The translations under genes and the position numbers were made by a program. A stretch of DNA of 64,000 bases, from the NCBI RefSeq assembly GCF_040219335.1, contig NZ_JAVJSQ010000029.1:496001-560000 (forward strand), in the 5' to 3' direction. Below are positions 1 to 64,000 of this stretch, piece after piece; position 1 is the stretch's first letter; every line of letters starts with the position of its first letter. The notes under the pieces are model-generated. The model was not told where the DNA came from and did not search any database. It saw only the letters and a list, made by a program, of their open reading frames with translations. The stretch comes from Gimesia sp. GTDB taxonomy: Bacteria; Planctomycetota; Planctomycetia; Planctomycetales; Planctomycetaceae.

Positions 1-257
1 TGCGGGCAATCGGAGGCATTTCCGGCAGATAATCCTGTGCTTCGTCAAAATCTTTGACACAGAGCACCAGCGGATCTGCATTCCCGGCAAGATCTTTAAG
101 TTTTTGCATGCCATCCGGACTCAAAGCCTGTCCTGCAATGACATAAGCGGTTGCCGTTGGAAACGCAACTAATTCGCCTTTAGCAAGGTACTGGACTGCC
201 AGATGGATCACATCACGGATATCGTCAGTCTGTTTTAAATTGATCCGTTCGGTCATT
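1..257 (-). CDS. Sua5/YciO/YrdC-type protein, N-terminal part (cut by window edge)
   Basis: The gene reads leftward from an ATG at 257 and leaves the window without a stop, so only about 85 residues are visible. The segment with VAFPTATAYVIAG (residues about 31-43) resembles the start of the YrdC fold, whose members make threonylcarbamoyl-AMP for the t6A modification of tRNA. The family usually shows FPTETVYGLG and then a KxR motif; here these are altered (ATAY, and GNAD where KGRP-like residues are expected). It may therefore be a diverged paralogue or the YrdC half of a fusion protein rather than the main TsaC. The divergent neighbour is a methyltransferase. Family is moderately sure, exact role is not. 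Confidence 0.6.
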
Positions 258-634
258 GAACAATTTAAGCCTTAGATTTTCTGCAGAAATTGTTTTGCGG
301 CGCAATTCAACGGTCAAAAAAGTAAGATTTTCGATCCCGCGACGAATCACGATTCAGGTCTAACTGCTTAGGAAATACTGATTTGAATCTGTCCCAATGC
401 ACTTGATCATAACCGGCGCAATTCGATTGATCAAGCTGCTGGAATAATTGACTCTCTTAAGGTATTATCATTAGGAAGTTTATAACGCTTGCGTAAAAAG
501 TGTTCTTACGTGATTTTTAAGAAATCAGGAATACCTGACGCGTTGACCAGGGCCCCTTGTTAGGATGGGGGACTGTTTCAGTCCTGCATCTGCTCTAAAC
601 AGCATTCCTTCCGGTTTCACAAGCACAGTGCACT
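258..634. other. Intergenic region between divergent genes
   Basis: 377 bases without a credible gene, holding the promoters of the leftward YrdC-type gene and the rightward methyltransferase. An imperfect hairpin lies at 492-510 (8-base arms with one mismatch, 3-base loop). I found no pair of -35/-10 boxes with good spacing. Confidence 0.5.
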
Positions 635-1420
635 ATGGCTCCATTAAGTTCTCCCCAAAAAAATAATCCAAAGCGGCAACGCCTCAAACAATCCATTCGC
701 TCACTGATCGAATTTCGTGGTGCTTCTGAATTGGATCAGAACCAGTTTCAGTCGACTGCTCGGAAATTATATGACGGTCCGGCAGGAGCAGTGCTCTATC
801 TGGCCAGTAAACTATCACTGCATGATCCTCTGGTAGGGCGGATTCTCAAAACTCGTCGTTTCGATGTGACCGAGTTTCGGAATATCCTGGATATCGGCGC
901 TGGTGCCGGACAGATTTTGGGACATCTGCTGCGGGAAACGCATCCCGAAGCAAGATTAGTCGCCTGTGATCTCTCACACCAGATGTTGAAACGGGCGCGA
1001 ACCCGTATGGGAAGTCCACGTCCGGATTATCTTTCAGCAGATTTGACCTGTCTGCCATTTCAGGATGAATCTTTTGACTGTGTTACCTGTGGCTGGGTGC
1101 TGGAATACTTGACGGATCCCCGCCATGGCCTGTCAGAAATTCACCGTGTTCTGCAGCCCGGTGGCAGCCTGTTTCTGATGGCTACCGAAGATCGTCTGTC
1201 CGGAATGCTCAACAGTGCAACCTGGAAGTGCAAAACCTATAATCGGATTGAGCTCCAGCAGGCCTTCGAAGAGACCGGGCTGCCCTGGAAAGAGCAGCAC
1301 TGGTTCACACCGATCCATCAGTTCCTGAAACTGGGCGGAATCATTGTCGAAGCGACTAAACCGCTGGAGGCTTCTGAAGAACTTACAGCAGATACCGTTT
1401 CCGCGACAACTCAGTCCTGA
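635..1420 (+). CDS. Class I SAM-dependent methyltransferase
   Basis: A 261-residue soluble protein of the Methyltransf_11 type. Motif I, NILDIGAGAGQ, is at residues 83-93 and forms the SAM loop; the region with DYLSADLTCLPF followed by FDCVTCGWVLEY matches the later acidic and strand-4 motifs. The substrate cannot be read from the sequence. The N-terminal 30 residues are basic and low in complexity. Its last 10 bases overlap the 3' end of the convergent phosphatase gene, so the two transcripts are antisense at their tails. No partner gene indicates whether it acts on a small molecule, quinone or protein. Confidence 0.8.
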   Translation: MAPLSSPQKNNPKRQRLKQSIRSLIEFRGASELDQNQFQSTARKLYDGPAGAVLYLASKLSLHDPLVGRILKTRRFDVTEFRNILDIGAGAGQILGHLLRETHPEARLVACDLSHQMLKRARTRMGSPRPDYLSADLTCLPFQDESFDCVTCGWVLEYLTDPRHGLSEIHRVLQPGGSLFLMATEDRLSGMLNSATWKCKTYNRIELQQAFEETGLPWKEQHWFTPIHQFLKLGGIIVEATKPLEASEELTADTVSATTQS

Positions 1421-2331
1421 TAACGGACCTGACTCCAGTCTTTTGCCAGTTCACAGAGTGTTTTTAACGTCTCTGGATTGGCGCTGCAGGCGGTGATACC
1501 GGGCAGACGCAGCATGTCAGCCCGCTCGTCGAGCCAGTGTTCGTGAAAGTTGACCGGTTCGCCATTGTGTACCCAGACCGCATCGCCACCCAGAATGCGG
1601 GCGATGTGCAGTGAGACCGGAAAGTCGTAGACATTCGGGGTGTGGATCAGCGAACCGCCAAAGGCCCCTGTTGCCAGGTGGTCGTAGATACTGCCTGGCA
1701 TTTCATCCGGTGGGACTCCCTGCAGTCCGGTTTCGGTCACCAATCGGGCGTTCGATGTATCTTTATCCTGGAAGCCGATCAGGTAGATGCGTGGTGAATC
1801 GGGGCGGGTCTGAGGATCGATGACAGGCATCGCATCCAGCACTTCCCGGGCGGGGCGGCTCAGGTCATCTGGACCACAGATCACTTTTTTGTGTACTGCT
1901 TCTACCCAGGTGCCCTGTTCTCCTGTTTCCGGAATATAAACCAGTGAATAGTGGACTGTTTCACTATCGCGCAGATGAACCATGACACAGTAACCGTTGG
2001 CTGTTTTATCGCGATACTGTTTAGTGCCATCAATCGGATCGATCGAGAGTACATAGGGAGAGTCTTCTGAGAAGCGATCCAGGTCTCCGGTTTTCTCTTC
2101 GGCTTCGATGCGGCACTCACGAAAAATGGGATCGCGATCACGTAAGGCAGCGACAATCAATTCCTGCAATGTCAGATCAGCCAAAGTCAGGGCATCAGTG
2201 AGGGCACTGCCCGATGATTTATTCTCGACGGCGATATTAAAATTTCGCAGCCGTTTCGCGATGGCACCGGACCAGCGGAGGATCTCGGGAAGATGGGCCT
2301 GTAATGCGTCGAGCAGAGGATTGAGTTCCAT
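1411..2331 (-). CDS. Inositol monophosphatase / 3'(2'),5'-bisphosphate nucleotidase family phosphatase
   Basis: 306 residues with the family's metal-binding motifs: acidic EEK at about 78-80 and DPIDGT at 98-103, the core Mg2+ site of IMPase, CysQ and FBPase-like enzymes. The C-terminal WDxxA-like motif is weak (YDFPVSLHIARILGG). Members hydrolyse inositol phosphates, PAP/PAPS or related sugar phosphates; which one applies here is open. It lies last in a leftward group with a RimK-like ligase (46 bases upstream), Mch and a DapA-like lyase, so it may be co-transcribed with C1-transfer genes. The start ATG at 2331 gives the normal family length. Confidence 0.8.
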   Translation of the reverse strand: MELNPLLDALQAHLPEILRWSGAIAKRLRNFNIAVENKSSGSALTDALTLADLTLQELIVAALRDRDPIFRECRIEAEEKTGDLDRFSEDSPYVLSIDPIDGTKQYRDKTANGYCVMVHLRDSETVHYSLVYIPETGEQGTWVEAVHKKVICGPDDLSRPAREVLDAMPVIDPQTRPDSPRIYLIGFQDKDTSNARLVTETGLQGVPPDEMPGSIYDHLATGAFGGSLIHTPNVYDFPVSLHIARILGGDAVWVHNGEPVNFHEHWLDERADMLRLPGITACSANPETLKTLCELAKDWSQVRYQD

Positions 2332-2377
2332 GGTTTTGAATCTTTATTGTTAGCTGTGATAGAGATTAAATCGTAAA

Positions 2378-3301
2378 TCAGGTCTGGCTGGCACCTGCAT
2401 TGTTTCGTTTCTGTTCCAGATATTCAATCACCAGTGCAGCCACATTCACATTTGTGGCTGATTGCAGTCCTCTCCAGCCTGGTACCGCATTGACTTCGAG
2501 TAGATAACGGGTCTCAGGTTCATCGACGGGAGTCAACAGATCAACGCCCGCGAATTCGGCCTGGGTCAGTTCGCAGGCCCGCAACGCCAGTTGAACTTCA
2601 GACTCTGTCGGCAAGTAAGCTTCCGCTCGTCCCTGACGGGAAATGTTGGTTCGAAAATCGCTCTGATTGTGTCTGCGGATTGCTCCAATGACGGAACCAT
2701 TGAGAATCAGAATTCGCAGGTCGTAGCCCGGGTGGGGAATGTAACGCTGCAGATAGATGACAGCCTGTGTGCGTTCGAGTGTGCGGAATGAGCGATAAGC
2801 AAGATCGGAATCGCTGATCCGGAAGATGCCACGCCCCTCAGAACCAAACAGCGGTTTGACGACGACGTCTCCCCCCAAATCCTCGAAACGTTGCATTGCC
2901 GCTTCTGAGGATTCACAGACTGCGGTCGCAGGAACAGGCAATCCTGCCGCCGACAGGCGGGAAGTTGTCAGATATTTATCGACTGCGCACTCTATGGCCC
3001 GGGGAGTGTTGAATACAGTCACGCCTGCCTGTTCCAGACGCCCCAGCAGATCCATGCGAAAGATAACCTGTTCCAGCGAGCCGGGAGGCATCGTGCGAAT
3101 GATCAGGGCATCAAACTGATTGAGATCAATCTGACACTCTTCTGCATCATAGCTGCTGAACTGCTCTACAGAACAGCCGGGGAGCCAGGCTGCGAGATCC
3201 CGGAATTCGAGAGTGCAGGACGAATGCCCGCGTGCTTCTGCAGCCTGCTGAAGTTCACGGCAGTACCAGCTTCCCTGATTTCCCAGAATGGCAATCCGCA
3301 C
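2378..3301 (-). CDS. RimK-like ATP-grasp ligase (candidate H4MPT-pathway glutamate ligase)
   Basis: 307 residues with the ATP-grasp fold of the RimK/LysX/MptN group. VVVKPLFGSEGRGI (about residues 145-158) is the nucleotide-binding lysine and glycine loop, and LLEVNAVPGWRGL near residue 270 carries the metal-binding E-x-N. RimK-like enzymes add glutamate to peptides or cofactors; MptN does so to tetrahydromethanopterin. It follows mch by 44 bases, and ATP-grasp genes are known beside mch in methylotroph clusters, so a role in making or modifying the C1 carrier is the best inference. Alternatives are ribosomal or other peptide glutamylation. Confidence 0.75.
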   Translation of the reverse strand: MRIAILGNQGSWYCRELQQAAEARGHSSCTLEFRDLAAWLPGCSVEQFSSYDAEECQIDLNQFDALIIRTMPPGSLEQVIFRMDLLGRLEQAGVTVFNTPRAIECAVDKYLTTSRLSAAGLPVPATAVCESSEAAMQRFEDLGGDVVVKPLFGSEGRGIFRISDSDLAYRSFRTLERTQAVIYLQRYIPHPGYDLRILILNGSVIGAIRRHNQSDFRTNISRQGRAEAYLPTESEVQLALRACELTQAEFAGVDLLTPVDEPETRYLLEVNAVPGWRGLQSATNVNVAALVIEYLEQKRNNAGASQT

Positions 3302-3345
3302 GAAACTTGTTCCTGGCTAAACGGGATCGGAAACAGGTGGCTGTA

Positions 3346-4296
3346 TCAGAAGCCGAAGCTCTGTTTGAGCAGATCGGGATTCATCTCGCCGAACCGAAAG
3401 ACATTACCGGTCTCCAGGTTCTGCAACGTGACAACGGCAGGACTGAAGAAACTCGGGTCGATTTCATAAAAGTCATGGTTGGCTTCTGCAAAGACATCCA
3501 GAAACGGTTTGCCATAACAGGCTGCCGAACAGGAGGGGAGCGAAGGGCCAATCTCCTGCAGCGATTCGTCGTCGCCGACAACCCAGAGTGTGACGGCACT
3601 GCCATATAGAATCGCATCATTAGTGCGTCCGATGCCCGTCAGGTGATCTTTGGCGACAGGTGCCAGCGGTGCGGTACCGAAGCCCGCCTGGACGCGATGA
3701 ACGTCAAACTGGCTTTCAAACAATTTATGCATGGCCGTCTCTACCGAGCGGGCAATCACCTGAATGTTACCGGCGAGGCTCGACGTGGGAGCAACCAGGA
3801 GCATGATGTTCTTCGGATCGACGCCCGTCGATTGTGCAATTTTATCGACCACGTTAATATCTGGCAGTGTATTGGATTCCAGAACACCGACCGTTTTCTC
3901 AGGCGACTCACCAAAGGCAAGAATTCGGTACAGATCTTCGACTTCGGCAGCAGCCCGCATCGGGCCGGAGCCCATAGCGAAGAATTTGCCGACATCAATT
4001 TTCCATCCGGCATACTGACTCAGGAGACAGGATTCGACTGCATGATCAGTCTGCACCTGCAGGTAGGGGAGCGGTAGACCGTCGAGTTCTCCGGGAACCA
4101 GTTTTACTTCGCCGAGGTCCGCCATACAGATCCGTGCCAGGAGCAGGCCTGCCTGGATTCCCGCCGGTGTTTCTATACCGCAATCAACGACAATGGCGCC
4201 GTTCTCCAGGGCATGCGGAAAGACTTTCAGTTCGCCGGACCTGGCCAGCAGCTGTTCTGTCAGCTGACACGCCCGTTCGTTTAAAACACCGCTCAT
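3346..4296 (-). CDS. mch: Methenyltetrahydromethanopterin cyclohydrolase
   Basis: 316 residues, the usual length of Mch, which interconverts methenyl-H4MPT and formyl-H4MPT in the cytoplasm. Recognised from family-typical stretches: IVVDCGIETPAG near 30-43, FAMGSGPMRAAA near 109-120, the region LLVAPTSSLAGNIQV and the late YGKPFLDVFAEANHDFYEID segment. Planctomycetes are among the few bacteria outside proteobacteria known to carry H4MPT C1 genes, used for formaldehyde oxidation or detoxification. Other pathway genes (fae, mtdB, fhc) are not in this window. It is flanked by a DapA-type lyase 62 bases upstream and an ATP-grasp ligase downstream, all leftward. Confidence 0.92.
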   Translation of the reverse strand: MSGVLNERACQLTEQLLARSGELKVFPHALENGAIVVDCGIETPAGIQAGLLLARICMADLGEVKLVPGELDGLPLPYLQVQTDHAVESCLLSQYAGWKIDVGKFFAMGSGPMRAAAEVEDLYRILAFGESPEKTVGVLESNTLPDINVVDKIAQSTGVDPKNIMLLVAPTSSLAGNIQVIARSVETAMHKLFESQFDVHRVQAGFGTAPLAPVAKDHLTGIGRTNDAILYGSAVTLWVVGDDESLQEIGPSLPSCSAACYGKPFLDVFAEANHDFYEIDPSFFSPAVVTLQNLETGNVFRFGEMNPDLLKQSFGF

Positions 4297-4358
4297 GGTT
4301 TATTCAATTCATTCCACATTCAGGTTGGTATGGCAGGCACTCGATGGAGCCAATCTCA

Positions 4359-5279
4359 TCAGAGACAGCCGACTTCTTTCATAATCGTTTCGGTGCGTTC
4401 AATCAGTTCGGGTGTGCAGGCAGGGAACGGATGGAACAGGGTATCATTCTCAATGATGCCGCGGAGACGCAGTGCGGTTTTCATCGAGCCGATAATGTAA
4501 CCCACATTCATGGTTCCGTCAGGGCAAACGAAGACTTCGAACAATCTGACAATGGCTTCCTGAAGACGAACTGCTTCCTGGTGATTCCCAGCAGCAGCAG
4601 CTTCATAAAGTTGTACGAATAGTTCTGGACCTACGTTTGCCAGGCCAGGAACGGTACCGTCTGCTCCTGCCATCATGACGGCATGGACCAGCATTTCGGC
4701 ACCCGTGAAGAGCTTCATTCCGGGAGGCTTGCTGGCAACAAGTCGATGGAAACCGACGGCATCACCGCTGGAATCTTTGACTCCGATAATCGTGCCTTCT
4801 TTCCCCAGAGTCATGAGAGTGTCGAGTTCGATTTTTATCTTTGTCATGACAGGGATGTCATAAGCAAAGATCGGAATGTCGACTGCTTCCCGAATTGTGC
4901 GATAGTGGACGAGCATGTCTTTCTGGCTCGCCGGATAGTAATAAGGAGGGCAGACAACGACTGCATCCGCACCCTGATCTTTGGCGACCTTGGCCTGTGC
5001 GATAATCTGTTCGGTTCCCGGGGCAATCACGCCCACCAGTAATGGGACGCTGCCATCCACCACTTTAACGGCGATTTCGGTGGCCTCTTCCCGATCTGGC
5101 TCGCAGAGCAGGGGACCTTCACCTGAGGTGCCGAACAGGAACAGTCCGTGCGCGCCTTGTTTCAGCATGAAACGGTAGACGGATTCTGCTGACGCTGCAT
5201 CCAGCCTGCGTTCGGACGTCAGTGGTGTAATGACCGGAGGGAGGACTCCCTTCAGTTGAGTGGAAAGATCAATTGTCAT
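4359..5279 (-). CDS. DapA-family aldolase/lyase (dihydrodipicolinate synthase-like)
   Basis: 306 residues from the ATG at 5279; the open frame runs further upstream but that part has no family similarity. The TIM-barrel family motifs are GTSGEGPLL at 50-58, Tyr140 in FAYDIP and the Schiff-base lysine Lys168 in IIGVKDSSGD. Family members include DapA, N-acetylneuraminate lyase, 4-hydroxy-2-oxoglutarate aldolase and KDG aldolase; the second motif reads TSGE rather than the TTGE common in DapA, so the substrate is uncertain. It is first in the leftward run that contains mch. It could supply lysine/diaminopimelate biosynthesis or degrade a sugar acid. Confidence 0.82.
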   Translation of the reverse strand: MTIDLSTQLKGVLPPVITPLTSERRLDAASAESVYRFMLKQGAHGLFLFGTSGEGPLLCEPDREEATEIAVKVVDGSVPLLVGVIAPGTEQIIAQAKVAKDQGADAVVVCPPYYYPASQKDMLVHYRTIREAVDIPIFAYDIPVMTKIKIELDTLMTLGKEGTIIGVKDSSGDAVGFHRLVASKPPGMKLFTGAEMLVHAVMMAGADGTVPGLANVGPELFVQLYEAAAAGNHQEAVRLQEAIVRLFEVFVCPDGTMNVGYIIGSMKTALRLRGIIENDTLFHPFPACTPELIERTETIMKEVGCL

Positions 5280-5614
5280 GAGTTGTGTACCAAGAGTCTG
5301 TGTTGAACTAAACGGAACAGCGGTCCTGAGCAGGTTCGATTCTGGACCTCTGTTATACCAAACTGGAAACCAGGATGCGATGATTCCAGGGGATTGACTC
5401 CCGGAATCAGACACACAGCCTGCTATGGGTTGCCACCGATGGTCTGTTATGACGGTCAGGCGGGTTTTCGGGACTGTAGTGGCTGATCGGAACAGGCAAG
5501 CAGACAAATTTCCAGAAGAGAAAGCGAGGCCGTTCGGGTTCCCTGAAAATCTTGATTGACGGCTCAAGAAAAAACTGGAGAGTGCCCGGACGGGCTCGGT
5601 ATAATTCAGCTGCT
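5280..5614. other. Intergenic region between divergent genes
   Basis: 335 bases between the leftward lyase and the rightward zinc-ribbon gene. A perfect TATAAT lies at 5600-5605, only ten bases before the ATG at 5615, without a -35 box at the normal distance. Otherwise I see nothing in it. Confidence 0.45.
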
Positions 5615-5902
5615 ATGAAAAACGAACACGCAACGACAATCTGTCTGGAACATCAGTCTGCTGAGACGCAGGCGACTCCCCATGGGACGGTCTGCCCGCG
5701 CTGCAAACAGAGACTGTATACGAATCCTCCCGAGGGCAATCTGATGAGCTTCTGGGAAAGTCAGCCTGTGGCTTACACGCTGGAACGGGAGCCCTGCTTT
5801 GCGTATTCGCTTCTGTGGGAGAACTTTCGCATACGATCACTGCATCTGCCGGATGCCTCTACAGCAGACGAGCCTGCAAAACAGCTGAAGTCTCACTTCT
5901 GA
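5615..5902 (+). CDS. Small putative zinc-binding protein, unknown function
   Basis: 95 residues from the ATG at 5615; an in-frame ATG lies at 5552 but it has no ribosome binding site and the residues before 5615 look non-coding. Cys10 and His13 (CLEH) and Cys27 and Cys30 (CPRC) could hold one zinc ion in a ribbon. The rest, with FWESQPVAYTLERE, has no motif I know. It stands alone between a divergent lyase gene and the convergent DUF1445 gene (9 bases apart). I do not recognise the family, and expression is not certain. Confidence 0.45.
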   Translation: MKNEHATTICLEHQSAETQATPHGTVCPRCKQRLYTNPPEGNLMSFWESQPVAYTLEREPCFAYSLLWENFRIRSLHLPDASTADEPAKQLKSHF

Positions 5903-5911
5903 ACCCGCGAT

Positions 5912-6709
5912 TTAGCGCGTGGCCAGTTGTTCGTCTTTCCAGTCAGTGACGAACATGCAGCCGGGACTGTGCGTGATCGCAAATTCCGGCTTCGCTTCCA
6001 TCAACACCGTCTGCGGCGTCACTCCACAGGCCCAGAAGACAGGTAATTCACCCTCATGGACCGGAACGGGGTCTCCAAAATCCGGCTGGCCCAGATCGGC
6101 AATTCCCAATTGGTCGGGAAAACCCAGATGCACTGGTTCCCCATGGACAGCCGGGAAACGCCCCGTGATCTGGATCGCGCGGATCGCATCGGCCGGGAGA
6201 AAGGGACGCATGGAAACGACCAGTGGACCGGAAAAGATCCCCGCTGATTCACAAGAAACATTCGTGCGATACATGGGGACGTTAACGCCCAGATCGATGT
6301 GTCTCACAGGCAGTCCTGCACGAATCATTTCTGCTTCGAAAGTGAACGAGCAACCGATCAGAAATGCCACCAGGTCGTCCTGCCAGAGGTGGGAGATGCT
6401 TGTTGGTTCTTCTACCAGTTCACCCGATTCCCAGACGCGGTAACGGGGCAGGTCGGTCCTCAAGTCCGCGTCGGGAGTCGACTGCCGCGGGCAGGGATCT
6501 CCGGCATTCGTCACTTCCAGAACAGGGCAGGGTTTTGGGTTTTTCGCACAGAACTCGCGAAAGTGAGCTGCCTCGGCTTCATGAAGGATCACCAGATTCG
6601 CCTGGGCGAACCCGGGAGCGAGTCCCGAGGTCTGCCCGGAGAACTGATCGGTACGACAGGCTTCACGCACAGCCGCACCGGTTAACAGTGAAGCACGATC
6701 AATGCTCAT
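5912..6709 (-). CDS. DUF1445 / YcsI-family putative hydro-lyase
   Basis: 265 residues, the normal length for the family. Typical stretches are the N-terminal [16 protein letters not shown] opening, [19 protein letters not shown] near residue 105-125, NVPMYRTN, and the C-terminal block FWACGVTPQ ... [12 protein letters not shown]. Family members are annotated as hydro-lyases; a mitochondrial relative acts as D-glutamate cyclase, giving 5-oxo-D-proline. That link is worth noting because a 5-oxoprolinase-type gene lies just upstream in the same direction, beyond the cyclophilin gene. It starts 5 bases after the cyclophilin stop, so the two are likely co-transcribed. Confidence 0.85.
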
Positions 6710-6714
6710 CGCGG

Positions 6715-7251
6715 TTATTTTTCCTTGGCGATCACTTCGGAACCCGTGATTTTGACTTCATCCAGTGGACGATCACCGTGGTCGGTATCGACATTACCAA
6801 TTTCGAGTACGACGGCTTCGCTCTCTTTGTCGCTGGTTCTGCCAAAGACGGTATAGGAGTTGTCCAGGTGAGGTACGCGGCCCAGGCAGATGAAGAACTG
6901 AGAACCAGCGGAATTCGGGTCACTAGTGCGAGCCATCGAGAGCACGCCGGTTTCGTGGGGAATATTGTTGAATTCCGCGTCGATCGTGTAACCCGGACCA
7001 CCAGTGCCTGTGCCTTGGGGGCAGCCGACCTGGATCACGAAATCGGGAATAACACGGTGGAAGATAATCCCGTCATAGAATCCGATTTTTGTCAGTCCGA
7101 TCAGGTTCTTGCAGTGCCCGGGAGCCACATCGGGATAGAGGTCCATGCGAATGGTTCCCTTGGTGGTTTCAAAGACGACCTGGTAGTCAAACTTATCGAA
7201 ATCAACATCAGCCAACGCGGCATCAACTTCGGCGCGACGGTTTTGAGACAC
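6715..7251 (-). CDS. Cyclophilin-type peptidyl-prolyl cis-trans isomerase
   Basis: 178 residues from a GTG at 7251, chosen because an AAGGAAG Shine-Dalgarno lies about seven bases upstream and the cyclophilin fold begins soon after; an open frame up to 7329 has no such site. Catalytic-fold residues are visible: [17 protein letters not shown] (Arg and Phe of the active site), [18 protein letters not shown] and [10 protein letters not shown]. There is no signal peptide, so it is probably cytoplasmic. It is followed 5 bases later by the DUF1445 gene. Confidence 0.9.
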
Positions 7252-7424
7252 GGTACTCTTCCTTCTTAGATTTTGTTCTATAAATAGTGAGTGATACGTT
7301 TCTATTGGGTATAGCGCTACCTTACCCACTGCAGGGCGAAATCACAAAGCAGAACTCCCGATTATTAAATGAGAGGTCCCAATTAACGTCAGCTAATTCA
7401 CGGCAACAGTGAACAAACTGTTGG

Positions 7425-10400
7425 TCACTTTGCTGGTGTGTTACCGGGTGTCCCGTAGCCACCGCCACCTGGCGTTTTGATGGTCAATGTATCGCCCGCA
7501 TCTACAGAAATGGAGAGTTTCCCTCCCAGCGATTCCTCGGTCGACGTGCCTGCTTTCTGCAGCAGATTCTCGCCGATCTGTCCCGGTTCTCCTCCATCCA
7601 GGCCGAAGGGAGCGTAGTCGCCCCGTCGTTCAGAGAGCAGCGAGATTCGCAGCGGTTTCAGGAATTCGATCCGTCGGACGATGCCGTCACCTCCCCGGTG
7701 TTGACCTGCTCCTCCAGACCCGGTGCGGATCGAGAATTCATGCAGTCTGACCGGGTAGCGACGTTCGATAATCTCGGCATCGGTCAGTCGGGTATTGGTC
7801 ATATGCGTGTGGACGGCGTCAGTACCAGCGCTGTCTGCGGTCGCGCCACTACCACCGCAGATGGTTTCGTAGTAGCCGAATGTCTCATCGCCGAAAGTGA
7901 GATTATTCATCGTTCCCTGGCTGGCAGCTGCTTTACCCAACGCTCCGAGCAGAGTATCGACGGTTCGCTGCGAGGTTTCCACGTTGCCTCCCACCATCGC
8001 GGCACATTTGGCGGGAGAATCCCGTTCTGGAGGATTCAGGAAGCATTCAGGCAGTATGATTTCGACCGGAGCCAGTACGCCGCTGTTGAGCGGAATGTCT
8101 TCCTGAATCAGACAGCGAAAGACATAGAGCACTGCCGCGTTCACAATGGCGCGATTCGCATTCAGGTTGGTCTCCAGCACCGGTCCGGTGCCAGTGAAGT
8201 CGACAATGGCACGACTCCCCTGAATGGAGATTTTCACACAGAGCGGCGCACCATTATCAAGATGATCGGTAAACGAATAGTCGCCGTCTTCAATCGAAAT
8301 CAGTGCGAGCTGCATCTTTTCGGTGGCTGCCTGCTGAATGTGTTTCATGTAAGCCTGGACGACCGGCAGGGAATAGCGATGCACGAGATCATTCAGCAAA
8401 GTGACACCACAATTATTCGCCGCAACCTGCGCGGAGACATCTGACAGGTTATCAGCCACTGAACGCGAAGGATGTTCGCCAGAAAGTAACAGTTCGCGGA
8501 GTTCCGCTTCACGGGAGGTGCCATGGTCGACCAGTTTGAAGTTTCGAATCAATACACCTTCATCGGCCAGTGTCTTAGAGAAGGGGGGCATACTACCGGG
8601 AACAATTCCACCGATCTCGGCATGATGTGCGCGGCTGGCGGTAAAAAATACGAGTTCTCCGCTTTCCGGATGATGCACAGGAGTGATCACGGTTACGTCG
8701 GGCAGATGGGAACCACCTCGATAGGGATCGTTGGTTACGAACACATCTCCCGGTCCCAGGTCCGGATTATCGGCGATGATCCGCTTTACCGTTTCACTCA
8801 TGGCTCCCAGGTGAACGGGGATGTGGGGCGCATTTACGACGAGGTCTCCCGTTGCGGAGAAGACAGCGCAACTGAAGTCCAGTCTCTCTTTGACGTTGGT
8901 GGAAATCGATGTTTTCTGGAGAGTGATTCCCATCTGCTCGGCGATGGACGCGAACAGGTTGTTGAAGATTTCCAGCATGACAGGATCGGCTTCGGTACTG
9001 ATATCTGCATGCCCGCCTGACTGCGGAGAGGTCTCCCGCATCAATGTTTCTCCGCGGGACAGAATCTCTGCAGTGAAGCCGGGATCGATAATCACCGTCG
9101 AGATCGCTTCACAGATGATCGCGGGGCCTGCGAGCTGATCGCCGGGCTGCAGGTCTTCCCGCAGATAAACGGCGGTCTCCTGAGCCTGTCCCTGAAAGTA
9201 GGCTGTTGTAGTTTCAACAGGTTGAGGGGTACGCGAGACCGGCTCCTTTGCGGGTAAATGGGGTTCTTCCATCAGTCCGACGATTTCCGTACGGATTGCA
9301 GTAACCTCAATTTCGCGGGCCGTGTGTTTGTAGCCATAGAGTCGCTGATGTTCCTGTTCGAACTGCGTACGCTCATCCAGTCCCTGCTGGCAACGAACCT
9401 GTATCGTGGCGTCGGTGCCAAGGTAACGCATCTCAAGGGAATGTTCGGGGTCTTTGATCCGTTCCGGAGGAATACCTTCCGCGCGGACTTCGTCGTAAAC
9501 ACTCTGGTCGAGCGCTGCAAAGCGGTTCTGCAGTTCCTGCTGTAATTTATCTGACCAGGTCTCAAGAACCGACTGCTGACCAAAACGGCGTACATCGGCC
9601 TGCCCGATACCAAAGGCACTGAGGATACCGGAATAAGGATGGATCAGTACTTCGTGAATTCCCAGAGAACGGGCGATGGCACACGCATGTTGAGAACCGG
9701 CGCCGCCAAAACTGACCAGCACGTAGTCTGCAGGATCGTAACCACGGGCTACGGAAATGTTGCGGATCGCACGTACCATGTTGGCATTGGCGATCTGCAG
9801 GAACCCCTCAGCCAGTTCGAGGGGAGTGTATGTTTTTCCCATCGGGGAGGCGGCAATTTCCTCGCAGAGCGCCGTCAGACGCTGTTCGACCGCACCATGA
9901 TCGAGAGCAAACGGGAATCTGCTTGGGAGAATCTTTCCGAGGAAAAGATTCAGGTCAGTCACTGTCAGGGGGCCACCTCGTCCATAGCAGGCAGGGCCCG
10001 GATCCGCGCCTGCACTGGCGGGGCCGACGTGGAGCTTGATGCCGTCAAATCCGCAGATACTTCCCCCGCCGGCTGCGACGGTTTCGATGCTCAGCATCGG
10101 GGCAACGATCCGCACGCCGGCTTTACGGGTTTCGAATTCCCGCTCATAGACGCCGTCAAAGCGAGAGACATCGGTGCTGGTCCCTCCCATATCAAAGCCG
10201 ATCGAACGGGGGAAACCAGCTATTTCAGCGACTCGGGAATAACCTATCACACCTCCCGCGGGGCCCGAGAGGATGCTGTCTTTGCCGACGAAATGGGACG
10301 CGTCAACCAGACCGCCGGCGGAGGTCATCAGTTTGAGTTCGCAATTTTCCAGCGGAGTGCGGAGCTTCTTAATGTAGTCTTTAAGGATCGGATTCAGGTA

Positions 10401-11279
10401 GGCGTCCATGACCGTCGTGTCGCCGCGCGAGACGATTTTGATGAGTGGTGAAAGTCGGCTGGAAACGCTGATTTCATCAAAGCCGGCCTCTTCCGCGAGT
10501 CGGGCGACGAGTTCTTCATGCTCTGGGTTGGCAAAGGAGTGCAGCAGGCAGATCGCCAGAGATTCGACGCCGGTTGCTTTGAGTTCTGCTAACTGCTGGC
10601 GGATGATTTGCGGGTCAGGGGGCTGGAGAACATGCCCCTCAGAGTCGATTCGCTCGTTGATTTCGACCGTGCTTTCGAACAGAGGCTCCGGTTTCTGGAT
10701 CATGAGATCGAATAGCCGGGGGCGATCCTGGTTACCGATCAGGAGCACATCTGCGAAGCCTTTGGTGGTAATGAATGCGGTGCGGGCACCGTTACGGGTG
10801 AGCAGGGCGTTTGTCCCACGTGTCGTGCCGAGTTTCACAATGACATTGGAAATCGGTTCGGTTTTTTTGAGGCCGAGGATCCAGCGAATAGCGAGAACCG
10901 GAGCTTCTTCGCCTGATGAAAGTTCATAACCAGACGAGACAGAAACAGACTCAGGCAGACCGGGCGTGATTTGTAGAGAACCGGTGGCGGTGTCAAAGGA
11001 AGTTACTTGTGCCGAATGCACAGTCTGTCCCGCTTCATTCAGAAATACGATCTGGTATTCCTGCCAGAATTCTGCCGGATCACCCTGCCGGGAAGGGTCG
11101 ATAATGATCGTGGGATCAGGGATTTCCTGTATACGCCCTTTGGTGACACCCGAACTAAGAGTCTTAAAGGGGATGAACTCATTCCGGGGAGAGCGGGCGA
11201 TACAGTCTGTGAAGGTGCCGCCGACGTCGATCCAGAATTCCCACTTTTTTTCGATCTGATCCATTTTTGAGCCATTCAT
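7425..11279 (-). CDS. 5-oxoprolinase / hydantoinase A-B fusion
   Basis: A 1284-residue protein, close to the length of ATP-dependent 5-oxoprolinase. The N-terminal half is HyuA-like: [13 protein letters not shown] (about 14-26) is the ATPase phosphate loop, with [10 protein letters not shown] and [11 protein letters not shown] further on. The C-terminal half, from about residue 765, is HyuB-like ([42 protein letters not shown], late GGGGYGTP). Such enzymes open 5-oxoproline or hydantoin rings with ATP. Start may be the ATG at 11279 or the one at 11264; neither has a clear ribosome site. The nearby D-glutamate-cyclase-like DUF1445 gene fits 5-oxoproline metabolism, but hydantoin use cannot be ruled out. 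Confidence 0.9.
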
Positions 11280-11604
11280 ATCAGCAAAAATTTCGTAGCG
11301 ATTCCCCGGATTTTGGTGGAATTTTTTGAATTGCCTGACGTAGACTTACGTATGAAATAACAGAACCGGCGGGCGGACACAACGAACCTGCCGGGAAGTC
11401 GGACCCGGGGATCCGGCTGTGGTAAATTATGAAAAACAAAAGAGTTTCTGCTGGTACTTGAATTATGTGCAGTGTGGCTTATAATTGTCTCGCCCGCCTG
11501 CCCTTCCTCAAAACCGCAGTGCCGGCGGAACCGATGTTTAAAACGATGACCCATTCCGTGTTCGTCTGGAACATCTTTTCTCAATCACATGGAGAATTCA
11601 GTCA
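11280..11604. other. Intergenic region between divergent genes
   Basis: 325 bases between the leftward oxoprolinase and the rightward BI-1 gene. It holds the promoter described at 11458-11485. No gene is visible in it. Confidence 0.5.
11458..11485 (+). promoter_or_regulatory. Sigma-70-type promoter for the BI-1 family gene
   Basis: A -35 box TTGAAT (11458-11463) and a perfect -10 box TATAAT (11480-11485) are separated by 16 bases. The predicted transcript start leaves a leader of roughly 110 bases before the ATG at 11605. Confidence 0.55.
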
Positions 11605-12339
11605 ATGAACAACTACAGTCCTGACTACTATGACCAGGATACGACGGCCGGCCGCGGTATGTTTGCAATCGATGCGATTGCAGAAGAGCGCGCTGCTTTT
11701 ATCCGCAAAACGTACATGCACCTGACCGGTGCGATCTTTGTGTTTATGGGACTGGAATTTATCATTTTCAGTTCCCCCACCTTACTGCGCAGCGTACTGA
11801 GCCTGTTTACCGCCAGTCCCTGGATTATTTTGATTGCCTTCCTGGGAGCCAGCTGGTTAGCCAGTTCACTGGCATCAAGTGCGAAGTCCCTGGGGACACA
11901 GTATCTGGGCTTGGGATTATATACCCTGGCGGAAGCGATTATCTTTGTGCCGATCCTGTTTCTTGCCAGTCAGATGTCTAACCCGACCGTGATTCCGATT
12001 GCGGCGGTCATAACCCTCTGTATCTTCGGGGGCTTGACAGCTTACGTACTCGTGACGGGCGCAGACTTCTCCTTCCTGGGGGGAGGGCTGACGATTGCCC
12101 TGCTGGCAGCAATCGGGATTGCCATCGGTGCTGCGATCTTTGGAATCTCACTCGGACTCTGGTTTGCTGCTGCCATGGTCGTGCTGATGAGTGGTTTCAT
12201 TCTGTATGAAACTTCGAATGTCCTGCATCAGTACTCGACCGATCAGTACGTTTCGGCTTCACTGGCGCTGTTCGCCTCCGTTGCCACTCTGTTCTGGTAC
12301 GTGCTGCGGATCGTAATGATGTTTGCTTCGGAAGACTAA
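11605..12339 (+). CDS. Bax inhibitor-1 (BI-1) / YccA family membrane protein
   Basis: 244 residues with about seven hydrophobic segments between residue 40 and the C-terminus, after a short polar N-terminus. The family signature is seen in the early RAAFIRKTYMHLTGAI stretch and the late FWYVLRIVMMF ending. Members act as pH-dependent Ca2+ leak channels or as modulators of FtsH-type membrane proteases. A GGAGAA ribosome site precedes the ATG. The gene is monocistronic: it has its own promoter and ends at a clear terminator, facing the convergent msrP-like gene. Confidence 0.88.
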   Translation: MNNYSPDYYDQDTTAGRGMFAIDAIAEERAAFIRKTYMHLTGAIFVFMGLEFIIFSSPTLLRSVLSLFTASPWIILIAFLGASWLASSLASSAKSLGTQYLGLGLYTLAEAIIFVPILFLASQMSNPTVIPIAAVITLCIFGGLTAYVLVTGADFSFLGGGLTIALLAAIGIAIGAAIFGISLGLWFAAAMVVLMSGFILYETSNVLHQYSTDQYVSASLALFASVATLFWYVLRIVMMFASED

Positions 12340-12377
12340 GCAATACGCTGGTTGGACGAACCAACAATAGAAAATAG

Positions 12378-12411
12378 AGACCGGGTAGAGCATTTCTATC
12401 CGGTCTTTTTT
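12378..12411 (+). terminator. Rho-independent terminator of the BI-1 gene
   Basis: An 11-base stem (arms 12378-12388 and 12396-12406, one G-U pair) with a 7-base loop, running into a T tract at 12406-12411. It lies 38 bases after the BI-1 stop codon. Confidence 0.85.
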
Positions 12412-12462
12412 GCGCATTAAACTTGAGGTCTCAAGGCTTCCAGTTCGAAATTCGGGCGCAAC

Positions 12463-13470
12463 TTAACCTGTATAGAGACCGCCGACGTATTCCCCGTAAC
12501 CATTATAGATCTGGGTGTCGTAGCGTTTCTCGGTGCCCAGCATCCATTCCGTGCGTTGGCTCCAGCGGGGATGAGGTTGATCCGGATTCACATTGGCGAC
12601 GAACCCGTATTCCCCTGGATTTACCGTGTTCCAGAAGGTCGCGGGTTGCTCTGCGGTGAGTTTGATCTTTTCGATCGATTTACCCGACTTGAAGCCGTAT
12701 TTCCAGGGAACGACCAAACGGATTGGCGCTCCATTTTGTTTCAACAGTGGCTTCCCATACAGGCCGGTGGCGATGAAAGCGAGATCGTTCATCGCTTCCT
12801 CAATGGTCAGACCTTCGGTATAAGGCCAGGGCCAGGTGCCAGCTCCACTTCTCTCCATGTAAGGCGCCTCCTGGGGTTTGTTGAACGTTTCAAAGGCGAC
12901 GTACTTGGCTGAGGGTTTCGGTTCAACCAGCTTAAGCAGACTTGCCAGCGGGAAACCGGTCCAGGGAACACACATGGCCCAGGTTTCGACGCAACGATGG
13001 CGGTAGGCCCGCTCTTCGAACTGCATTTCCCTGTAGAGGTCATCCAGGTCAAACGTGCGGGGTTTGGCACAATCTCCTTCGATAGAGACCGCCCAAGGCG
13101 TAGTCTGAAATTTTCCGACGTACTTCCAGGCTTCTTTACTGGTGGGGCCTGTGAATTCGTAGAAGTTCGTGAACTCCTCTGCCTCGATTTCTGCTGTTTC
13201 AGGGCGGCCGTATTTAAAAGCTTCATTCCGCTTAGCCGGATAGATGGACTGCAGGGCTTCCGGCAATGGTTCGACTGCTCCCGCCTGTTCGATTTCTTCC
13301 TTGGTTGCCTGTTCACAGCCGGAGAGCAGATCAGCGAAGCCGGCGACACCCAGGCCATAGCCCATCAGTTTGAGGAATTCACGGCGATGCGATTTGCGCT
13401 TCTGATAAACGGATTCGGGGGTGTGGGCATGTTCCGGGACATGCCAGATTTTTCGGAGCAGGTGATTCAT
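12463..13470 (-). CDS. msrP: MsrP/YedY-type molybdopterin-dependent methionine sulfoxide reductase
   Basis: 335 residues matching MsrP, the periplasmic Mo-MPT enzyme that repairs oxidised methionine in exported proteins. A twin-arginine signal is present (SHRREFLKLMG, Arg29-Arg30). Cys160 in HRCVETW is the molybdenum ligand position, followed by VPWTGFPL, then VPWKYGFKSGKSIEKI and the late WSQRTEWMLG. The Tat signal ends in LLSGC with Cys52, a lipobox, so the enzyme may be lipid-anchored; classical MsrP is soluble and works with the membrane haem protein MsrQ, which is not encoded beside it here. An AAAGGA ribosome site precedes the ATG at 13470. Confidence 0.9.
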   Translation of the reverse strand: MNHLLRKIWHVPEHAHTPESVYQKRKSHRREFLKLMGYGLGVAGFADLLSGCEQATKEEIEQAGAVEPLPEALQSIYPAKRNEAFKYGRPETAEIEAEEFTNFYEFTGPTSKEAWKYVGKFQTTPWAVSIEGDCAKPRTFDLDDLYREMQFEERAYRHRCVETWAMCVPWTGFPLASLLKLVEPKPSAKYVAFETFNKPQEAPYMERSGAGTWPWPYTEGLTIEEAMNDLAFIATGLYGKPLLKQNGAPIRLVVPWKYGFKSGKSIEKIKLTAEQPATFWNTVNPGEYGFVANVNPDQPHPRWSQRTEWMLGTEKRYDTQIYNGYGEYVGGLYTG

Positions 13471-13786
13471 CAGAGTTCCTTTGATCTGAGATCAGAGCTT
13501 GAAGCAATTTGGGGCGAGAAAGACACTTCCATGGTCCTGATCAGGAGGAGTTTCACCCCGGGGAGTTTTAAAGTTGAGCTATGCAATCAGTATAACCGTC
13601 AGTCTGGGCGCAAAATAGCCTGTTTCAGAGATCAGATCAATCTTTCTATCTTTTCCATTTCAACCCATGACCGAAGTTAGAGGTGGTTGTTTACGCAATA
13701 AATTTTAACCAGACTTCTCAATTTGACATGCGGGGTTGAAAAAACCATTGCTGAGAAGACTGGTGTGAGTGATTGAGAATAGATCC
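13471..13786. other. Intergenic region between divergent genes
   Basis: 316 bases between the msrP-like gene and sthA. A TTGACA lies at 13723-13728, but no acceptable -10 box is found 16-18 bases after it. No gene is visible. Confidence 0.4.
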
Positions 13787-15280
13787 ATGAAATTCGACAT
13801 TGTAATTATCGGAAGCGGTCCTGCTGGTCAGAAGGCGGCGATAGCAGCTTCGAAACTGGGGAAACGGGTTGCGATCATCGAACGCAATTTTCGCGGCATG
13901 GGGGGCGTCTGTCTGCACAAAGGGACGATTCCTTCCAAGACGATGCGCGAAGCAATCTTATATTTAACCGGATATCGGCATCGGGACGTCTACAGCAAAT
14001 GGTATCGTCGGAAGCGACGAGTCACGATGCAGGACTTGCGACTGAAGCTGGCTGATGTCGCAGAGCATGAACTGGAAATCATCCACGATCAGCTTGAACG
14101 GAACGGCGTCGACATCTTTATTGGAGAAGCTCAGTTTGTCAGCCCGCATGAAGTAGCTGTCGACTGTGAGACCGGACGCAAGATTTTGCACGGGGATTAC
14201 ATTCTGGTCGCTACCGGCACCAAGCCTTCGCGGCCGCCTCATATCCCCTTTGATGGCGAAACGATTTTTGATTCCGATGAAATTATCGATCTGAAACAGA
14301 TTCCCCGATCGATGATCGTCGTGGGCGGTGGTGTGATCGGCATCGAATACGCAATCATGTTCGCCACTTTGGGTGTCGAAGTTACCGTACTCGATGGTCG
14401 GGAGCACCTGCTCGAGTTCTGTGATCGTGAAATTATCGACGCTCTGATTCATCATGCCCGTTCACTGGGGATGGTTTTCCGGATGGGCGAAGAAGTCGTT
14501 GGAATTGAGCGGTTTTCCGATTCAATGGCCGCAGTGCAGACCGAGAGTGGCAAACGACTGGTGGCCGATTCGGTATTGTATACTGTGGGACGTGTGGGAG
14601 ATGCGGACGAACTGAATTTCCAGGCCGCGGGGCTCGAACCGGATGAACGCGGTCGTCTGTGGTGCAACGAAGATCATCAGACCTGGGTACCTCATATTTA
14701 CGGTGCGGGCGATATTGTTGGTTTTCCTGCTCTAGCCAGTGTGTCTATGGAGCAGGGCCGCCGTGTGATCTGCAACGCTTTTAATGAACCATTTGAAGCG
14801 TTTGATCTGATGCCTTACGGGCTGTTCACGATCCCGGAAATTTCGATGGTGGGTAAAACCGAACAGCAGCTGACTGAAGCTCACATTCCTTATGAAGTCG
14901 GCGCGGCACGCTATCGTGAAATTGCCCGCGGGCAGATCTCGGGTGACCGGGACGGGATGCTGAAGATTCTGTTTCACCGTGAGACACTCAAGATTCTAGG
15001 GATCCACGCGATTGGGGAAGCGGCAACCGAAATCGTACACATCGGACAGACGGTAATGTCATTTGGAGGCACGATTGAATATTTCCGCAACGCAGTATTC
15101 AATTATCCGACGATGGCAGAATGCTATAAAGTCGCGGCTTTCGATGCACTGGAAAAAATGAGTCTGGATCGACTCTTCGAAGCATCGAAGACATCCAAAG
15201 CAGCTGCTCCGTTGAATAAAGAGCTGCAGGAGACACAGGAGGAAGCATCCTCAGTGGAAGTCCTCACTCAGACGAAGTGA
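13787..15280 (+). CDS. sthA: Soluble pyridine nucleotide transhydrogenase
   Basis: 497 residues from the ATG at 13787 (a GTG at 13769 is a less likely start because SthA begins at the MKxD motif). The FAD loop GSGPAGQKAA is at 10-19, the NAD(P) loop VVGGGVIGIEYA near 180, GAGDIVGFPALAS near 310 and FNYPTMAE in the dimerisation domain. SthA interconverts NADPH and NADH in the cytoplasm. The disulfide motif of lipoamide dehydrogenase (CxxxxC) is reduced to one Cys in GVCLHKGTIPSK, as expected for SthA. A charged tail of about 30 residues extends beyond the usual 466-residue length. Confidence 0.92.
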   Translation: MKFDIVIIGSGPAGQKAAIAASKLGKRVAIIERNFRGMGGVCLHKGTIPSKTMREAILYLTGYRHRDVYSKWYRRKRRVTMQDLRLKLADVAEHELEIIHDQLERNGVDIFIGEAQFVSPHEVAVDCETGRKILHGDYILVATGTKPSRPPHIPFDGETIFDSDEIIDLKQIPRSMIVVGGGVIGIEYAIMFATLGVEVTVLDGREHLLEFCDREIIDALIHHARSLGMVFRMGEEVVGIERFSDSMAAVQTESGKRLVADSVLYTVGRVGDADELNFQAAGLEPDERGRLWCNEDHQTWVPHIYGAGDIVGFPALASVSMEQGRRVICNAFNEPFEAFDLMPYGLFTIPEISMVGKTEQQLTEAHIPYEVGAARYREIARGQISGDRDGMLKILFHRETLKILGIHAIGEAATEIVHIGQTVMSFGGTIEYFRNAVFNYPTMAECYKVAAFDALEKMSLDRLFEASKTSKAAAPLNKELQETQEEASSVEVLTQTK

Positions 15281-15310
15281 GGCAGTAAAAAGGAAAAACC
15301 GAGAACAGCT

Positions 15311-16258
15311 TTAGGCGCTCCGTAACCGCTCGAGCGCCTGGTGGAAATCATCAGGCGCTCCCGCGGAGAGCTTCATTTTCAATCCCGTCACCGGATGCGC
15401 AAACTCGATCTGTTCAGCGTGTAATGCCTGTCGGGTGATTAACTGCCGGTCTGTTTCCAGTCGTTCGTCATTGCCATAAAAATCGTCGGCGATAATGGGA
15501 AAGCCAAGATCGGCCAGATGCACACGGATCTGATGCAGGCGTCCCGTCTGTGGAAAAGCACGGACCAGCGAATATCCGGTATACCGTTCAAGGACTTCGA
15601 AACGCGTATAAGCGGACTTGGCTTTTTTCGCTTGGGGGTGTGTCGACATGCAGACCCCGGCCTGGGTGGGATGCTCACCGATGGCAGCATCGTTCTCGAA
15701 GTGATCGTCCGGAGGCTGGTCGCGAATGATTGCCAGATATGCTTTGCTGACCCGGTTCTGCTGAAACTGAATCGAGAGACTGCGGTGTCCCAGATGCTCT
15801 TTGGCCACAATTAGAATCCCGCTGGTAAACTGGTCGAGCCGATGCACGATTCCTGGACGGAGCAGACTGCGGATTCCTGTCTGCTGATCGAGGTAATGCT
15901 GTAGCGCGTTAGCGACAGTACCCGAGTGGATATTCCCCGCGGGGTGGGCGATCATCGCCGGCGGTTTGTTGACAATGACCAGCCATGCATCCTCGTAGAG
16001 GATCTCCAGCGGCAATGCCTCAGGCTGATAGGTTTTGTCCGGCGGTTCAGGCAGGAGAATACTGATCTGCTGACCGCGGAAGACTCGTTGCAACGGTTCG
16101 GCAGGGATGCCATTGACCTTGGCAAACCCTGCCTGAACGATGCGTTGCAGACGGTGCGTCGAGTAATTTCTGAAATGACGGCTGAGAAACCGATCGATGC
16201 GGGAGCCATCAAGGTAATCCTCGACAATCAGATCGGTCTCGTAGGCCGGTTTCATCAA
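15311..16258 (-). CDS. RluA/RluD-family pseudouridine synthase
   Basis: 315 residues: an N-terminal S4 RNA-binding domain (about 15-70, with DGSRIDRFLSRHF) and a catalytic domain with HRLDQFTSG at about 140-148, holding the catalytic Asp, then the GRLHQIRVHLADLG block. It converts uridines in rRNA or tRNA to pseudouridine; the target (RluC/D-like in large-subunit rRNA) is inferred only. The gene begins 8 bases after the aconitase stop and is probably read from the same transcript. Start ATG at 16258, with a second ATG directly after it. Confidence 0.9.
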   Translation of the reverse strand: MMKPAYETDLIVEDYLDGSRIDRFLSRHFRNYSTHRLQRIVQAGFAKVNGIPAEPLQRVFRGQQISILLPEPPDKTYQPEALPLEILYEDAWLVIVNKPPAMIAHPAGNIHSGTVANALQHYLDQQTGIRSLLRPGIVHRLDQFTSGILIVAKEHLGHRSLSIQFQQNRVSKAYLAIIRDQPPDDHFENDAAIGEHPTQAGVCMSTHPQAKKAKSAYTRFEVLERYTGYSLVRAFPQTGRLHQIRVHLADLGFPIIADDFYGNDERLETDRQLITRQALHAEQIEFAHPVTGLKMKLSAGAPDDFHQALERLRSA

Positions 16259-16266
16259 TTCAGGGA

Positions 16267-18942
16267 TCAGGCTTTCGCCAGATCGCGGAGAACTTTGTGC
16301 AGAATTCCGCCGTTGCGATAGTATTCGACTTCAACGGGGGTATCGACACGACACTGAACGGTAAACAGGACCTGTGTACCGTCTTCTTTGGTAGCGGTCA
16401 CGCGGATCGCCTGACCTGGTTTCAGGTTGTCATCCAGTTCAATGTCATAAGTTTCAGTGCCATCAAGGCCCAGTTCTTCGCGGCTTTCGCCTTCGCGGAA
16501 CTGCAGCGGCAGGACACCCATGCCGACCAGGTTGGAACGGTGAATCCGCTCAAAGGAAGTCGCGATGACAGCCTTGACGCCCAGCAGGAAGGTTCCCTTG
16601 GCGGCCCAGTCACGAGACGATCCCATTCCGTAGTCACCGCCGGCCAGAACAACCAGCGGCGTGCCGGCGTCTTTGTACTGCAGTGAAGCTTCATAGATCG
16701 AAGTCTGTTCGCCGGTGGGCAGGTAGGTGGTCACGCCACCACTGGTGCCGGGGGCGAGCAGGTTGCTCAGGCGAATGTTCGCGAAGGTACCACGGGTCAT
16801 GACCCGGTCGTTTCCGCGACGGCTACCGTAGCTGTTAAAGTCAGCAGGAGTCACTCCATTTTCCTGCAGGTATTTACCCGCGGGAGAATCTGCTTTGATG
16901 GCTCCAGCAGGAGAGATGTGGTCGGTGGTAACGGAATCGCCTACTGAGACCAGGACGCGGGCTCCGTTGATGGAACTGATCGGGGCCGGCTCTGCGGGCA
17001 TGTCGACGAAGAACGGAGGTTCCTGAACGTAGGTGCTTTTTTCATCCCATTCAAAGATGTCACCGTCGCCACCGTTGATAGCCTGCCACTCAGGAGAACC
17101 CTGGGTGGCTTTGCCGTACTCGTCACGGAACATTTCCGGGTTGATGGACGATTCGAGAGCCGCGTTGACTTCAGCCTGTGAAGGCCAGATATCTTTCAGG
17201 AAGACATCATTACCATCTTTGTCCTGGCCGAGAGGCTCGGTGCTGAGGTCGATATCTGTGGTACCTGCCAGGGCGTAAGCTACAACCAGCGGCGGGCTGG
17301 CGAGGTAGTTTGCCCGGACATCGGGGCTGATGCGTCCTTCGAAGTTCCGGTTTCCGGAGAGGACCGCAGCGGCGACGATGTCGTTGTCGTTGATGGCTTT
17401 GGAGATCGGTGCGGGCAGTGGGCCACTGTTACCAATACAGGTCGTACAGCCGTAGCCAACCAGGTTGAAACCGAGTTCATCGAGGTAGGGAGTCACGCCG
17501 GCTTTTTCAAGGTAGTCGGTTACAACGCGGCTTCCGGGGGCCAGACTGGTTTTTACCCAGGGCTTGCGGGTCAGGCCTTTTTCAGCAGCTCTCTTTGCCA
17601 GCAGGCCGGCACCGAGCATGACTGACGGGTTACTGGTATTGGTACAACTGGTGATCGCGGCGATGACGACCGAACCATCTTTGAGTTCAAAATCCTGACC
17701 AGCGTAGTTCACGGGAGCGTGAGTGGGTGAAGGATCCTGTTTGCCGAAGGTGGAGCTGAGATCGCTGTGCCAGTGTGATTTCATGTCGGTCAATGCGATC
17801 CGGTCCTGTGGACGTTTCGGGCCTGCCAGCGAGACTTCAATCGTGGAAATATCCAGACTCAGCTTGCTGGTGAAGGATGGCTCGGGCGAGCTTTCCGTGC
17901 GGAACATACCCTGTTCTTTGTAGTAACGCTCGACCAGATCAACTTCAGCGTCAGTACGTCCGGTGCGACGCATGTAGTTCAGAGTTTCATCGTCGACGGG
18001 GAAGAAGCCGATAGTGGCCCCGTATTCGGGAGCCATGTTGGCAATAGTAGCCCGGTCGGCGAGGCTCATGTTGGACAGGCCAGGACCATAGAATTCGACG
18101 AACTTGCCAACGACACCGTGTTCGCGGAGCATCTGGACGATGCGGAGTACGAGGTCAGTCGCTGTTGCGCCTTCAGGTAGCTTGCCTTCCAGACGGAAAC
18201 CGACGACTTCGGGGGTCAGCATGTAAATGGGCTGACCGAGCATCACGGCTTCCGCTTCGATACCACCCACGCCCCAGCCGACAACGCCCAGGCCGTTGAT
18301 CATGGTGGTGTGACTGTCGGTACCAACGAGACTGTCCGGGTAAGCAACGCCGTCTTTAGTCAGAACGGCTTTGGCCAGGTATTCGAGGTTCACCTGGTGC
18401 ACGATCCCGGTTGCCGGTGGTACAACGCCGAAGTTGTCGAATGCCTGCTGTCCCCAGCGGAGAAACTGGTATCGTTCCTGGTTCCGTTCGAATTCTTTTT
18501 CGACGTTATGCTGCAGAGAGAGCTTGGTCGCGAATTCGTCGACTTGCACACTGTGGTCGATGACGAGGTCACAGCGAACCAGTGGATTGATTTTCTGAGG
18601 ATCTCCGCCCAGACGAACCATGGCACTTCGCAGAGCTGCCAGGTCGACCACAGCGGGAACGCCGGTAAAGTCCTGCAAGACCACGCGACCGGGTTTGAAG
18701 GGGATTTCCACCGGATTAGGAGATTCTGCACTCCAATTGGCGAGATTGTGCACGTCGGACTCGTTGACGACGAACCCATCTACGTTACGCAGACAGGATT
18801 CCAGCAGCACACGAATCGAGTAAGGCAGCGACTCAATATTTCCAATGCCATCGTCGATGAGTTTCTGTAAACGGTAGTATTTAAACTCACCACCGGCTGC
18901 TGTTAATTGACCTTCCGCGCCAAAAGGATTTCCGGAAGCCAT
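16267..18942 (-). CDS. acnA: Aconitate hydratase A
   Basis: 891 residues, the normal length of AcnA/IRP-type aconitase, which isomerises citrate to isocitrate in the TCA cycle. The [4Fe-4S] ligands are Cys433 (ITSCTNTSN) and Cys499 and Cys502 (GCTTCIG), matching the spacing in E. coli AcnA. Other family blocks are [28 protein letters not shown] and the swivelling-domain [19 protein letters not shown] ribosome site precedes the ATG. It is the upstream partner of the pseudouridine synthase gene. Confidence 0.96.
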
Positions 18943-19170
18943 TTATCTCTCCTCAGTGCTACATTAAAAATCAGGTAAAGTATTGAATACAGGCTGCTTC
19001 GGCGAACCTGTCATAGATTGATTGCTGTTTAGAACGGAATATGTTGCATTCTAGGATTTCGCTTCCCGCGCGACAAACGGCAGGGGGGCGAAAAACGCAA
19101 AACATCCCCAGAAGCTGGAGTTTAGCGGCAGATTCGGGTCAGAAAGGGCAAAATTTAACGCTGGCGAGGC

Positions 19171-20595
19171 CTATTTTCCATTGCGGACCTTCTCGACCTG
19201 TCGCTGGGCACTCTCGACGATTTTGTCTTCAATTTCGTCGGACCAGCGGTTGGCGGGCATTCCATAGACGGCCATCGATGTGTTGCCTTCATAGCCCCAG
19301 CGGGATGACTTGCGGGGAGGCACGTCCTCTTCCAGAACACGGAGAGAAGGAGTATAGGCCATCACATCATTACAGTAACCTGCAATCCAGGTACTGTCCC
19401 CGAACAACTTTTTCATTCCCAGGGCGTAGTCGACGACAACCTCACCCCCGATGGTGACCCAGAGCTGTCGCTTGCCCATCAGCCAGACCTGAACCGGGAA
19501 GGGATAGGAAGTCCGGAATGGTTTACCCGAGTTGAGTTGCTTGAGCAGGCGGGCGCCCCAGCGGTTACGGTAGTTATTCTGATTACCGGCAGCGAGTTTT
19601 TCGAGTTCCTCTTTAGTCGGAGCATCACCCAGTTTGATGTCAATAATTTCGATTTCGGTTTTCAGCACAGGATCGAGTTCGACCATCGGCAGACGGACGG
19701 TATCGGCGACGGTATGAGCCAGACGGGAACCATAGGACTGAGCCAATTCCATGGTTCGGCGGGGCAGTGGGTTCTGGTCAGCACCACAGCCCATGTAAAA
19801 CATGGCGGTCACGCCGGGAAACATGGCCTCGAGGTCGTACTGGGCAAAACCTGCATAGTCGCCACACCACTGCTGAATACCCAGAGTCGTATTGTGACAG
19901 GCATAGCCGAAGACGATGGTTTTCAGTTTACCGTTTTTGTCTTTCACGGCCAGGATTGGGACGCTGTGATCGATGGGGCCTTTCAGCTTTCCCTCTTTTC
20001 GCAGTTTGGGAACATCGGCTTCTATATTATTGCGGCGGTTCACTGCGAAACTGGTATGGCCTTCACCGGTCCAGAGGCTCGCTGGCTCCAGGTTCTTGAT
20101 TGCGGTGGTGACGGCGTCGACGAGTTTCTGTTCCAACTGTGTGGAATACTTGTTGACCTGTGCGATCTGTTCTTTATTCAAGGGGTAAATATCATGCAGA
20201 GCGCCGCGTAAGACAGGGCCACAGTGGGTGTGGGATGCATTGAGCATGATCTGGCTGCGATCAAGATCGAATTTTTTCTTAAGTGCAGCACAGACGTTGT
20301 TGTAGATCGACTGGGGAATTCCCAGAGTATCCGTCGAGACGATCACCCCACGATGACCGTCGCGCGCTTCAATCACCAGTACTTTGAGCCAGAGGTCGTG
20401 GATCTTACCATCAGCCGGTTTGGTGCGACCACCATAGCCAGCCATCCAGAGATCTTCCTGCGGGGTGATCACAGCACTGGCAGATCCGGCTTTCCAGAGT
20501 GCCTCGTCAGCGTAACTCTGTGGAGTTTGTGAAAGACAGACACAGGAAATCAATAAAAGTAGAATGCCGGCGCGAAACTGCGTTAGATAATGCAT
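19171..20595 (-). CDS. Secreted neutral/alkaline ceramidase-like hydrolase
   Basis: 474 residues with a signal peptide (hydrophobic stretch about 8-24, cut near residue 29). The body resembles the N-terminal domain of neutral/alkaline ceramidases: NASHTHCGP carries zinc-ligand histidines, followed by VNRRNN and YACHNTTLG. Full ceramidases are about 650-700 residues with a C-terminal Ig-like domain; this protein is shorter, a form common in planctomycetes where the substrate is unknown and is not necessarily ceramide. It lies 228 bases upstream of acnA in the same direction and diverges from the next gene. Confidence 0.8.
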   Translation of the reverse strand: MHYLTQFRAGILLLLISCVCLSQTPQSYADEALWKAGSASAVITPQEDLWMAGYGGRTKPADGKIHDLWLKVLVIEARDGHRGVIVSTDTLGIPQSIYNNVCAALKKKFDLDRSQIMLNASHTHCGPVLRGALHDIYPLNKEQIAQVNKYSTQLEQKLVDAVTTAIKNLEPASLWTGEGHTSFAVNRRNNIEADVPKLRKEGKLKGPIDHSVPILAVKDKNGKLKTIVFGYACHNTTLGIQQWCGDYAGFAQYDLEAMFPGVTAMFYMGCGADQNPLPRRTMELAQSYGSRLAHTVADTVRLPMVELDPVLKTEIEIIDIKLGDAPTKEELEKLAAGNQNNYRNRWGARLLKQLNSGKPFRTSYPFPVQVWLMGKRQLWVTIGGEVVVDYALGMKKLFGDSTWIAGYCNDVMAYTPSLRVLEEDVPPRKSSRWGYEGNTSMAVYGMPANRWSDEIEDKIVESAQRQVEKVRNGK

Positions 20596-20847
20596 GGAGA
20601 ATCCCTCTTAACTCTGGGAGGTCGAAACAGAAGAAACTAAACCTTCTTTATAAACGGTTTTCCCTCAGAGTAAAGGGGGGATGGTTACATATCAAGCGAC
20701 TGGGATGTGTTATCCCTGTTTTAGCAATGTAAATTGTTTCAGGTCGGATACGTGTTAGAATACTATGAACACATCATAAAACTCTGTTGTGTGGTGAAGA
20801 AATCAGTTGAATTGTCGGAGTTGAGATCAGAGGAAGGAAGTTTGTCT

Positions 20848-22116
20848 GTGTCAGGACTTTTGAATATCTGTAAGCCACTTATCGTCTGTTTGACTCTCTG
20901 CTGTTACTGTCTGTGGTTCGGCGGTGGAACAGAGTTGGCTGCCCAGGGAACCCAGGTTCGAAGTGGATCGACTACCACAGAGCCCCGCGATTACCGCTCG
21001 AAAAATTTCCTGATTCATACCGACCTCTCTCCAGATGAAGCCCAGGATTTACTGGCACGACTGGAAAAGATGCTCGTCATTATTTCGGCGTACTGGGCCA
21101 GTCCGAATCGTAGCGTGATTGAGTGCTATGTAGTGAAAGATCTGACAAACTGGCCGTCGGGGAGCCTGCATCCGGTCGGATTGCAATCGATTTCAGGAGG
21201 CGGAGGTGTCACCATCAGTCGTGCGCGCTACCGGGGAGGACGTCTGATTCAGTCGAAATCTGTTGTCTATGCCGTTGCTGAACGGGGGACGCCCCAGCAC
21301 GAGGCCGTGCACGCGTATTGTGGGCAGAATTTTGGTCATACCGGGCCTGTCTGGTACAGCGAGGGAATGGCAGAGATGGGCAATAACTGGAAAGAAGTGC
21401 CTAAGAAGGGACAGCCTCTATCGGTGAACTGCGAACGCTATGTAGTGGATTACATCAAGAACAGTGAGCCCAAAAGTCTGAATGAGATAGTCAATTCGAA
21501 GGAGACCACCGGTGATTCCTGGGAGAATTACTGCTGGCGGTGGGCGTTGTGTCATCTGCTGGCCACGAACCCGAATTATGCGAATCGTTTTCGTCCCCTG
21601 GGGCTGGGGCTGTTGATGAAGAAGCCGGTTTCGTTCAACCAGACTTATGGATCGATGGCACGCGAAATCTCGTTTGAGTACCTGTTTTTCCTGGAGCATT
21701 TCGATCAGGGATATCGTTGTGACCTGTGCCAGTGGGACTGGAAAACGAAATTCCGCAAACCCAATTCGGTTCGCCCGCAGACTTCAAAGATCGAAGCCCG
21801 ACAGGGCTGGCAAGCGTCGCATGTGCTGGTAGAGGAAGGGCAGGAGTATGAAGTCTCAACCGAGGGGGACTGGAAGATCAGCGAAGAAGACGAACCTGTG
21901 ACCGCGAAAGGGAATGCAGCCGGCCGGGGGAAACTGGTAGGAGCCGTGCTAATAGAAAATGACAGTGATGAATATGAACTCAGTGAAGAATTCGAACTGG
22001 GTGAAGCGGGGCGATTTCAGGCCCCGGCCAGTGGCAAACTGTACCTCCGCTGTCGCGATGCCTGGCATGAACTGGCAGATAACAGCGGTAAGGTCATTGT
22101 GAAGATCGGCGAGTGA
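20848..22116 (+). CDS. Secreted HExxH (DUF1570-like) protein with lectin-like C-terminus
   Basis: 422 residues from a GTG at 20848, preferred because AGGAAGGAAG ends seven bases before it and a signal peptide (VCLTLCCYCLWFGG) follows. The middle contains HEAVH, an HExxH zinc motif, then WYSEGMAEM about twenty residues later, which would supply the third, glutamate ligand of a gluzincin. The C-terminal 100 residues, ending in GKLYLRCRDAWHELADNSGK, resemble the galactose-binding PA-IL (LecA)-like domain. Proteolysis is inferred, not shown. An earlier in-frame ATG at 20734 lacks a ribosome site. It converges on the unknown gene at 22138. Confidence 0.7.
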   Translation: MSGLLNICKPLIVCLTLCCYCLWFGGGTELAAQGTQVRSGSTTTEPRDYRSKNFLIHTDLSPDEAQDLLARLEKMLVIISAYWASPNRSVIECYVVKDLTNWPSGSLHPVGLQSISGGGGVTISRARYRGGRLIQSKSVVYAVAERGTPQHEAVHAYCGQNFGHTGPVWYSEGMAEMGNNWKEVPKKGQPLSVNCERYVVDYIKNSEPKSLNEIVNSKETTGDSWENYCWRWALCHLLATNPNYANRFRPLGLGLLMKKPVSFNQTYGSMAREISFEYLFFLEHFDQGYRCDLCQWDWKTKFRKPNSVRPQTSKIEARQGWQASHVLVEEGQEYEVSTEGDWKISEEDEPVTAKGNAAGRGKLVGAVLIENDSDEYELSEEFELGEAGRFQAPASGKLYLRCRDAWHELADNSGKVIVKIGE

Positions 22117-22137
22117 TAGCGGAATAGGCTTTAAACT

Positions 22138-22593
22138 TCAGTCTTCATTCTCCCGTAACTGATTGATGACCCGCTCTTCAAATTCAAGTCCCTTCCGCAT
22201 TGCTTCTGCAGGATCCGTTGAAAGAGGGAGACCATATCTACGAGCAATGGGCACAAACGTAAATGGGTCGGCAAAGATAAAAGAGGCGATCTGGCCCCCA
22301 CTTTGCTCAGTGATAAAGCGTTCTGGTCGTCCGGTGGTTTCCAATGCGAAGTTGATCAGCCGCACGATTGCCTCGACATCGTACCAGTCTCCATAATTTT
22401 CAGCCCCCGTGCGATAAAGTCGATTCTCCAGCACAAATTGAACTGTATACGGGGCGTCGAAATCCTCTTCATTTTTGCTATGCCAGTACTCAACGGGCCA
22501 TTGGGGGGTAAATTTTCCTTTAGAAGCATTGGCAAAATCCAGAATCAAACGATCGTGACGACAGGGGATCTTACTGGTTTCGGCGTCGAACAT
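22138..22593 (-). CDS. Conserved-looking protein of unknown function, coupled to HEAT lipoprotein
   Basis: 151 residues from the ATG at 22593, which overlaps the upstream stop codon as TGATG; GTG codons just before could also start. No signal peptide, membrane segment or motif I know is present; the protein is acidic with aromatic-rich stretches (DFDAPYTVQFVLE, GDWYDVEAIVRL). The TGATG overlap with the HEAT-repeat lipoprotein gene shows translational coupling, so the two products probably act in one process. I do not recognise the family. Confidence 0.65.
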   Translation of the reverse strand: MFDAETSKIPCRHDRLILDFANASKGKFTPQWPVEYWHSKNEEDFDAPYTVQFVLENRLYRTGAENYGDWYDVEAIVRLINFALETTGRPERFITEQSGGQIASFIFADPFTFVPIARRYGLPLSTDPAEAMRKGLEFEERVINQLRENED

Positions 22594-24038
22594 CACCACG
22601 ATGCCTTCCAGGAGTAGAGTGAGTCTGGATTAGATGGATCGAACAGATCAGTATCCTCGCTTCGGCTTCCAGCTTCATTTATTTTTTTAATCAGTTCATC
22701 CGGGCTGGTCTGTATAACGCCAGAGATATGTAATTCTTTGAGCGCTGAGTGCAGGTTTAATCCTTCAAGTTTCCATCTGGCTCTCATGCGGGCCTGATCT
22801 GTAAGTTGATCCAGATGTTCCCGGACAAATTGCTCTCCCCGGTTGCCGAATTTGAGGAGACAAAGGCGCAGGACCTCGGTGTCTAAAACATCTTCTGATT
22901 TTTGCGTCCATTCCTCGATGATCGGGATAATCTGATCATAATCCTGCTCAGTAGCATATGTCTGAAGCAGACGCATTGTACTGTATCCGGGGCCTTCCTG
23001 TTTGATGTGACTGGTCAATAAGTCCAGTGCCTGATCGGGTTGCAGTCTGGCAAGTGCACCGATTGCATAGGTACGACTGACAGGGTCTTTTGCATTGTTC
23101 AGAATCTCTTTCAGTACCGGGATCGCTGCCTTGTTTGCAGATTTTGCCAGGCACTCAACAAGTATCTGGTCATTTCGCTGCTCGGGAAACTGCAGAGTGT
23201 AGTCATACAGGGCCTGTTTAACAGGACCCGAAATTTTCGGATCGGGATTTTCGATTAACTGCTCGAAGGTGTAACCGGTCCATTGTGAGAATTCATCCGA
23301 CTTGTTCTGAAGCACATGTGGCAACAATGCCTTGACGGCCTGCTGTGTGGTGGCAATTTCGGCCAGTTCCATAGCAACCGGTTCTGGATCTGTCAGTTTC
23401 CCGGCTTCCAGGAGAGTGGTCAGCCTGTCTTCTGTTCCTGGAATTTTGCGATAGATACAAAGCTCCGCCGCTGCCAGGATGATCTCCTGGTCTGCGGTAT
23501 CCAGTTGAGCAAGCAGTATGCTGGTACGTTCTGGAGAAGAAAAATCCAGGTCCAGATTCCATTCACGCAGGCTTTTCAAAGCAGCAAGCCGTAATTCTTT
23601 CGAATCCGAATCCAGAGAATCAAACAGGAACTTTTCACCTCTGGTATCCCCCAGAAGGATCAGTTGTTCTGCAGCTTTAGTTCGTCCTTTGGCGGTCAGT
23701 GATTCATTATCGAGGAGAGCGCTTAGATCGGCAATCGCCTGTTGTTTGCGTTGTTGCAGGGCAAACTCGTGTTCTGAAAAGATCCATTCACCCTGGGAGA
23801 TGTTATTAATCGCCTGTCGATAAAGTTCTGCGAGTTCATTATCGTAGATTTCCCTGCATCGCTGAATTTCATCAGAATCATCCAAGACCACAGGAGTACG
23901 ACTAACCCGGGCTGGGGCATCTGGAGAGCGGGATTGATAATAGATCAAGTTGTCATCTCTGTTACATCCGCAGAGAGAGGTGGCGAGAAGAATTGGGAAA
24001 AATACTGAGACCATTTTTGGCTTCATATGCAGGTCCAT
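22593..24038 (-). CDS. HEAT-repeat lipoprotein
   Basis: About 481 residues from ATG 24038 (ATG 24026 is equally possible). A hydrophobic signal ends in SLCGC, a lipobox, so the mature protein should be anchored by a lipid. From about residue 110 to 430 it consists of helical HEAT/PBS-lyase-like repeats: LRLAALKSLREW, RTYAIGALARL and similar units each spanning about 35 residues. Such repeats are protein-binding scaffolds; the partner is unknown, but the next gene is translationally coupled. The GT87 gene lies upstream in the same direction, 179 bases away. Confidence 0.75.
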   Translation of the reverse strand: MDLHMKPKMVSVFFPILLATSLCGCNRDDNLIYYQSRSPDAPARVSRTPVVLDDSDEIQRCREIYDNELAELYRQAINNISQGEWIFSEHEFALQQRKQQAIADLSALLDNESLTAKGRTKAAEQLILLGDTRGEKFLFDSLDSDSKELRLAALKSLREWNLDLDFSSPERTSILLAQLDTADQEIILAAAELCIYRKIPGTEDRLTTLLEAGKLTDPEPVAMELAEIATTQQAVKALLPHVLQNKSDEFSQWTGYTFEQLIENPDPKISGPVKQALYDYTLQFPEQRNDQILVECLAKSANKAAIPVLKEILNNAKDPVSRTYAIGALARLQPDQALDLLTSHIKQEGPGYSTMRLLQTYATEQDYDQIIPIIEEWTQKSEDVLDTEVLRLCLLKFGNRGEQFVREHLDQLTDQARMRARWKLEGLNLHSALKELHISGVIQTSPDELIKKINEAGSRSEDTDLFDPSNPDSLYSWKASW

Positions 24039-24100
24039 CCCCACAGAAGTGTTTTTGTACGCAATCAGAATTGAAGATAAAAGTGCCTGCTGGGCAATTG

Positions 24101-24139
24101 TACCTGACGGGGTTGTTCAAAGGAAACCACCGTCAGGTA
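24101..24139. repeat. 10-base perfect inverted repeat between GT87 and lipoprotein genes
   Basis: Arms at 24101-24110 and 24130-24139 are exact reverse complements (TACCTGACGG) with a 19-base loop. No T tract follows on either strand, so it may be a weak transcription attenuator or a protein site rather than a standard terminator. Confidence 0.45.
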
Positions 24140-24217
24140 GAGGCTGTGCCCTGTCGGAAAAATACCCTGTAGCACGTATTCGGATCGAGTTATGATCTGA
24201 GTGACACTCAGATTGAT

Positions 24218-25576
24218 TCAACCCGTCTGGCTGGCCTGCTCTTCTTCGAGTTCAGGCAGTGGCCAGAGCATGACGATGCTGAGCAGCAGGGCGTAACACT
24301 GATATGAGAGCGCCGTGAGTGACTGCCAGGGTTGGGCGACCATGCCTCCCTGTTCCCAGGGCGTGGCACCGGATCCCGGCGCTGTCTGTTGTTGTGAGAT
24401 CAACAGTGCCCAGGTAAGCCGGGGGCTGATGGCCAGGGCGATGATCAGCAGGTTGACAAGCCAGCGTTTTCCCGAATAAGGGGTATACATGGTGAGCAAC
24501 AGCCCGATCGGCAGGAGCAGAATGATGAAGTAGTGATGCCAGGTGGTGGGCGTCATCAGCAGCATCGCGACGATTGTAATCCCGAAGGCCTGATCGTCGA
24601 AATTCGCGTTGCGCGTCCGCCAGGCAGCCAGTCCGGCGATGGATGTCACTGCGATCCAGGAAGACCAGACCGCGAATTTCAACAGTGCGGGGGAATCGAC
24701 AACTGGTAGTACGCTGTCAGACGACTGTTCGAACAGTCGTTCCCAGAATGCCAGCAGCGAAGCATTGCCCCAGTTGTTTGTCACATCTGAGAGAGAAGGT
24801 AATACGACCGAGAGATAATCGCGATAGGCGTCGATTCCGAAAAGTCCGATGGTGAGAAGGGTAACCAGCCCCAGAGAGAGTGCTCCCCCCAGCAGGGCGC
24901 GGAAGTCGCGCCGGACCAGGAAATAGAGAAACAGGTACGCCGGATAGATTTTGACTGCTGTTGCCAGGCCAAGACAGCTGCCGGCCAGGAGCGATTTGCC
25001 GCTACGACCGTTTTTCCAGGCGCCGACAATAAGCAATCCCAGCAGGAGATTGGGTTGTCCCTGGATCAGGGTCTGCTGCAGGGGATCGGTGGCGAGCAGG
25101 AGTGTGAGCAGGGCCAGAGTCGTCCAGAAGGTCATCTGAATCTTCAGGCCCTCTACGATCCAATAAAGCGAGAGAGCAAGCATGCCCAGGGCGGCCAGGT
25201 TCCAGGCCAGCTGTGCTTCCTGGTAACTGAGCCAGGCAAAAGGGACTGCAATCAGGTTGGCTGAAGGGGGGTGTGTATTGTATCGGTCAAAAAAAGCACC
25301 GGGAGTTGAGAGCTTGAGATTCAGATGCTTTTCCAGCGCCAGTTCCTGATCCGAATAAACGGGCTGACCAGTCAGGCGGTTCTGGACGGATGCCCATTCC
25401 TTGAAGAAATCGAAGACCTGGCCATCGGCGGGTCTCAGAGCGGCGATATATCCGGGCGCAAAGACCATCAGGGCACACAGGAAAAGAATGACCCACAATA
25501 TTTTTCTTGCAGCTGGCCAGTGATTCTGTTGAGCGACGATAGCTTCAGACACGAGGGACTCCACAAACAGGGACAT
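24218..25576 (-). CDS. GT87 family (DUF2029) membrane glycosyltransferase
   Basis: 452 residues with about ten hydrophobic segments. The first is at 25-45; a loop with GQVFDFFKEWASVQN and later NTHPPSANLIAVPFAWL follows, the acidic first-loop pattern and HPP motif typical of GT-C type polyprenyl-phosphate-mannose-dependent transferases. GT87 enzymes transfer mannose or similar sugars to lipids outside the membrane. The acceptor is unknown. It is the first gene of a leftward group with the HEAT lipoprotein and the unknown 151-residue protein, but spacing is loose. Confidence 0.8.
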   Translation of the reverse strand: MSLFVESLVSEAIVAQQNHWPAARKILWVILFLCALMVFAPGYIAALRPADGQVFDFFKEWASVQNRLTGQPVYSDQELALEKHLNLKLSTPGAFFDRYNTHPPSANLIAVPFAWLSYQEAQLAWNLAALGMLALSLYWIVEGLKIQMTFWTTLALLTLLLATDPLQQTLIQGQPNLLLGLLIVGAWKNGRSGKSLLAGSCLGLATAVKIYPAYLFLYFLVRRDFRALLGGALSLGLVTLLTIGLFGIDAYRDYLSVVLPSLSDVTNNWGNASLLAFWERLFEQSSDSVLPVVDSPALLKFAVWSSWIAVTSIAGLAAWRTRNANFDDQAFGITIVAMLLMTPTTWHHYFIILLLPIGLLLTMYTPYSGKRWLVNLLIIALAISPRLTWALLISQQQTAPGSGATPWEQGGMVAQPWQSLTALSYQCYALLLSIVMLWPLPELEEEQASQTG

Positions 25577-25755
25577 AATACGGTGCGCATCAAGATCCTG
25601 TTGTCATGGGGTTTGGCGGGTTTTCAGTCCGGAGACTGACTGCCGGTCATTAAACTATGTGTCGCCCCCTGATGTCCAGTGCAGGTCGGGATTTCGTAGA
25701 GATTTCCCGATCGGAGGTGAAGTGAAGTAGATGAGTGCCGTGTCCGTATCAGGTC

Positions 25756-27150
25756 TCAATTCGATTTGACTGCTTCAAGCGGAGAGATCAGGCTGTCATG
25801 ATCCTGATCGAGACGGTCGAAGGCGGCTGGGGGACCGGTGAATTCGCGGCGTGAAACGTCGCCGTCCCGGTTGTGGTCCATCAGGTTGAACCATTCCACA
25901 TCGGAAGTCGTCGTCTTTCCCAGTTGATCCGGGTATCCCTGACTGACCACGAATAGTACGACATGCGGGATCTGCTGAAGATTCACGTGAGAGCCGGTAG
26001 TACATCCCGCCGCTTTCAGATTCTGCCAGATGTTCCTCAGTTCGCGAATGGAAAGTCCCGCATCGTGGTTCGTATCCAGCAGTTCAAATAACCCTCCGCC
26101 AGAGTAAATGCTGATTAGCAGCTGGCCGTGAATCAGTCGCTGTTGTAGCTGCAGCCATTGATCAATTTCATCCTGCGAGAGTACGCCGTTCCCGTTCCGG
26201 TCTCCCAGGGGAGTCAGCCAGGCGCGAGAGGGACGCCGATTTCGTGAGCGTTGTTCTGGTTCGGCTTGTGGTGGATCGGGATCTGCGTTAGCAATTTCCT
26301 CACGCAATTGAGAAAAAAGTTCGTTGAGGGGGCCGGGGATGCTCCAGCTTTCAAAACGTATTTGGGGGGGTGTCAGGTTCAGTCGCTGGTCGGAGATGTG
26401 GTCGGTTACAGAGAGACGCCAGACCGAATGATTCTCCGGTTTGACTTCAGCTTGTGAGTTGTGTCGTTTCAGGGTGAGATCGGATTGACCTGTTGGTGTC
26501 AGGGAGACTTCCTGTTCTGCCTTGAGTGCATGTGCGGCCCAACTGCCGGGATAAGTGGCATTCGGGATCAGTTCACCGACGCCGATGAGCTCATCATCAT
26601 TCGTATCAAGTCTGCGGAGAACCGTTTCTGCCCGTTGGAGTTCCACTTCGGAAAGGTGGTGGTCTTTATCCGTGTCGAGAGCTTGTACCAGGGCCTGTGT
26701 CAAAGCTGAGGTATGTGGCAGAGTACCTGTGCCGATCTGAAGTTGCCCCGCGCCATGGCGTAGATAATAGTTTCGAAGCTGTGTCTTTGTGCATTTCTGA
26801 GACGAATCTTTGACGATTTCACTCAGCGAAGTAATCGCGGCGACGGGGGGCGTGAAAGCATTGCCCAGTGAGAGACGGACGGCGCGGGCGGAGGGGACCA
26901 GTTTGATTTCGTTTTTCTCGAGAGTTCCATTCTGGTTGGTGTCCACAAAATCAAAAATGGCATCGAAGGTCCCGGACCAGTAGACATCGAAAGGTTGTCC
27001 ATTGATGGTGACCGGAATCTCAATTGTTCGAGGATGACCATCTCCCTGAAGTTCCAGAACAGTGGTGGCCTGCTCCGGTTGCGTCTGTCCCGCCTGAAGT
27101 TGAATTCCGGCTGACCAGAGAGCGAATGTGAGGATCAATGCAGTTTTCAT
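25756..27150 (-). CDS. Secreted protein with seven EF-hand loops
   Basis: 464 residues with a signal peptide (about 1-20). Seven twelve-residue EF-hand loops with Asp at position 1 and Glu at position 12 begin at residues 70, 159, 182, 317, 359, 425 and 448; several lack the central Gly. They should bind Ca2+ outside the cytoplasm. The segments between loops 3 and 4 are proline- and charge-rich without a catalytic motif. Its ATG overlaps the stop codon of the DUF1501 gene by four bases (ATGA), showing coupling. It is the last gene of the DUF1559-DUF1549-DUF1501 run. Confidence 0.85.
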   Translation of the reverse strand: MKTALILTFALWSAGIQLQAGQTQPEQATTVLELQGDGHPRTIEIPVTINGQPFDVYWSGTFDAIFDFVDTNQNGTLEKNEIKLVPSARAVRLSLGNAFTPPVAAITSLSEIVKDSSQKCTKTQLRNYYLRHGAGQLQIGTGTLPHTSALTQALVQALDTDKDHHLSEVELQRAETVLRRLDTNDDELIGVGELIPNATYPGSWAAHALKAEQEVSLTPTGQSDLTLKRHNSQAEVKPENHSVWRLSVTDHISDQRLNLTPPQIRFESWSIPGPLNELFSQLREEIANADPDPPQAEPEQRSRNRRPSRAWLTPLGDRNGNGVLSQDEIDQWLQLQQRLIHGQLLISIYSGGGLFELLDTNHDAGLSIRELRNIWQNLKAAGCTTGSHVNLQQIPHVVLFVVSQGYPDQLGKTTTSDVEWFNLMDHNRDGDVSRREFTGPPAAFDRLDQDHDSLISPLEAVKSN

Positions 27151-28424
27151 AGTAGTTCCTCAAGGGGAGTGCCATCTGGATCTGCCAGTCGGATCGGGCG
27201 TCCGACGTTGGACATATTTTGTTTACGGGGATCGAGGCCTACGCCTCGGAAAATGGTGGCCATGAGATCTGCGGTGCGGGTGGGTTTCGATTTGATTTCA
27301 GCGCCATCAGCGCTGGTCTCTCCAATCACCTGACCTCCTCGAATGCCGGCACCGGCCAGCATCATGGCCCAGGAAGCGGGCCAGTGGTCCCGCCCATCCT
27401 GTCCGTTGATGCGCGGGGTGCGACCAAATTCACCCTGGCAGACAACCAGTGTATCTTTCAGGAGCCCCCGCTCGCGGAGATCGTTGAGGAGTGAGGCACA
27501 GCCACGATCCAGTTGTTGCGACAGTTCCTTGACGCGTTCAAAGTTATTCGAATGCGTGTCCCAGCCGTTAAGGGATACTTCCACAAAGCTGACGCCCCGT
27601 TCCACGAGCCTGCGTGCCATCAGGCAGCCCTGTCCAAATGAACCGGGGCCGTAGGCTTCACGGACTGATGCCTGTTCTTCTTCCAGGTTGAAGACAGAAG
27701 CAGCCTGGGGATTCATGAGTCGCAGGGCCCTGTCGCGGGCAGAGTTGAGTGCATCCGTAACTACAGAAGTGGGCATGGTAGACAGGGAGCCCAGTTCGGA
27801 TTGCAGTTGCAACCGTTCTGTCTGCTGGTCTGGAGAGACCGGGGCGAGGTCCGCGACCTTCAGATCTGCATTGTCGGGGCCTCTGCGACGACTGCGTCCA
27901 CCGACGACAAAGGGGGCGAACTGCGGACCAAGAAATCCGCCGCCACTGATAGCCGGTCGTCCTCCAATATGCACATAAGAGGGGATATCATTTTCGACAT
28001 TGAATTCATGAGCCACCAGAGAGCCGAACGCTGGAAACTTGATCGCGCCCTGAGGTGTGTAGCCCGTCATCGAGACAAAGCGGGCACGGGAGTGATCCCC
28101 TTCACGTGTTGACATGGAACGAATCAGCGAGAAGTCCGCTGCCTGGGCAGCCAGTCCGGGGAGATGCTCACTGATCTGCATTCCGGGGACTTTCGTATCA
28201 ATTTTCCGGAAGGGGCCGCCGTTCTGGTTTCCGGGTTTGAGATCCCAGAGGTCGATCGTGGCAGGGCCGCCGTTCAGCCAGATCAGAATCACTGATTTGG
28301 GCTTTTTCCCTGTGGCAGACGCCACATCGGCCAGGGCGGGGAGCCAGCTGGAAGTCGACCAGGCAGTGACTCCGAGGGCCATGTTTTTTAAAGCGGTCCG
28401 TCGTGAAAATGGGGGGGTGACCAT
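27147..28424 (-). CDS. DUF1501 family secreted protein (sulfatase-like fold)
   Basis: 425 residues with a twin-arginine type start (FSRRTALKNMALGVTAW, Arg8-Arg9). Family blocks are VILIWLNGGPATIDLWDLKP, PGMQISEHLPGLA, RRLVERGVSFVEVSLNGWDTHSNN, and the FGRTPRINGQDGRDHWP block. The pattern resembles alkaline-phosphatase-like metal sites (Asp, His), but no activity is established for the family. DUF1501 genes regularly follow DUF1549/DUF1553 genes in planctomycetes; here the gap is 17 bases. Its stop overlaps the start of the EF-hand gene. Confidence 0.93.
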   Translation of the reverse strand: MVTPPFSRRTALKNMALGVTAWSTSSWLPALADVASATGKKPKSVILIWLNGGPATIDLWDLKPGNQNGGPFRKIDTKVPGMQISEHLPGLAAQAADFSLIRSMSTREGDHSRARFVSMTGYTPQGAIKFPAFGSLVAHEFNVENDIPSYVHIGGRPAISGGGFLGPQFAPFVVGGRSRRRGPDNADLKVADLAPVSPDQQTERLQLQSELGSLSTMPTSVVTDALNSARDRALRLMNPQAASVFNLEEEQASVREAYGPGSFGQGCLMARRLVERGVSFVEVSLNGWDTHSNNFERVKELSQQLDRGCASLLNDLRERGLLKDTLVVCQGEFGRTPRINGQDGRDHWPASWAMMLAGAGIRGGQVIGETSADGAEIKSKPTRTADLMATIFRGVGLDPRKQNMSNVGRPIRLADPDGTPLEELL

Positions 28425-28441
28425 AGGAAACTTCGCTTGTC

Positions 28442-30100
28442 TTAATGGTTGGTGTTGAACTCAGACGAATTAATCAGAGCCCAGAACAGGTTTCCCAGAT
28501 GCTGTGAGTGGGAAGAGTCTGGATGAGATTTGAAACTGCGTTGCACAGCCTGCAGTTCGGCTGGTTGTGCATGTCGTCCCAGCACGGCAATAAATACGGT
28601 GTCAATCTGCTCTGCAGGAGTCATAAAGGGGGAGCTCACCAGAGAAGCGAGCACCCGATTCCCGTCGGGACAAGTCAGTTCGTTGATGAATCTGCCGTTC
28701 ATGAGGGTCAGTGACTGTGCAATCGAACGTTCGGCACTGTGTGCGCGTTCGATGTAAAATTGTGTTGAAAACTCTTCTCGCTGACTGCGATCGTTACCGC
28801 CTCGAACATCGTCCCTTTCAGGGGCCAGCCCGGCTGCAGTCTGCAGGCTATCGTAGATCTGCTCGCCGGTGAGCCCACGTATGGTTGCTTTTGTAATGCG
28901 GAAGGTTGCGACGCTGTCTGCTTTGGGGTCGTTTTCCGTGGCGGGATTCTGTTTCTGAGTACTGCCCTTAGCGTCAGTGATACTTTGTGGCGACGATGAC
29001 AACCGATATGCATTGGAGCTGACGATACCTTCCACCAGCGTCTGCAGATCATAGCCACTGTCGATGAAAGTCTGAGAGAGTTCATTCAACAGTTGGGCAT
29101 GGGGGCCTGACTGGAATTCATCGCGACTGAGGTCATCCATCGGTTCAATGATAGCTTCACCGAAGAAGTGAGCCCAGAGCCGATTAACGGCATTTTTCGC
29201 CAGCAACTGTTCCTGGTTGGTTTTCATCCAGTCAACCAGCACCAGTCTCAGGGAAACGGAGTCGAGCTGCTGCGGCCATTGAATTTTCGTTTTGGAGAGC
29301 AGGGCTGGTTTATAAGCGAGTTTGGTATCGGGTATCTGGACTTCAGGGGGCTGTGGCTGATCTCCTTTGCCCATTACCGGCGGTGCGAAGAATGCAGCGG
29401 TCTGCCAGAACTGCTCGCGAGTCCAGCGGGAAAAGGGATGGTCGTGACATTGTGCACAATCGAGATTAATACCCAGGAATGCACGAGTGGAGCTGGCAGC
29501 GAGATTTTCCGGTTTTGAAAGATTGGCATCGTAAAATCCGACGGGAGTGGTGCTCTCAGGGACAATAGCTACCTGGTCTAAGGTTAGAATTTTCGTGACG
29601 AGTTCGTCATAAGGCGTCTTTTGTTGCAGCCGGTGAATGAGCCAGCGTTCGAAATTGCCGGTGACGGAATCAAATTCAGGGGTATCAGCCTGAGGCACCC
29701 AGGAACGGCGCCAGAAGGTCGCCATATTTCGGTAATAGACGCCCGAGTTCATCAGACGCGTGATCGCTTCACTGTGACGTGATTCGGAGGTATTTTCCAG
29801 GTAGTCATAGACTTCGATACTCGTGGGAATTCGCCCACCCAGATCGAGGGAGACCCGCCGCAGAAACTCGGCATCGGTAGCGAACTGGAGTTGGGGCTGG
29901 TTATCGGTTCCCAGGCGTTCGTCGATCAGATGGGAAATTGATCGCGGTGTGATCTCGGTGGCGAAGACGGTGGGAGCAAACGAGAGCGTAGCGACCAGGA
30001 AAAACAGGCTGGTCCCGATTATTCTCTGCACTGAAAACACCGTGCGTGGACACTGAATCCCCGGTGAATGAGTAAGTGGCTTGAATTTAGAAGTCGTCAT
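28442..30100 (-). CDS. DUF1549 + DUF1553 domain secreted protein
   Basis: 552 residues with a signal peptide (hydrophobic about 27-47). The DUF1549 part shows FLRRVSLDLGGRIPT and NLDCAQCHDHPFSRW, a CxxCH motif that resembles a c-type haem site; the DUF1553 part contains NAVNRLWAHFFG and DDLSRDEFQSGPHAQLL. The N-terminal cytochrome PSD1 domain found in larger relatives is missing, as in short-form members. The function is unknown; a redox or polysaccharide-related surface role has been suggested for the family. The start overlaps the end of the preceding DUF1559 gene by 14 bases. Confidence 0.92.
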   Translation of the reverse strand: MTTSKFKPLTHSPGIQCPRTVFSVQRIIGTSLFFLVATLSFAPTVFATEITPRSISHLIDERLGTDNQPQLQFATDAEFLRRVSLDLGGRIPTSIEVYDYLENTSESRHSEAITRLMNSGVYYRNMATFWRRSWVPQADTPEFDSVTGNFERWLIHRLQQKTPYDELVTKILTLDQVAIVPESTTPVGFYDANLSKPENLAASSTRAFLGINLDCAQCHDHPFSRWTREQFWQTAAFFAPPVMGKGDQPQPPEVQIPDTKLAYKPALLSKTKIQWPQQLDSVSLRLVLVDWMKTNQEQLLAKNAVNRLWAHFFGEAIIEPMDDLSRDEFQSGPHAQLLNELSQTFIDSGYDLQTLVEGIVSSNAYRLSSSPQSITDAKGSTQKQNPATENDPKADSVATFRITKATIRGLTGEQIYDSLQTAAGLAPERDDVRGGNDRSQREEFSTQFYIERAHSAERSIAQSLTLMNGRFINELTCPDGNRVLASLVSSPFMTPAEQIDTVFIAVLGRHAQPAELQAVQRSFKSHPDSSHSQHLGNLFWALINSSEFNTNH

Positions 30101-31055
30101 GTTGAATCAGGTGCCCGTCATCTCGAATGGTGAGGTAAGCGAAGGTGAGTGGATCGAGTTTTTTTCCGATGAGTCGCACGCTGCCGTCGCAAAATAAAAC
30201 GTTACCGCCTTCTTTGTGAAAACCGTAGATTCCCAGCCAGTTGTTACAGTTGACGCTGCAGTCGGTGCTGTCACCTCTCGGGGGGCGTTGTCCGGTTTCC
30301 GGATTGACTGCTCCAAAGGAAATCGATCCCCAGCCGGCCCAGGCACCGCGAGCATTAGGGCTCATGCCGAACTGTCCATCGCCGGGTTGTTTTTCCCGGT
30401 TGTACCAGGCCGCAGGACGTCCCGCCTGTTCGATCAACAGGAGTGTGTTCGAAAGCCCGTCAGTCACTTTTGAAAGGGGAAGATCCTGGTTGTCGGTCAT
30501 GGGCTGACGCTGGTTGCCGATACGCCCGTCTTGGCCCATCGCGTTGATGCCGTAACCGCTACGGGCCATCTGCACGCCATTCGACGTGATGAAATCGACG
30601 GCTGCTGCTTTGCAGGAATAGACGGTTTCCTTATTCGGGTTGAGTGACTTGGTTGAGGCCTGCGACTGAATCTGTACGAATCGCTCTGCGGGACTGGCGG
30701 GGCAGAGGAAGACCGGTAGTTGCGTTTCGACAATTTGTTTGTTGCGGGGGTCGAAGAAATCAAAGCGCGTGTCGTAAGCGGTCGCCTGGTCGTCTGTCAA
30801 GAGGTGCGGCAGGATGAAACCACCCCAGCCGCCGTAAGCATTGCCGTCATTGAATCCGGAACGACGGGGAGGCAGGCCGCCGTGAACTTTTTCGTACTCG
30901 AAGAAAGCCGTTCCCAGCTGACGCAGGCTGTGCTGACAGGATTGTTCTCGTGCGGTATCCCGGGCGACGAGCATGCCAGGCAGCAAGATGACTGTCAGAA
31001 GTGCGACACAAAGGGTCGTGACGATGACTTCCAGAAGGGTGAACCACTCTCGCAT
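30087..31055 (-). CDS. DUF1559 protein with altered prepilin-like N-terminus
   Basis: 322 residues from the ATG at 31055, which is preceded by a GAGAGAA site; the frame is open further upstream but without pilin features. The N-terminus WFTLLEVIV plus a hydrophobic helix is a type III/IV prepilin signature, except that Trp4 stands where the Gly before the cleavage site belongs. Then CQHSLRQLG, typical of DUF1559, and a C-terminal HKEGGNVLFCDGSVRLI block follow. The family forms pilin- or pseudopilin-like surface proteins of unknown role. It lies 40 bases after a canonical DUF1559 gene and overlaps the DUF1549 gene. Confidence 0.85.
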   Translation of the reverse strand: MREWFTLLEVIVTTLCVALLTVILLPGMLVARDTAREQSCQHSLRQLGTAFFEYEKVHGGLPPRRSGFNDGNAYGGWGGFILPHLLTDDQATAYDTRFDFFDPRNKQIVETQLPVFLCPASPAERFVQIQSQASTKSLNPNKETVYSCKAAAVDFITSNGVQMARSGYGINAMGQDGRIGNQRQPMTDNQDLPLSKVTDGLSNTLLLIEQAGRPAAWYNREKQPGDGQFGMSPNARGAWAGWGSISFGAVNPETGQRPPRGDSTDCSVNCNNWLGIYGFHKEGGNVLFCDGSVRLIGKKLDPLTFAYLTIRDDGHLIQHDDF

Positions 31056-31095
31056 AGGTGTTCTCTCTTTATTAAAAGGAGCGTACAAGTCTGTA

Positions 31096-32016
31096 TCAGA
31101 ATTCTCCAATGACTTCTCCGCCATTGATCGTAATGAGGGCGAAGAGGATGTTGGCATCAATCGATTCCGAGAGCATGTGAACCGAACCATCTGCGAAAGA
31201 AGCTTGTGCGCCGCCTGTATGAAAACTGTAGATTCCCTGACTGTTATTACAGTTGATGGAACAGGTCCCTACGGGGCCATCGCGGGTGACGGCATCACTG
31301 CCGAAGACCTGGACCTGAAACACCTGATAGGACGGCCAGGATCCCCAGCTGGTTGCCTGGCTCAAACCAGCATTCGATGGTTGTTTAATTCCACGAATGT
31401 AATAGTCGGGACGGCCCGCCTGTTCGGTAATCAACATGGTATTCGTCGTTCCATCTGTGATATCCCGGAACTTGCGAGTGCGGGGCAGATCGTCCATGGC
31501 TGTGATCTGGTTGTTTCCGCTTAAGCTTGAGACTCCATACAGATTGGAGCGAAAGCTGTTCGGACCGAAGTAGTCTCCTGCAATGCCTTCCGATGAAACA
31601 CCACTGACGAGAACGGTGATCGGACGCGGTCCGGGAGCAGAAGGGCACATGAAAACTTTGAGAGGTACTTTTATATTGTCTGCGTTTTCGGGGTCGTAAA
31701 AATTCTTGTTGAAATCATATCGTCCCTGCAGATTTGCCTGATCGAGATAGGGTAGAATTGAAGGACCCCATCCGCGGCGGTTTCCTGATGAAAGAATTCT
31801 ACGCGGGGGAAGAACTCTGAATGCGGATTCGTAGTTGTGCGCCGCCAGAGCAATCTGTTTGAGATTATTCTTACAACTCATCCGTCGCGCGGCTTCACGA
31901 GCCTGTTGTACGGCTGGAAGTAAAAGTGCGATCAGAATCGCGATGATGGCGATGACAACTAGCAGTTCAATCAGCGTAAAGCCGAAACGCGGTTTTCTGG
32001 TGGACAATCGGGCCAC
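31096..32016 (-). CDS. DUF1559 pilin-like protein
   Basis: 306 residues. A canonical prepilin peptidase site is present: Gly12 followed by FTLIELLVV with Glu17, then a long hydrophobic helix and the family's [21 protein letters not shown] stretch. The C-terminal H[16 protein letters not shown] block is the DUF1559 signature. Such proteins are very numerous in planctomycetes and are assumed to be processed and assembled like pseudopilins. It is the first gene in the leftward run ending with the EF-hand protein. Confidence 0.93.
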
Positions 32017-32196
32017 GAAATCTGTTCCCCCTCATTTAAATGCTCATCAGGCAGGTAGCTAGAAAGATTTAACTGTCGCAACAGTTGTGCCAAACCAGTT
32101 TGTCGTTGATTCTGGTATATTTCGCAGCTTTGAAAGGGGGGGCTGCAGGTGATGTGTCGGTATGGTCGACCTGGGTGGCGAATTATTCGACGCCTG

Positions 32197-32454
32197 TCAG
32201 GAGATGAGTGTGATGACTTCTGGGGCGGTTCCCGTCTTTTTTATTTCCCGTTTCAGCTTGCTGGTCAGTCCAGCCAGAGCAATCCGTGCCTGAGTCTGTT
32301 CCACCGGATGGGTGATCTCAACTTGTTCCTGATCGGCCCGATAGCAGAATTCTCCTGAGAGGTCCCCTGCGTTAATAATATCCGGAAAAAACTGGTACCA
32401 GAAATGGTGGTTTGACTGTCGGATCAGAATAGCCTTGAAGTGTGAAATTGTCAT
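32197..32454 (-). CDS. Small unknown protein coupled to PP2C phosphatase
   Basis: 85 residues. The ATG at 32454 overlaps the phosphatase stop codon as ATGA, which speaks for a real, co-translated gene. It starts with an aromatic-rich stretch (HFKAILIRQSNHHFWYQFFPDI) and ends in a basic and then neutral tail; no membrane segment, zinc site or known motif. As RsbU-type phosphatases act on anti-sigma antagonists, a small regulatory partner is a possible role, but nothing in the sequence shows an STAS domain. I do not recognise it. Confidence 0.6.
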   Translation of the reverse strand: MTISHFKAILIRQSNHHFWYQFFPDIINAGDLSGEFCYRADQEQVEITHPVEQTQARIALAGLTSKLKREIKKTGTAPEVITLIS

Positions 32455-33950
32455 TGGTGATCCACTTCAGGAGCAGTTGTGGTAGAGCTGGAACAGGGGG
32501 CTGTCATCTCGACGAGCAGAAGCGTGATGTCATCCTGTTGAGCGCCACCTGCCCGAAACTGGGAAAGCGTTGAGCGGATCTGCTCAGCCGTTTCGCTGAC
32601 TGACAGGTGCTGACACTCCTGTAGCAAGGCGGTCAAACGTTTGCGACCAAACATTTCCCCTGCGGGGCTGTGGGTTTCGGAGACGCCGTCAGTGAGCATC
32701 AGCAGGCGGTCTCCCTGATTCAGTTGGAGACAGATTGTATTCCAGGACGTCTCCTGCTCAATTCCGACCAGGAGCCCGGTTGTTTCAGACTCGGAAATTT
32801 CTCCTGTCGAGCTGAGAATGCAGGCCGGTTCATGCCCTGCACTGGCGTATTCAATGGCATGAGTCTCAGGATGGATTGAAATCAACTGCATGGAAACGAA
32901 TTCGCCCACGGGACTGATGACAGTAAAGCGACGGTTTATGAATTCCATGATTTCCGCCGGGCAACTCGAATGTTCGCAGGCCTGGATGAGCAGGGTCTTC
33001 AGAACTGCGGCGCTCATGGCGGCTGAGATTCCATGACCGGTAATATCTGCGACACAGAACAGCCAGGCACCATCTTCGAGTTGCAGAACATCATAATAGT
33101 CACCGCCAACTTCGTCAGCGGGGTGGTAGATGGTTGCAACATCCAGGCCTGGTACATCGATTTTTCGGGGATGCAGATTCTCCTGAATCATACGTGCTTT
33201 ATTCATCTGGCGTTGGCGCACTTTCTCGACTGCAGCGAGCGAGGTACTCATCGCATTGATTTCATGAGTCAGATAATTGAGCTCCATACTGTGGAAGGTT
33301 TCCGACTGCGTTCCGAGTTCGCCCTGTCCAATGAGCTGGACGGTTTGCATTAACTGATCGAGGGGACGGGTGACAATGTAGGTCAGGGCCAGGTTGATCA
33401 TGATCCCTGTGATGAAGGCGAGCACGATGAAGCCGGTGAGGCGGTTCAGCACTTCCGATAAGACATCGCCGTACAGATTGTCTACGGTTTCAGAGACGGA
33501 GACAGTGATGCCTCCCTCACGGAATGTTCCGACCACAATTTCGGAATTATGGAAGTGGGTTAGTTTGCCGGGGGAACGGGCTGCCTGACGGATGGCTGTG
33601 ATCAGTTCCTCTGATTGACCTGCGTCGGAGATGGCGGGGCGTTCCGGTTTTTCAAATGTAATTAAGATGTGATGTTCCGGGGCATGGATCTCCTGCATCT
33701 GGCGATGGATGGTATTGATATATTTCTGAATTTCGGTTCGTTCTTCCTGCTGCATTTCCAGAATGGTGGGGAGGATGGTGGCAGCTTCTTCTTCGAGAGC
33801 GATGCGTTTGTCATTCAGGCGGGCTGCGAGATCGCGCTGGTAGGAGAAGAGCAGAAAAACAACCACAAAAATTCCCAGTACCATGTTCACGACCAGCAGA
33901 AGCTGGAAACGAATTGTTCGTTTTACCGGTGGCATTTGTGGGGGCTTCAT
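32451..33950 (-). CDS. Membrane PP2C-type (SpoIIE/RsbU) serine phosphatase with HAMP domain
   Basis: 499 residues: transmembrane helix about 16-36, an extracytoplasmic sensor segment, a second helix about 175-197, a HAMP linker (RPLDQLMQTVQLIGQGELG), a short coiled part and a C-terminal PP2C domain. Metal-binding Asp residues are seen in EVGGDYYDV, CVADITGHG and MLTDGVSE. Such proteins sense an outside cue and dephosphorylate anti-sigma-factor antagonists or similar Ser/Thr-phosphorylated proteins. No STAS antagonist or HATPase anti-sigma gene lies nearby; only the coupled 85-residue protein follows. Confidence 0.9.
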   Translation of the reverse strand: MKPPQMPPVKRTIRFQLLLVVNMVLGIFVVVFLLFSYQRDLAARLNDKRIALEEEAATILPTILEMQQEERTEIQKYINTIHRQMQEIHAPEHHILITFEKPERPAISDAGQSEELITAIRQAARSPGKLTHFHNSEIVVGTFREGGITVSVSETVDNLYGDVLSEVLNRLTGFIVLAFITGIMINLALTYIVTRPLDQLMQTVQLIGQGELGTQSETFHSMELNYLTHEINAMSTSLAAVEKVRQRQMNKARMIQENLHPRKIDVPGLDVATIYHPADEVGGDYYDVLQLEDGAWLFCVADITGHGISAAMSAAVLKTLLIQACEHSSCPAEIMEFINRRFTVISPVGEFVSMQLISIHPETHAIEYASAGHEPACILSSTGEISESETTGLLVGIEQETSWNTICLQLNQGDRLLMLTDGVSETHSPAGEMFGRKRLTALLQECQHLSVSETAEQIRSTLSQFRAGGAQQDDITLLLVEMTAPCSSSTTTAPEVDHQ

Positions 33951-34298
33951 GTCGATCGCAGGTATTGACCTTGAGGCGGGCTGGGTTGAAGAAGTTATGA
34001 AAGTCTTCCCACTCTTTTAGTGTTGCGAGGAGTAAAACACAACAGTCTGTCTGGCTGAATGGTCTGCTGCTGATCTGTAATATCAAGTGAAATGAATATC
34101 TGAACAAATTCTCAAATTTATCAATAGTCATCTTTACAGTTCATGTTGCTGAGGTATGTTCTAAATAAGATCTTGATATTCAGGCTGCGCTCTGTACCTG
34201 CATGGATTCCAACTCATTTCCCCCATTTCCATGTTCAATGTCAGCATACATTGTTTTCCGTCCGGGTACGCGCCTGCGCGCTGGAAAGGACTTGTATC
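33951..34298. other. Intergenic region between divergent genes
   Basis: 348 bases between the PP2C gene and the lipoprotein gene. A 9-base inverted repeat (AATATCAAG at 34079-34087, its complement at 34172-34180) frames an AT-rich stretch. An open frame reaches back to 34143 but lacks a ribosome site. Nothing else is seen. Confidence 0.4.
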
Positions 34299-34682
34299 AT
34301 GCGTCTGCTGTTACTCCTGGTGTTTGTGTTACTGACTTCTGTTTCGGCTGGTTGCAGCAGCCATGGTGCCGATATGCCCGAACTGGGGCAGGTGCATGGA
34401 AAGGTAACGCTGGATGGTCAGCCGCTCTCTGGCGTGAATCTGCTGTTCGAGCCAGAAACGGGGCGCACTTCCCGGGCTACTACGCAAGAGGATGGAAGCT
34501 ACTCAGCCCAATATCTGATTGATGAAGCCGGTGTCAAAGTGGGGCCCAGTGTGGTGCGACTGGAGTGGGGCATTGATGCCAGCGGCCCCAAGATCCCGGC
34601 GAAATACGGGACAAAGAGTGAATTAAAACTGGATGTGCAACCGGGAGACAACGTGTTCGATATCGAAATGAAATCAAAGTAA
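34299..34682 (+). CDS. Small lipoprotein with carboxypeptidase-regulatory-like fold
   Basis: 127 residues from the ATG at 34299, which has GGAAAGGA eight bases upstream; the longer frame is rejected for lack of one. A leucine-rich signal ends in SVSAGC, a lipobox. The mature part (HGKVTLDGQPLSGVNLLFEPE ... TTQEDGSYSA) matches the beta-sandwich of carboxypeptidase regulatory-like domains, a family very common beside DUF1559 genes in planctomycetes. It probably sits in a membrane as a companion of the following pilin-like protein, 78 bases downstream. Confidence 0.82.
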   Translation: MRLLLLLVFVLLTSVSAGCSSHGADMPELGQVHGKVTLDGQPLSGVNLLFEPETGRTSRATTQEDGSYSAQYLIDEAGVKVGPSVVRLEWGIDASGPKIPAKYGTKSELKLDVQPGDNVFDIEMKSK

Positions 34683-34760
34683 TGTTCGCGAAGAGACTGC
34701 TGCGTTCTCAATGAGTGGTATGCTTCGTTTCAGTGTTTTGAGATAAAGAGGAGCGTCGAC

Positions 34761-35804
34761 ATGAGTCAGTCTGGAAGCTTGAGAAAACGTGGGTTCACAT
34801 TGATTGAACTGCTGGTGGTGATTGCCATTATAGCAATCCTGATCGCGCTGTTGCTGCCTGCGGTTCAGCAGGCACGTGAGGCAGCACGACGTTCGACCTG
34901 CAAAAACAGTATGAAGCAGATCGGACTGGCGATGCAGAACTATCACGATGTGCACAACACCTTTCCTCCAGGATATGTCACTAAAACGCACTGCAGTTCT
35001 GCTTCGGTCTGGTCTGGCTGCAATCAGGGGGAACTGGGTGTTTACGGCTGGGGGGCGTTTATACTGCCCTTTATCGATCAGGCTCCCTTGTACAATCTGC
35101 TTAATATTGGTGGTGTGACGCTGGATCAGAATCTGGCGAATGCCAGTACTCGACAGGCATTGCAGCAGCCATTGGCTATTTTTCTCTGTCCCTCAGATCC
35201 GGGGCCGAGCCTTAACGACTACGTTTCCGGTACGAACAATTATAATTTTACAGTTACAGATGGAACGACACCCTATCAGATTGCCCGTTCCGATTATGTG
35301 ATGGTGGCCAATGCCTGGGACAGTACGACGCCTCCCGTATATTCCGTTTCCTATGGCGCGGCACATGGAATTGGATACGCGAATTCCCGGGTTCGTTTTC
35401 GGGATATCATCGATGGTAGCAGCAACACCATTCTGGTTGGCGAACGAGCTTACATTTATAAGAGTACAAATAAGGTGGGTGGCGCCAATGTGATTGGCTT
35501 TTCCGGATCGAATAATACCCAGAGCAGCAGTTATGCCCGCAAGGGAAATGGCATGGCGGTGCTGGGGCTGACGTATAACGGTATCAATGCATTGGCGGGA
35601 GCCGAGCATGATGTGCGAGGATTCAGCAGTAATCATGTTGGTGGGGCGCATTTTGTTTTCTGCGATGGATCGGTGCATTTCCTCAGTGAGAACATTGATT
35701 ACAAGAAAGGATCGGTGTCCACGGCCAATTATCTGCAGAACATCAATTCCACGTTTCAAAGGCTGGCGGTTCGAGATGATGGCCAGGTGGTTGGTGAATT
35801 CTAA
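34761..35804 (+). CDS. DUF1559 pilin-like protein
   Basis: 347 residues with a canonical prepilin site (Gly11, then FTLIELLVV with Glu16), a hydrophobic helix and [21 protein letters not shown]. The body has the family's DGTTPYQIARSDYV and SSNTILVGERA stretches and ends with the NHVGGAHFVFCDGSVHFLSE block. It is paired with the upstream lipoprotein and ends before a hairpin. It is the third DUF1559 copy within 5 kb but belongs to a different transcription unit from the other two. Confidence 0.93.
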   Translation: MSQSGSLRKRGFTLIELLVVIAIIAILIALLLPAVQQAREAARRSTCKNSMKQIGLAMQNYHDVHNTFPPGYVTKTHCSSASVWSGCNQGELGVYGWGAFILPFIDQAPLYNLLNIGGVTLDQNLANASTRQALQQPLAIFLCPSDPGPSLNDYVSGTNNYNFTVTDGTTPYQIARSDYVMVANAWDSTTPPVYSVSYGAAHGIGYANSRVRFRDIIDGSSNTILVGERAYIYKSTNKVGGANVIGFSGSNNTQSSSYARKGNGMAVLGLTYNGINALAGAEHDVRGFSSNHVGGAHFVFCDGSVHFLSENIDYKKGSVSTANYLQNINSTFQRLAVRDDGQVVGEF

Positions 35805-35841
35805 TTTCTGATCAACGGTGGTGCCCCACATGTATAAACGA

Positions 35842-35880
35842 AATCACCAGCAGGGGAATGGTTTCCCGCTGCTGGTGATT
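35842..35880. terminator. Hairpin between convergent genes (probable terminator)
   Basis: A long stem (arms starting at 35842 and ending at 35880, 17-18 bases with one bulge) lies 37 bases after the DUF1559 stop and 25 bases from the end of the convergent gene. No T tract follows, so termination is likely but not of textbook form. Confidence 0.55.
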
Positions 35881-35905
35881 GAATTGTGATCGTCTCTGGT
35901 TGAGA

Positions 35906-37156
35906 TCAGTTGACCGAACCCTCTTTAGGCTGAGCGGCAACTTTCTTGACCGACTGCCACTGTTTGAACTGAGGGGACGCAGTAAACTTATCAAAGTTGT
36001 CCAGTTCGCTCAGGTCGAGGTCTTCGTAGGCAAAACCGAACTTGTTGTTGAGAACATCAAGGTATTTGATACTCGCATCGAACTGTCCCTGCATGACCGA
36101 AAGATTGATCAGGTGCAGGTAAGGCTGCAGCAGGTCTGGTTCGAGCTCAGACGCTTTACTGGCGTATTTTCCTGCGAGGTTGTGATCTCCCATTTCAATC
36201 AATACTCCGGCCCGTACTGAATAGAGGTAAGGATCGGTGGTTTTGATGGCAGCCGTCAGGCGATCGATGCTTTCGAGGGCCTGTTTGTATTGTTTGGTCA
36301 TTGAGAAATAATCTATGCTGAGCAGTTCTGCTGCCGGGTCCTGTGGGTGATATTTCCGATAGGCGCCTAGTACAGACTGGTATTTTTTATCGTTCTCAGT
36401 TTCGATCGTGTTCTGAGCCAGGAAGAGCAGGACGATTTTCTCGTTTTTGTACTCGTTCGGGAGTTGTGTGTATGTCTGGAATGGATCTGTTTTATCAGTT
36501 GCTGCTGTCAGGAAGTCGTACCGCTTTTTCTGGTTAATGATCCGGCTCTTTTCCTGATCGCTGAGTTTATCTTTGACGTCCAGATGTGCTTTATAGATTT
36601 CGGGCAGGTAAAGTCGCTGCAGGGACTGGGAAATCAGTTCGCCTGTTGACAGGCTGTCGATGTCGACAATTTTCAGTTCGCCGGAGGCCTGCTTCTCGAT
36701 GATCAGGGCCTGGTAGTTCAATGTCCAGTCGGGACGCAGGAAGCGGAAAATGACTTTGAACTGGTTGTCTTCCTTACGCATCGCGAGGAAGCGGTAATCT
36801 GCTCCGCTACCGACTTCGGCCAGAATCTCGGAATCAATCCCCTGGTTATTTTCAGAGTAGGCGGTTTCCAGCTGCTTGCGGACCGGCTGGATAGCCTCTT
36901 TGACGGCTGGATTCTGTTCGTAGTCCCCCAACACCCGATTGATGAAGGTGGTCCAGTCAAACAGGGCGCGGAATTTGGCAGCGTCCTGCGAATAGGCGGT
37001 CAGCTGAATTTCCTTACCGAAAGCCTGCAATTCCTGAGGTGTCATGGGCCCGGGAGCTGCTGACAGGTGTTCAGTTGATGCGAAGCTGGTTGCCAGGACG
37101 GTGATGGCGACGAGCAGGGACTGGAAAAAGGGGCGATTGATACGATGATCCGTCAT
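35906..37156 (-). CDS. Secreted/periplasmic TPR-like protein
   Basis: 416 residues with a signal peptide (hydrophobic about 12-28, cleavage near LSAAPG). The C-terminal third has tetratricopeptide-like helices (AELLSIDYFSMTKQYKQALES, LYSVRAGVLIEMGDHNLAGKYA). The N-terminal part, about 40-200, reads like an independent domain around residues LFDWTTFINRVLGDYEQN, a type seen in stress-response-like secreted proteins, but I cannot name it. It diverges from the rpmF-plsX group, with 280 bases between. Confidence 0.65.
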   Translation of the reverse strand: MTDHRINRPFFQSLLVAITVLATSFASTEHLSAAPGPMTPQELQAFGKEIQLTAYSQDAAKFRALFDWTTFINRVLGDYEQNPAVKEAIQPVRKQLETAYSENNQGIDSEILAEVGSGADYRFLAMRKEDNQFKVIFRFLRPDWTLNYQALIIEKQASGELKIVDIDSLSTGELISQSLQRLYLPEIYKAHLDVKDKLSDQEKSRIINQKKRYDFLTAATDKTDPFQTYTQLPNEYKNEKIVLLFLAQNTIETENDKKYQSVLGAYRKYHPQDPAAELLSIDYFSMTKQYKQALESIDRLTAAIKTTDPYLYSVRAGVLIEMGDHNLAGKYASKASELEPDLLQPYLHLINLSVMQGQFDASIKYLDVLNNKFGFAYEDLDLSELDNFDKFTASPQFKQWQSVKKVAAQPKEGSVN

Positions 37157-37270
37157 GTCAATTCTCGATCTTCCTGATCTTGTGGCTGGTGATGATGTAT
37201 ACTGATGTCTTGTCAGGTGTCACAAACAAAAAATATCATTTTTGATATCGTCTGATGTGTGCCCTGTAGC

Positions 37271-37300
37271 TTGACAGTTGTTTTAAAAATTGCGTAGTAT
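37271..37300 (+). promoter_or_regulatory. Sigma-70-type promoter upstream of rpmF-plsX-fabD
   Basis: A perfect -35 box TTGACA (37271-37276) and a -10-like TAGTAT (37295-37300) are separated by 18 bases, about 130 bases before the rpmF ATG. Confidence 0.55.
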
Positions 37301-37436
37301 GTGCGATTCCTGTCAGAAAGGTGGGTGGGAGAGATCCCGGTGCGCTCACTGAATGATAATAATGCTGTCAATATGCAGTAAGTTGTTTTTCTAATACAGT
37401 TTAAGTTAAGTCAGGTGTTTTAAGGCGGTCTGATTC

Positions 37437-37616
37437 ATGGCAGTTCCAAAAAGACGGATGTCAAAATCCAACTCTCGTAAGAGACGTAGTCACAATGGTG
37501 TAAAGGCTGGCAAGCCTACCTATTGCCCCCAATGTGGTACCGCGTCCCCTTCTCATGCCATTTGCCCTCACTGTGGTTTCTATCAGGGGCGAACCATCGT
37601 TGATACTGAGGACTAA
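37437..37616 (+). CDS. rpmF: Ribosomal protein bL32
   Basis: 59 residues starting MAVPKRRMSKSNSRKRR, the classic opening of bL32, a large-subunit protein. The zinc-ribbon pair CPQC and CPHC (Cys29, Cys32, Cys43, Cys46, approximately) is intact, so this is the zinc-binding C+ form. It lies 6 bases before plsX, the arrangement seen in many bacteria where rpmF leads the fatty-acid genes and links ribosome and lipid synthesis. Confidence 0.96.
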   Translation: MAVPKRRMSKSNSRKRRSHNGVKAGKPTYCPQCGTASPSHAICPHCGFYQGRTIVDTED

Positions 37617-37622
37617 GCACCC

Positions 37623-38624
37623 ATGCGGATTGCACTGGATGCAATGGGGGGAGATTTTGCCCCTGAACCGAACATAAAGGGAGCGATCGACGCATTGCAG
37701 GCGGAACCCGCTCTGGAAGTGGTGCTGGTGGGTCCGCAGGATCTTCTTGAATCACAGATTGAGGCTTCCGGTTACAGCGGAGATCGTCTGTCGATCGTGC
37801 ATGCCAGTCAGGTGGTGGGGATGGAAGAAAAACCCACCGAAGCCATGCGGCAAAAGCCTGACAGCTCTATCTCGGTCTGCTGGAAACTGATGGCGGCGCA
37901 CGAAGTAGATGCAGTTGTCAGTGCAGGCAATACCGGTGCGGTAGTCGCATCGGGTTTGAAGACGCGGCTCTTTCTGAAAGAAGTTAAGCGTCCCGGGATT
38001 GCCGTCACGCTGCCAACTGTGGCTGGCCACGCTGTTCTGATGGACGTTGGGGCAAACCCTTCTGCTCGTCCGGCGCACCTGTATCAGTATGCAGTCATGG
38101 GCGAGATCTATGCACGCGAAGTGCTGGGCGTGGCATCACCTAAGGTTGGTCTGATCAATATCGGCAGTGAAGACGTTAAGGGGAACGATCTCTATCGTGA
38201 TACCTATCGTCTGCTAAACGACAGCCCGCTTAAAGGGAGCTTCGTAGGTAACGTCGAAGGGCGGGGCTTATACCAGGGAGAGGCAGACGTTCTGATCTGC
38301 GAAGGTTTCGTCGGAAATGTGGTGCTCAAAGTCAGCGAAGGTATGGCTGAATTCCTGATGAAGGAAGCGTCACAGCAGATTCTGGGGAGCCTCGATCAGG
38401 AGAAGGGGCAGGCATTGCAGGCGTTTCAGGAGATGGCCAAGCGATTCCGCTATCATGAGACAGGCGGAGCTCCGCTGCTGGGAATTGACGGGATTTGCAT
38501 TATCTGTCATGGTTCCAGTGATGCCCACTCTATCACGAATGCCTTGAAAGGAAGTATCATGTTCAAGGATCGTGGCATCAATTCCCAGATCGCCGAACAT
38601 CTGGCTCAAAAGCCGGTAGCTTAA
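37623..38624 (+). CDS. plsX: Phosphate acyltransferase PlsX
   Basis: 333 residues, the normal length. Opens with MRIALDAMGGDFAPE, then VSAGNTGAVVASG, LMDVGANPSARP, VGLINIGSEDVKG and DVLICEGFVGNVVLK, all family signatures. PlsX turns acyl-ACP into acyl-phosphate for PlsY, the first step of phospholipid synthesis. It lies between rpmF and fabD in one transcription unit. Confidence 0.96.
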   Translation: MRIALDAMGGDFAPEPNIKGAIDALQAEPALEVVLVGPQDLLESQIEASGYSGDRLSIVHASQVVGMEEKPTEAMRQKPDSSISVCWKLMAAHEVDAVVSAGNTGAVVASGLKTRLFLKEVKRPGIAVTLPTVAGHAVLMDVGANPSARPAHLYQYAVMGEIYAREVLGVASPKVGLINIGSEDVKGNDLYRDTYRLLNDSPLKGSFVGNVEGRGLYQGEADVLICEGFVGNVVLKVSEGMAEFLMKEASQQILGSLDQEKGQALQAFQEMAKRFRYHETGGAPLLGIDGICIICHGSSDAHSITNALKGSIMFKDRGINSQIAEHLAQKPVA

Positions 38625-38677
38625 TATAGCGGCGTCATAACTAGATCAGCGCAAGTTCAATTTAGAGGGATCGACCC

Positions 38678-39586
38678 GTGAGCAGAATCGCCTTTTTGTT
38701 TCCCGGACAGGGTGCTCAACACGTAGGTATGGGTAAGACCATCGTCGAGAAATATCCGGCTGCGAAAGAGCTGTTTGATCGCGCAGCGGATATTCTTCAG
38801 TATGATCTGGCAAAGCTCTGCTTCGAAGGGCCGAGTGAAGAACTGGATTCTACGGTCATCAGTCAGCCGGCACTGTTTGTGACCAGTCTGGCTGCTCTGG
38901 AAATGCTGCGGGCGGATTCTCCCGATAAGGTTCTGGCGTGCGAAATGACGGCCGGATTGAGCCTGGGGGAATACACGGCTCTGGTATTTGCCGGTGCAAT
39001 GAGTTTTGAGGATGGCCTGCGGGTCGTTCAGCGTCGTGGCGAAGCCATGCAGGCTGCTGCGGATGCCAACCCTTCCGGTATGGTCAGCATTCTGTTGCTG
39101 GACCGGGATAAGGTCGCAGAAATCTGTGAGGCCGCTTCTTCAGCCGGAAGGATCTGGATCGCCAATTATCTGTGTCCGGGTAATATTGTGTTATCAGGTG
39201 AAAACAGCGCCTGCGAGCGGGCAGCAGAACTGGCTGAACAGGAAGGTGGGCGTGCGATTCCCCTGGCGGTGGCTGGTGCGTTTCATACTGAAATCATGAA
39301 GCCCGCTGATAGTAAACTATCCGAAGCTCTGGCAGGAGTAGGACTGAAAAAACCGGAAATTCCGGTGATTTCCAACGTGGACGCCAAAACTCATGAAGAT
39401 CCGGACGAGATTCGCGAATTACTGATTCGCCAGGTTCTCAGTCCTGTGCTCTGGGAGGATTCGATCCGCGCCATGCTGGATGCGGGATTTGATGAATTCT
39501 ATGAAATCGGTCCTGGGAAAGTTTTGAAGGGGCTGATGAAGCGTATTAATCGCAAGATTTCCTGTGAGACGGTTAACGATTCATAG
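38678..39586 (+). CDS. fabD: Malonyl-CoA:ACP transacylase
   Basis: 302 residues from a GTG at 38678, with an AGAGGGA site upstream. FabD loads malonate onto ACP. GQGAQHVGMGK (10-20), the nucleophile Ser95 in GLSLGEYTAL and His203 in GAFHTEIM form the catalytic pieces. The usual GHSLGE reads GLSLGE, a variant typical of plant plastid and cyanobacterial enzymes, to which the whole block SFEDGLRVVQRRGEAMQ also looks close. It follows plsX directly; fabH and fabG, often in this cluster, are not present. Confidence 0.95.
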   Translation: MSRIAFLFPGQGAQHVGMGKTIVEKYPAAKELFDRAADILQYDLAKLCFEGPSEELDSTVISQPALFVTSLAALEMLRADSPDKVLACEMTAGLSLGEYTALVFAGAMSFEDGLRVVQRRGEAMQAAADANPSGMVSILLLDRDKVAEICEAASSAGRIWIANYLCPGNIVLSGENSACERAAELAEQEGGRAIPLAVAGAFHTEIMKPADSKLSEALAGVGLKKPEIPVISNVDAKTHEDPDEIRELLIRQVLSPVLWEDSIRAMLDAGFDEFYEIGPGKVLKGLMKRINRKISCETVNDS

Positions 39587-39975
39587 GAAATCTGGGGCAA
39601 AAGTGCCTCAGATGCGAAAGTGCATGCAAAAAGGCAGTAGTGAGTTCCGGTTCATCTGTCTGAAAAATTCAGAGCTTGATCTATTCTATCGATCTGTGCT
39701 ACAACAACTTACGAGGCTCCGACAGGGAAATTCTATCAGAAGACAAAATCAGCAGTTCTCGGGCTGGTAAAGTTGGTCGAGGCTGATTATGAGAGAACTC
39801 TGGTGGAGTAGACAAGACTCATAATTCTTGTCGCAATTTAAGGTTTACATAAATCGGGAAACTGGATATATCATCGCTACAACTGTTGGTGAATCCATAC
39901 AAGTTGATATGGTAAAGATGTTTCCAGCCATAGAAAAAGTAAAAACTATCACTAAGACGGTGAAGGAGAAGAAGC
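39587..39975. other. Intergenic region between fabD and acpP
   Basis: 389 bases. It holds a 7-base-arm hairpin at 39812-39833 (GACAAGA / TCTTGTC, 8-base loop) that may end fabD transcription, and the promoter at 39844-39872. A short open frame at 39564-39770 has no ribosome site and is not accepted. Confidence 0.45.
39844..39872 (+). promoter_or_regulatory. Candidate sigma-70 promoter for acpP-fabF
   Basis: TTTACA (39844-39849) and TATATC (39867-39872) are spaced by 17 bases, about 105 bases upstream of the acpP start. A separate promoter would fit the high demand for ACP. Confidence 0.45.
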
Positions 39976-40209
39976 GTGTCAATTGAAGAAAAAGTGGTTG
40001 GTATCGTAAGCGAGCAGTTAGGCCATCCTAAAGAAGACATCACTCTCGACAGCAAGTTTATTGACGACCTGAAGGCTGATTCACTCGACATTGTCGAACT
40101 GGTAATGGAATTCGAAGATGAATTCGATGTCACCATTCCTGACGATGATTATGACAAAATCAAAACCGTTGGTGATGTGGTTGGCTATATCACTGAAAAA
40201 GCCAGCTGA
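39976..40209 (+). CDS. acpP: Acyl carrier protein
   Basis: 77 residues from a GTG at 39976, with GAAGGAGAAG just before it. The attachment serine for phosphopantetheine is Ser36 in the ADSLDIVEL motif. The protein is acidic and four-helical by pattern, as is usual. It carries growing acyl chains for FabD, FabF and PlsX, all encoded around it. Confidence 0.97.
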
Positions 40210-40292
40210 TTAAACACGCGTTAATCAGACAAAAACCACAAGTGTTTTGAATCTACAGGGTCCTGTCTTTTCATTGTAGGAAGTGTTCTCGG

Positions 40293-41537
40293 ATGCGCAG
40301 GAGAGTCGTCGTTACCGGAGTTTCTGTCGTAACGGCTCTGGGTTTAGATGTCTCAGAGTTTTGGGACAAGTTGTGCGCTGGTAAAAGCGGTATCGGTCCC
40401 CTCGAACGTTTTGACTGCTCCGACTACAAAGTCCGTTTTGGCGGCGAAATCAAAGATTTCAACGCAGCCGATTATACGAATCTTTCTTCAAAAGATCTGA
40501 AGCGAGTCGATCGTTTCGTCCAGTTTGGTCTGGTTGGGGCGCATATTGCCTACCGCCAGGCACAGTTGGAAGGGTTTGAGGGAGATCCTTATCGCAGAGG
40601 CGTCCTGATTGGCAGTGGTATCGGCGGTTTGAATGAAATTGAAAACCAGCACGATAAGCTCTACAACCAGGGCCCGGCGCGAGTATCGCCTTTCATGATC
40701 CCCAAGTTGATGGTCAACGCTGCCAGTGGGAATATTTCAGTTGCTTATGAACTGAAAGGTCCTAATAGTGCTGTGGCGACCGCTTGTGCTTCGGCGACAA
40801 ATGCGATCGGCGATGCCTACAAGCTGATTCAGAATGATGTGGCTGATATCATGGTGACTGGCGGCAGCGAAGCGGCAGTCACTCCGATGGGGCTTTCCGG
40901 CTTTGCCCGGATGAACGCTCTGTCCACGCGAAATGATGATCCCCAGGCGGCCAGCCGTCCTTTCGATCGTGATCGCGACGGGTTCGTGATGGCGGAAGGT
41001 GCCGGCATCGTCGTTCTGGAAGAGTACGAACACGCCAAAAAACGGGGTGTACCAATTCTGGCTGAGGTAGTCGGTTATGGCATGTCTGCTGATGGCACGC
41101 ACATGACGGCCCCTGATCCGGAAGGCCGTGGTGCAGCCCGTGCCATGCTGCATGCAATCAAGGACGCCGGGCTGAACCCGGAAGATATTGATTACATCAA
41201 TACGCATGGTACGAGTACCCCGCTGGGTGATGTTGCAGAAACCGTGGCCATCAACACCGTCTTTGGTTCGCACGTCAAATCGATGCCTGTTTCCAGTACG
41301 AAAGGGCATCTGGGGCACCTGCTGGGGGCTTCTGGTGGTGTCGAGTTCGTGGTGGGCGTCAAGGCGCTGATGGAGCAGGTCGCACCTCCTACGATTAACC
41401 TGGACAATCCAGACGAGCGGTGCAATCTCGATTATGTTCCCAATGAGCCACGCGAAATGAAGCTCGAGCGGGTGATGAAGAACAGCTTCGGATTCGGTGG
41501 ACATAACGCCTGTCTGATTATGCAGAAAGCCCCTTAA
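40293..41537 (+). CDS. fabF: Beta-ketoacyl-ACP synthase II
   Basis: 414 residues with a complete Cys-His-His catalytic set: Cys165 in ATACASATN, His305 in INTHGTSTPLGD and His342 in KGHLGHLLGASG, with Lys337. FabF elongates acyl-ACP with malonyl-ACP. It follows acpP by 83 bases. A second ketosynthase-like gene with altered catalytic residues follows after a 415-base gap. Confidence 0.96.
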   Translation: MRRRVVVTGVSVVTALGLDVSEFWDKLCAGKSGIGPLERFDCSDYKVRFGGEIKDFNAADYTNLSSKDLKRVDRFVQFGLVGAHIAYRQAQLEGFEGDPYRRGVLIGSGIGGLNEIENQHDKLYNQGPARVSPFMIPKLMVNAASGNISVAYELKGPNSAVATACASATNAIGDAYKLIQNDVADIMVTGGSEAAVTPMGLSGFARMNALSTRNDDPQAASRPFDRDRDGFVMAEGAGIVVLEEYEHAKKRGVPILAEVVGYGMSADGTHMTAPDPEGRGAARAMLHAIKDAGLNPEDIDYINTHGTSTPLGDVAETVAINTVFGSHVKSMPVSSTKGHLGHLLGASGGVEFVVGVKALMEQVAPPTINLDNPDERCNLDYVPNEPREMKLERVMKNSFGFGGHNACLIMQKAP

Positions 41538-41952
41538 TAGCAGGGCTTGTTCTGGTGTCTGGTGTGTGCTCGTCTGTATATATCTCCGGCGCTCGATGGT
41601 TGTCCTGCTGCTCCCGAAGAGATTTCCCGGATAATTATTGATCTGGCAGTCGCGTCAGGCTTGAAAATCGCGCCTCGATTGTCTTGACTATCTCCTGTTG
41701 CCGGTTCATTACTGGGTCAAAATAGTGTACGAATGTCTGATTTTTGTGGTTGAGCTGGGTTCAAGTCCAAAGCAGACGCTCGTCAGTTGGTCTCGGCGTG
41801 CTGAATATCAGCAGTATCTATCCTGGGAAGAGGGTTTTTAGTGCTGAGGTAGGCAAAAGTCTTGTCTGGACCAGATTATCCTCTACGATGAAGTTACATT
41901 ATTCACAAGCAGCCGGCATATTCGATTAGCGGGACTTTCAAAAGAGATTCAA
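41538..41952. other. Intergenic region between fabF and the ketosynthase paralogue
   Basis: 415 bases without a credible gene. A TTGACT at about 41684 lacks a good -10 box. The length suggests that the paralogue has its own promoter. Nothing else is seen. Confidence 0.4.
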
Positions 41953-43254
41953 ATGAATACAGAATCACGACGTCGTATTCTGATTACCGGGATGGGGATT
42001 CTCAGCCCGATCGGAATTGGAACAGAAGCGTTTCAGGCCAGTCTGATGTCGGGGACTTCGGGCATTAAAAAATCAGAGCTGTATGATTTCCTGGCAGCTC
42101 CTGACACCTGCGTGGCGGAAGTCTCTGATTTCAATGACAGTACGATTAAAAAAGAGTATCTGAAGCAGCAGCGCAGAAGTCTCAAAGTGATGTGCCGCGA
42201 AATTCAGCTGGGTGTTGCTTCTGCCAATCTGGCGATGGATGATTCAGGGATCGACTTGGAAACCGTCGACAGCGAACGTTTTGGGATTGAGTTTGGTGCG
42301 AACCTGATGCTCAGCCCTCCGGAAGTGCTTTACAGCGCCTGCATGGCCAGCACCGAAGGCACCGAGTTTCAATACGAAAGATGGGGGACAGACGGCCTTC
42401 CCAAGATGGAGCCACTTTGGCTGCTGAAATATCTGCCGAACATGCCGGCCTGTCACATCGGAATTGTGATGGATGCGCGCGGTCCCAGCAACTCGATCAC
42501 GCAGGCTGAAGCGTCCGGTAATCTGGTGCTGGGTGAAGCTCAGAGGATTATCGAACGTGACTGGGCTGATGTCATGGTCGCTGGTGTGACTGGAACCCGG
42601 ATACATGAAGTCAAATCGATTCACGCGAAGTTGTGGGATGAACTGGCTGACTCTCCGGCAGATTTCTCAAAACGTTCTCGTCCTTTTGATAAGGCACGTA
42701 ATGGTCAGGTCGTGGGTGAAGCAGCCTGCTCACTGTTGCTGGAAGAGAAATCTCATGCTGAGAAGCGTGGGGCCAAGGTCTGGGGCGAACTGCTCGGGAC
42801 TGGTGCTTCCTGTGTTGTAGGTCGGGATGGTGTTCCTGATACCCGGACTTCGATTGCCAATGCCATTAAACTCGCATTTAAGCGTGCTGGTGTCGAAGCA
42901 GGGGATATTGGTCATATTAATGCTCACGGTTTGGGTGATACCAAGCTGGATGTCGAAGAGTATCAGGCGATTTGTGACATCTTTGGTGACAAGGCGACAG
43001 AAATTCCGGTTACTGCTCTGAAGAGTTACTTTGGTAATTCCGGATCCGCCTGTGGAATCGTGGAGGCCAGTGGTTCACTGGTGGGGCTGAAGCAGGGAGT
43101 TATTCCGGTGACATTAAATTATGAAACTCAGGATGCAGATTGTCCGTTGAATGTGGTTCGAAATGAGCCGCAGCCGACCGACAACAAGCTGTTCCTGAAG
43201 ATCAGTACCACGACTTTTGGCCAGGCCAGTGCCTCGGTTGTCTGTGGCGTCTGA
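41953..43254 (+). CDS. Ketosynthase-like protein lacking catalytic Cys and one His
   Basis: 433 residues with the thiolase fold of FabF-type enzymes (ITGMGILSPIG at the start, GQVVGEAACSLLLEE, ALKSYFGNSGSACG near the end). The nucleophile position holds Glu186 (TQAEASGN instead of TACASG), and the last active-site His is Asn362 (GNSGS instead of GHxxGA). His325 (NAHGLGDT) and Lys357 remain. It therefore cannot act as a normal condensing enzyme. Chain-length factors of type II polyketide synthases also lack the Cys and pair with an active partner; a malonyl decarboxylase or structural partner of FabF are the main possibilities. Ends at a strong terminator. Confidence 0.85.
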   Translation: MNTESRRRILITGMGILSPIGIGTEAFQASLMSGTSGIKKSELYDFLAAPDTCVAEVSDFNDSTIKKEYLKQQRRSLKVMCREIQLGVASANLAMDDSGIDLETVDSERFGIEFGANLMLSPPEVLYSACMASTEGTEFQYERWGTDGLPKMEPLWLLKYLPNMPACHIGIVMDARGPSNSITQAEASGNLVLGEAQRIIERDWADVMVAGVTGTRIHEVKSIHAKLWDELADSPADFSKRSRPFDKARNGQVVGEAACSLLLEEKSHAEKRGAKVWGELLGTGASCVVGRDGVPDTRTSIANAIKLAFKRAGVEAGDIGHINAHGLGDTKLDVEEYQAICDIFGDKATEIPVTALKSYFGNSGSACGIVEASGSLVGLKQGVIPVTLNYETQDADCPLNVVRNEPQPTDNKLFLKISTTTFGQASASVVCGV

Positions 43255-43270
43255 ACTCGAATCAATCATT

Positions 43271-43310
43271 GAAAAAGCCCCGCCGGGATGATCCTGGCGG
43301 GGCTTTTTTT
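43271..43310. terminator. Strong bidirectional rho-independent terminator
   Basis: A 13-base GC-rich stem (arms 43276-43288 and 43292-43304, one G-U pair, 3-base loop) is flanked by an A run on the left and T7 on the right, so it can serve both the ketosynthase-like gene and the convergent TPR gene. Confidence 0.93.
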
Positions 43311-43329
43311 ATTGTCATTTCAGGATGAA

Positions 43330-44751
43330 TCAGAATTTCTTGAGTGCGTACTGAGCACCGCGGTAGGCGGACAGGTTACGCATGCCGGTATTCAGTGACT
43401 GCTGGAAGTTCTGCGTAGCGGTTGCTGTCTCGCCAGCCAGCAGGGCCTTCTGACCAATGAAATAGTGAGCTTCACAGGTTTGTGCCTTGGCGCGTTGCGG
43501 GTCCTTCTGGTCAATGGATTTAAGCAGGTCTGCTTCGGTCACGCCGCCCATCAGGTATGCGGTGAGCATGTCGACCGAGTCGCGCGCTTCGGGTTTTTCG
43601 GCGAGGACTGTCTGGAATTTTGCGTCCGCCTCTGCCTTCTGGTTGTTGCGGACCATGGCTAGATAGACCCAGGGGTTAAGCACCTTCATCTGGTCCTGTG
43701 CCAGTTGGGTGGCCTGATTGAACTGGGTCAGGGCTTCATCGTAATTCTGGTTGAAGAAGTAGGAGAAACCCAGGTCGGAGTGCAGTGCAGGGTTCTGAGG
43801 GTCGAGTTGCACGGCGCGGGTCTGGTCCTGGATGGCTTCGGCAATTTTCCCTTGCAGCAGGCGGGCTTCCCCACGCATTCCCAGTACAAAGGGCTGCTCA
43901 GGGGCGATCGAGAGGGACTTATTCAGGTCCGCTTCTGCAGTGTCGGGTTTGCCCCCTTCCAGGTAGGCGAAGCCGCGGTTGGTGATGGCGTGGTGATAGT
44001 TGGGGTCGAGCTGGATTGCCCGGGAGAAGTCATTGATTGCCTCCTGGAGCTTTCCCTGCTGCTGGTAGAACATCGCCCGGTTGTTGTAGACCACGGGGGA
44101 ATTGGGTTGTTTTTCGATGACCTGGTTAAAGCTGGCCAGTGCCTGGTCGTTTTCACCAGCCAGGGCGTAAGCGTCGGGCAGCGCGAGCAGGGCGGCGAAA
44201 TGGTTTGGCGAGAGTTTGATGGTTTCTGAGAAGTCCTGTGCCGCTTCGCGGGGCTTGTTCAGAGGAAGATAAATCATGCCCCGCTGATAATGGAAGTTGG
44301 CGCGTTCCTCTGTGCTCAGGTTGGGGCGAGCCAGGATCTGGTTGGCCACATTCAGTGCTGTCTCCGCATGGCTTTTCTTGTTTTCCATGACAGCCAGGTT
44401 CATCATGCCGTACAGGTAGGGCAGGTAGTAATTGACATTCTGGTTCTGGCTGTAGCGAATGGCTTCACGGGCATCACTGACGCCTTCCCGGATCGTCTGG
44501 GTATTTCCCTGCTCCCGGCCTGATTCCACGCGGGCACTGGCACGCAGGTAGTAGGCGACATGGTCGTCGGGCTTCTGCTGCAGAACCTGTGAGGCGAGCT
44601 GGACGGACTTGTTGTAGTCTCCCTGCTGCTGGGCCTGGTCGGCCTGCATTTTCAGTTGGGAGAATGGATCATTGGTGGTGGCGGTTGGTTGGGCTGCCGC
44701 GGCGAGGGGAAGCCCCAGGCAGAGGATCAGTGCAGGCAGTAAGCGAGCCAT
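43330..44751 (-). CDS. Secreted TPR-repeat protein
   Basis: 473 residues with a signal peptide (about 1-20, cleavage near AAAAQP). From about residue 35 onward it consists of tetratricopeptide repeats of 34 residues: GDYNKSVQLASQVLQQKPDD, YNNRAMFYQQQGKLQEAIND, AITNRGFAYLEGGKPDTAEA and others, roughly ten in all. TPRs bind partner proteins; here probably in the periplasm or equivalent compartment. It is a single gene facing the strong terminator and diverging from nusA. Confidence 0.85.
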   Translation of the reverse strand: MARLLPALILCLGLPLAAAAQPTATTNDPFSQLKMQADQAQQQGDYNKSVQLASQVLQQKPDDHVAYYLRASARVESGREQGNTQTIREGVSDAREAIRYSQNQNVNYYLPYLYGMMNLAVMENKKSHAETALNVANQILARPNLSTEERANFHYQRGMIYLPLNKPREAAQDFSETIKLSPNHFAALLALPDAYALAGENDQALASFNQVIEKQPNSPVVYNNRAMFYQQQGKLQEAINDFSRAIQLDPNYHHAITNRGFAYLEGGKPDTAEADLNKSLSIAPEQPFVLGMRGEARLLQGKIAEAIQDQTRAVQLDPQNPALHSDLGFSYFFNQNYDEALTQFNQATQLAQDQMKVLNPWVYLAMVRNNQKAEADAKFQTVLAEKPEARDSVDMLTAYLMGGVTEADLLKSIDQKDPQRAKAQTCEAHYFIGQKALLAGETATATQNFQQSLNTGMRNLSAYRGAQYALKKF

Positions 44752-45352
44752 GGGTGAGTTGTCCTTATTGAATTTCAGGCTTGATATTCAGATACTACAA
44801 ACCCGGATCCGCAGAAAAAGGGTCGACGAATCCGGGAGTTCTCCTATGATACTATGATAGTTTGACGTTTTGATGGAGATCAATTTCCGGTCATCGCCGG
44901 GATTTCGGAAAAATGAGCGTATGGCGTCCCTGATCCGGTATTCGGGAATTGTATCTGTCTGATCTGGCCGATTGAACACTGATTCGCTGACTTTCTGGTA
45001 AGCAGAAGCGCTGAAGTTAAGTCGTTGTGAAATAGTTGCCTGCGGTGCTTGACATCTGAACGCGCGAAGATTAATTTCTGAGAGTAGAGCATTAACCATG
45101 GTGCTCTATGCGCAATGGTTTTGCATACTGATGTTCAGTAGGCATTGTGTTTGCAAGGGGTGACATGCCAGTTTGGCTGTTTGTTTCTTTGTGATGAATC
45201 GGCATTCGTAAACTCGAATGGAGTCCTCTCATATGTAGGCTGGTTGGAACTCGAGCATTTGCTCACCAATCCGATTGTCGCGTTTGCTGCATTAAAAATG
45301 CCAGACGCGGCTATGCCTGGCTACCGTTTCTGCGGTGGTACGGGTAGTCATA

Positions 45353-45378
45353 AAGTGGGCATGTTCCCGCTTTTTTTT
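45353..45378 (+). terminator. Rho-independent terminator in the nusA leader
   Basis: Stem AAGTGGG/CCCGCTT (one G-U pair) with a 6-base loop runs directly into eight T residues. It is 137 bases before nusA with no gene upstream on this strand, so it ends either a leader transcript (attenuation) or a small RNA. Confidence 0.7.
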
Positions 45379-45403
45379 GTTAATGGCCTGGCCATAAAGC
45401 AGT

Positions 45404-45420
45404 TGAGTCCTCAGGACTCA
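45404..45420. repeat. 17-base palindrome upstream of nusA
   Basis: TGAGTCCT and its exact complement AGGACTCA surround a single central base. A second, shorter palindrome (ATGGCC/GGCCAT around one base) is at 45383-45395. Both could be operators or part of the folded leader. Confidence 0.5.
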
Positions 45421-45514
45421 GTTGATAATAGATAGAAATATGACCGACAGTGGTCTTGTTTGAGTAGTTTTCGAGTCAGTTGGATTATCAACTGTCGAAT
45501 GAAGGAAACACATT

Positions 45515-46993
45515 ATGGACGGTAAGGAAGTTCTCCGAATTGTTGATGCGATTCAACGCGATAAGAGCATCGATAAAGAGATCGTGTTCAGCGGGATTGA
45601 GCAGGCGATCCTGTCAGCAGCCCGCCGACACTTTGGGGATGATCAGGAATTGACGGTCGACATCGATCGTGAATCAGGGGAGCCAACCGTCTATTGCAAT
45701 CAGGAACAGCTGGCACAGGACATTCTGGGGGAAATCCTGGGACGTGTGGCAGCCCAGACGGCTAAGCAGGTGATGATTCAGAAAATCCGTGAAGCAGAAC
45801 GCGATACGGTGTTTGATGAATACATGGAGATGCAGTACCAGTCCGTGTCCGGGACAGTGTCCCGCGTGGAAGGTGGTGCGGTGCTGATTAACCTGGGGAA
45901 AATCGAAGGTATTCTGCCGCGTGGCGAGCAGATACCCGGAGAATCATTCCGTGTAAATGACCGTGTGCGGGCGATTGTCTTGGATGTCCGCAAGGCGGGC
46001 AGTCGAGTGAAAGTGATTCTTTCGCGAACTCATCCCGACATGGTGCGTCGTCTGTTTGAACTGGAAATTCCGGAAGTGGCCGATCGGATCATTGATGTTC
46101 GGTCGCTGGCACGCGAAGCGGGTTATCGCTCAAAGGTCGCCGTCTCCTGTATCGACAGCAGCATTGACTGTGTTGGTGCCTGTGTGGGGATGCGTGGTGC
46201 CCGGATTAAAAATATTGTTGATGAACTGGCGGGCGAACGCATTGATATCGTCCGCTGGAACGATTCACTGCAGGTACTGGTGCCTAATTCACTGCAACCT
46301 GCAGAAGTAGAAGACGTGATTCTCTGCCCGATGCTGGGCCGAGTGATCGTGCTGGTGCGAGATGATCAGTTGCCTCTGGCCATTGGCCGCAAGGGGCAAA
46401 ATGTGCGTCTGGCATCGAAACTGGTTGGCTGGGACATTGAAGTCATGACTCAGACCGAACTGGATGAACAGCTTGATAAAACCGTGGAAGCCTTTTCCTC
46501 GATTCCGGGAGTCTCTGAAGAGCTGGCTGAAAGCCTGGTCTCTCAGGGCTTCTTCAGTTACTACGATCTGTCAGTGATTGAGCCGGATCAGCTGGCTGAA
46601 CTGGGCGGTCTGACCGCCGAGCAGTGCGAGCAGATTGTCGAGGTTGCCGATCGTGAAAGCGAGCGGGTGGAAGCGGAAGAAGAAGCAATGAAACACGCGC
46701 AGCAGAAGCAGCCGGCAGCACAGGCACCGGCTGCACCAGCTCCGGGACTGTCAGATGTGGCAGCTGCCTCGGAGTCGGAAGAAGCAACTGCGCCTGTTGT
46801 TGAAGAGAATGCAGCAGAGACTGAAACTGCTGAGTCTGAAGAAACTGCATCCGAGTCGGAACCGATAGAGGAGCCGGCGGTCGCAGAAACTCAGACAGAA
46901 GAAACGACCGATTCTGAAGATGTGTCGAGTTCCACGGAAGAGCCTTTGCAGGTGGAAAGCGAAACAGAAGAATCGACAGAAAAGCAGGAATAA
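45515..46993 (+). CDS. nusA: Transcription termination/antitermination factor NusA
   Basis: 492 residues. Order: N-terminal RNA-polymerase-binding domain (1-125), S1 domain (about 130-200, [18 protein letters not shown]), KH1 and KH2 (about 200-345, with [15 protein letters not shown] and [12 protein letters not shown]), a helix-hairpin-helix-like piece ([17 protein letters not shown]) and a C-terminal tail of about 95 residues very rich in Glu, Thr, Ser and Ala. The acidic tail is not part of the core. NusA controls pausing and termination. It leads the nusA-infB-rbfA group. Confidence 0.97.
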
Positions 46994-47102
46994 ATCGTTT
47001 TATTACGAGTAAGTGTCAAGAGGCGCATGCCTCAACAGGCAGGGTGTCTGGGCTGATAAGGCCCGCAGGCAGATTGCCGATTTGTTCACGGGAGAAGGGC
47101 TG

Positions 47103-49877
47103 TTGAAGATTCGTATTTTTGCTCTTGCAAAAGAGTTGGGAATGGACAGCAAGGTGCTGATCGATGAATGTAACAAGGCGGGGGTGAAGCTCAAAAACTC
47201 CGCTTTGGCCAGCATCACGCCCGAGGAGCGCGATATCGTGATCGATTACCTCCAGAAGCAGGATCAGCCTGCTGAAGGAGCCAGTGATCAGACCGAACAG
47301 GCTGCGATGGCCCCCCAAAGGGAGCCTCAGAAGATGCGGACGATCAAGGCGATGACCTCGCGTCCTCAGCCATCCCGATCCTCTCAGAAAGCACGCACCG
47401 AAGAAGAGAAGCCGGAAATAGAAGAGGAAGTGTCTTCCGCTGATGTTGAGCAGACGGAAGACGCGGCTGAAGCAGCAGTTGCTGAGCAGACTGCTTCGGA
47501 AACAGATCTTCCTTCTCAAGAGGTTTCAGAGCCTGCAGCTACCGAAGAACAGGCAGAAGAAACTCCGAAACCCAAAGATGAAACTAAACCTGAAACCGAT
47601 CAGGGAATGAGCCGTGAAGATTATGTTCCGGCAGGGGGCGCGCCGACCTCCAGTATCCGCGAGATGAAACCGATTGGTTCGCCGCGGTCTTCCAAACCCC
47701 AGTCCAAATCGAAGAAAAATACTGCATTACCTTCCGTTGCTGCTCCACCGGCCTACAAACAGCCCGTGATTCCCAAGCAGAAGAAAAAAGAAGAGAAGGC
47801 GCAGAAGCCTGAGGTGCGTTTGACAGCAGATATCCTGGAACAAAAAAGTCCTCTGGCAGCACATCTGGCTCAGCATTCAGAGCAGAAGAAACGCGACAAA
47901 GATCGCGACGTGCAGGACGATGATTCGAAACAGCGTCGGGGCAGTCTGAGCCTGGTTGAGGCTCGAAAACAGCGTCGCGAGCAACGTAAAGAAGGGCGCA
48001 GAGGTTTTAATACCGAAGGTGGCGAACAGCAGGACGTCGTCGGTCGTCGGCCTCGCCGGTCCAGGCGTAAGCATGATTCTTCCAATATCGTTCACAAGAC
48101 AGAGGCTGAAGTGGAACTGCCAATGACAGTGCGGAGTCTCTCGGAAGCGATGGGACGTCCGGCAAAAACAATCATGTCGATCATGTTCAAAGAATTCGGT
48201 GAGATGGTCACCATCAATCAGATCATCGAAGAGGACACTGCTCTGGCCGTCGCCATGGAACTGGGCGTGGATCTGACCTTCAAGAAGCAGAAAGGTGCTC
48301 TGGAACTGGTTGAGGAGATCGTGGAGCAGGAAGATGCTCCCGAAGATCTCGTGACACGTCCTCCGATCATCACCGTACTCGGCCACGTGGACCATGGTAA
48401 GACGACTCTGGTTGATACCTTGCGTAATTCCAAGGTTGTGGAAGGTGAAGCCGGTGGGATTACCCAGCACATCGCCGCTTACCAGGTTGAATATAATGGC
48501 CATAAACTGACGTTTGTTGATACTCCTGGTCACGCGGCATTCAGTGAAATGCGATCCCGTGGGGCTAACGTAACCGATATGGTTGTCCTGGTTGTTGCTG
48601 CAGACGACGGTGTGATGCCTCAGACTGCAGAAAGTATCAGCCATGTGAAAGCCTCGGAAGTTCCGATGGTCGTGGCGATGAATAAAATTGACCTGCCGGA
48701 CATCAACGAACAGAAAGTGCTGCAGGAGCTGACAGCACAGAACGTATTGCCCGCCGAGTGGGGTGGTGAGACAGAAGTCGTGCGTGTCTCCGCGCTCCAG
48801 GGGACCGGCCTGGATAACCTGCTGGAAACCCTGCTGCTGACCGCTGAACTGCATGAACTCAAAGCCAATCCGAATCGACCGGCTGTTGGGGTCTGTCTGG
48901 AAGGTTTCCGCGATGAAGGTCGTGGTTCGGTCGCCTGGCTGATCGTACAGAAGGGAACCCTGCGGATCGGCGATGCGGTGATCTGCGGTAAATCCTATGG
49001 TTATATCCGTGCGATGTATGATGACCAGGATCAGCAGATTGAAGAGGCTCCACCATCTACTCCCATTAAGGTCACAGGTCTGGATTCAGTGCCTGGTGCC
49101 GGTGACCACTTTGTGGTTGTGGGCGATATCGAGCAGGCCCGCGAACTGGCTGAAGAACGTCGTCACGAAGGACGAACCGATGTTCTGTCGCGTCATAGCG
49201 GCGGACCTCGAACTCTGGATGACATTCTGGGGTCTGCCCGTGAGGGTGCTATCCAGGATCTGCCGCTGATTATCAAGGCTGATACGCCAGGTTCACTCGA
49301 AGCGATTCGCAGCGAAATCAACAAGTTTGAGCATCCGGAAGTTCGGGTTAAAATTCTGCACGAAGGTATTGGTGGTGTGAACGAGAGTGATGTCTATCTC
49401 GCAACCGCCTCCAATGCGATTATCATCGCTTTCCATGTGGTTGCTGAAGACCGGGCAATGAGCCTGGCAACCCAGGAAGATGTCGAGATCCGTCGCTACA
49501 GCATCATCTATGAAGTTGTGGATGATATCCGGGCTGCACTGGAAGGCCTGCTGCGTCCTGAACTGGTACAGGAACAGACAGGTCGGGCACTCGTACTGCA
49601 GACATTCTCGATCAGCCGCTTCGGAAAGATTGCCGGTTGTCGGATTCTCAATGGAACCATCAACCGCAATGACCGGGTACATTTGATCCGCGATCAGAAA
49701 ATTCTGAATCAGTATCCGATTGCGTCGCTGAAACGCGAGAAAGATGATGTCAAGGAGGTTCGTGAAGGCATGGAGTGCGGTATTCTCTTATCCGGTTTCA
49801 ATGACATTAAAGAGGGAGACCTGCTGGAAGCATTCCGGATTAACGAAGTCAAACGAACTCTGGATTCGAGCTCATAA
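47103..49877 (+). CDS. infB: Translation initiation factor IF-2
   Basis: 924 residues from a TTG at 47103, chosen because GGAGAAGGG lies 47091-47099 and the IF2 N-terminal domain starts right after it ([22 protein letters not shown]). A GTG at 47013 opens the same frame but adds 30 residues unlike IF2. A long charged, low-complexity linker (about 70-350) precedes the G domain: [15 protein letters not shown] and NKID are the GTP-binding motifs. IF-2 brings initiator tRNA to the ribosome. Next comes rbfA, 38 bases downstream. Confidence 0.96.
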
Positions 49878-49915
49878 GCAGCTGTGATCAGACAGGGAAT
49901 GCAGGCGAGAACTGA

Positions 49916-50335
49916 ATGACATCACGTCGACTAGCAAAAATCGCTCAGGCGATAAAGGAAACGGTAAGTACAACGGTCCTGTTTCAACTGCGCGATCCTC
50001 GGATCCGCAATGTGACAGTACTACACGTTGAAGTTGCACCCGATGTGCAGTCAGCCAAGGTCTATATTTCGATCATGGGGGATGAGCGGACAAAAGCACT
50101 CTGTATGCATGGACTGGAGTCGGCCCGCGGGTTCATCCAGTCTAAAATTGCAGATCGCATTCAGACCCGCTACACACCGGTGATCAAGTTTGTCCAGGAC
50201 ACTGCCGTCAAAGATACCATGGATACGCTTCGTATTCTGGATGAGTTACAACACGAGAGAGAACAGGAAGAGGCAACACAGCATCTTTCTTCTGAAGAAG
50301 ATGGTCCTCTTGAAGAGGCACCACCGGAAGATTGA
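49916..50335 (+). CDS. rbfA: Ribosome-binding factor A
   Basis: 139 residues. The KH-type fold shows the typical opening (RRLAKIAQAIKETVSTTV), RDPRIRNVTVLHVEVAPDVQSAKVYIS, and IQTRYTPVIKFVQD. RbfA matures the 30S subunit at the 5' end of 16S rRNA. The C-terminal 25 residues are acidic and non-conserved in type. It is the third gene of the nusA-infB-rbfA group, as in most bacteria. Confidence 0.95.
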   Translation: MTSRRLAKIAQAIKETVSTTVLFQLRDPRIRNVTVLHVEVAPDVQSAKVYISIMGDERTKALCMHGLESARGFIQSKIADRIQTRYTPVIKFVQDTAVKDTMDTLRILDELQHEREQEEATQHLSSEEDGPLEEAPPED

Positions 50336-50418
50336 GGGACAGAGTTGATGTGAGTAAGCACAGACGCTGTTTTCATATTCATTCCTTTTGAAATAACTCA
50401 AATATTACGCAGACAGAT

Positions 50419-51339
50419 ATGGTTGCTAAAAAAATATCGACGTCGGATAAACAGGCGATTTGCAAAAAGTTGATGACGCTCCTGAAGAAGCGGTATTCAG
50501 CGACATTACCCAAATACGACCGTCCTGTCCTGGAAACGATTCTGCACGGCATCTGTCTTGAGAATACAACGAATGAGCTGGCAGATCAGGTGCTGGAAGA
50601 TCTGCTCGACGGGTTTCATGATCTGAACGAGATTCGGGTCAGCACCATTTCCGAACTGGAACCGGTCTTTGATTCAGTGGGTGATGCTGAGTGGCGTTCG
50701 TATCGAATCCGCTCGGTACTGCAGTATGTCTTCGATAAAGAATTCTGTTTTGACCTGGAAGGGATGCGTAAGAAGACCCTGGAACAGGCTCAGAAACAGT
50801 TGACCCGCATGAAGGCTCTGACGCCATTTGTGCTGAATCACACGTTACAGGTGGTGCTGGGCAGTCACCTGGTTCCGGCAGATGAGAAGATCCTGAATGC
50901 CAGCAAATGGCTGGGCCTGCTGCCTGCCGATGAGAGCATTGAGACTGCCAGTGACAGCCTGAAATCAACTGCGCGGAAATCAGATGCTCCTCTGTTGAGT
51001 CACCTGCTGCGTTGTCTGGCCACCGATGAAGAACTGCAGGCCGATTTTAATCTGGATAAAAATCCGCTGCCCGAGGATGGCGTGGATCTGATGGAAGCCC
51101 CCAGTCGGCTGGAAGATCTGTTTGCCAATCCGCTGTCGAAGCAGAAAAAGAAGACAGTGAAGAAAAAGAAGGCTGCTGTCAAAGGCAAGAAGGCGGTCAC
51201 CAAAGTCAAAAAGAAGGTTCCAGCCAAAAAGACCAAGTCTGTTAAAAAGGCAGTGAAGAAAACGGCTGCCAAGTCCTCAGCGACGAAAAAGTCCACCAAA
51301 AAGAAGGTGCCGAAGAAATCTTCGTCGACTAAAAAATAG
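50419..51339 (+). CDS. HhH-GPD-like protein with histone-H1-like Lys/Ala/Ser-rich tail
   Basis: 306 residues. Residues 1-170 follow the helical pattern of endonuclease III-type DNA glycosylases (VLETILHGICLENTTNELADQ resembles the opening helices; PADEKILNASKWLGL fits the region after the catalytic Asp), but the GVGxKTA hairpin with the catalytic Lys reads ALTPFVLNHTL and no C-terminal Cys cluster for an iron-sulfur centre exists. Residues 241-306 are almost only Lys, Ala, Ser, Thr, Val and Pro, as in histone H1-like proteins. It likely binds DNA or RNA without glycosylase activity. Spaced 83 bases after rbfA. Confidence 0.65.
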   Translation: MVAKKISTSDKQAICKKLMTLLKKRYSATLPKYDRPVLETILHGICLENTTNELADQVLEDLLDGFHDLNEIRVSTISELEPVFDSVGDAEWRSYRIRSVLQYVFDKEFCFDLEGMRKKTLEQAQKQLTRMKALTPFVLNHTLQVVLGSHLVPADEKILNASKWLGLLPADESIETASDSLKSTARKSDAPLLSHLLRCLATDEELQADFNLDKNPLPEDGVDLMEAPSRLEDLFANPLSKQKKKTVKKKKAAVKGKKAVTKVKKKVPAKKTKSVKKAVKKTAAKSSATKKSTKKKVPKKSSSTKK

Positions 51340-51676
51340 AGCTGCTTTACTCTGACGCTTTTCAGTTTCTGCTGTTTTGTACCGCTGCCGCTTCCCTTCT
51401 TCACATGGGCGGTATGCGTATTCTTTTAGAGTCCCAGCTGAAAAAACGGGATTCCGGCAAAAGCAGGCTTGGAGAAGATAGTGAAAACGCGTTACAATGG
51501 ATGCACGCATTGATTGTATCTGCTGATGCTACCACTGTTTTCCACAGCCCGAATCGGGGCTGTCTGTGGCGTTTCCTGTAGCTGATCCGGTTGGGCTGAC
51601 TGCTGTCCGACGATCACCGGTTGGGGGAATACGCTCAAGCGTAAATGAAATCTCTGTTTTTAATGGAGTTCAAATT
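51340..51676. other. Intergenic region before the TPR gene
   Basis: 337 bases. A hairpin with 7-base arms is at 51544-51563 (ACAGCCC / GGGCTGT). A TACAAT at 51493-51498 could be a -10 box but its -35 is poor. The frame of the TPR gene is open from 51566 without a ribosome site. Confidence 0.4.
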
Positions 51677-53938
51677 ATGAGTCGGTCTATCAAAATGCCA
51701 GTCTGTGGCTGGCTGTTCCTGCCCGCCGTTTTGCTTCTTCTCATTCCAGGGGCGCTTGCGGCAGAGATGCCCGGGAAGAAGGGAGATGAGCCAGCTCAAA
51801 AGCAGACCTCGCCTAAAGTGATCACTCTGGAAGAGGGAATAGCGGATGATGTGACGCTCCCCTTTGTGCCTGCCAAACCTCGTTCGAAGACCGAGCAGAA
51901 AAAGATTGATTCCGCCGCCTGGTATATGACGGGACGGATGCGCGAAGCACGCAACGATTTCGTCGGGGCGTATGAAGCATATAAGCTGGCGATGGAAGAC
52001 AATCCGAATTCACTCGAAATTTATCGGGTACTGATTCGTCTGGCCTCTGGACTGGATAAGACTGACGAAGCCATTCAATATGCCCAGAAAGCCGTCGAAC
52101 TCGATCCGGGTGATTATGAGCTGATGCGGAAACTCGGTCTGCATATGGCTGGTCAGGGCCGTTTTGAGGAAGCGGTCAACTTTCTGGAGAAAGCTTCTGA
52201 GTCTCCCGCGATCGATAAGAAGTCTGGCGTCTACGTCATAATCAAACACGATCAGGCCAATCTGTATGAGCGGCTGGGAAAACAGGAAGAAGCGGCCCAG
52301 TGCTGGGAAGTGGTATTTAAGGCGCTGACCAGGCCGGATGATTATACGTTCGAATTCAATACCCGGGCTCAACTGGAAGCCAAGCAGGGCAAGCTCTTCG
52401 AGCGGATCGGTCAGTCATTTCTGGAGACCGATCGTCTGAAACTGGCTGTGGAAGCCTTTAACAAGGCAGCGGAATCACAGAAGGGGCGTCCCGGGATTCT
52501 CAAGTATCACCTGGCGCAGGTTTACTATCGTTCAAAACAATATCAGCAGGCACTCGACTCACTGCAGTCCTATTTCGATGAGCAGTTGCAATCGAAAGGG
52601 CGCAAGGCTTATGAGTTCCTCGGAGAAATTCTGGTGGCTTTGAATCAGTCAGACGAGCTGATTCCCCGTCTGGAAAAACTGGCTGAAAAAGACAAGTACA
52701 ACCGAACCCTGCACTATTACCTGGCTGAGCAGTATGGAGAAGCCGGACGATTCGATGACGCCGAAAAGACTTACAAGACATCAATCGGAGAATCATCAGA
52801 CATCGAGGGGCTGGCAGGTCTCTTGAGGCTTTATGAAAAGAATCAGAAATACGAACAACTGATTACAACCCTCTCTGAAATCGTGCAGTCCGGTGAAGGG
52901 ATCCGTAAAATTCAGCCGGATCTGCAGCGGATGTCTGAGGATAAAAAGCTTGTAAACGCGCTGGTCGCTGAAGCACAAAAGCAGAAAAAGAAAGATCCGC
53001 CGGGAGTTGACGTCTTTTCGGCATTCATCATTGCGAAACTGGCTGCCGAAGCGGGCGACAACAAGGCTGCTGGAGAATTTTACGAGTACGCCATTGATGC
53101 AGCAGGGAAACACGCCAAACCCCAGATCCGTGGTAACTGGACGCTGTTGATTCTGCAAGAGTACAGCACTTTACTGCGCGAAGAAGGGAAGTACGGCGAA
53201 CTGTCTGACCTGTTGCGGAAAGCGGTAGAGAATCCTTTGCTGGCACCGCAGCGAATTAACCTGATGTCGTTTCTGGCTGACGCACTGGAGCGGAATGGAG
53301 AGACTGAAGCGGCCCTCAAAGTCAACGAGGAAGCACGCCAGGCTGCTCCGCGGTTTCCGATGCTCGACTACCAGCATGCCTGGATCTACTACCATGCACA
53401 TGACTGGGATAACGCAATCGAGCAGATTCAGAGCTTCATCAAAAAATATCCTCAGCAGCAAGACCGGATCTATGAGGTCAAGATGATGCTTTCGAACAGT
53501 TATGTTCAGAAGGGGGACATCGCCAAAGGTGAGAAAGTGCTCGAGGAGATGCTGGCAGAAGATCCGAGCAGTCCCTCGATCAACAACGATCTGGGATATC
53601 TCTATGCAGACCAGGGAAAGAACCTGGAGAAGGCGGAAAAGATGATCCGGATTGCTTTGAAGTCGGAACCAGACAACATGGCTTACCTCGACAGTATGGG
53701 CTGGGTGCTGTTCAAGCTGAAGAAGTACGAAGAGGCCGTGGGATATCTGGAAAAGGCCAGCAAACTTCCCGGAGGGGGAGACAGTACGATCCTGGATCAT
53801 TTGGCAGATTGCTACCATAAGCTGAATAAGAACGAGCAGGCTGCTGAACTCTGGAAAAAAGCTCTGGAAGCAGCCCGGAAAGCAACTCCGCCTGACACCA
53901 AACTGATTGATCAGATCCAGCAAAAACTGAGTCAGTGA
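51677..53938 (+). CDS. Large secreted TPR-repeat protein
   Basis: 753 residues from the ATG at 51677, which has GGAG 9 bases upstream and is followed by a signal peptide (hydrophobic about 11-27, cleavage near ALAAEM). Tetratricopeptide repeats fill most of it: MTGRMREARNDFVGAYEAYK, EIYRVLIRLASGLDKTDEAI, ending with NDLGYLYADQGKNLEKAEKM and LDSMGWVLFKLKKYEEAVGY, the latter pair typical of bacterial TPR proteins that assemble outer-membrane or export complexes. Its partners are unknown. It stands 110 bases before yebC. Confidence 0.85.
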   Translation: MSRSIKMPVCGWLFLPAVLLLLIPGALAAEMPGKKGDEPAQKQTSPKVITLEEGIADDVTLPFVPAKPRSKTEQKKIDSAAWYMTGRMREARNDFVGAYEAYKLAMEDNPNSLEIYRVLIRLASGLDKTDEAIQYAQKAVELDPGDYELMRKLGLHMAGQGRFEEAVNFLEKASESPAIDKKSGVYVIIKHDQANLYERLGKQEEAAQCWEVVFKALTRPDDYTFEFNTRAQLEAKQGKLFERIGQSFLETDRLKLAVEAFNKAAESQKGRPGILKYHLAQVYYRSKQYQQALDSLQSYFDEQLQSKGRKAYEFLGEILVALNQSDELIPRLEKLAEKDKYNRTLHYYLAEQYGEAGRFDDAEKTYKTSIGESSDIEGLAGLLRLYEKNQKYEQLITTLSEIVQSGEGIRKIQPDLQRMSEDKKLVNALVAEAQKQKKKDPPGVDVFSAFIIAKLAAEAGDNKAAGEFYEYAIDAAGKHAKPQIRGNWTLLILQEYSTLLREEGKYGELSDLLRKAVENPLLAPQRINLMSFLADALERNGETEAALKVNEEARQAAPRFPMLDYQHAWIYYHAHDWDNAIEQIQSFIKKYPQQQDRIYEVKMMLSNSYVQKGDIAKGEKVLEEMLAEDPSSPSINNDLGYLYADQGKNLEKAEKMIRIALKSEPDNMAYLDSMGWVLFKLKKYEEAVGYLEKASKLPGGGDSTILDHLADCYHKLNKNEQAAELWKKALEAARKATPPDTKLIDQIQQKLSQ

Positions 53939-54048
53939 TCGATTTCAATCCCCCGTGAGTTTTTGTACTATTGGCGCAAATCCATTCCATACTGCGTGAT
54001 TTCCGCGCGGTCATCTTCCACCTATTTTGAGTTAAGCGAAATACATCC

Positions 54049-54801
54049 ATGGCAGGTCATTCACACTGGGCTAATATCGCCGCCAAGAAAGGGGTGGTAG
54101 ATAAAAAGCGAGGGAAACTCTTTGGCAAATTAAGTCGCGCTATCATCGTGGCTGCTCAGCATGGGGGTGGGGATCCGGTAATGAACCTGGCCCTGCGTTA
54201 TGCGATCGATAAAGCCCGCAAGGCCAGTATGCCTAAGGAGAACATCGACCGGGCTGTCAAAAAAGGCTGCGGCGAACTCTCCGGAGAGAATTTTGAAGAA
54301 CTGGTTTATGAAGGCTATGGTTCAGCCGGTGTCGCCGTGCTGTGTGATATTCTGACTGAGAACCGCAACCGGACGGCAGGGGAAGTTCGAAAAATCTTCG
54401 AAGTGCACGGCGGTAATCTGGGCAGCACTGGTTGTGTTGCCTGGATGTTTGAGCGGAAGGGACTGTTTCTGGTTCCCTGTGAAAACGTGGAAGAGGATGA
54501 GTTGTTCGAAATCGCCCTGGAAGCGGGCGCCGATGACGTTAAAGCAAATGGCGATGTCTACGAGGTGACCTGCAGTGTGGAAGCATTCCAGCAGGTGGCA
54601 GATGAATTCGAACAGAAACAGATTCCCACCAATCTGGCAGAAATTTCACGGATTCCCGAGACAACTGTAGACTTGGACGTGGAAGATGGTAAAAAAGTGC
54701 TCAAACTGATGGAAGCACTGGAAGACCATGATGATGTGCAGAGCGTCACAGCGAACTTCAACATTCCAGATGAAATCATGGCCGAGGTCATGGCCGAATA
54801 G
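54049..54801 (+). CDS. YebC/PmpR family regulator (TACO1-like)
   Basis: 250 residues, normal family length. It opens with MAGHSHWANIAAKKGVVDKK, followed by LRYAIDKARKASMPKENIDRA and TENRNRTAGEVRKIFEVHGG, clear family signatures. YebC-type proteins act as DNA-binding regulators or, by later work, as translation factors that relieve stalling at polyproline. In many bacteria yebC precedes ruvCAB; here ruvB lies 2.3 kb downstream with two zinc-ribbon membrane protein genes between. Confidence 0.94.
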   Translation: MAGHSHWANIAAKKGVVDKKRGKLFGKLSRAIIVAAQHGGGDPVMNLALRYAIDKARKASMPKENIDRAVKKGCGELSGENFEELVYEGYGSAGVAVLCDILTENRNRTAGEVRKIFEVHGGNLGSTGCVAWMFERKGLFLVPCENVEEDELFEIALEAGADDVKANGDVYEVTCSVEAFQQVADEFEQKQIPTNLAEISRIPETTVDLDVEDGKKVLKLMEALEDHDDVQSVTANFNIPDEIMAEVMAE

Positions 54802-54841
54802 CTGACAACATTGACAACCTGATTTTGAGGGGGACAGCGGC

Positions 54842-55855
54842 TTGACGATTGAATTTAGTTGCTCACACTGTGACAAAGTTCTCAAAACTTCAGACGACAA
54901 AGCCGGCCGCAGAGCAAAATGTCCCCAGTGCGGCGAAGCGGTGACCGTACCGGCGCCGACAGCAGATGTCAGTGCTGACGATGGCTTTGGTGAATTTGAC
55001 GCCCCCGTCCCGGAGGAGTCCAGCTTTCTGGGAGAGCAGACGGTCAGCGAGGAACAGAGTTTTCTCGCCGGTGGTCAGCAGGTTTGCCCGATGTGTGGTG
55101 AATCGGTCCCTGCAGGCGCTGCGAAATGTGACTACTGCGGCGAGACCCTGAAAGCAACGACTGGCTCTGGTCGAGGTGGATGGGAGCCCCGGATCTTCAG
55201 CATCAATGACACATTCTCCCGTGCCTGGGAGCTTTATAAAGCCAATCTCGGAATGGTCATTGCCATTCCTCTGGTCGCCGGCAGTATTTATTTTGTGGCT
55301 TCCATGGTCATCGGAATTTTCATGCAGATCGTTCAGAATGCGGTTCTGCAGGGAGGAGGACGCGGAGAAGGGACCTTGGTGGCAATTGCAGTCCTGGCGC
55401 TCATGCAGAATTTCATGACCTACTGTGTCATGTTTTATTTTCAGCTGGGAGGGCAGAGGGTCTTCCTCCAACTGGCCCGCGGAGAGAACCCTGAATTCAA
55501 TGAACTCTTCAGTGGAGGTCCGTTTCTGGGGCGGATGATTCTTTGCAGTATCATTTACGGACTGGTAGTCACGCTGGGATTCATCGCTTTGATCATTCCC
55601 GGAATCATTCTGTTGCTGATGTTCTGGCCTTACTCGTTTATCCTGATCGATCGGGATCTGCCGGGGATTGAGTCATTCAAAAAGGCAAAAGAAGTCATGG
55701 CCGGCAACAAGTTGAATTTCCTCGGGCTATCCATTTTAAGCTTCCTGATCGTAGCGGTCGGGGGGCTTGTGACTTTGTTCGTCGGTTTGATCTTGATTGT
55801 CCCCTTCACTTACATGCTTCAAACGGTCGCCTACGCCGAAATGACTAACCAGTAA
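54842..55855 (+). CDS. Zinc-ribbon membrane protein, copy 1
   Basis: 337 residues from a TTG at 54842, supported by the GAGGGGGA site upstream. An N-terminal zinc ribbon (Cys7, Cys10, Cys27, Cys30) is followed by an acidic linker, a second ribbon near residue 81 (CPMCGES ... CDYCGE) and then about five to six transmembrane segments from residue 135 on. The membrane part resembles DUF975/YciC-like domains. The function is unknown; the cytoplasmic ribbons suggest binding of a protein or nucleic acid. The next gene is a tandem paralogue. Confidence 0.75.
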   Translation: MTIEFSCSHCDKVLKTSDDKAGRRAKCPQCGEAVTVPAPTADVSADDGFGEFDAPVPEESSFLGEQTVSEEQSFLAGGQQVCPMCGESVPAGAAKCDYCGETLKATTGSGRGGWEPRIFSINDTFSRAWELYKANLGMVIAIPLVAGSIYFVASMVIGIFMQIVQNAVLQGGGRGEGTLVAIAVLALMQNFMTYCVMFYFQLGGQRVFLQLARGENPEFNELFSGGPFLGRMILCSIIYGLVVTLGFIALIIPGIILLLMFWPYSFILIDRDLPGIESFKKAKEVMAGNKLNFLGLSILSFLIVAVGGLVTLFVGLILIVPFTYMLQTVAYAEMTNQ

Positions 55856-55904
55856 TTGATGGTTGCTTAAACGCCGCGAAATCATCAGAGAAAGTCCTGA
55901 TTCG

Positions 55905-56942
55905 TTGACGATTGAGTTTGAGTGCCCGTTTTGCCAGAAAGTATTGTCTGCTCCTGACGATAAGGCGGGAAGCCTGGCACGATGTCCTCAGTGCACTGAA
56001 ACAATTTCCGTTCCGCGTCCCGATGACTCTTTGGCTGCTGACGTCTACGACGATTTCTTCGAGGAACCACCCCTCCGGCAGCCTGCCACTGAGACTGTGG
56101 AATGCCCCATGTGCGGGGCTGTGAACCTCAAATCCGATGACGCGTGTACCGATTGTGGAGAGATCCTTAGCCGGAAATCAGTAACAACAGACGAGTATCA
56201 GTCAATCAAAGTCGGGCAGGTTCTGGACCGTTCCTGGCAGTTGTTCTGGGAGTATCCGGGCCTTTGTCTCCTTGGTCCTCTACTGGCCAATATTCTGTTT
56301 GCCTGCTTTGCTGGGCTGCTCCTGGGAGTGTTTCTTCTGGTCTGTATGGGGATGCAGTCGGTGCTGCCGGAAGGTCCTCTGATGGTGTTGTGCGTGGTAT
56401 TAGTGGGGCTGATCCTGGTTATTGTGACGTTCTATGGTGCCGCTTACTGTGAGCTGGGAAAAGTGCTCCTGTTTCTGAAAGTGGCGCGGGATCATCAGCC
56501 CGTCATGGGGGACTTGTTCGCGGGCAGACCTTTTGTCGGCCGGATGGTTCTCTGTACAATCCTGTTTCAGGGACTCATCTTCTTTGCCAATCTGATATTT
56601 GCATTGCTGGGGTATGTACTGGCGCTGATGTTCTGGCCTTATCCTTATCTGCTGGTAGACCGAAACCTACCCGGGGTCGATGCTTTCGGCAAGTCGGTTG
56701 ATGTCACCAAGGGAAATCTGCTGACATTGTTTCTGATATTTCTTTCGCTATTTGGGCTGGTTCTGCTGGGTGTCGCAGCATTATTTGGGATCTCGTTTCT
56801 GCTGGTGTATTCGCTCGAACTACCATTTGAGGCAGTGCTGGGAGGAGCCATTCTGCTGAGCCTTCCGGCGATGGTCTTCTTTTACTCTTATGTATTACTG
56901 GTCAAAGCGGTAGCCTACGCGCAGATTACACACTCACCGTGA
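55905..56942 (+). CDS. Zinc-ribbon membrane protein, copy 2
   Basis: 345 residues from a TTG at 55905, chosen because TTGACGATTGA matches the start of copy 1 base by base; the frame is open back to a TTG at 55863 as an alternative. Same plan as copy 1: zinc ribbon (CPFC ... CPQC), acidic linker, second ribbon (CPMCGAV ... CTDCGE), then about six membrane segments, with the shared GRMVLCTI and [18 protein letters not shown] blocks. The two are old tandem duplicates judged by their divergence. Function unknown. Confidence 0.72.
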
Positions 56943-57087
56943 ACTTTTTCGACCTGTGAGCTGTCAGAATTCTCCAGAGCCTGCCTGTCTGGGTTTTACG
57001 TCAGGGGAGTCTGTCTGCTATGATACCAGCCGATTTGCAGAGGCCGTGGGGCCTCCGGATGATATACATAAGGTCCTGGTCGAAACT

Positions 57088-58158
57088 ATGGTTCGTGAGC
57101 CTGTAATTAGAGGGGAAGACGAGCCGGAAGATGATTTTTCCGGCAGTGGCGGGGGCTGGAATTCCGGCTATCTGGCCGATGATCCTGAATACGATGACGA
57201 ACTCAGGCCCCAGCGCTTAAGTGAAGTGGTCGGTCAGCGACAGGTCGTGGAACGCCTGGAGGTCTTCCTGGATGCGACCCGAAAGCGGAATGAGCCGCTG
57301 GGGCACCTGCTGCTGGATGGTCCGCCTGGTCTGGGAAAGACGACCCTGGCGTCCGTATTGCCTCGCGAACTGGGAACCGAACTGCAGATCACGTCTGGTC
57401 CTGCACTCAGTGCTCCCAAAGACCTGCTGCCTTACCTGACGAATGCCAGCCACGGTTCGTTCCTGTTTATCGATGAAATTCACCGAATGCCGGCGACTGT
57501 GGAAGAATTTATTTATCCGGCCATGGAAGATTTTCGGGTCGATATCACCCTGGGTGAAGGATTGAATGCCCGGACGGTGAATATGAAACTGCAGAAGTTC
57601 ACCGTTATTGGGGCAACGACACGGAGCGGTATGCTGACCGCGCCGCTGCGGGATCGCTTTGTCCGCCGCGAGCACCTCGATTTTTATGAAGACCAGGATC
57701 TGATCGAAATTGTGCGGCGGAATGCCCGCAAACTCAGAACACCGATTACCGACGATGCTGCTTTTGAAATTGCCCGCCGTAGCCGAGGCACCCCACGTAA
57801 GGCAAATAACCTGTTACGCTGGGCGCGGGACTTTGCGACGAGCAAGGCAGATGGTAATATTACCGATGAAGTCGTCAAGCAGGCATTTGACATGCTGGAA
57901 ATCGATCAGATCGGTCTGGAACGCCAGGATCGTCGGTACCTCGAGACTCTGATCAAGACATTTTCCGGCGGGCCTGCAGGAGTCCAGGCGCTGGGACACA
58001 GTCTGAATATCCCGGCTGATACGCTGGAAGATGAAGTCGAGCCGTTTCTACTGCGTTCCGGTTTCATTCAGCGTTCTCCCCGCGGGCGAATCGTCACGAT
58101 GGCGGCATTGGAGCATTTGAAGCTCAATCCCCCTGATGCGGGTCCCCTGTTTCGATAA
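57088..58158 (+). CDS. ruvB: Holliday junction branch-migration ATPase RuvB
   Basis: 356 residues from the ATG at 57088; an earlier in-frame start at 56956 would add 44 residues unlike RuvB. AAA+ motifs: Walker [11 protein letters not shown] (about 77-86), Walker [10 protein letters not shown], sensor [17 protein letters not shown], and the C-terminal winged helix ([16 protein letters not shown]). A 40-residue acidic N-terminus precedes the conserved [12 protein letters not shown]. RuvB drives branch migration with RuvA; neither ruvA nor ruvC is in this window. Confidence 0.95.
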
Positions 58159-58197
58159 GTTAGCACGCCTGGCGTCTCTGAACTGCAAAGAAGAACC

Positions 58198-60030
58198 ATG
58201 AGTTACTCTGTCACGTATGATTATGATGTCGTTGTTGTCGGTGCCGGCCACGCCGGTTGCGAAGCGGCTCTGGCTGCAGCCCGGTTAGGGGCGAAAACGG
58301 CTCTGTTAACCATGAACTGCGACACCGTCGGTCAGATGAGCTGTAACCCCGCCATTGGTGGAGTTGCCAAGGGACAGATCGTGCGAGAGATCGATGCGCT
58401 GGGTGGCGAAATGGGGCGGGTGATCGATGAGACCGGGATCCAGTTTCGGATGCTGAATCTTTCCAAGGGACCGGCGATGCATAGTCCCCGGGCTCAGGCT
58501 GATAAAAAGGCTTACCAGTTCTGTATGAAGTGGAAGGTCGAGCAGCAGGACAATCTAGCGTTACGCCAGGAGATGGTCAAAAGTCTGATTGTGGAACAGG
58601 ATCAGGTTACCGGAGTGCTGGTACACGGCGATGCCTGTTATCGAGCGCAAGCCGTAATCCTGACGACGGGAACTTTTTTGCAGGCGATTATGCATACCGG
58701 TGAAGCGAAAACCAAAGGGGGGCGCGCCGGAGAAGGGACCACGGGAACCCTGTCTGACAGCCTGGCCCAGCTTGGCTTTGAACTGCAGCGATTCAAAACA
58801 GGAACTCCCGCCCGTCTGAATGGAAGGACCATTGATTTCTCTGTACTGGAAGAACAGCCCGGTGATGAAGCACCGCAGCCGTTCTCTTATCTGACAGAGA
58901 AGCTGACACAGCCGCAGATGCCCTGCTATCTGACTGAAACCAACGACTACGTGCATCAGTTGATCAACGAGAATCTGCACCGCGCGCCCATGTATTCGGG
59001 GCAGATCAATTCGACTGGGCCGCGTTATTGTCCATCGATCGAAGATAAGGTCGTCCGGTTCGCGGAGCGGAATTCTCATCAGATCTTTCTGGAGCCAGAA
59101 GGACGTTACACCAACGAATATTACTGTAATGGGATCTCCACCAGTCTGCCTCGTGATGTGCAGGATAAGATGATTCATTCGATTCGGGGACTGGAGCAGA
59201 CCGAGATTATGCGCTACGGCTACGCAGTCGAATATGACTTCGCGACCCCGACGCAGCTCAAGCCGACGCTGGAGACGAAACGGGTTTCCGGTCTCTACTT
59301 CGCTGGTCAGTTGAATGGAACGACTGGTTATGAAGAGGCAGCCGGGCAGGGGCTGCTGGCCGGTTTGAATGCAGCTTTGAAGCTGGCTGGTAAAGAAGAC
59401 CTGATTCTGGATCGGAACCAGGCCTACCTGGGTGTGCTGATTGATGATCTGGTGACAAAAGGCGTCGATGAGCCTTACAGAATGTTTACTTCAAGGGCCG
59501 AGTTTCGACTGCTACTCAGACAGGATAACGCAGACCGCCGGATGACACCGCTGGGACGGAAAGTAGGCTCGGTCGATGATGAACGCTGGCAGAAGTACCA
59601 GGCGTATGAAGCCGAGATTGACCAGGTCAAACAGTTCATTCAGGGAACCCGTTACCAGGGGAACACGCTGGAGGAATGGCTGCGTCGACAGGACACAGGC
59701 TGGGAAGAAATCTGTGAAATTGCTCCGGCCCTCAAAGAGATGCCGCTTTCGGAGAGAGCCATCAAACAGACGCTGATTGAGGTCCAATACGCTGGTTATA
59801 TCCGTCGTCAGACTGCAGAAATCGAAAAGCAGAAGAACGTAGAGACACTGCACATACCTGACCATATTGACTATCAGCTGGTCCCCAACCTGAGAAATGA
59901 GGCCAAAGAGAAGCTGAGTCGTGTCAAGCCGCGTAACATTGGACAGGCAGGAAGGATCAGTGGAGTGACTCCCGCCGATCTGACGGTTCTGGTGCTGTAT
60001 CTCAATAGCAGCAGCCGCCTGGCGACCTGA
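58198..60030 (+). CDS. mnmG: tRNA uridine-5-carboxymethylaminomethyl modification enzyme MnmG (GidA)
   Basis: 610 residues, normal length. The FAD loop [18 protein letters not shown] is at about 13-30; [56 protein letters not shown] and the late [14 protein letters not shown] block follow. With MnmE it modifies the wobble uridine of several tRNAs. mnmE is not adjacent here. It starts 39 bases after ruvB and may be co-transcribed with it. Confidence 0.96.
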
Positions 60031-60193
60031 AATTTTCCGTTCTGGAAGAATATTTCTCATAACTCATTGTGAATGTGTCAGTTCTGTGCTGCGCACTGTT
60101 TAACTGTCTGATTAAATGGTCGTTGAAATAGTACGATTTCAGCCTGCCCGACTTTCTCTAAGTTCATGTTTTGTACATGTTTATTTCAATAAA

Positions 60194-60224
60194 TTGGTCA
60201 ACCGAGCGAATGCGTGTTGACCAA
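60194..60224. promoter_or_regulatory. Inverted repeat overlapping the -35 box (candidate operator)
   Basis: TTGGTCAAC at 60194-60202 and its exact complement GTTGACCAA at 60216-60224 with a 13-base spacer; the right arm contains the -35 box. A protein binding here would compete with RNA polymerase. The excisionase-type HTH of the next gene product is one candidate. Confidence 0.6.
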
Positions 60225-60244
60225 ATCGTCAGAATAGATACAAT
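60217..60244 (+). promoter_or_regulatory. Sigma-70-type promoter for the response regulator gene
   Basis: TTGACC (60217-60222) and TACAAT (60239-60244) with a 16-base spacer, each one base off the consensus. Confidence 0.6.
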
Positions 60245-60596
60245 CGGAATTATTGATAATACTGGTAAAGTCAAGCGGTATTGAAAGTTTTGGCGTTTGG
60301 ATCCATGTGGGATACCTGTGACGTCTGGCCAATCAGTAGCGTTTGGCAAGTGACGGGCCACAGAACTGCACCTTGGAGGATGCGGTTTTTTATCGCTTTA
60401 CCTGAATTCAGTTGACTGGATTCAAGTGAATAGATAAGAGGCTGATTATGGAGATGTCAGTTTCAGGCAGGTTGATCAGTGAACGGGTCACTGTGGCACC
60501 TGCGCAGGGGCTCGGTTATTGCATGTCGTAATAACCTTACAGCGCTTGGTCTTTCCCGCTCAACAGGGTCGGGTCTTCAAAGGATGGATGAGCAAT

Positions 60597-61178
<582 letters not shown>

Positions 61179-61252
61179 ACCAGGGCGGTCATCGGTTTCA
61201 TGACGATCGGAAAACGTCCGGTCGTCGTGGAGACTGCTGCAGGGAGTGTCAG

Positions 61253-62473
61253 ATGTCGAGCGAGACCGGTGGCGTAGAGACTCACTTACCGGCTGTCATT
61301 TATCGACGTCTCTGGTCATTGATCCCCACGCGCTCACTGGGATCGACCATTTGTGAACTCGCTTCAGTCTGGTGTGAAGCAACAGGTTCCGCTGCCGTTT
61401 ATCTGGGGGTACTGAAGTCAGCGCCCTCTCAGTTTTCGGCTGCTGTGCTCCATGCTTCAGAGCAGGAAGCCTCTTGTGTGCAGCGTGAGATTGTTCCCGT
61501 ACTTCCCGGGACTTCCCGCGAAGAACAACTGTACGCCTTGATGAATGAGGCTCATGCTTTTGCCGAGATTTCGGATCAACCTGCACGCGCTTATTATCAG
61601 GCCTGTCATCGGGAGACGATGCTGGGCCTGTTTCTATTTACTCCCAGTATGAGAGACGGGTTTGATCTTCTGGTTTCTGAATTGCTGGATGTGAGTCAGC
61701 GTCTATTGAGTCAGGCCTTGCTACAGGGAGAATCTGGTTCAGGGCAGGCGGCTTCCACACCGGAATGGATTCTCCCCGATGCTGATAAGCTGGAAGCGAT
61801 GGCGGAATTTGCCGCCGGGGCCGGACACGAAATCAATAACCCCGTAGCGACCATCGTCGGGCGGGTGCAGATGCTGCTCAAATCAGAGACTGACCCCGAA
61901 CGTCGGCAGGCCCTGTCGACAATTGGCGGACAGGCTTACCGGGTCAGGGATATGATTGGTGATGCGATGTTGTTCGCACGTCCGCCTGCTCCCCGACCCG
62001 AAGCATTGTCGCTCTCACAAACGATTGACGACGTGCTCACAAGTCTGCAGGAAGAAATCAAACAAGGGGGAGTACAGCTTGAGGTCAACGTTGCTGAGTC
62101 GCTTTCTTTGCACGCAGATGAGATACAATGGAAAGTCGTGTTGAGCAATCTGCTGTTGAACAGTCTACAGGCGATGGAAGCAGGTGGGCAGATCAAGATC
62201 AGTGCGTCCCCGCTTGAGACGGAGTCAGGGCCATTCATTCACTTGAGGGTCATCGATGAAGGGGCGGGTCTGACAGAGGAAGAGCGCATCCACCTGTTTG
62301 ATCCATTTTACTCGGCTCGACAGGCGGGACGAGGGCTCGGGTTTGGTTTGTCCAAGTGCTGGCGGATTGCCACGCAGCACGGTGCTACGATTGCTGCAGA
62401 ACCCAACTCCGATCGCGGGGTGACCTTCCATCTTTACTGGCCCGCTGAGAAGCCAATTAACTCGGTAGCTTAG
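61253..62473 (+). CDS. Soluble sensor histidine kinase
   Basis: 406 residues without a transmembrane helix. The N-terminal 170 residues look like a GAF-type or other small sensor domain without clear ligand residues. HisKA: GAGHEINNPVATIVGR with His192 as the phosphorylated residue. HATPase: N box NLLLNSLQAM, DEGAGL, and GRGLGFGLSKCW. It should sense an intracellular signal and phosphorylate the response regulator encoded just upstream, though other partners are possible. Confidence 0.9.
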   Translation: MSSETGGVETHLPAVIYRRLWSLIPTRSLGSTICELASVWCEATGSAAVYLGVLKSAPSQFSAAVLHASEQEASCVQREIVPVLPGTSREEQLYALMNEAHAFAEISDQPARAYYQACHRETMLGLFLFTPSMRDGFDLLVSELLDVSQRLLSQALLQGESGSGQAASTPEWILPDADKLEAMAEFAAGAGHEINNPVATIVGRVQMLLKSETDPERRQALSTIGGQAYRVRDMIGDAMLFARPPAPRPEALSLSQTIDDVLTSLQEEIKQGGVQLEVNVAESLSLHADEIQWKVVLSNLLLNSLQAMEAGGQIKISASPLETESGPFIHLRVIDEGAGLTEEERIHLFDPFYSARQAGRGLGFGLSKCWRIATQHGATIAAEPNSDRGVTFHLYWPAEKPINSVA

Positions 62474-62646
62474 CCAGTTTCACATCTGCCGGCGGTGATT
62501 GCGCAGCGATCAGGCGTTTCTGGAAATCCTCGCTTGCGGTTCGGATGATGATCCGTTTCAATATGTTTTCACGAGAAATGGAACGTCTGATCTGACGCGG
62601 ACAGGCTCTGTCCCAATCTTAGAATCACTCAGCAGCCTGAGGGACG

Positions 62647-64000
62647 ATGGCGGCGACTCATTCACTTCTGATTATTATCACCAGCCTGCTGGGGCAGACC
62701 GCACCGATTGCGGAGGTGCCACTCAAACAGGAGCCGGCACGCTACCAGATTGAAGCCCCCAATGTGGCTGTGATCGACATTCCGGTGAGCAAGGTCACAA
62801 TCCGGGCGCTTAATCTGGATGGTAGTCTGGATACCGATTTTTCAGAGCATCCTCAGAAAGTTGTCGGTCTCGAGCTCTGGGTCCATGAAGTCGACACGGC
62901 ACTGCCGCCTTTTAAAAATGGAGTATTGGAGCTTAAAACGGATCTCGCTGAGAATCGAAAGGTCTACATTACCAGTGATGTGATCCGTGTGGATCCAGAC
63001 CAGCGCCGGTCAGGAGCTGTGGAAGTTTATCGAATTTCCAAATGGCTGAGCCTGTTACCTCCTTTGATTGCGGTGATACTGGCGATCTGGTTTCGGAATA
63101 TCATCCTCGCTTTGCTGGTCAGTATCTGGGTGGGAGCTGTGATCTTAGCGCATGGAAACCTGTTTCTGGGATTTGTGCATACGCTGGACACGTTCGTGAT
63201 CCATGAGATTGTCGAGCCAGGCAGTACCAGTTATTCCCACATGATGATCATCATGTTTACGATGTTCCTGGGAGCGATGGTCGGTGTGATGTCCGCAGGG
63301 GGCGGTACGGCTGCTCTGGTCAATCGTCTCTCCCGCTATGCATCAAAGCGAGAGCACAGCCAGGTTATGACCTGGTTTCTGGGGTTGATTATCTTTTTTG
63401 ATGACTACGCGAATTCGTTGCTGGTCGGCAGTTCAATGCGACCATTTACCGATCGGATGAAAGTCTCGCGGGAAAAGCTGGCTTTCCTGGTCGACTCAAC
63501 CGCGGCACCCGTTTCAGGAATTGCGATTATTTCCACCTGGGTTGGTGTCGAGATCGGATACATCGCAGATACCTACGCAAGTCTGGGGATGACCGGGGAC
63601 TACTATACGACCTTCTTATACAGTCTGCCTTACCGGTTCTATCCGTTACAGTTGCTGGCATTTGTCTGGCTGGTGGCTTACATCGGAAATGATTTTGGGC
63701 CGATGTTAAAAGCAGAAACACGGGCGATCGCTTATGGACAGTTGGTTCGTCCCGGGCGGTTTAACGTGACGGAAGTAGAGGGACACGCAGAAAGTGGCGA
63801 GCTCGCGAGACGCCAGTTGTTGCGGAATGCACTGGTCCCCCTGGTGGTATTACTGGGGCTCGCGATGATCGGACTCTGGTGGACAGGGACGATCGAGATT
63901 AACCGACTCAATCTGGAACGGGAACAGATGGGGCAGGCAGAACTCAAAGTCAATTTTCAAAATGTCCTTGAGCATTCTTCTCCCAACCGCGTACTGTTGA
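62647..64000 (+). CDS. NhaC-type Na+/H+ antiporter with N-terminal extension (partial, runs off window)
   Basis: At least 451 residues; the stop lies beyond the window. A signal-peptide-like start (SLLIIITSLLGQTAPIA) is followed by about 110 residues of soluble, beta-rich sequence (VTIRALNLDGSLDTDF), then membrane segments from residue 140. MFTMFLGAMVGVMSAGGGTAAL and FFDDYANSLLVGSSMRP with STAAPVSGIAIISTW are NhaC-family signatures with the conserved acidic pair in the membrane. NhaC antiporters exchange Na+ for H+, or related organic acids. The extra domain is not part of standard NhaC. ATG 62647 has GAGGGA only two bases away, so the exact start is uncertain. Confidence 0.85.
   Translation, partial: MAATHSLLIIITSLLGQTAPIAEVPLKQEPARYQIEAPNVAVIDIPVSKVTIRALNLDGSLDTDFSEHPQKVVGLELWVHEVDTALPPFKNGVLELKTDLAENRKVYITSDVIRVDPDQRRSGAVEVYRISKWLSLLPPLIAVILAIWFRNIILALLVSIWVGAVILAHGNLFLGFVHTLDTFVIHEIVEPGSTSYSHMMIIMFTMFLGAMVGVMSAGGGTAALVNRLSRYASKREHSQVMTWFLGLIIFFDDYANSLLVGSSMRPFTDRMKVSREKLAFLVDSTAAPVSGIAIISTWVGVEIGYIADTYASLGMTGDYYTTFLYSLPYRFYPLQLLAFVWLVAYIGNDFGPMLKAETRAIAYGQLVRPGRFNVTEVEGHAESGELARRQLLRNALVPLVVLLGLAMIGLWWTGTIEINRLNLEREQMGQAELKVNFQNVLEHSSPNRVLL

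Follow-up and report, generated by a model that had tools for sequence, protein, structure and literature searches.

In ketosynthases, the catalytic nucleophile is located where a buried helix begins, beside the oxyanion hole. KSQ proteins have a Gln at this position and keep the decarboxylating His pair and the Lys, and decarboxylation of the KSQ type requires that His pair. Chain length factors, the KS-beta subunits of type II polyketide synthases, are inactive ketosynthase homologues found in obligate heterodimers, in which a channel at the interface limits elongation, and priming enzymes of the FabH type use a Cys-His-Asn triad, as described in the accessible part of a published account (PMC12664062). 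A catalogue of type II KS-CLF pairs includes Planctomycetes among its phyla, possibly through proteins of the type described here (PMC10132072). Replacement of the nucleophilic Cys by Glu or Asp is already known in one species, Rhodopirellula baltica, in which the FabF paralogues RB3714 and RB4527 carry Asp163 and Glu163, respectively (Rattray 2009, PMC2649909). Table 2 of that paper gives Glu163, His298, Leu300, Asp302, Lys328, and Asn333 for RB4527. The available sections suggest a different substrate or the recruitment of non-FAS products for the R. baltica paralogues, name no partner role, and also report inactive FabF paralogues in Kuenenia (PMC2649909). Noncanonical FabF genes of Kuenenia (Kuste3606 and Kuste2805 type) have been placed beside FabF, ACP, and FabZ in the accessible part of a further study (PMC4790861). 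Moreover, AmcG, the "cyclization factor" of cispentacin synthesis, is a partner of the KS-like AmcF without functional motifs and is said, in the excerpt available, to miss some of the secondary structures of chain length factors (PMC10698177); it belongs to a different pathway from the protein described below and can be likened to it by description alone. Literature searches restricted to open-licence PMC papers found, in the texts accessible, no description of a partner role, of conservation, or of tandem ancestry for proteins of this type.

The gene analyzed here encodes an acid-substituted pseudo-ketosynthase, termed E-KS, and lies in a housekeeping fatty acid cluster within a 64,000-nucleotide stretch of a Gimesia contig (the window; Table 1). 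An earlier note on this DNA had read Glu186 in place of the nucleophilic Cys and Asn362 in place of the second catalytic His, in a gene that is intact at 433 residues. Glu186 was confirmed by its GAA codon, and both replacements were confirmed by alignments including planctomycete FabF sequences and E. coli FabF, from which all site positions were assigned. The pattern of RB4527 equals that of E-KS at Glu186, His325, Leu327, Asp329, Lys357, and Asn362 (six of the eight positions in Table 2 of PMC2649909, accessible in part, were compared), and RB3714, with Asp163 and both His, resembles a second pseudo-ketosynthase of the same genome, D-KS; both correspondences were judged by residue pattern and not from the R. 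baltica sequences. In the scanned region from 41400 to 43500, no terminator-like stem-loop was found between fabF and E-KS.

Table 1. Coordinates of E-KS, its active-site codons, and neighboring features in the window
Feature	Position	Strand	Basis or remark
PlsX (FA_synthesis)	37623..38624	+	ORF and Pfam
FabD-type malonyl transferase (Acyl_transf_1)	38678..39586	+	ORF and Pfam
Acyl carrier protein	39976..40209	+	ORF and Pfam
FabF, above equivalog cut-off, proposed partner of E-KS	40293..41537	+	E-KS follows after 415 bp
E-KS, acid-substituted pseudo-ketosynthase, 433 aa	41953..43254	+	Intact ORF, ATG start
Glu186 codon GAA, nucleophilic Cys position	42508..42510	+	Alignment with FabF sequences
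His325 codon, first catalytic His position	42925..42927	+	His in 80 of 106 relatives
Lys357 codon	43021..43023	+	Lys in 105 of 106 relatives
Asn362 codon, second His position	43036..43038	+	Asn in 86, Ser in 20 of 106 relatives
Terminator-like stem-loop 3' of E-KS	43271..43309	+	Sole one in 41400-43500; shuffles mean 1.9

E-KS reached 97.4 and 64.3 bits against the Pfam ketosynthase domains PF00109 and PF02801 (cut-off, 20.8), and 255.4 bits against the NCBIfam fabF equivalog TIGR03150, below the cut-off of 493.75, for which the neighboring FabF scored 613. The Cys-His-His triad of FabF is replaced by Glu186, His325, and Asn362, and in terms of the FabH-type triad, the His and Asn are present and the Cys is absent. 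An AlphaFold model, built on a shallow alignment, gave a full ketosynthase (pLDDT, 86.3; pTM, 0.85), with FabF 1j3n_A as the best PDB match (Z 57.2; rmsd 2.4; 401 residues aligned). The 50 matches listed also include the actinorhodin KS chain (Z 55.5) and the C163Q variant of E. coli FabF (Z 55.1). In a control model of KS3, the active ketosynthase described below, stretches with pLDDT <50 were placed differently from those of E-KS; no inference is drawn from this contrast, because the alignment was shallow in each case (16 and 17 rows). Two different ketosynthase chains are on record for the PDB entries 9s5h and 9s5i. The fold and its match to FabF would also suit a regular condensing ketosynthase whose active site is atypical, which is nevertheless highly improbable, given that the fabF equivalog cut-off is missed by half and that the Cys is absent from every one of the 106 relatives considered next.

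An E-KS orthologue (at least 393 bits; two or three partial) is present in 99 of 101 sampled genomes of the family, and the two genomes with no match are 86% (G005) and 79% (G010) complete. The nearest relatives, among the best 80 of 578, come from Gimesia and other Planctomycetaceae. One contig titled Candidatus Kuenenia stuttgartiensis (L153) carries an E-KS of the Planctomycetaceae type, and this MAG is probably misnamed. Residues were counted in 106 full-length, nonredundant relatives with E-KS as their best reference match, identical sequences being counted once and 2 of 108 being dropped for a length below 415 aa; in the tree, one of the 106 (L098) does not group with the E-KS clade. The nucleophile position holds Glu in 89 relatives and Asp in 17, and hence an acid in all and a Cys in none. 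Asn362 is matched by Asn in 86 and Ser in 20, with the second His absent throughout, so that the conservation in planctomycete orthologues, which the earlier note had proposed to check, extends to the acid and to Asn or Ser. The same note had stated that His325 and Lys357 stay; this holds for E-KS itself and for the Lys, kept in 105 of 106 relatives, but His325 is kept less strictly than the acid: only 80 relatives have His there, and the other 26 have Cys, Asn, Ser, Gly, or Gln. The complete E-H-K-N set occurs in 63 relatives, and His325 and Asn362 occur jointly in 78 (63 EHKN and 15 DHKN). Seven further residues, Met80, Arg82, Asn163, Met164, His168, Gly361, and Gln424, are identical in 106/106, and the surroundings of the catalytic site are gap-free across nine aligned E-KS rows.

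Selection on E-KS is strongly purifying, with dN/dS values of 0.053 and 0.052 against the two nearest relatives (three more pairs gave no usable dS). These values are above those of FabF (0.014, one pair), KS3 (0.018 to 0.020, pairs with dS <1), and D-KS (0.020 to 0.022). Decay of the gene, already dismissed in the earlier note, is ruled out by the intact frame and by a dN/dS of about 0.05.

D-KS is encoded on contig C19, is 42% identical to E-KS, and has an Asp at the nucleophile position together with both His; its acid is retained in 15 of 16 nonredundant rows. KS3 is encoded on contig C14, where the gene order is FabZ-like, FabG, a 128-aa ACP, FabZ, and KS3. The window's family usually has two pseudo-ketosynthase copies, E-KS and, elsewhere, D-KS, and both sit apart from KS3 in most of the Planctomycetaceae seen. 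Among 83 good genomes, D-KS (E <= 1e-125) was found in 75 and KS3 (E <= 1e-140) in 81. Outside the class, KS3 neighborhoods were examined in 17 of 26 genomes with KS3. In 13 of these 17 loci, KS3 is preceded on the same strand, within 0.7 kb, by a pseudo-ketosynthase; in three, the upstream ketosynthase has an intact Cys-His-Lys-His set (family f16); and in one (G102), no ketosynthase partner was found upstream of KS3. FabZ and ACP genes were recognized beside the pair in 5/13 pseudo-ketosynthase loci and in 3/3 f16 loci. The 13 tandem pseudo-ketosynthases have Glu or Asp at the nucleophile position in 11 cases, Asn in one, and Gln in one, and they keep the first His in 5 and the Lys in 7, while the adjoining KS3 has Cys-His-Lys-His in 13/13. 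With the first His lost in 8, the Lys in 6, and the acid in 2, the acid therefore outlasts the rest of the active site. The scanned genes flanking KS3 were mixed (seryl-tRNA synthetase, competence protein, GH3 protein, and others) and indicated no product. One KS3 run, at positions 4260-13128 of locus L099 (G153), looks like a small biosynthetic cluster, with FabZ, FabG, ACP, FabZ, an Asp-type pseudo-ketosynthase, KS3, and then a GH3-family protein; it also holds a methyltransferase-looking protein and a protein that clusters with a DUF362/ferredoxin protein of locus L221.

These residue patterns bear on what E-KS could do by itself. The earlier note had offered decarboxylation of malonyl-ACP for priming as one role. 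A decarboxylase of the KSQ kind would make acetyl-ACP, and His325 and Asn362 could act in it like the His and Asn of FabH-type enzymes; the triad of those enzymes and the joint presence of both residues in 78/106 relatives would be in line with this. E-KS also shares with KSQ loading domains and with FabF C163Q a replaced nucleophile in a kept fold, but it differs from KSQ in having Glu or Asp, a negative charge instead of the neutral Gln, a variable first His (80/106), and no second His (106/106). The decarboxylase is disfavored because the His pair is not conserved among E-KS relatives: His325 is missing in 26/106 and Asn362 in 20/106, as against 0/106 for the acid, and the 13 deeper relatives described above have lost the His and the Lys more often than the acid. 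The absence of fabH, which had been taken to fit a priming role, applies only to the cluster, and this argument fails because a FabH scoring above the cut-off (347.6 versus 292.1 bits) is encoded on contig C4 of the same genome. From sequence comparison, we therefore regard the decarboxylase as improbable.

Alternatively, E-KS might be a homodimeric enzyme or an acyl-ACP sensor, with the carboxylate serving as a base or nucleophile together with Lys357 and His325. An invariant acid, a nearly invariant Lys, the seven further identical residues, and purifying selection could all be explained in this way. Nevertheless, His325 is variable, relatives within the same clade lose the Lys and the His, and Glu and Asp interchange (89 and 17), which is unusual for a nucleophile, making a new chemistry of this kind quite unlikely.

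The ancestry of these proteins was addressed with a maximum-likelihood tree of 85 chosen rows, including 9 E-KS, 7 D-KS, 9 tandem pseudo-ketosynthases, 20 KS3, and others; one anammox ketosynthase of less than 340 aa was kept out of it. A single clade (support, 100/100) unites E-KS, D-KS, and the tandem pseudo-ketosynthases; it is sister (100/98) to the intact f16 upstream ketosynthases, and both join KS3 and a Streptomyces ketosynthase (L188) in a clade supported at 100/100. A quick 76-row tree, which had nine D-KS, L005, and ApeR that were left out of the 85-row tree, agrees on the pseudo-ketosynthase clade and its sister and leaves several deeper forks open. The arrangement reads as a duplication into a tandem pair, followed by the loss of catalysis in one member. 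The clade also stands apart from Streptomyces chain length factors in the tree. Forcing it into one clade with three such sequences (two annotated chain length factors and a third labeled by us) cost 22 log-likelihood units at an AU p of 0.078 (0.065 in an earlier test), so a common clade is not rejected, and a separate origin from the Streptomyces chain length factors is no more than likely. A single clade of these proteins and the anammox inactive ketosynthases was rejected (AU p 0.002), unlike the tree in PMC2649909, which, in the part available, groups the R. baltica and Kuenenia paralogues.

Taking these observations together, our preferred reading, to which we assign a probability of roughly 45%, is that E-KS may be a noncondensing, chain-length-factor-like heterodimer partner of FabF in the housekeeping fatty acid synthase. 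As in chain length factors, the nucleophilic Cys is absent and the gene of the dead homologue adjoins that of a working ketosynthase, and the history is similar. At the four sites, two annotated Streptomyces chain length factors have Gln, Asp, Lys, and Arg, the same kind of lesion as in E-KS, which differs in having an acid instead of Gln and in lying within a housekeeping fatty acid cluster. In the mechanism that we envisage, E-KS would pair with the FabF encoded beside it, and the shared interface could shape the acyl channel or the docking of ACP. The Glu or Asp carboxylate would lie where the buried helix begins, by the oxyanion hole, like the Gln of the two Streptomyces chain length factors, and, together with the retained Lys357, might hold an acyl-enzyme-like shape, with the carboxylate standing in for the acylated Cys. 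The full E-H-K-N set in 63/106 relatives exceeds the needs of an inert subunit and counts against this reading.

A heterodimer with the adjacent FabF that sets chain length had also been suggested in the earlier note, and the suggestion fared unevenly: tandem descent, adjacency, and the covariation described next support it indirectly, and other results weaken it. E-KS lies on the same strand as fabF and within 3 kb of it in 36/83 genomes, or 36/49 when both are on one contig, and the two are adjacent in 8/15 genomes with both on contig C1. The adjacency lists comprised 95 genomes for E-KS (without G000, G020, G029, and G084) and 86 for FabF (without G000, G055, G078, and G084). Among 66 evaluable named loci, which overlap the 83-genome set, E-KS is beside fabF in 31 and not beside it in 35, and the latter figure weakens the case for FabF as the partner.

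Branch-rate covariation was measured for E-KS, D-KS, KS3, FabF, and NusA, the last being the only unrelated control. Of the 42 genomes that have all five, one was kept for each genus (36 genera; G328 was left out). A fixed topology with 69 branches was used, each pair was corrected for the average of the remaining three proteins, and the statistics treat branches as independent. E-KS covaried with FabF (partial rho 0.56; p 6e-7) more than with KS3 (0.22). D-KS/KS3 reached 0.35 (p 0.003), and the remaining pairs were lower (KS3/FabF, 0.26; E-KS/NusA, 0.24; E-KS/D-KS, 0.23; D-KS/FabF, 0.20; rest, 0.10 to 0.16). On the 36 terminal branches, the values were 0.42 (p 0.01) for E-KS/FabF, 0.24 for E-KS/KS3, 0.37 for D-KS/NusA, and 0.32 (p 0.06) for D-KS/KS3. 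With a topology from NusA, KS3, and D-KS, and thus without E-KS and FabF, E-KS/FabF rose to 0.60 and E-KS/KS3 fell to 0.11; with a NusA-only topology, they were 0.45 and 0.22, and the preference of D-KS for KS3 was gone (0.25 versus 0.32 for FabF). The signal was also found in 19 genera in which the genes are not adjacent (E-KS/FabF, 0.68; E-KS/KS3, -0.03), where present linkage cannot explain it. In the 17 fabF-adjacent genera, by contrast, E-KS/KS3 (0.62) exceeded E-KS/FabF (0.39), which weakens the FabF reading. Bootstraps in four runs preferred FabF over KS3 for E-KS in 100, 92.8, 99.0, and 17.6% of cases, the last being the adjacent genera, and preferred KS3 over FabF for D-KS in 76.8, 39.4, 76.6, and 90.8%. 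Bit-score covariation given NusA, which also counts against FabF, showed no E-KS/FabF signal (0.08 in 60 genomes; 0.01 in 36) and gave 0.46 for D-KS/KS3 (60 genomes); this single-reference test is cruder, with three Gimesia genomes and genomes missing any of the five values left out, and the tree-based test is preferred. On the whole, E-KS and FabF are the most likely pairing, and likewise D-KS and KS3, with neither proven.

The same data allow another partner. E-KS could be a chain-length-factor-like partner of KS3, in the FabZ-FabG-ACP-FabZ-KS3 setting, competing or alternating with D-KS, so that its site beside fabF would be an old insertion. The ancestral pairing of the pseudo-ketosynthase clade is with KS3, and the covariation in the fabF-adjacent genera points the same way. 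In a draw of 294 genomes from the phylum, 25 matched E-KS at E <= 1e-75. In G113, G141, and G161, the match was to a Cys-bearing ketosynthase, and all of the remaining 22 also carry KS3 (E <= 1e-125); such co-occurrence discriminates little, because KS3 is found in 97/101 family genomes. In G058, E-KS follows KS3 on the same strand at a distance of 1.7 kb, and one E-KS copy is convergent with a KS3 in G083, two cases that also weaken the FabF reading, and the second KS3 copies of G066 and G037 have a pseudo-ketosynthase just upstream. However, E-KS/KS3 covariation is weak over the 36 genera (0.11 with the independent topology), it is D-KS that tracks KS3 (0.35 to 0.36; weaker with the NusA-only topology), and no pseudo-ketosynthase adjoins the second KS3 copies of G070, G096, and G048. 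In G096, the gene just upstream of the second KS3 (L297, 6434-9100) is FabF-like instead, at 53% to the FabF of the window. On balance, KS3 seems a rather unlikely partner for E-KS.

Returning to the pairing with FabF, a wider scenario for the whole planctomycete family is tentative and less probable than not. The elongating enzyme of the housekeeping fatty acid synthase would be a FabF/Glu-ketosynthase heteromer, in which the inert subunit determines chain length or the specificity for ACP. The origin of this subunit would lie, apparently apart from the chain length factors of polyketide synthesis, in a tandem ketosynthase pair of which one member decayed; it would then have been duplicated, with one copy moving from KS3 to FabF. 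Chain length factors are known from polyketide systems, and to find one at work in primary fatty acid synthesis would be a surprise and would offer a handle on planctomycete membrane lipids. Since intermediate states have been sampled (an intact pair; acid present with the rest kept; acid present with the rest eroded), the origin of a dead subunit becomes experimentally testable. A similar logic may underlie the parallel inactive ketosynthases that were described in 2009 from anammox ladderane clusters.

As in the pairs of the E-KS clade, the anammox ladderane candidate clusters have an active and an inactive ketosynthase together, but the inactive members have a Val or Phe, Asn, Lys, Glu signature, the opposite gene order, and a separate origin. 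Genomes were called anammox-type because of their hydrazine synthase-like genes and their match to the Kuenenia residues given in the available part of PMC2649909. Six loci of such genomes (L332, L333, L335, L337, L339, and L340; G307, G347, G297, G363, and G338) hold pairs of this kind, with Val/Phe-Asn-Lys-Glu in the inactive member (Phe-Gly-Lys-Glu in L339) and an order the reverse of the KS3 pairs; these may be additional pairs of the chain-length-factor type, located in ladderane candidate clusters. Directly behind the active ketosynthase, L334 (8553-9557) and L336 (8102-8896) of G347 and G184 have a more eroded second ketosynthase (353 aa), with Lys-Glu-Thr-Ser or Ser-Ser-Asp-Asn at the sites. 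In L338 (4612-5835; G363, anammox-type), an active FabF-like gene adjoins another Cys-less ketosynthase, which has Gly-Ser-Lys-Tyr and a very long branch. PF18582, the alpha domain of hydrazine synthase, scores above the cut-off in 57/294 genomes, six of them with 12 to 16 matches, and so does not seem to be restricted to anammox bacteria. Finally, two other genes of the window, at 31096-32016 and 34761-35804, have a common N-terminal stretch of 33 letters, which we take to resemble that of pilin-like planctomycete proteins.
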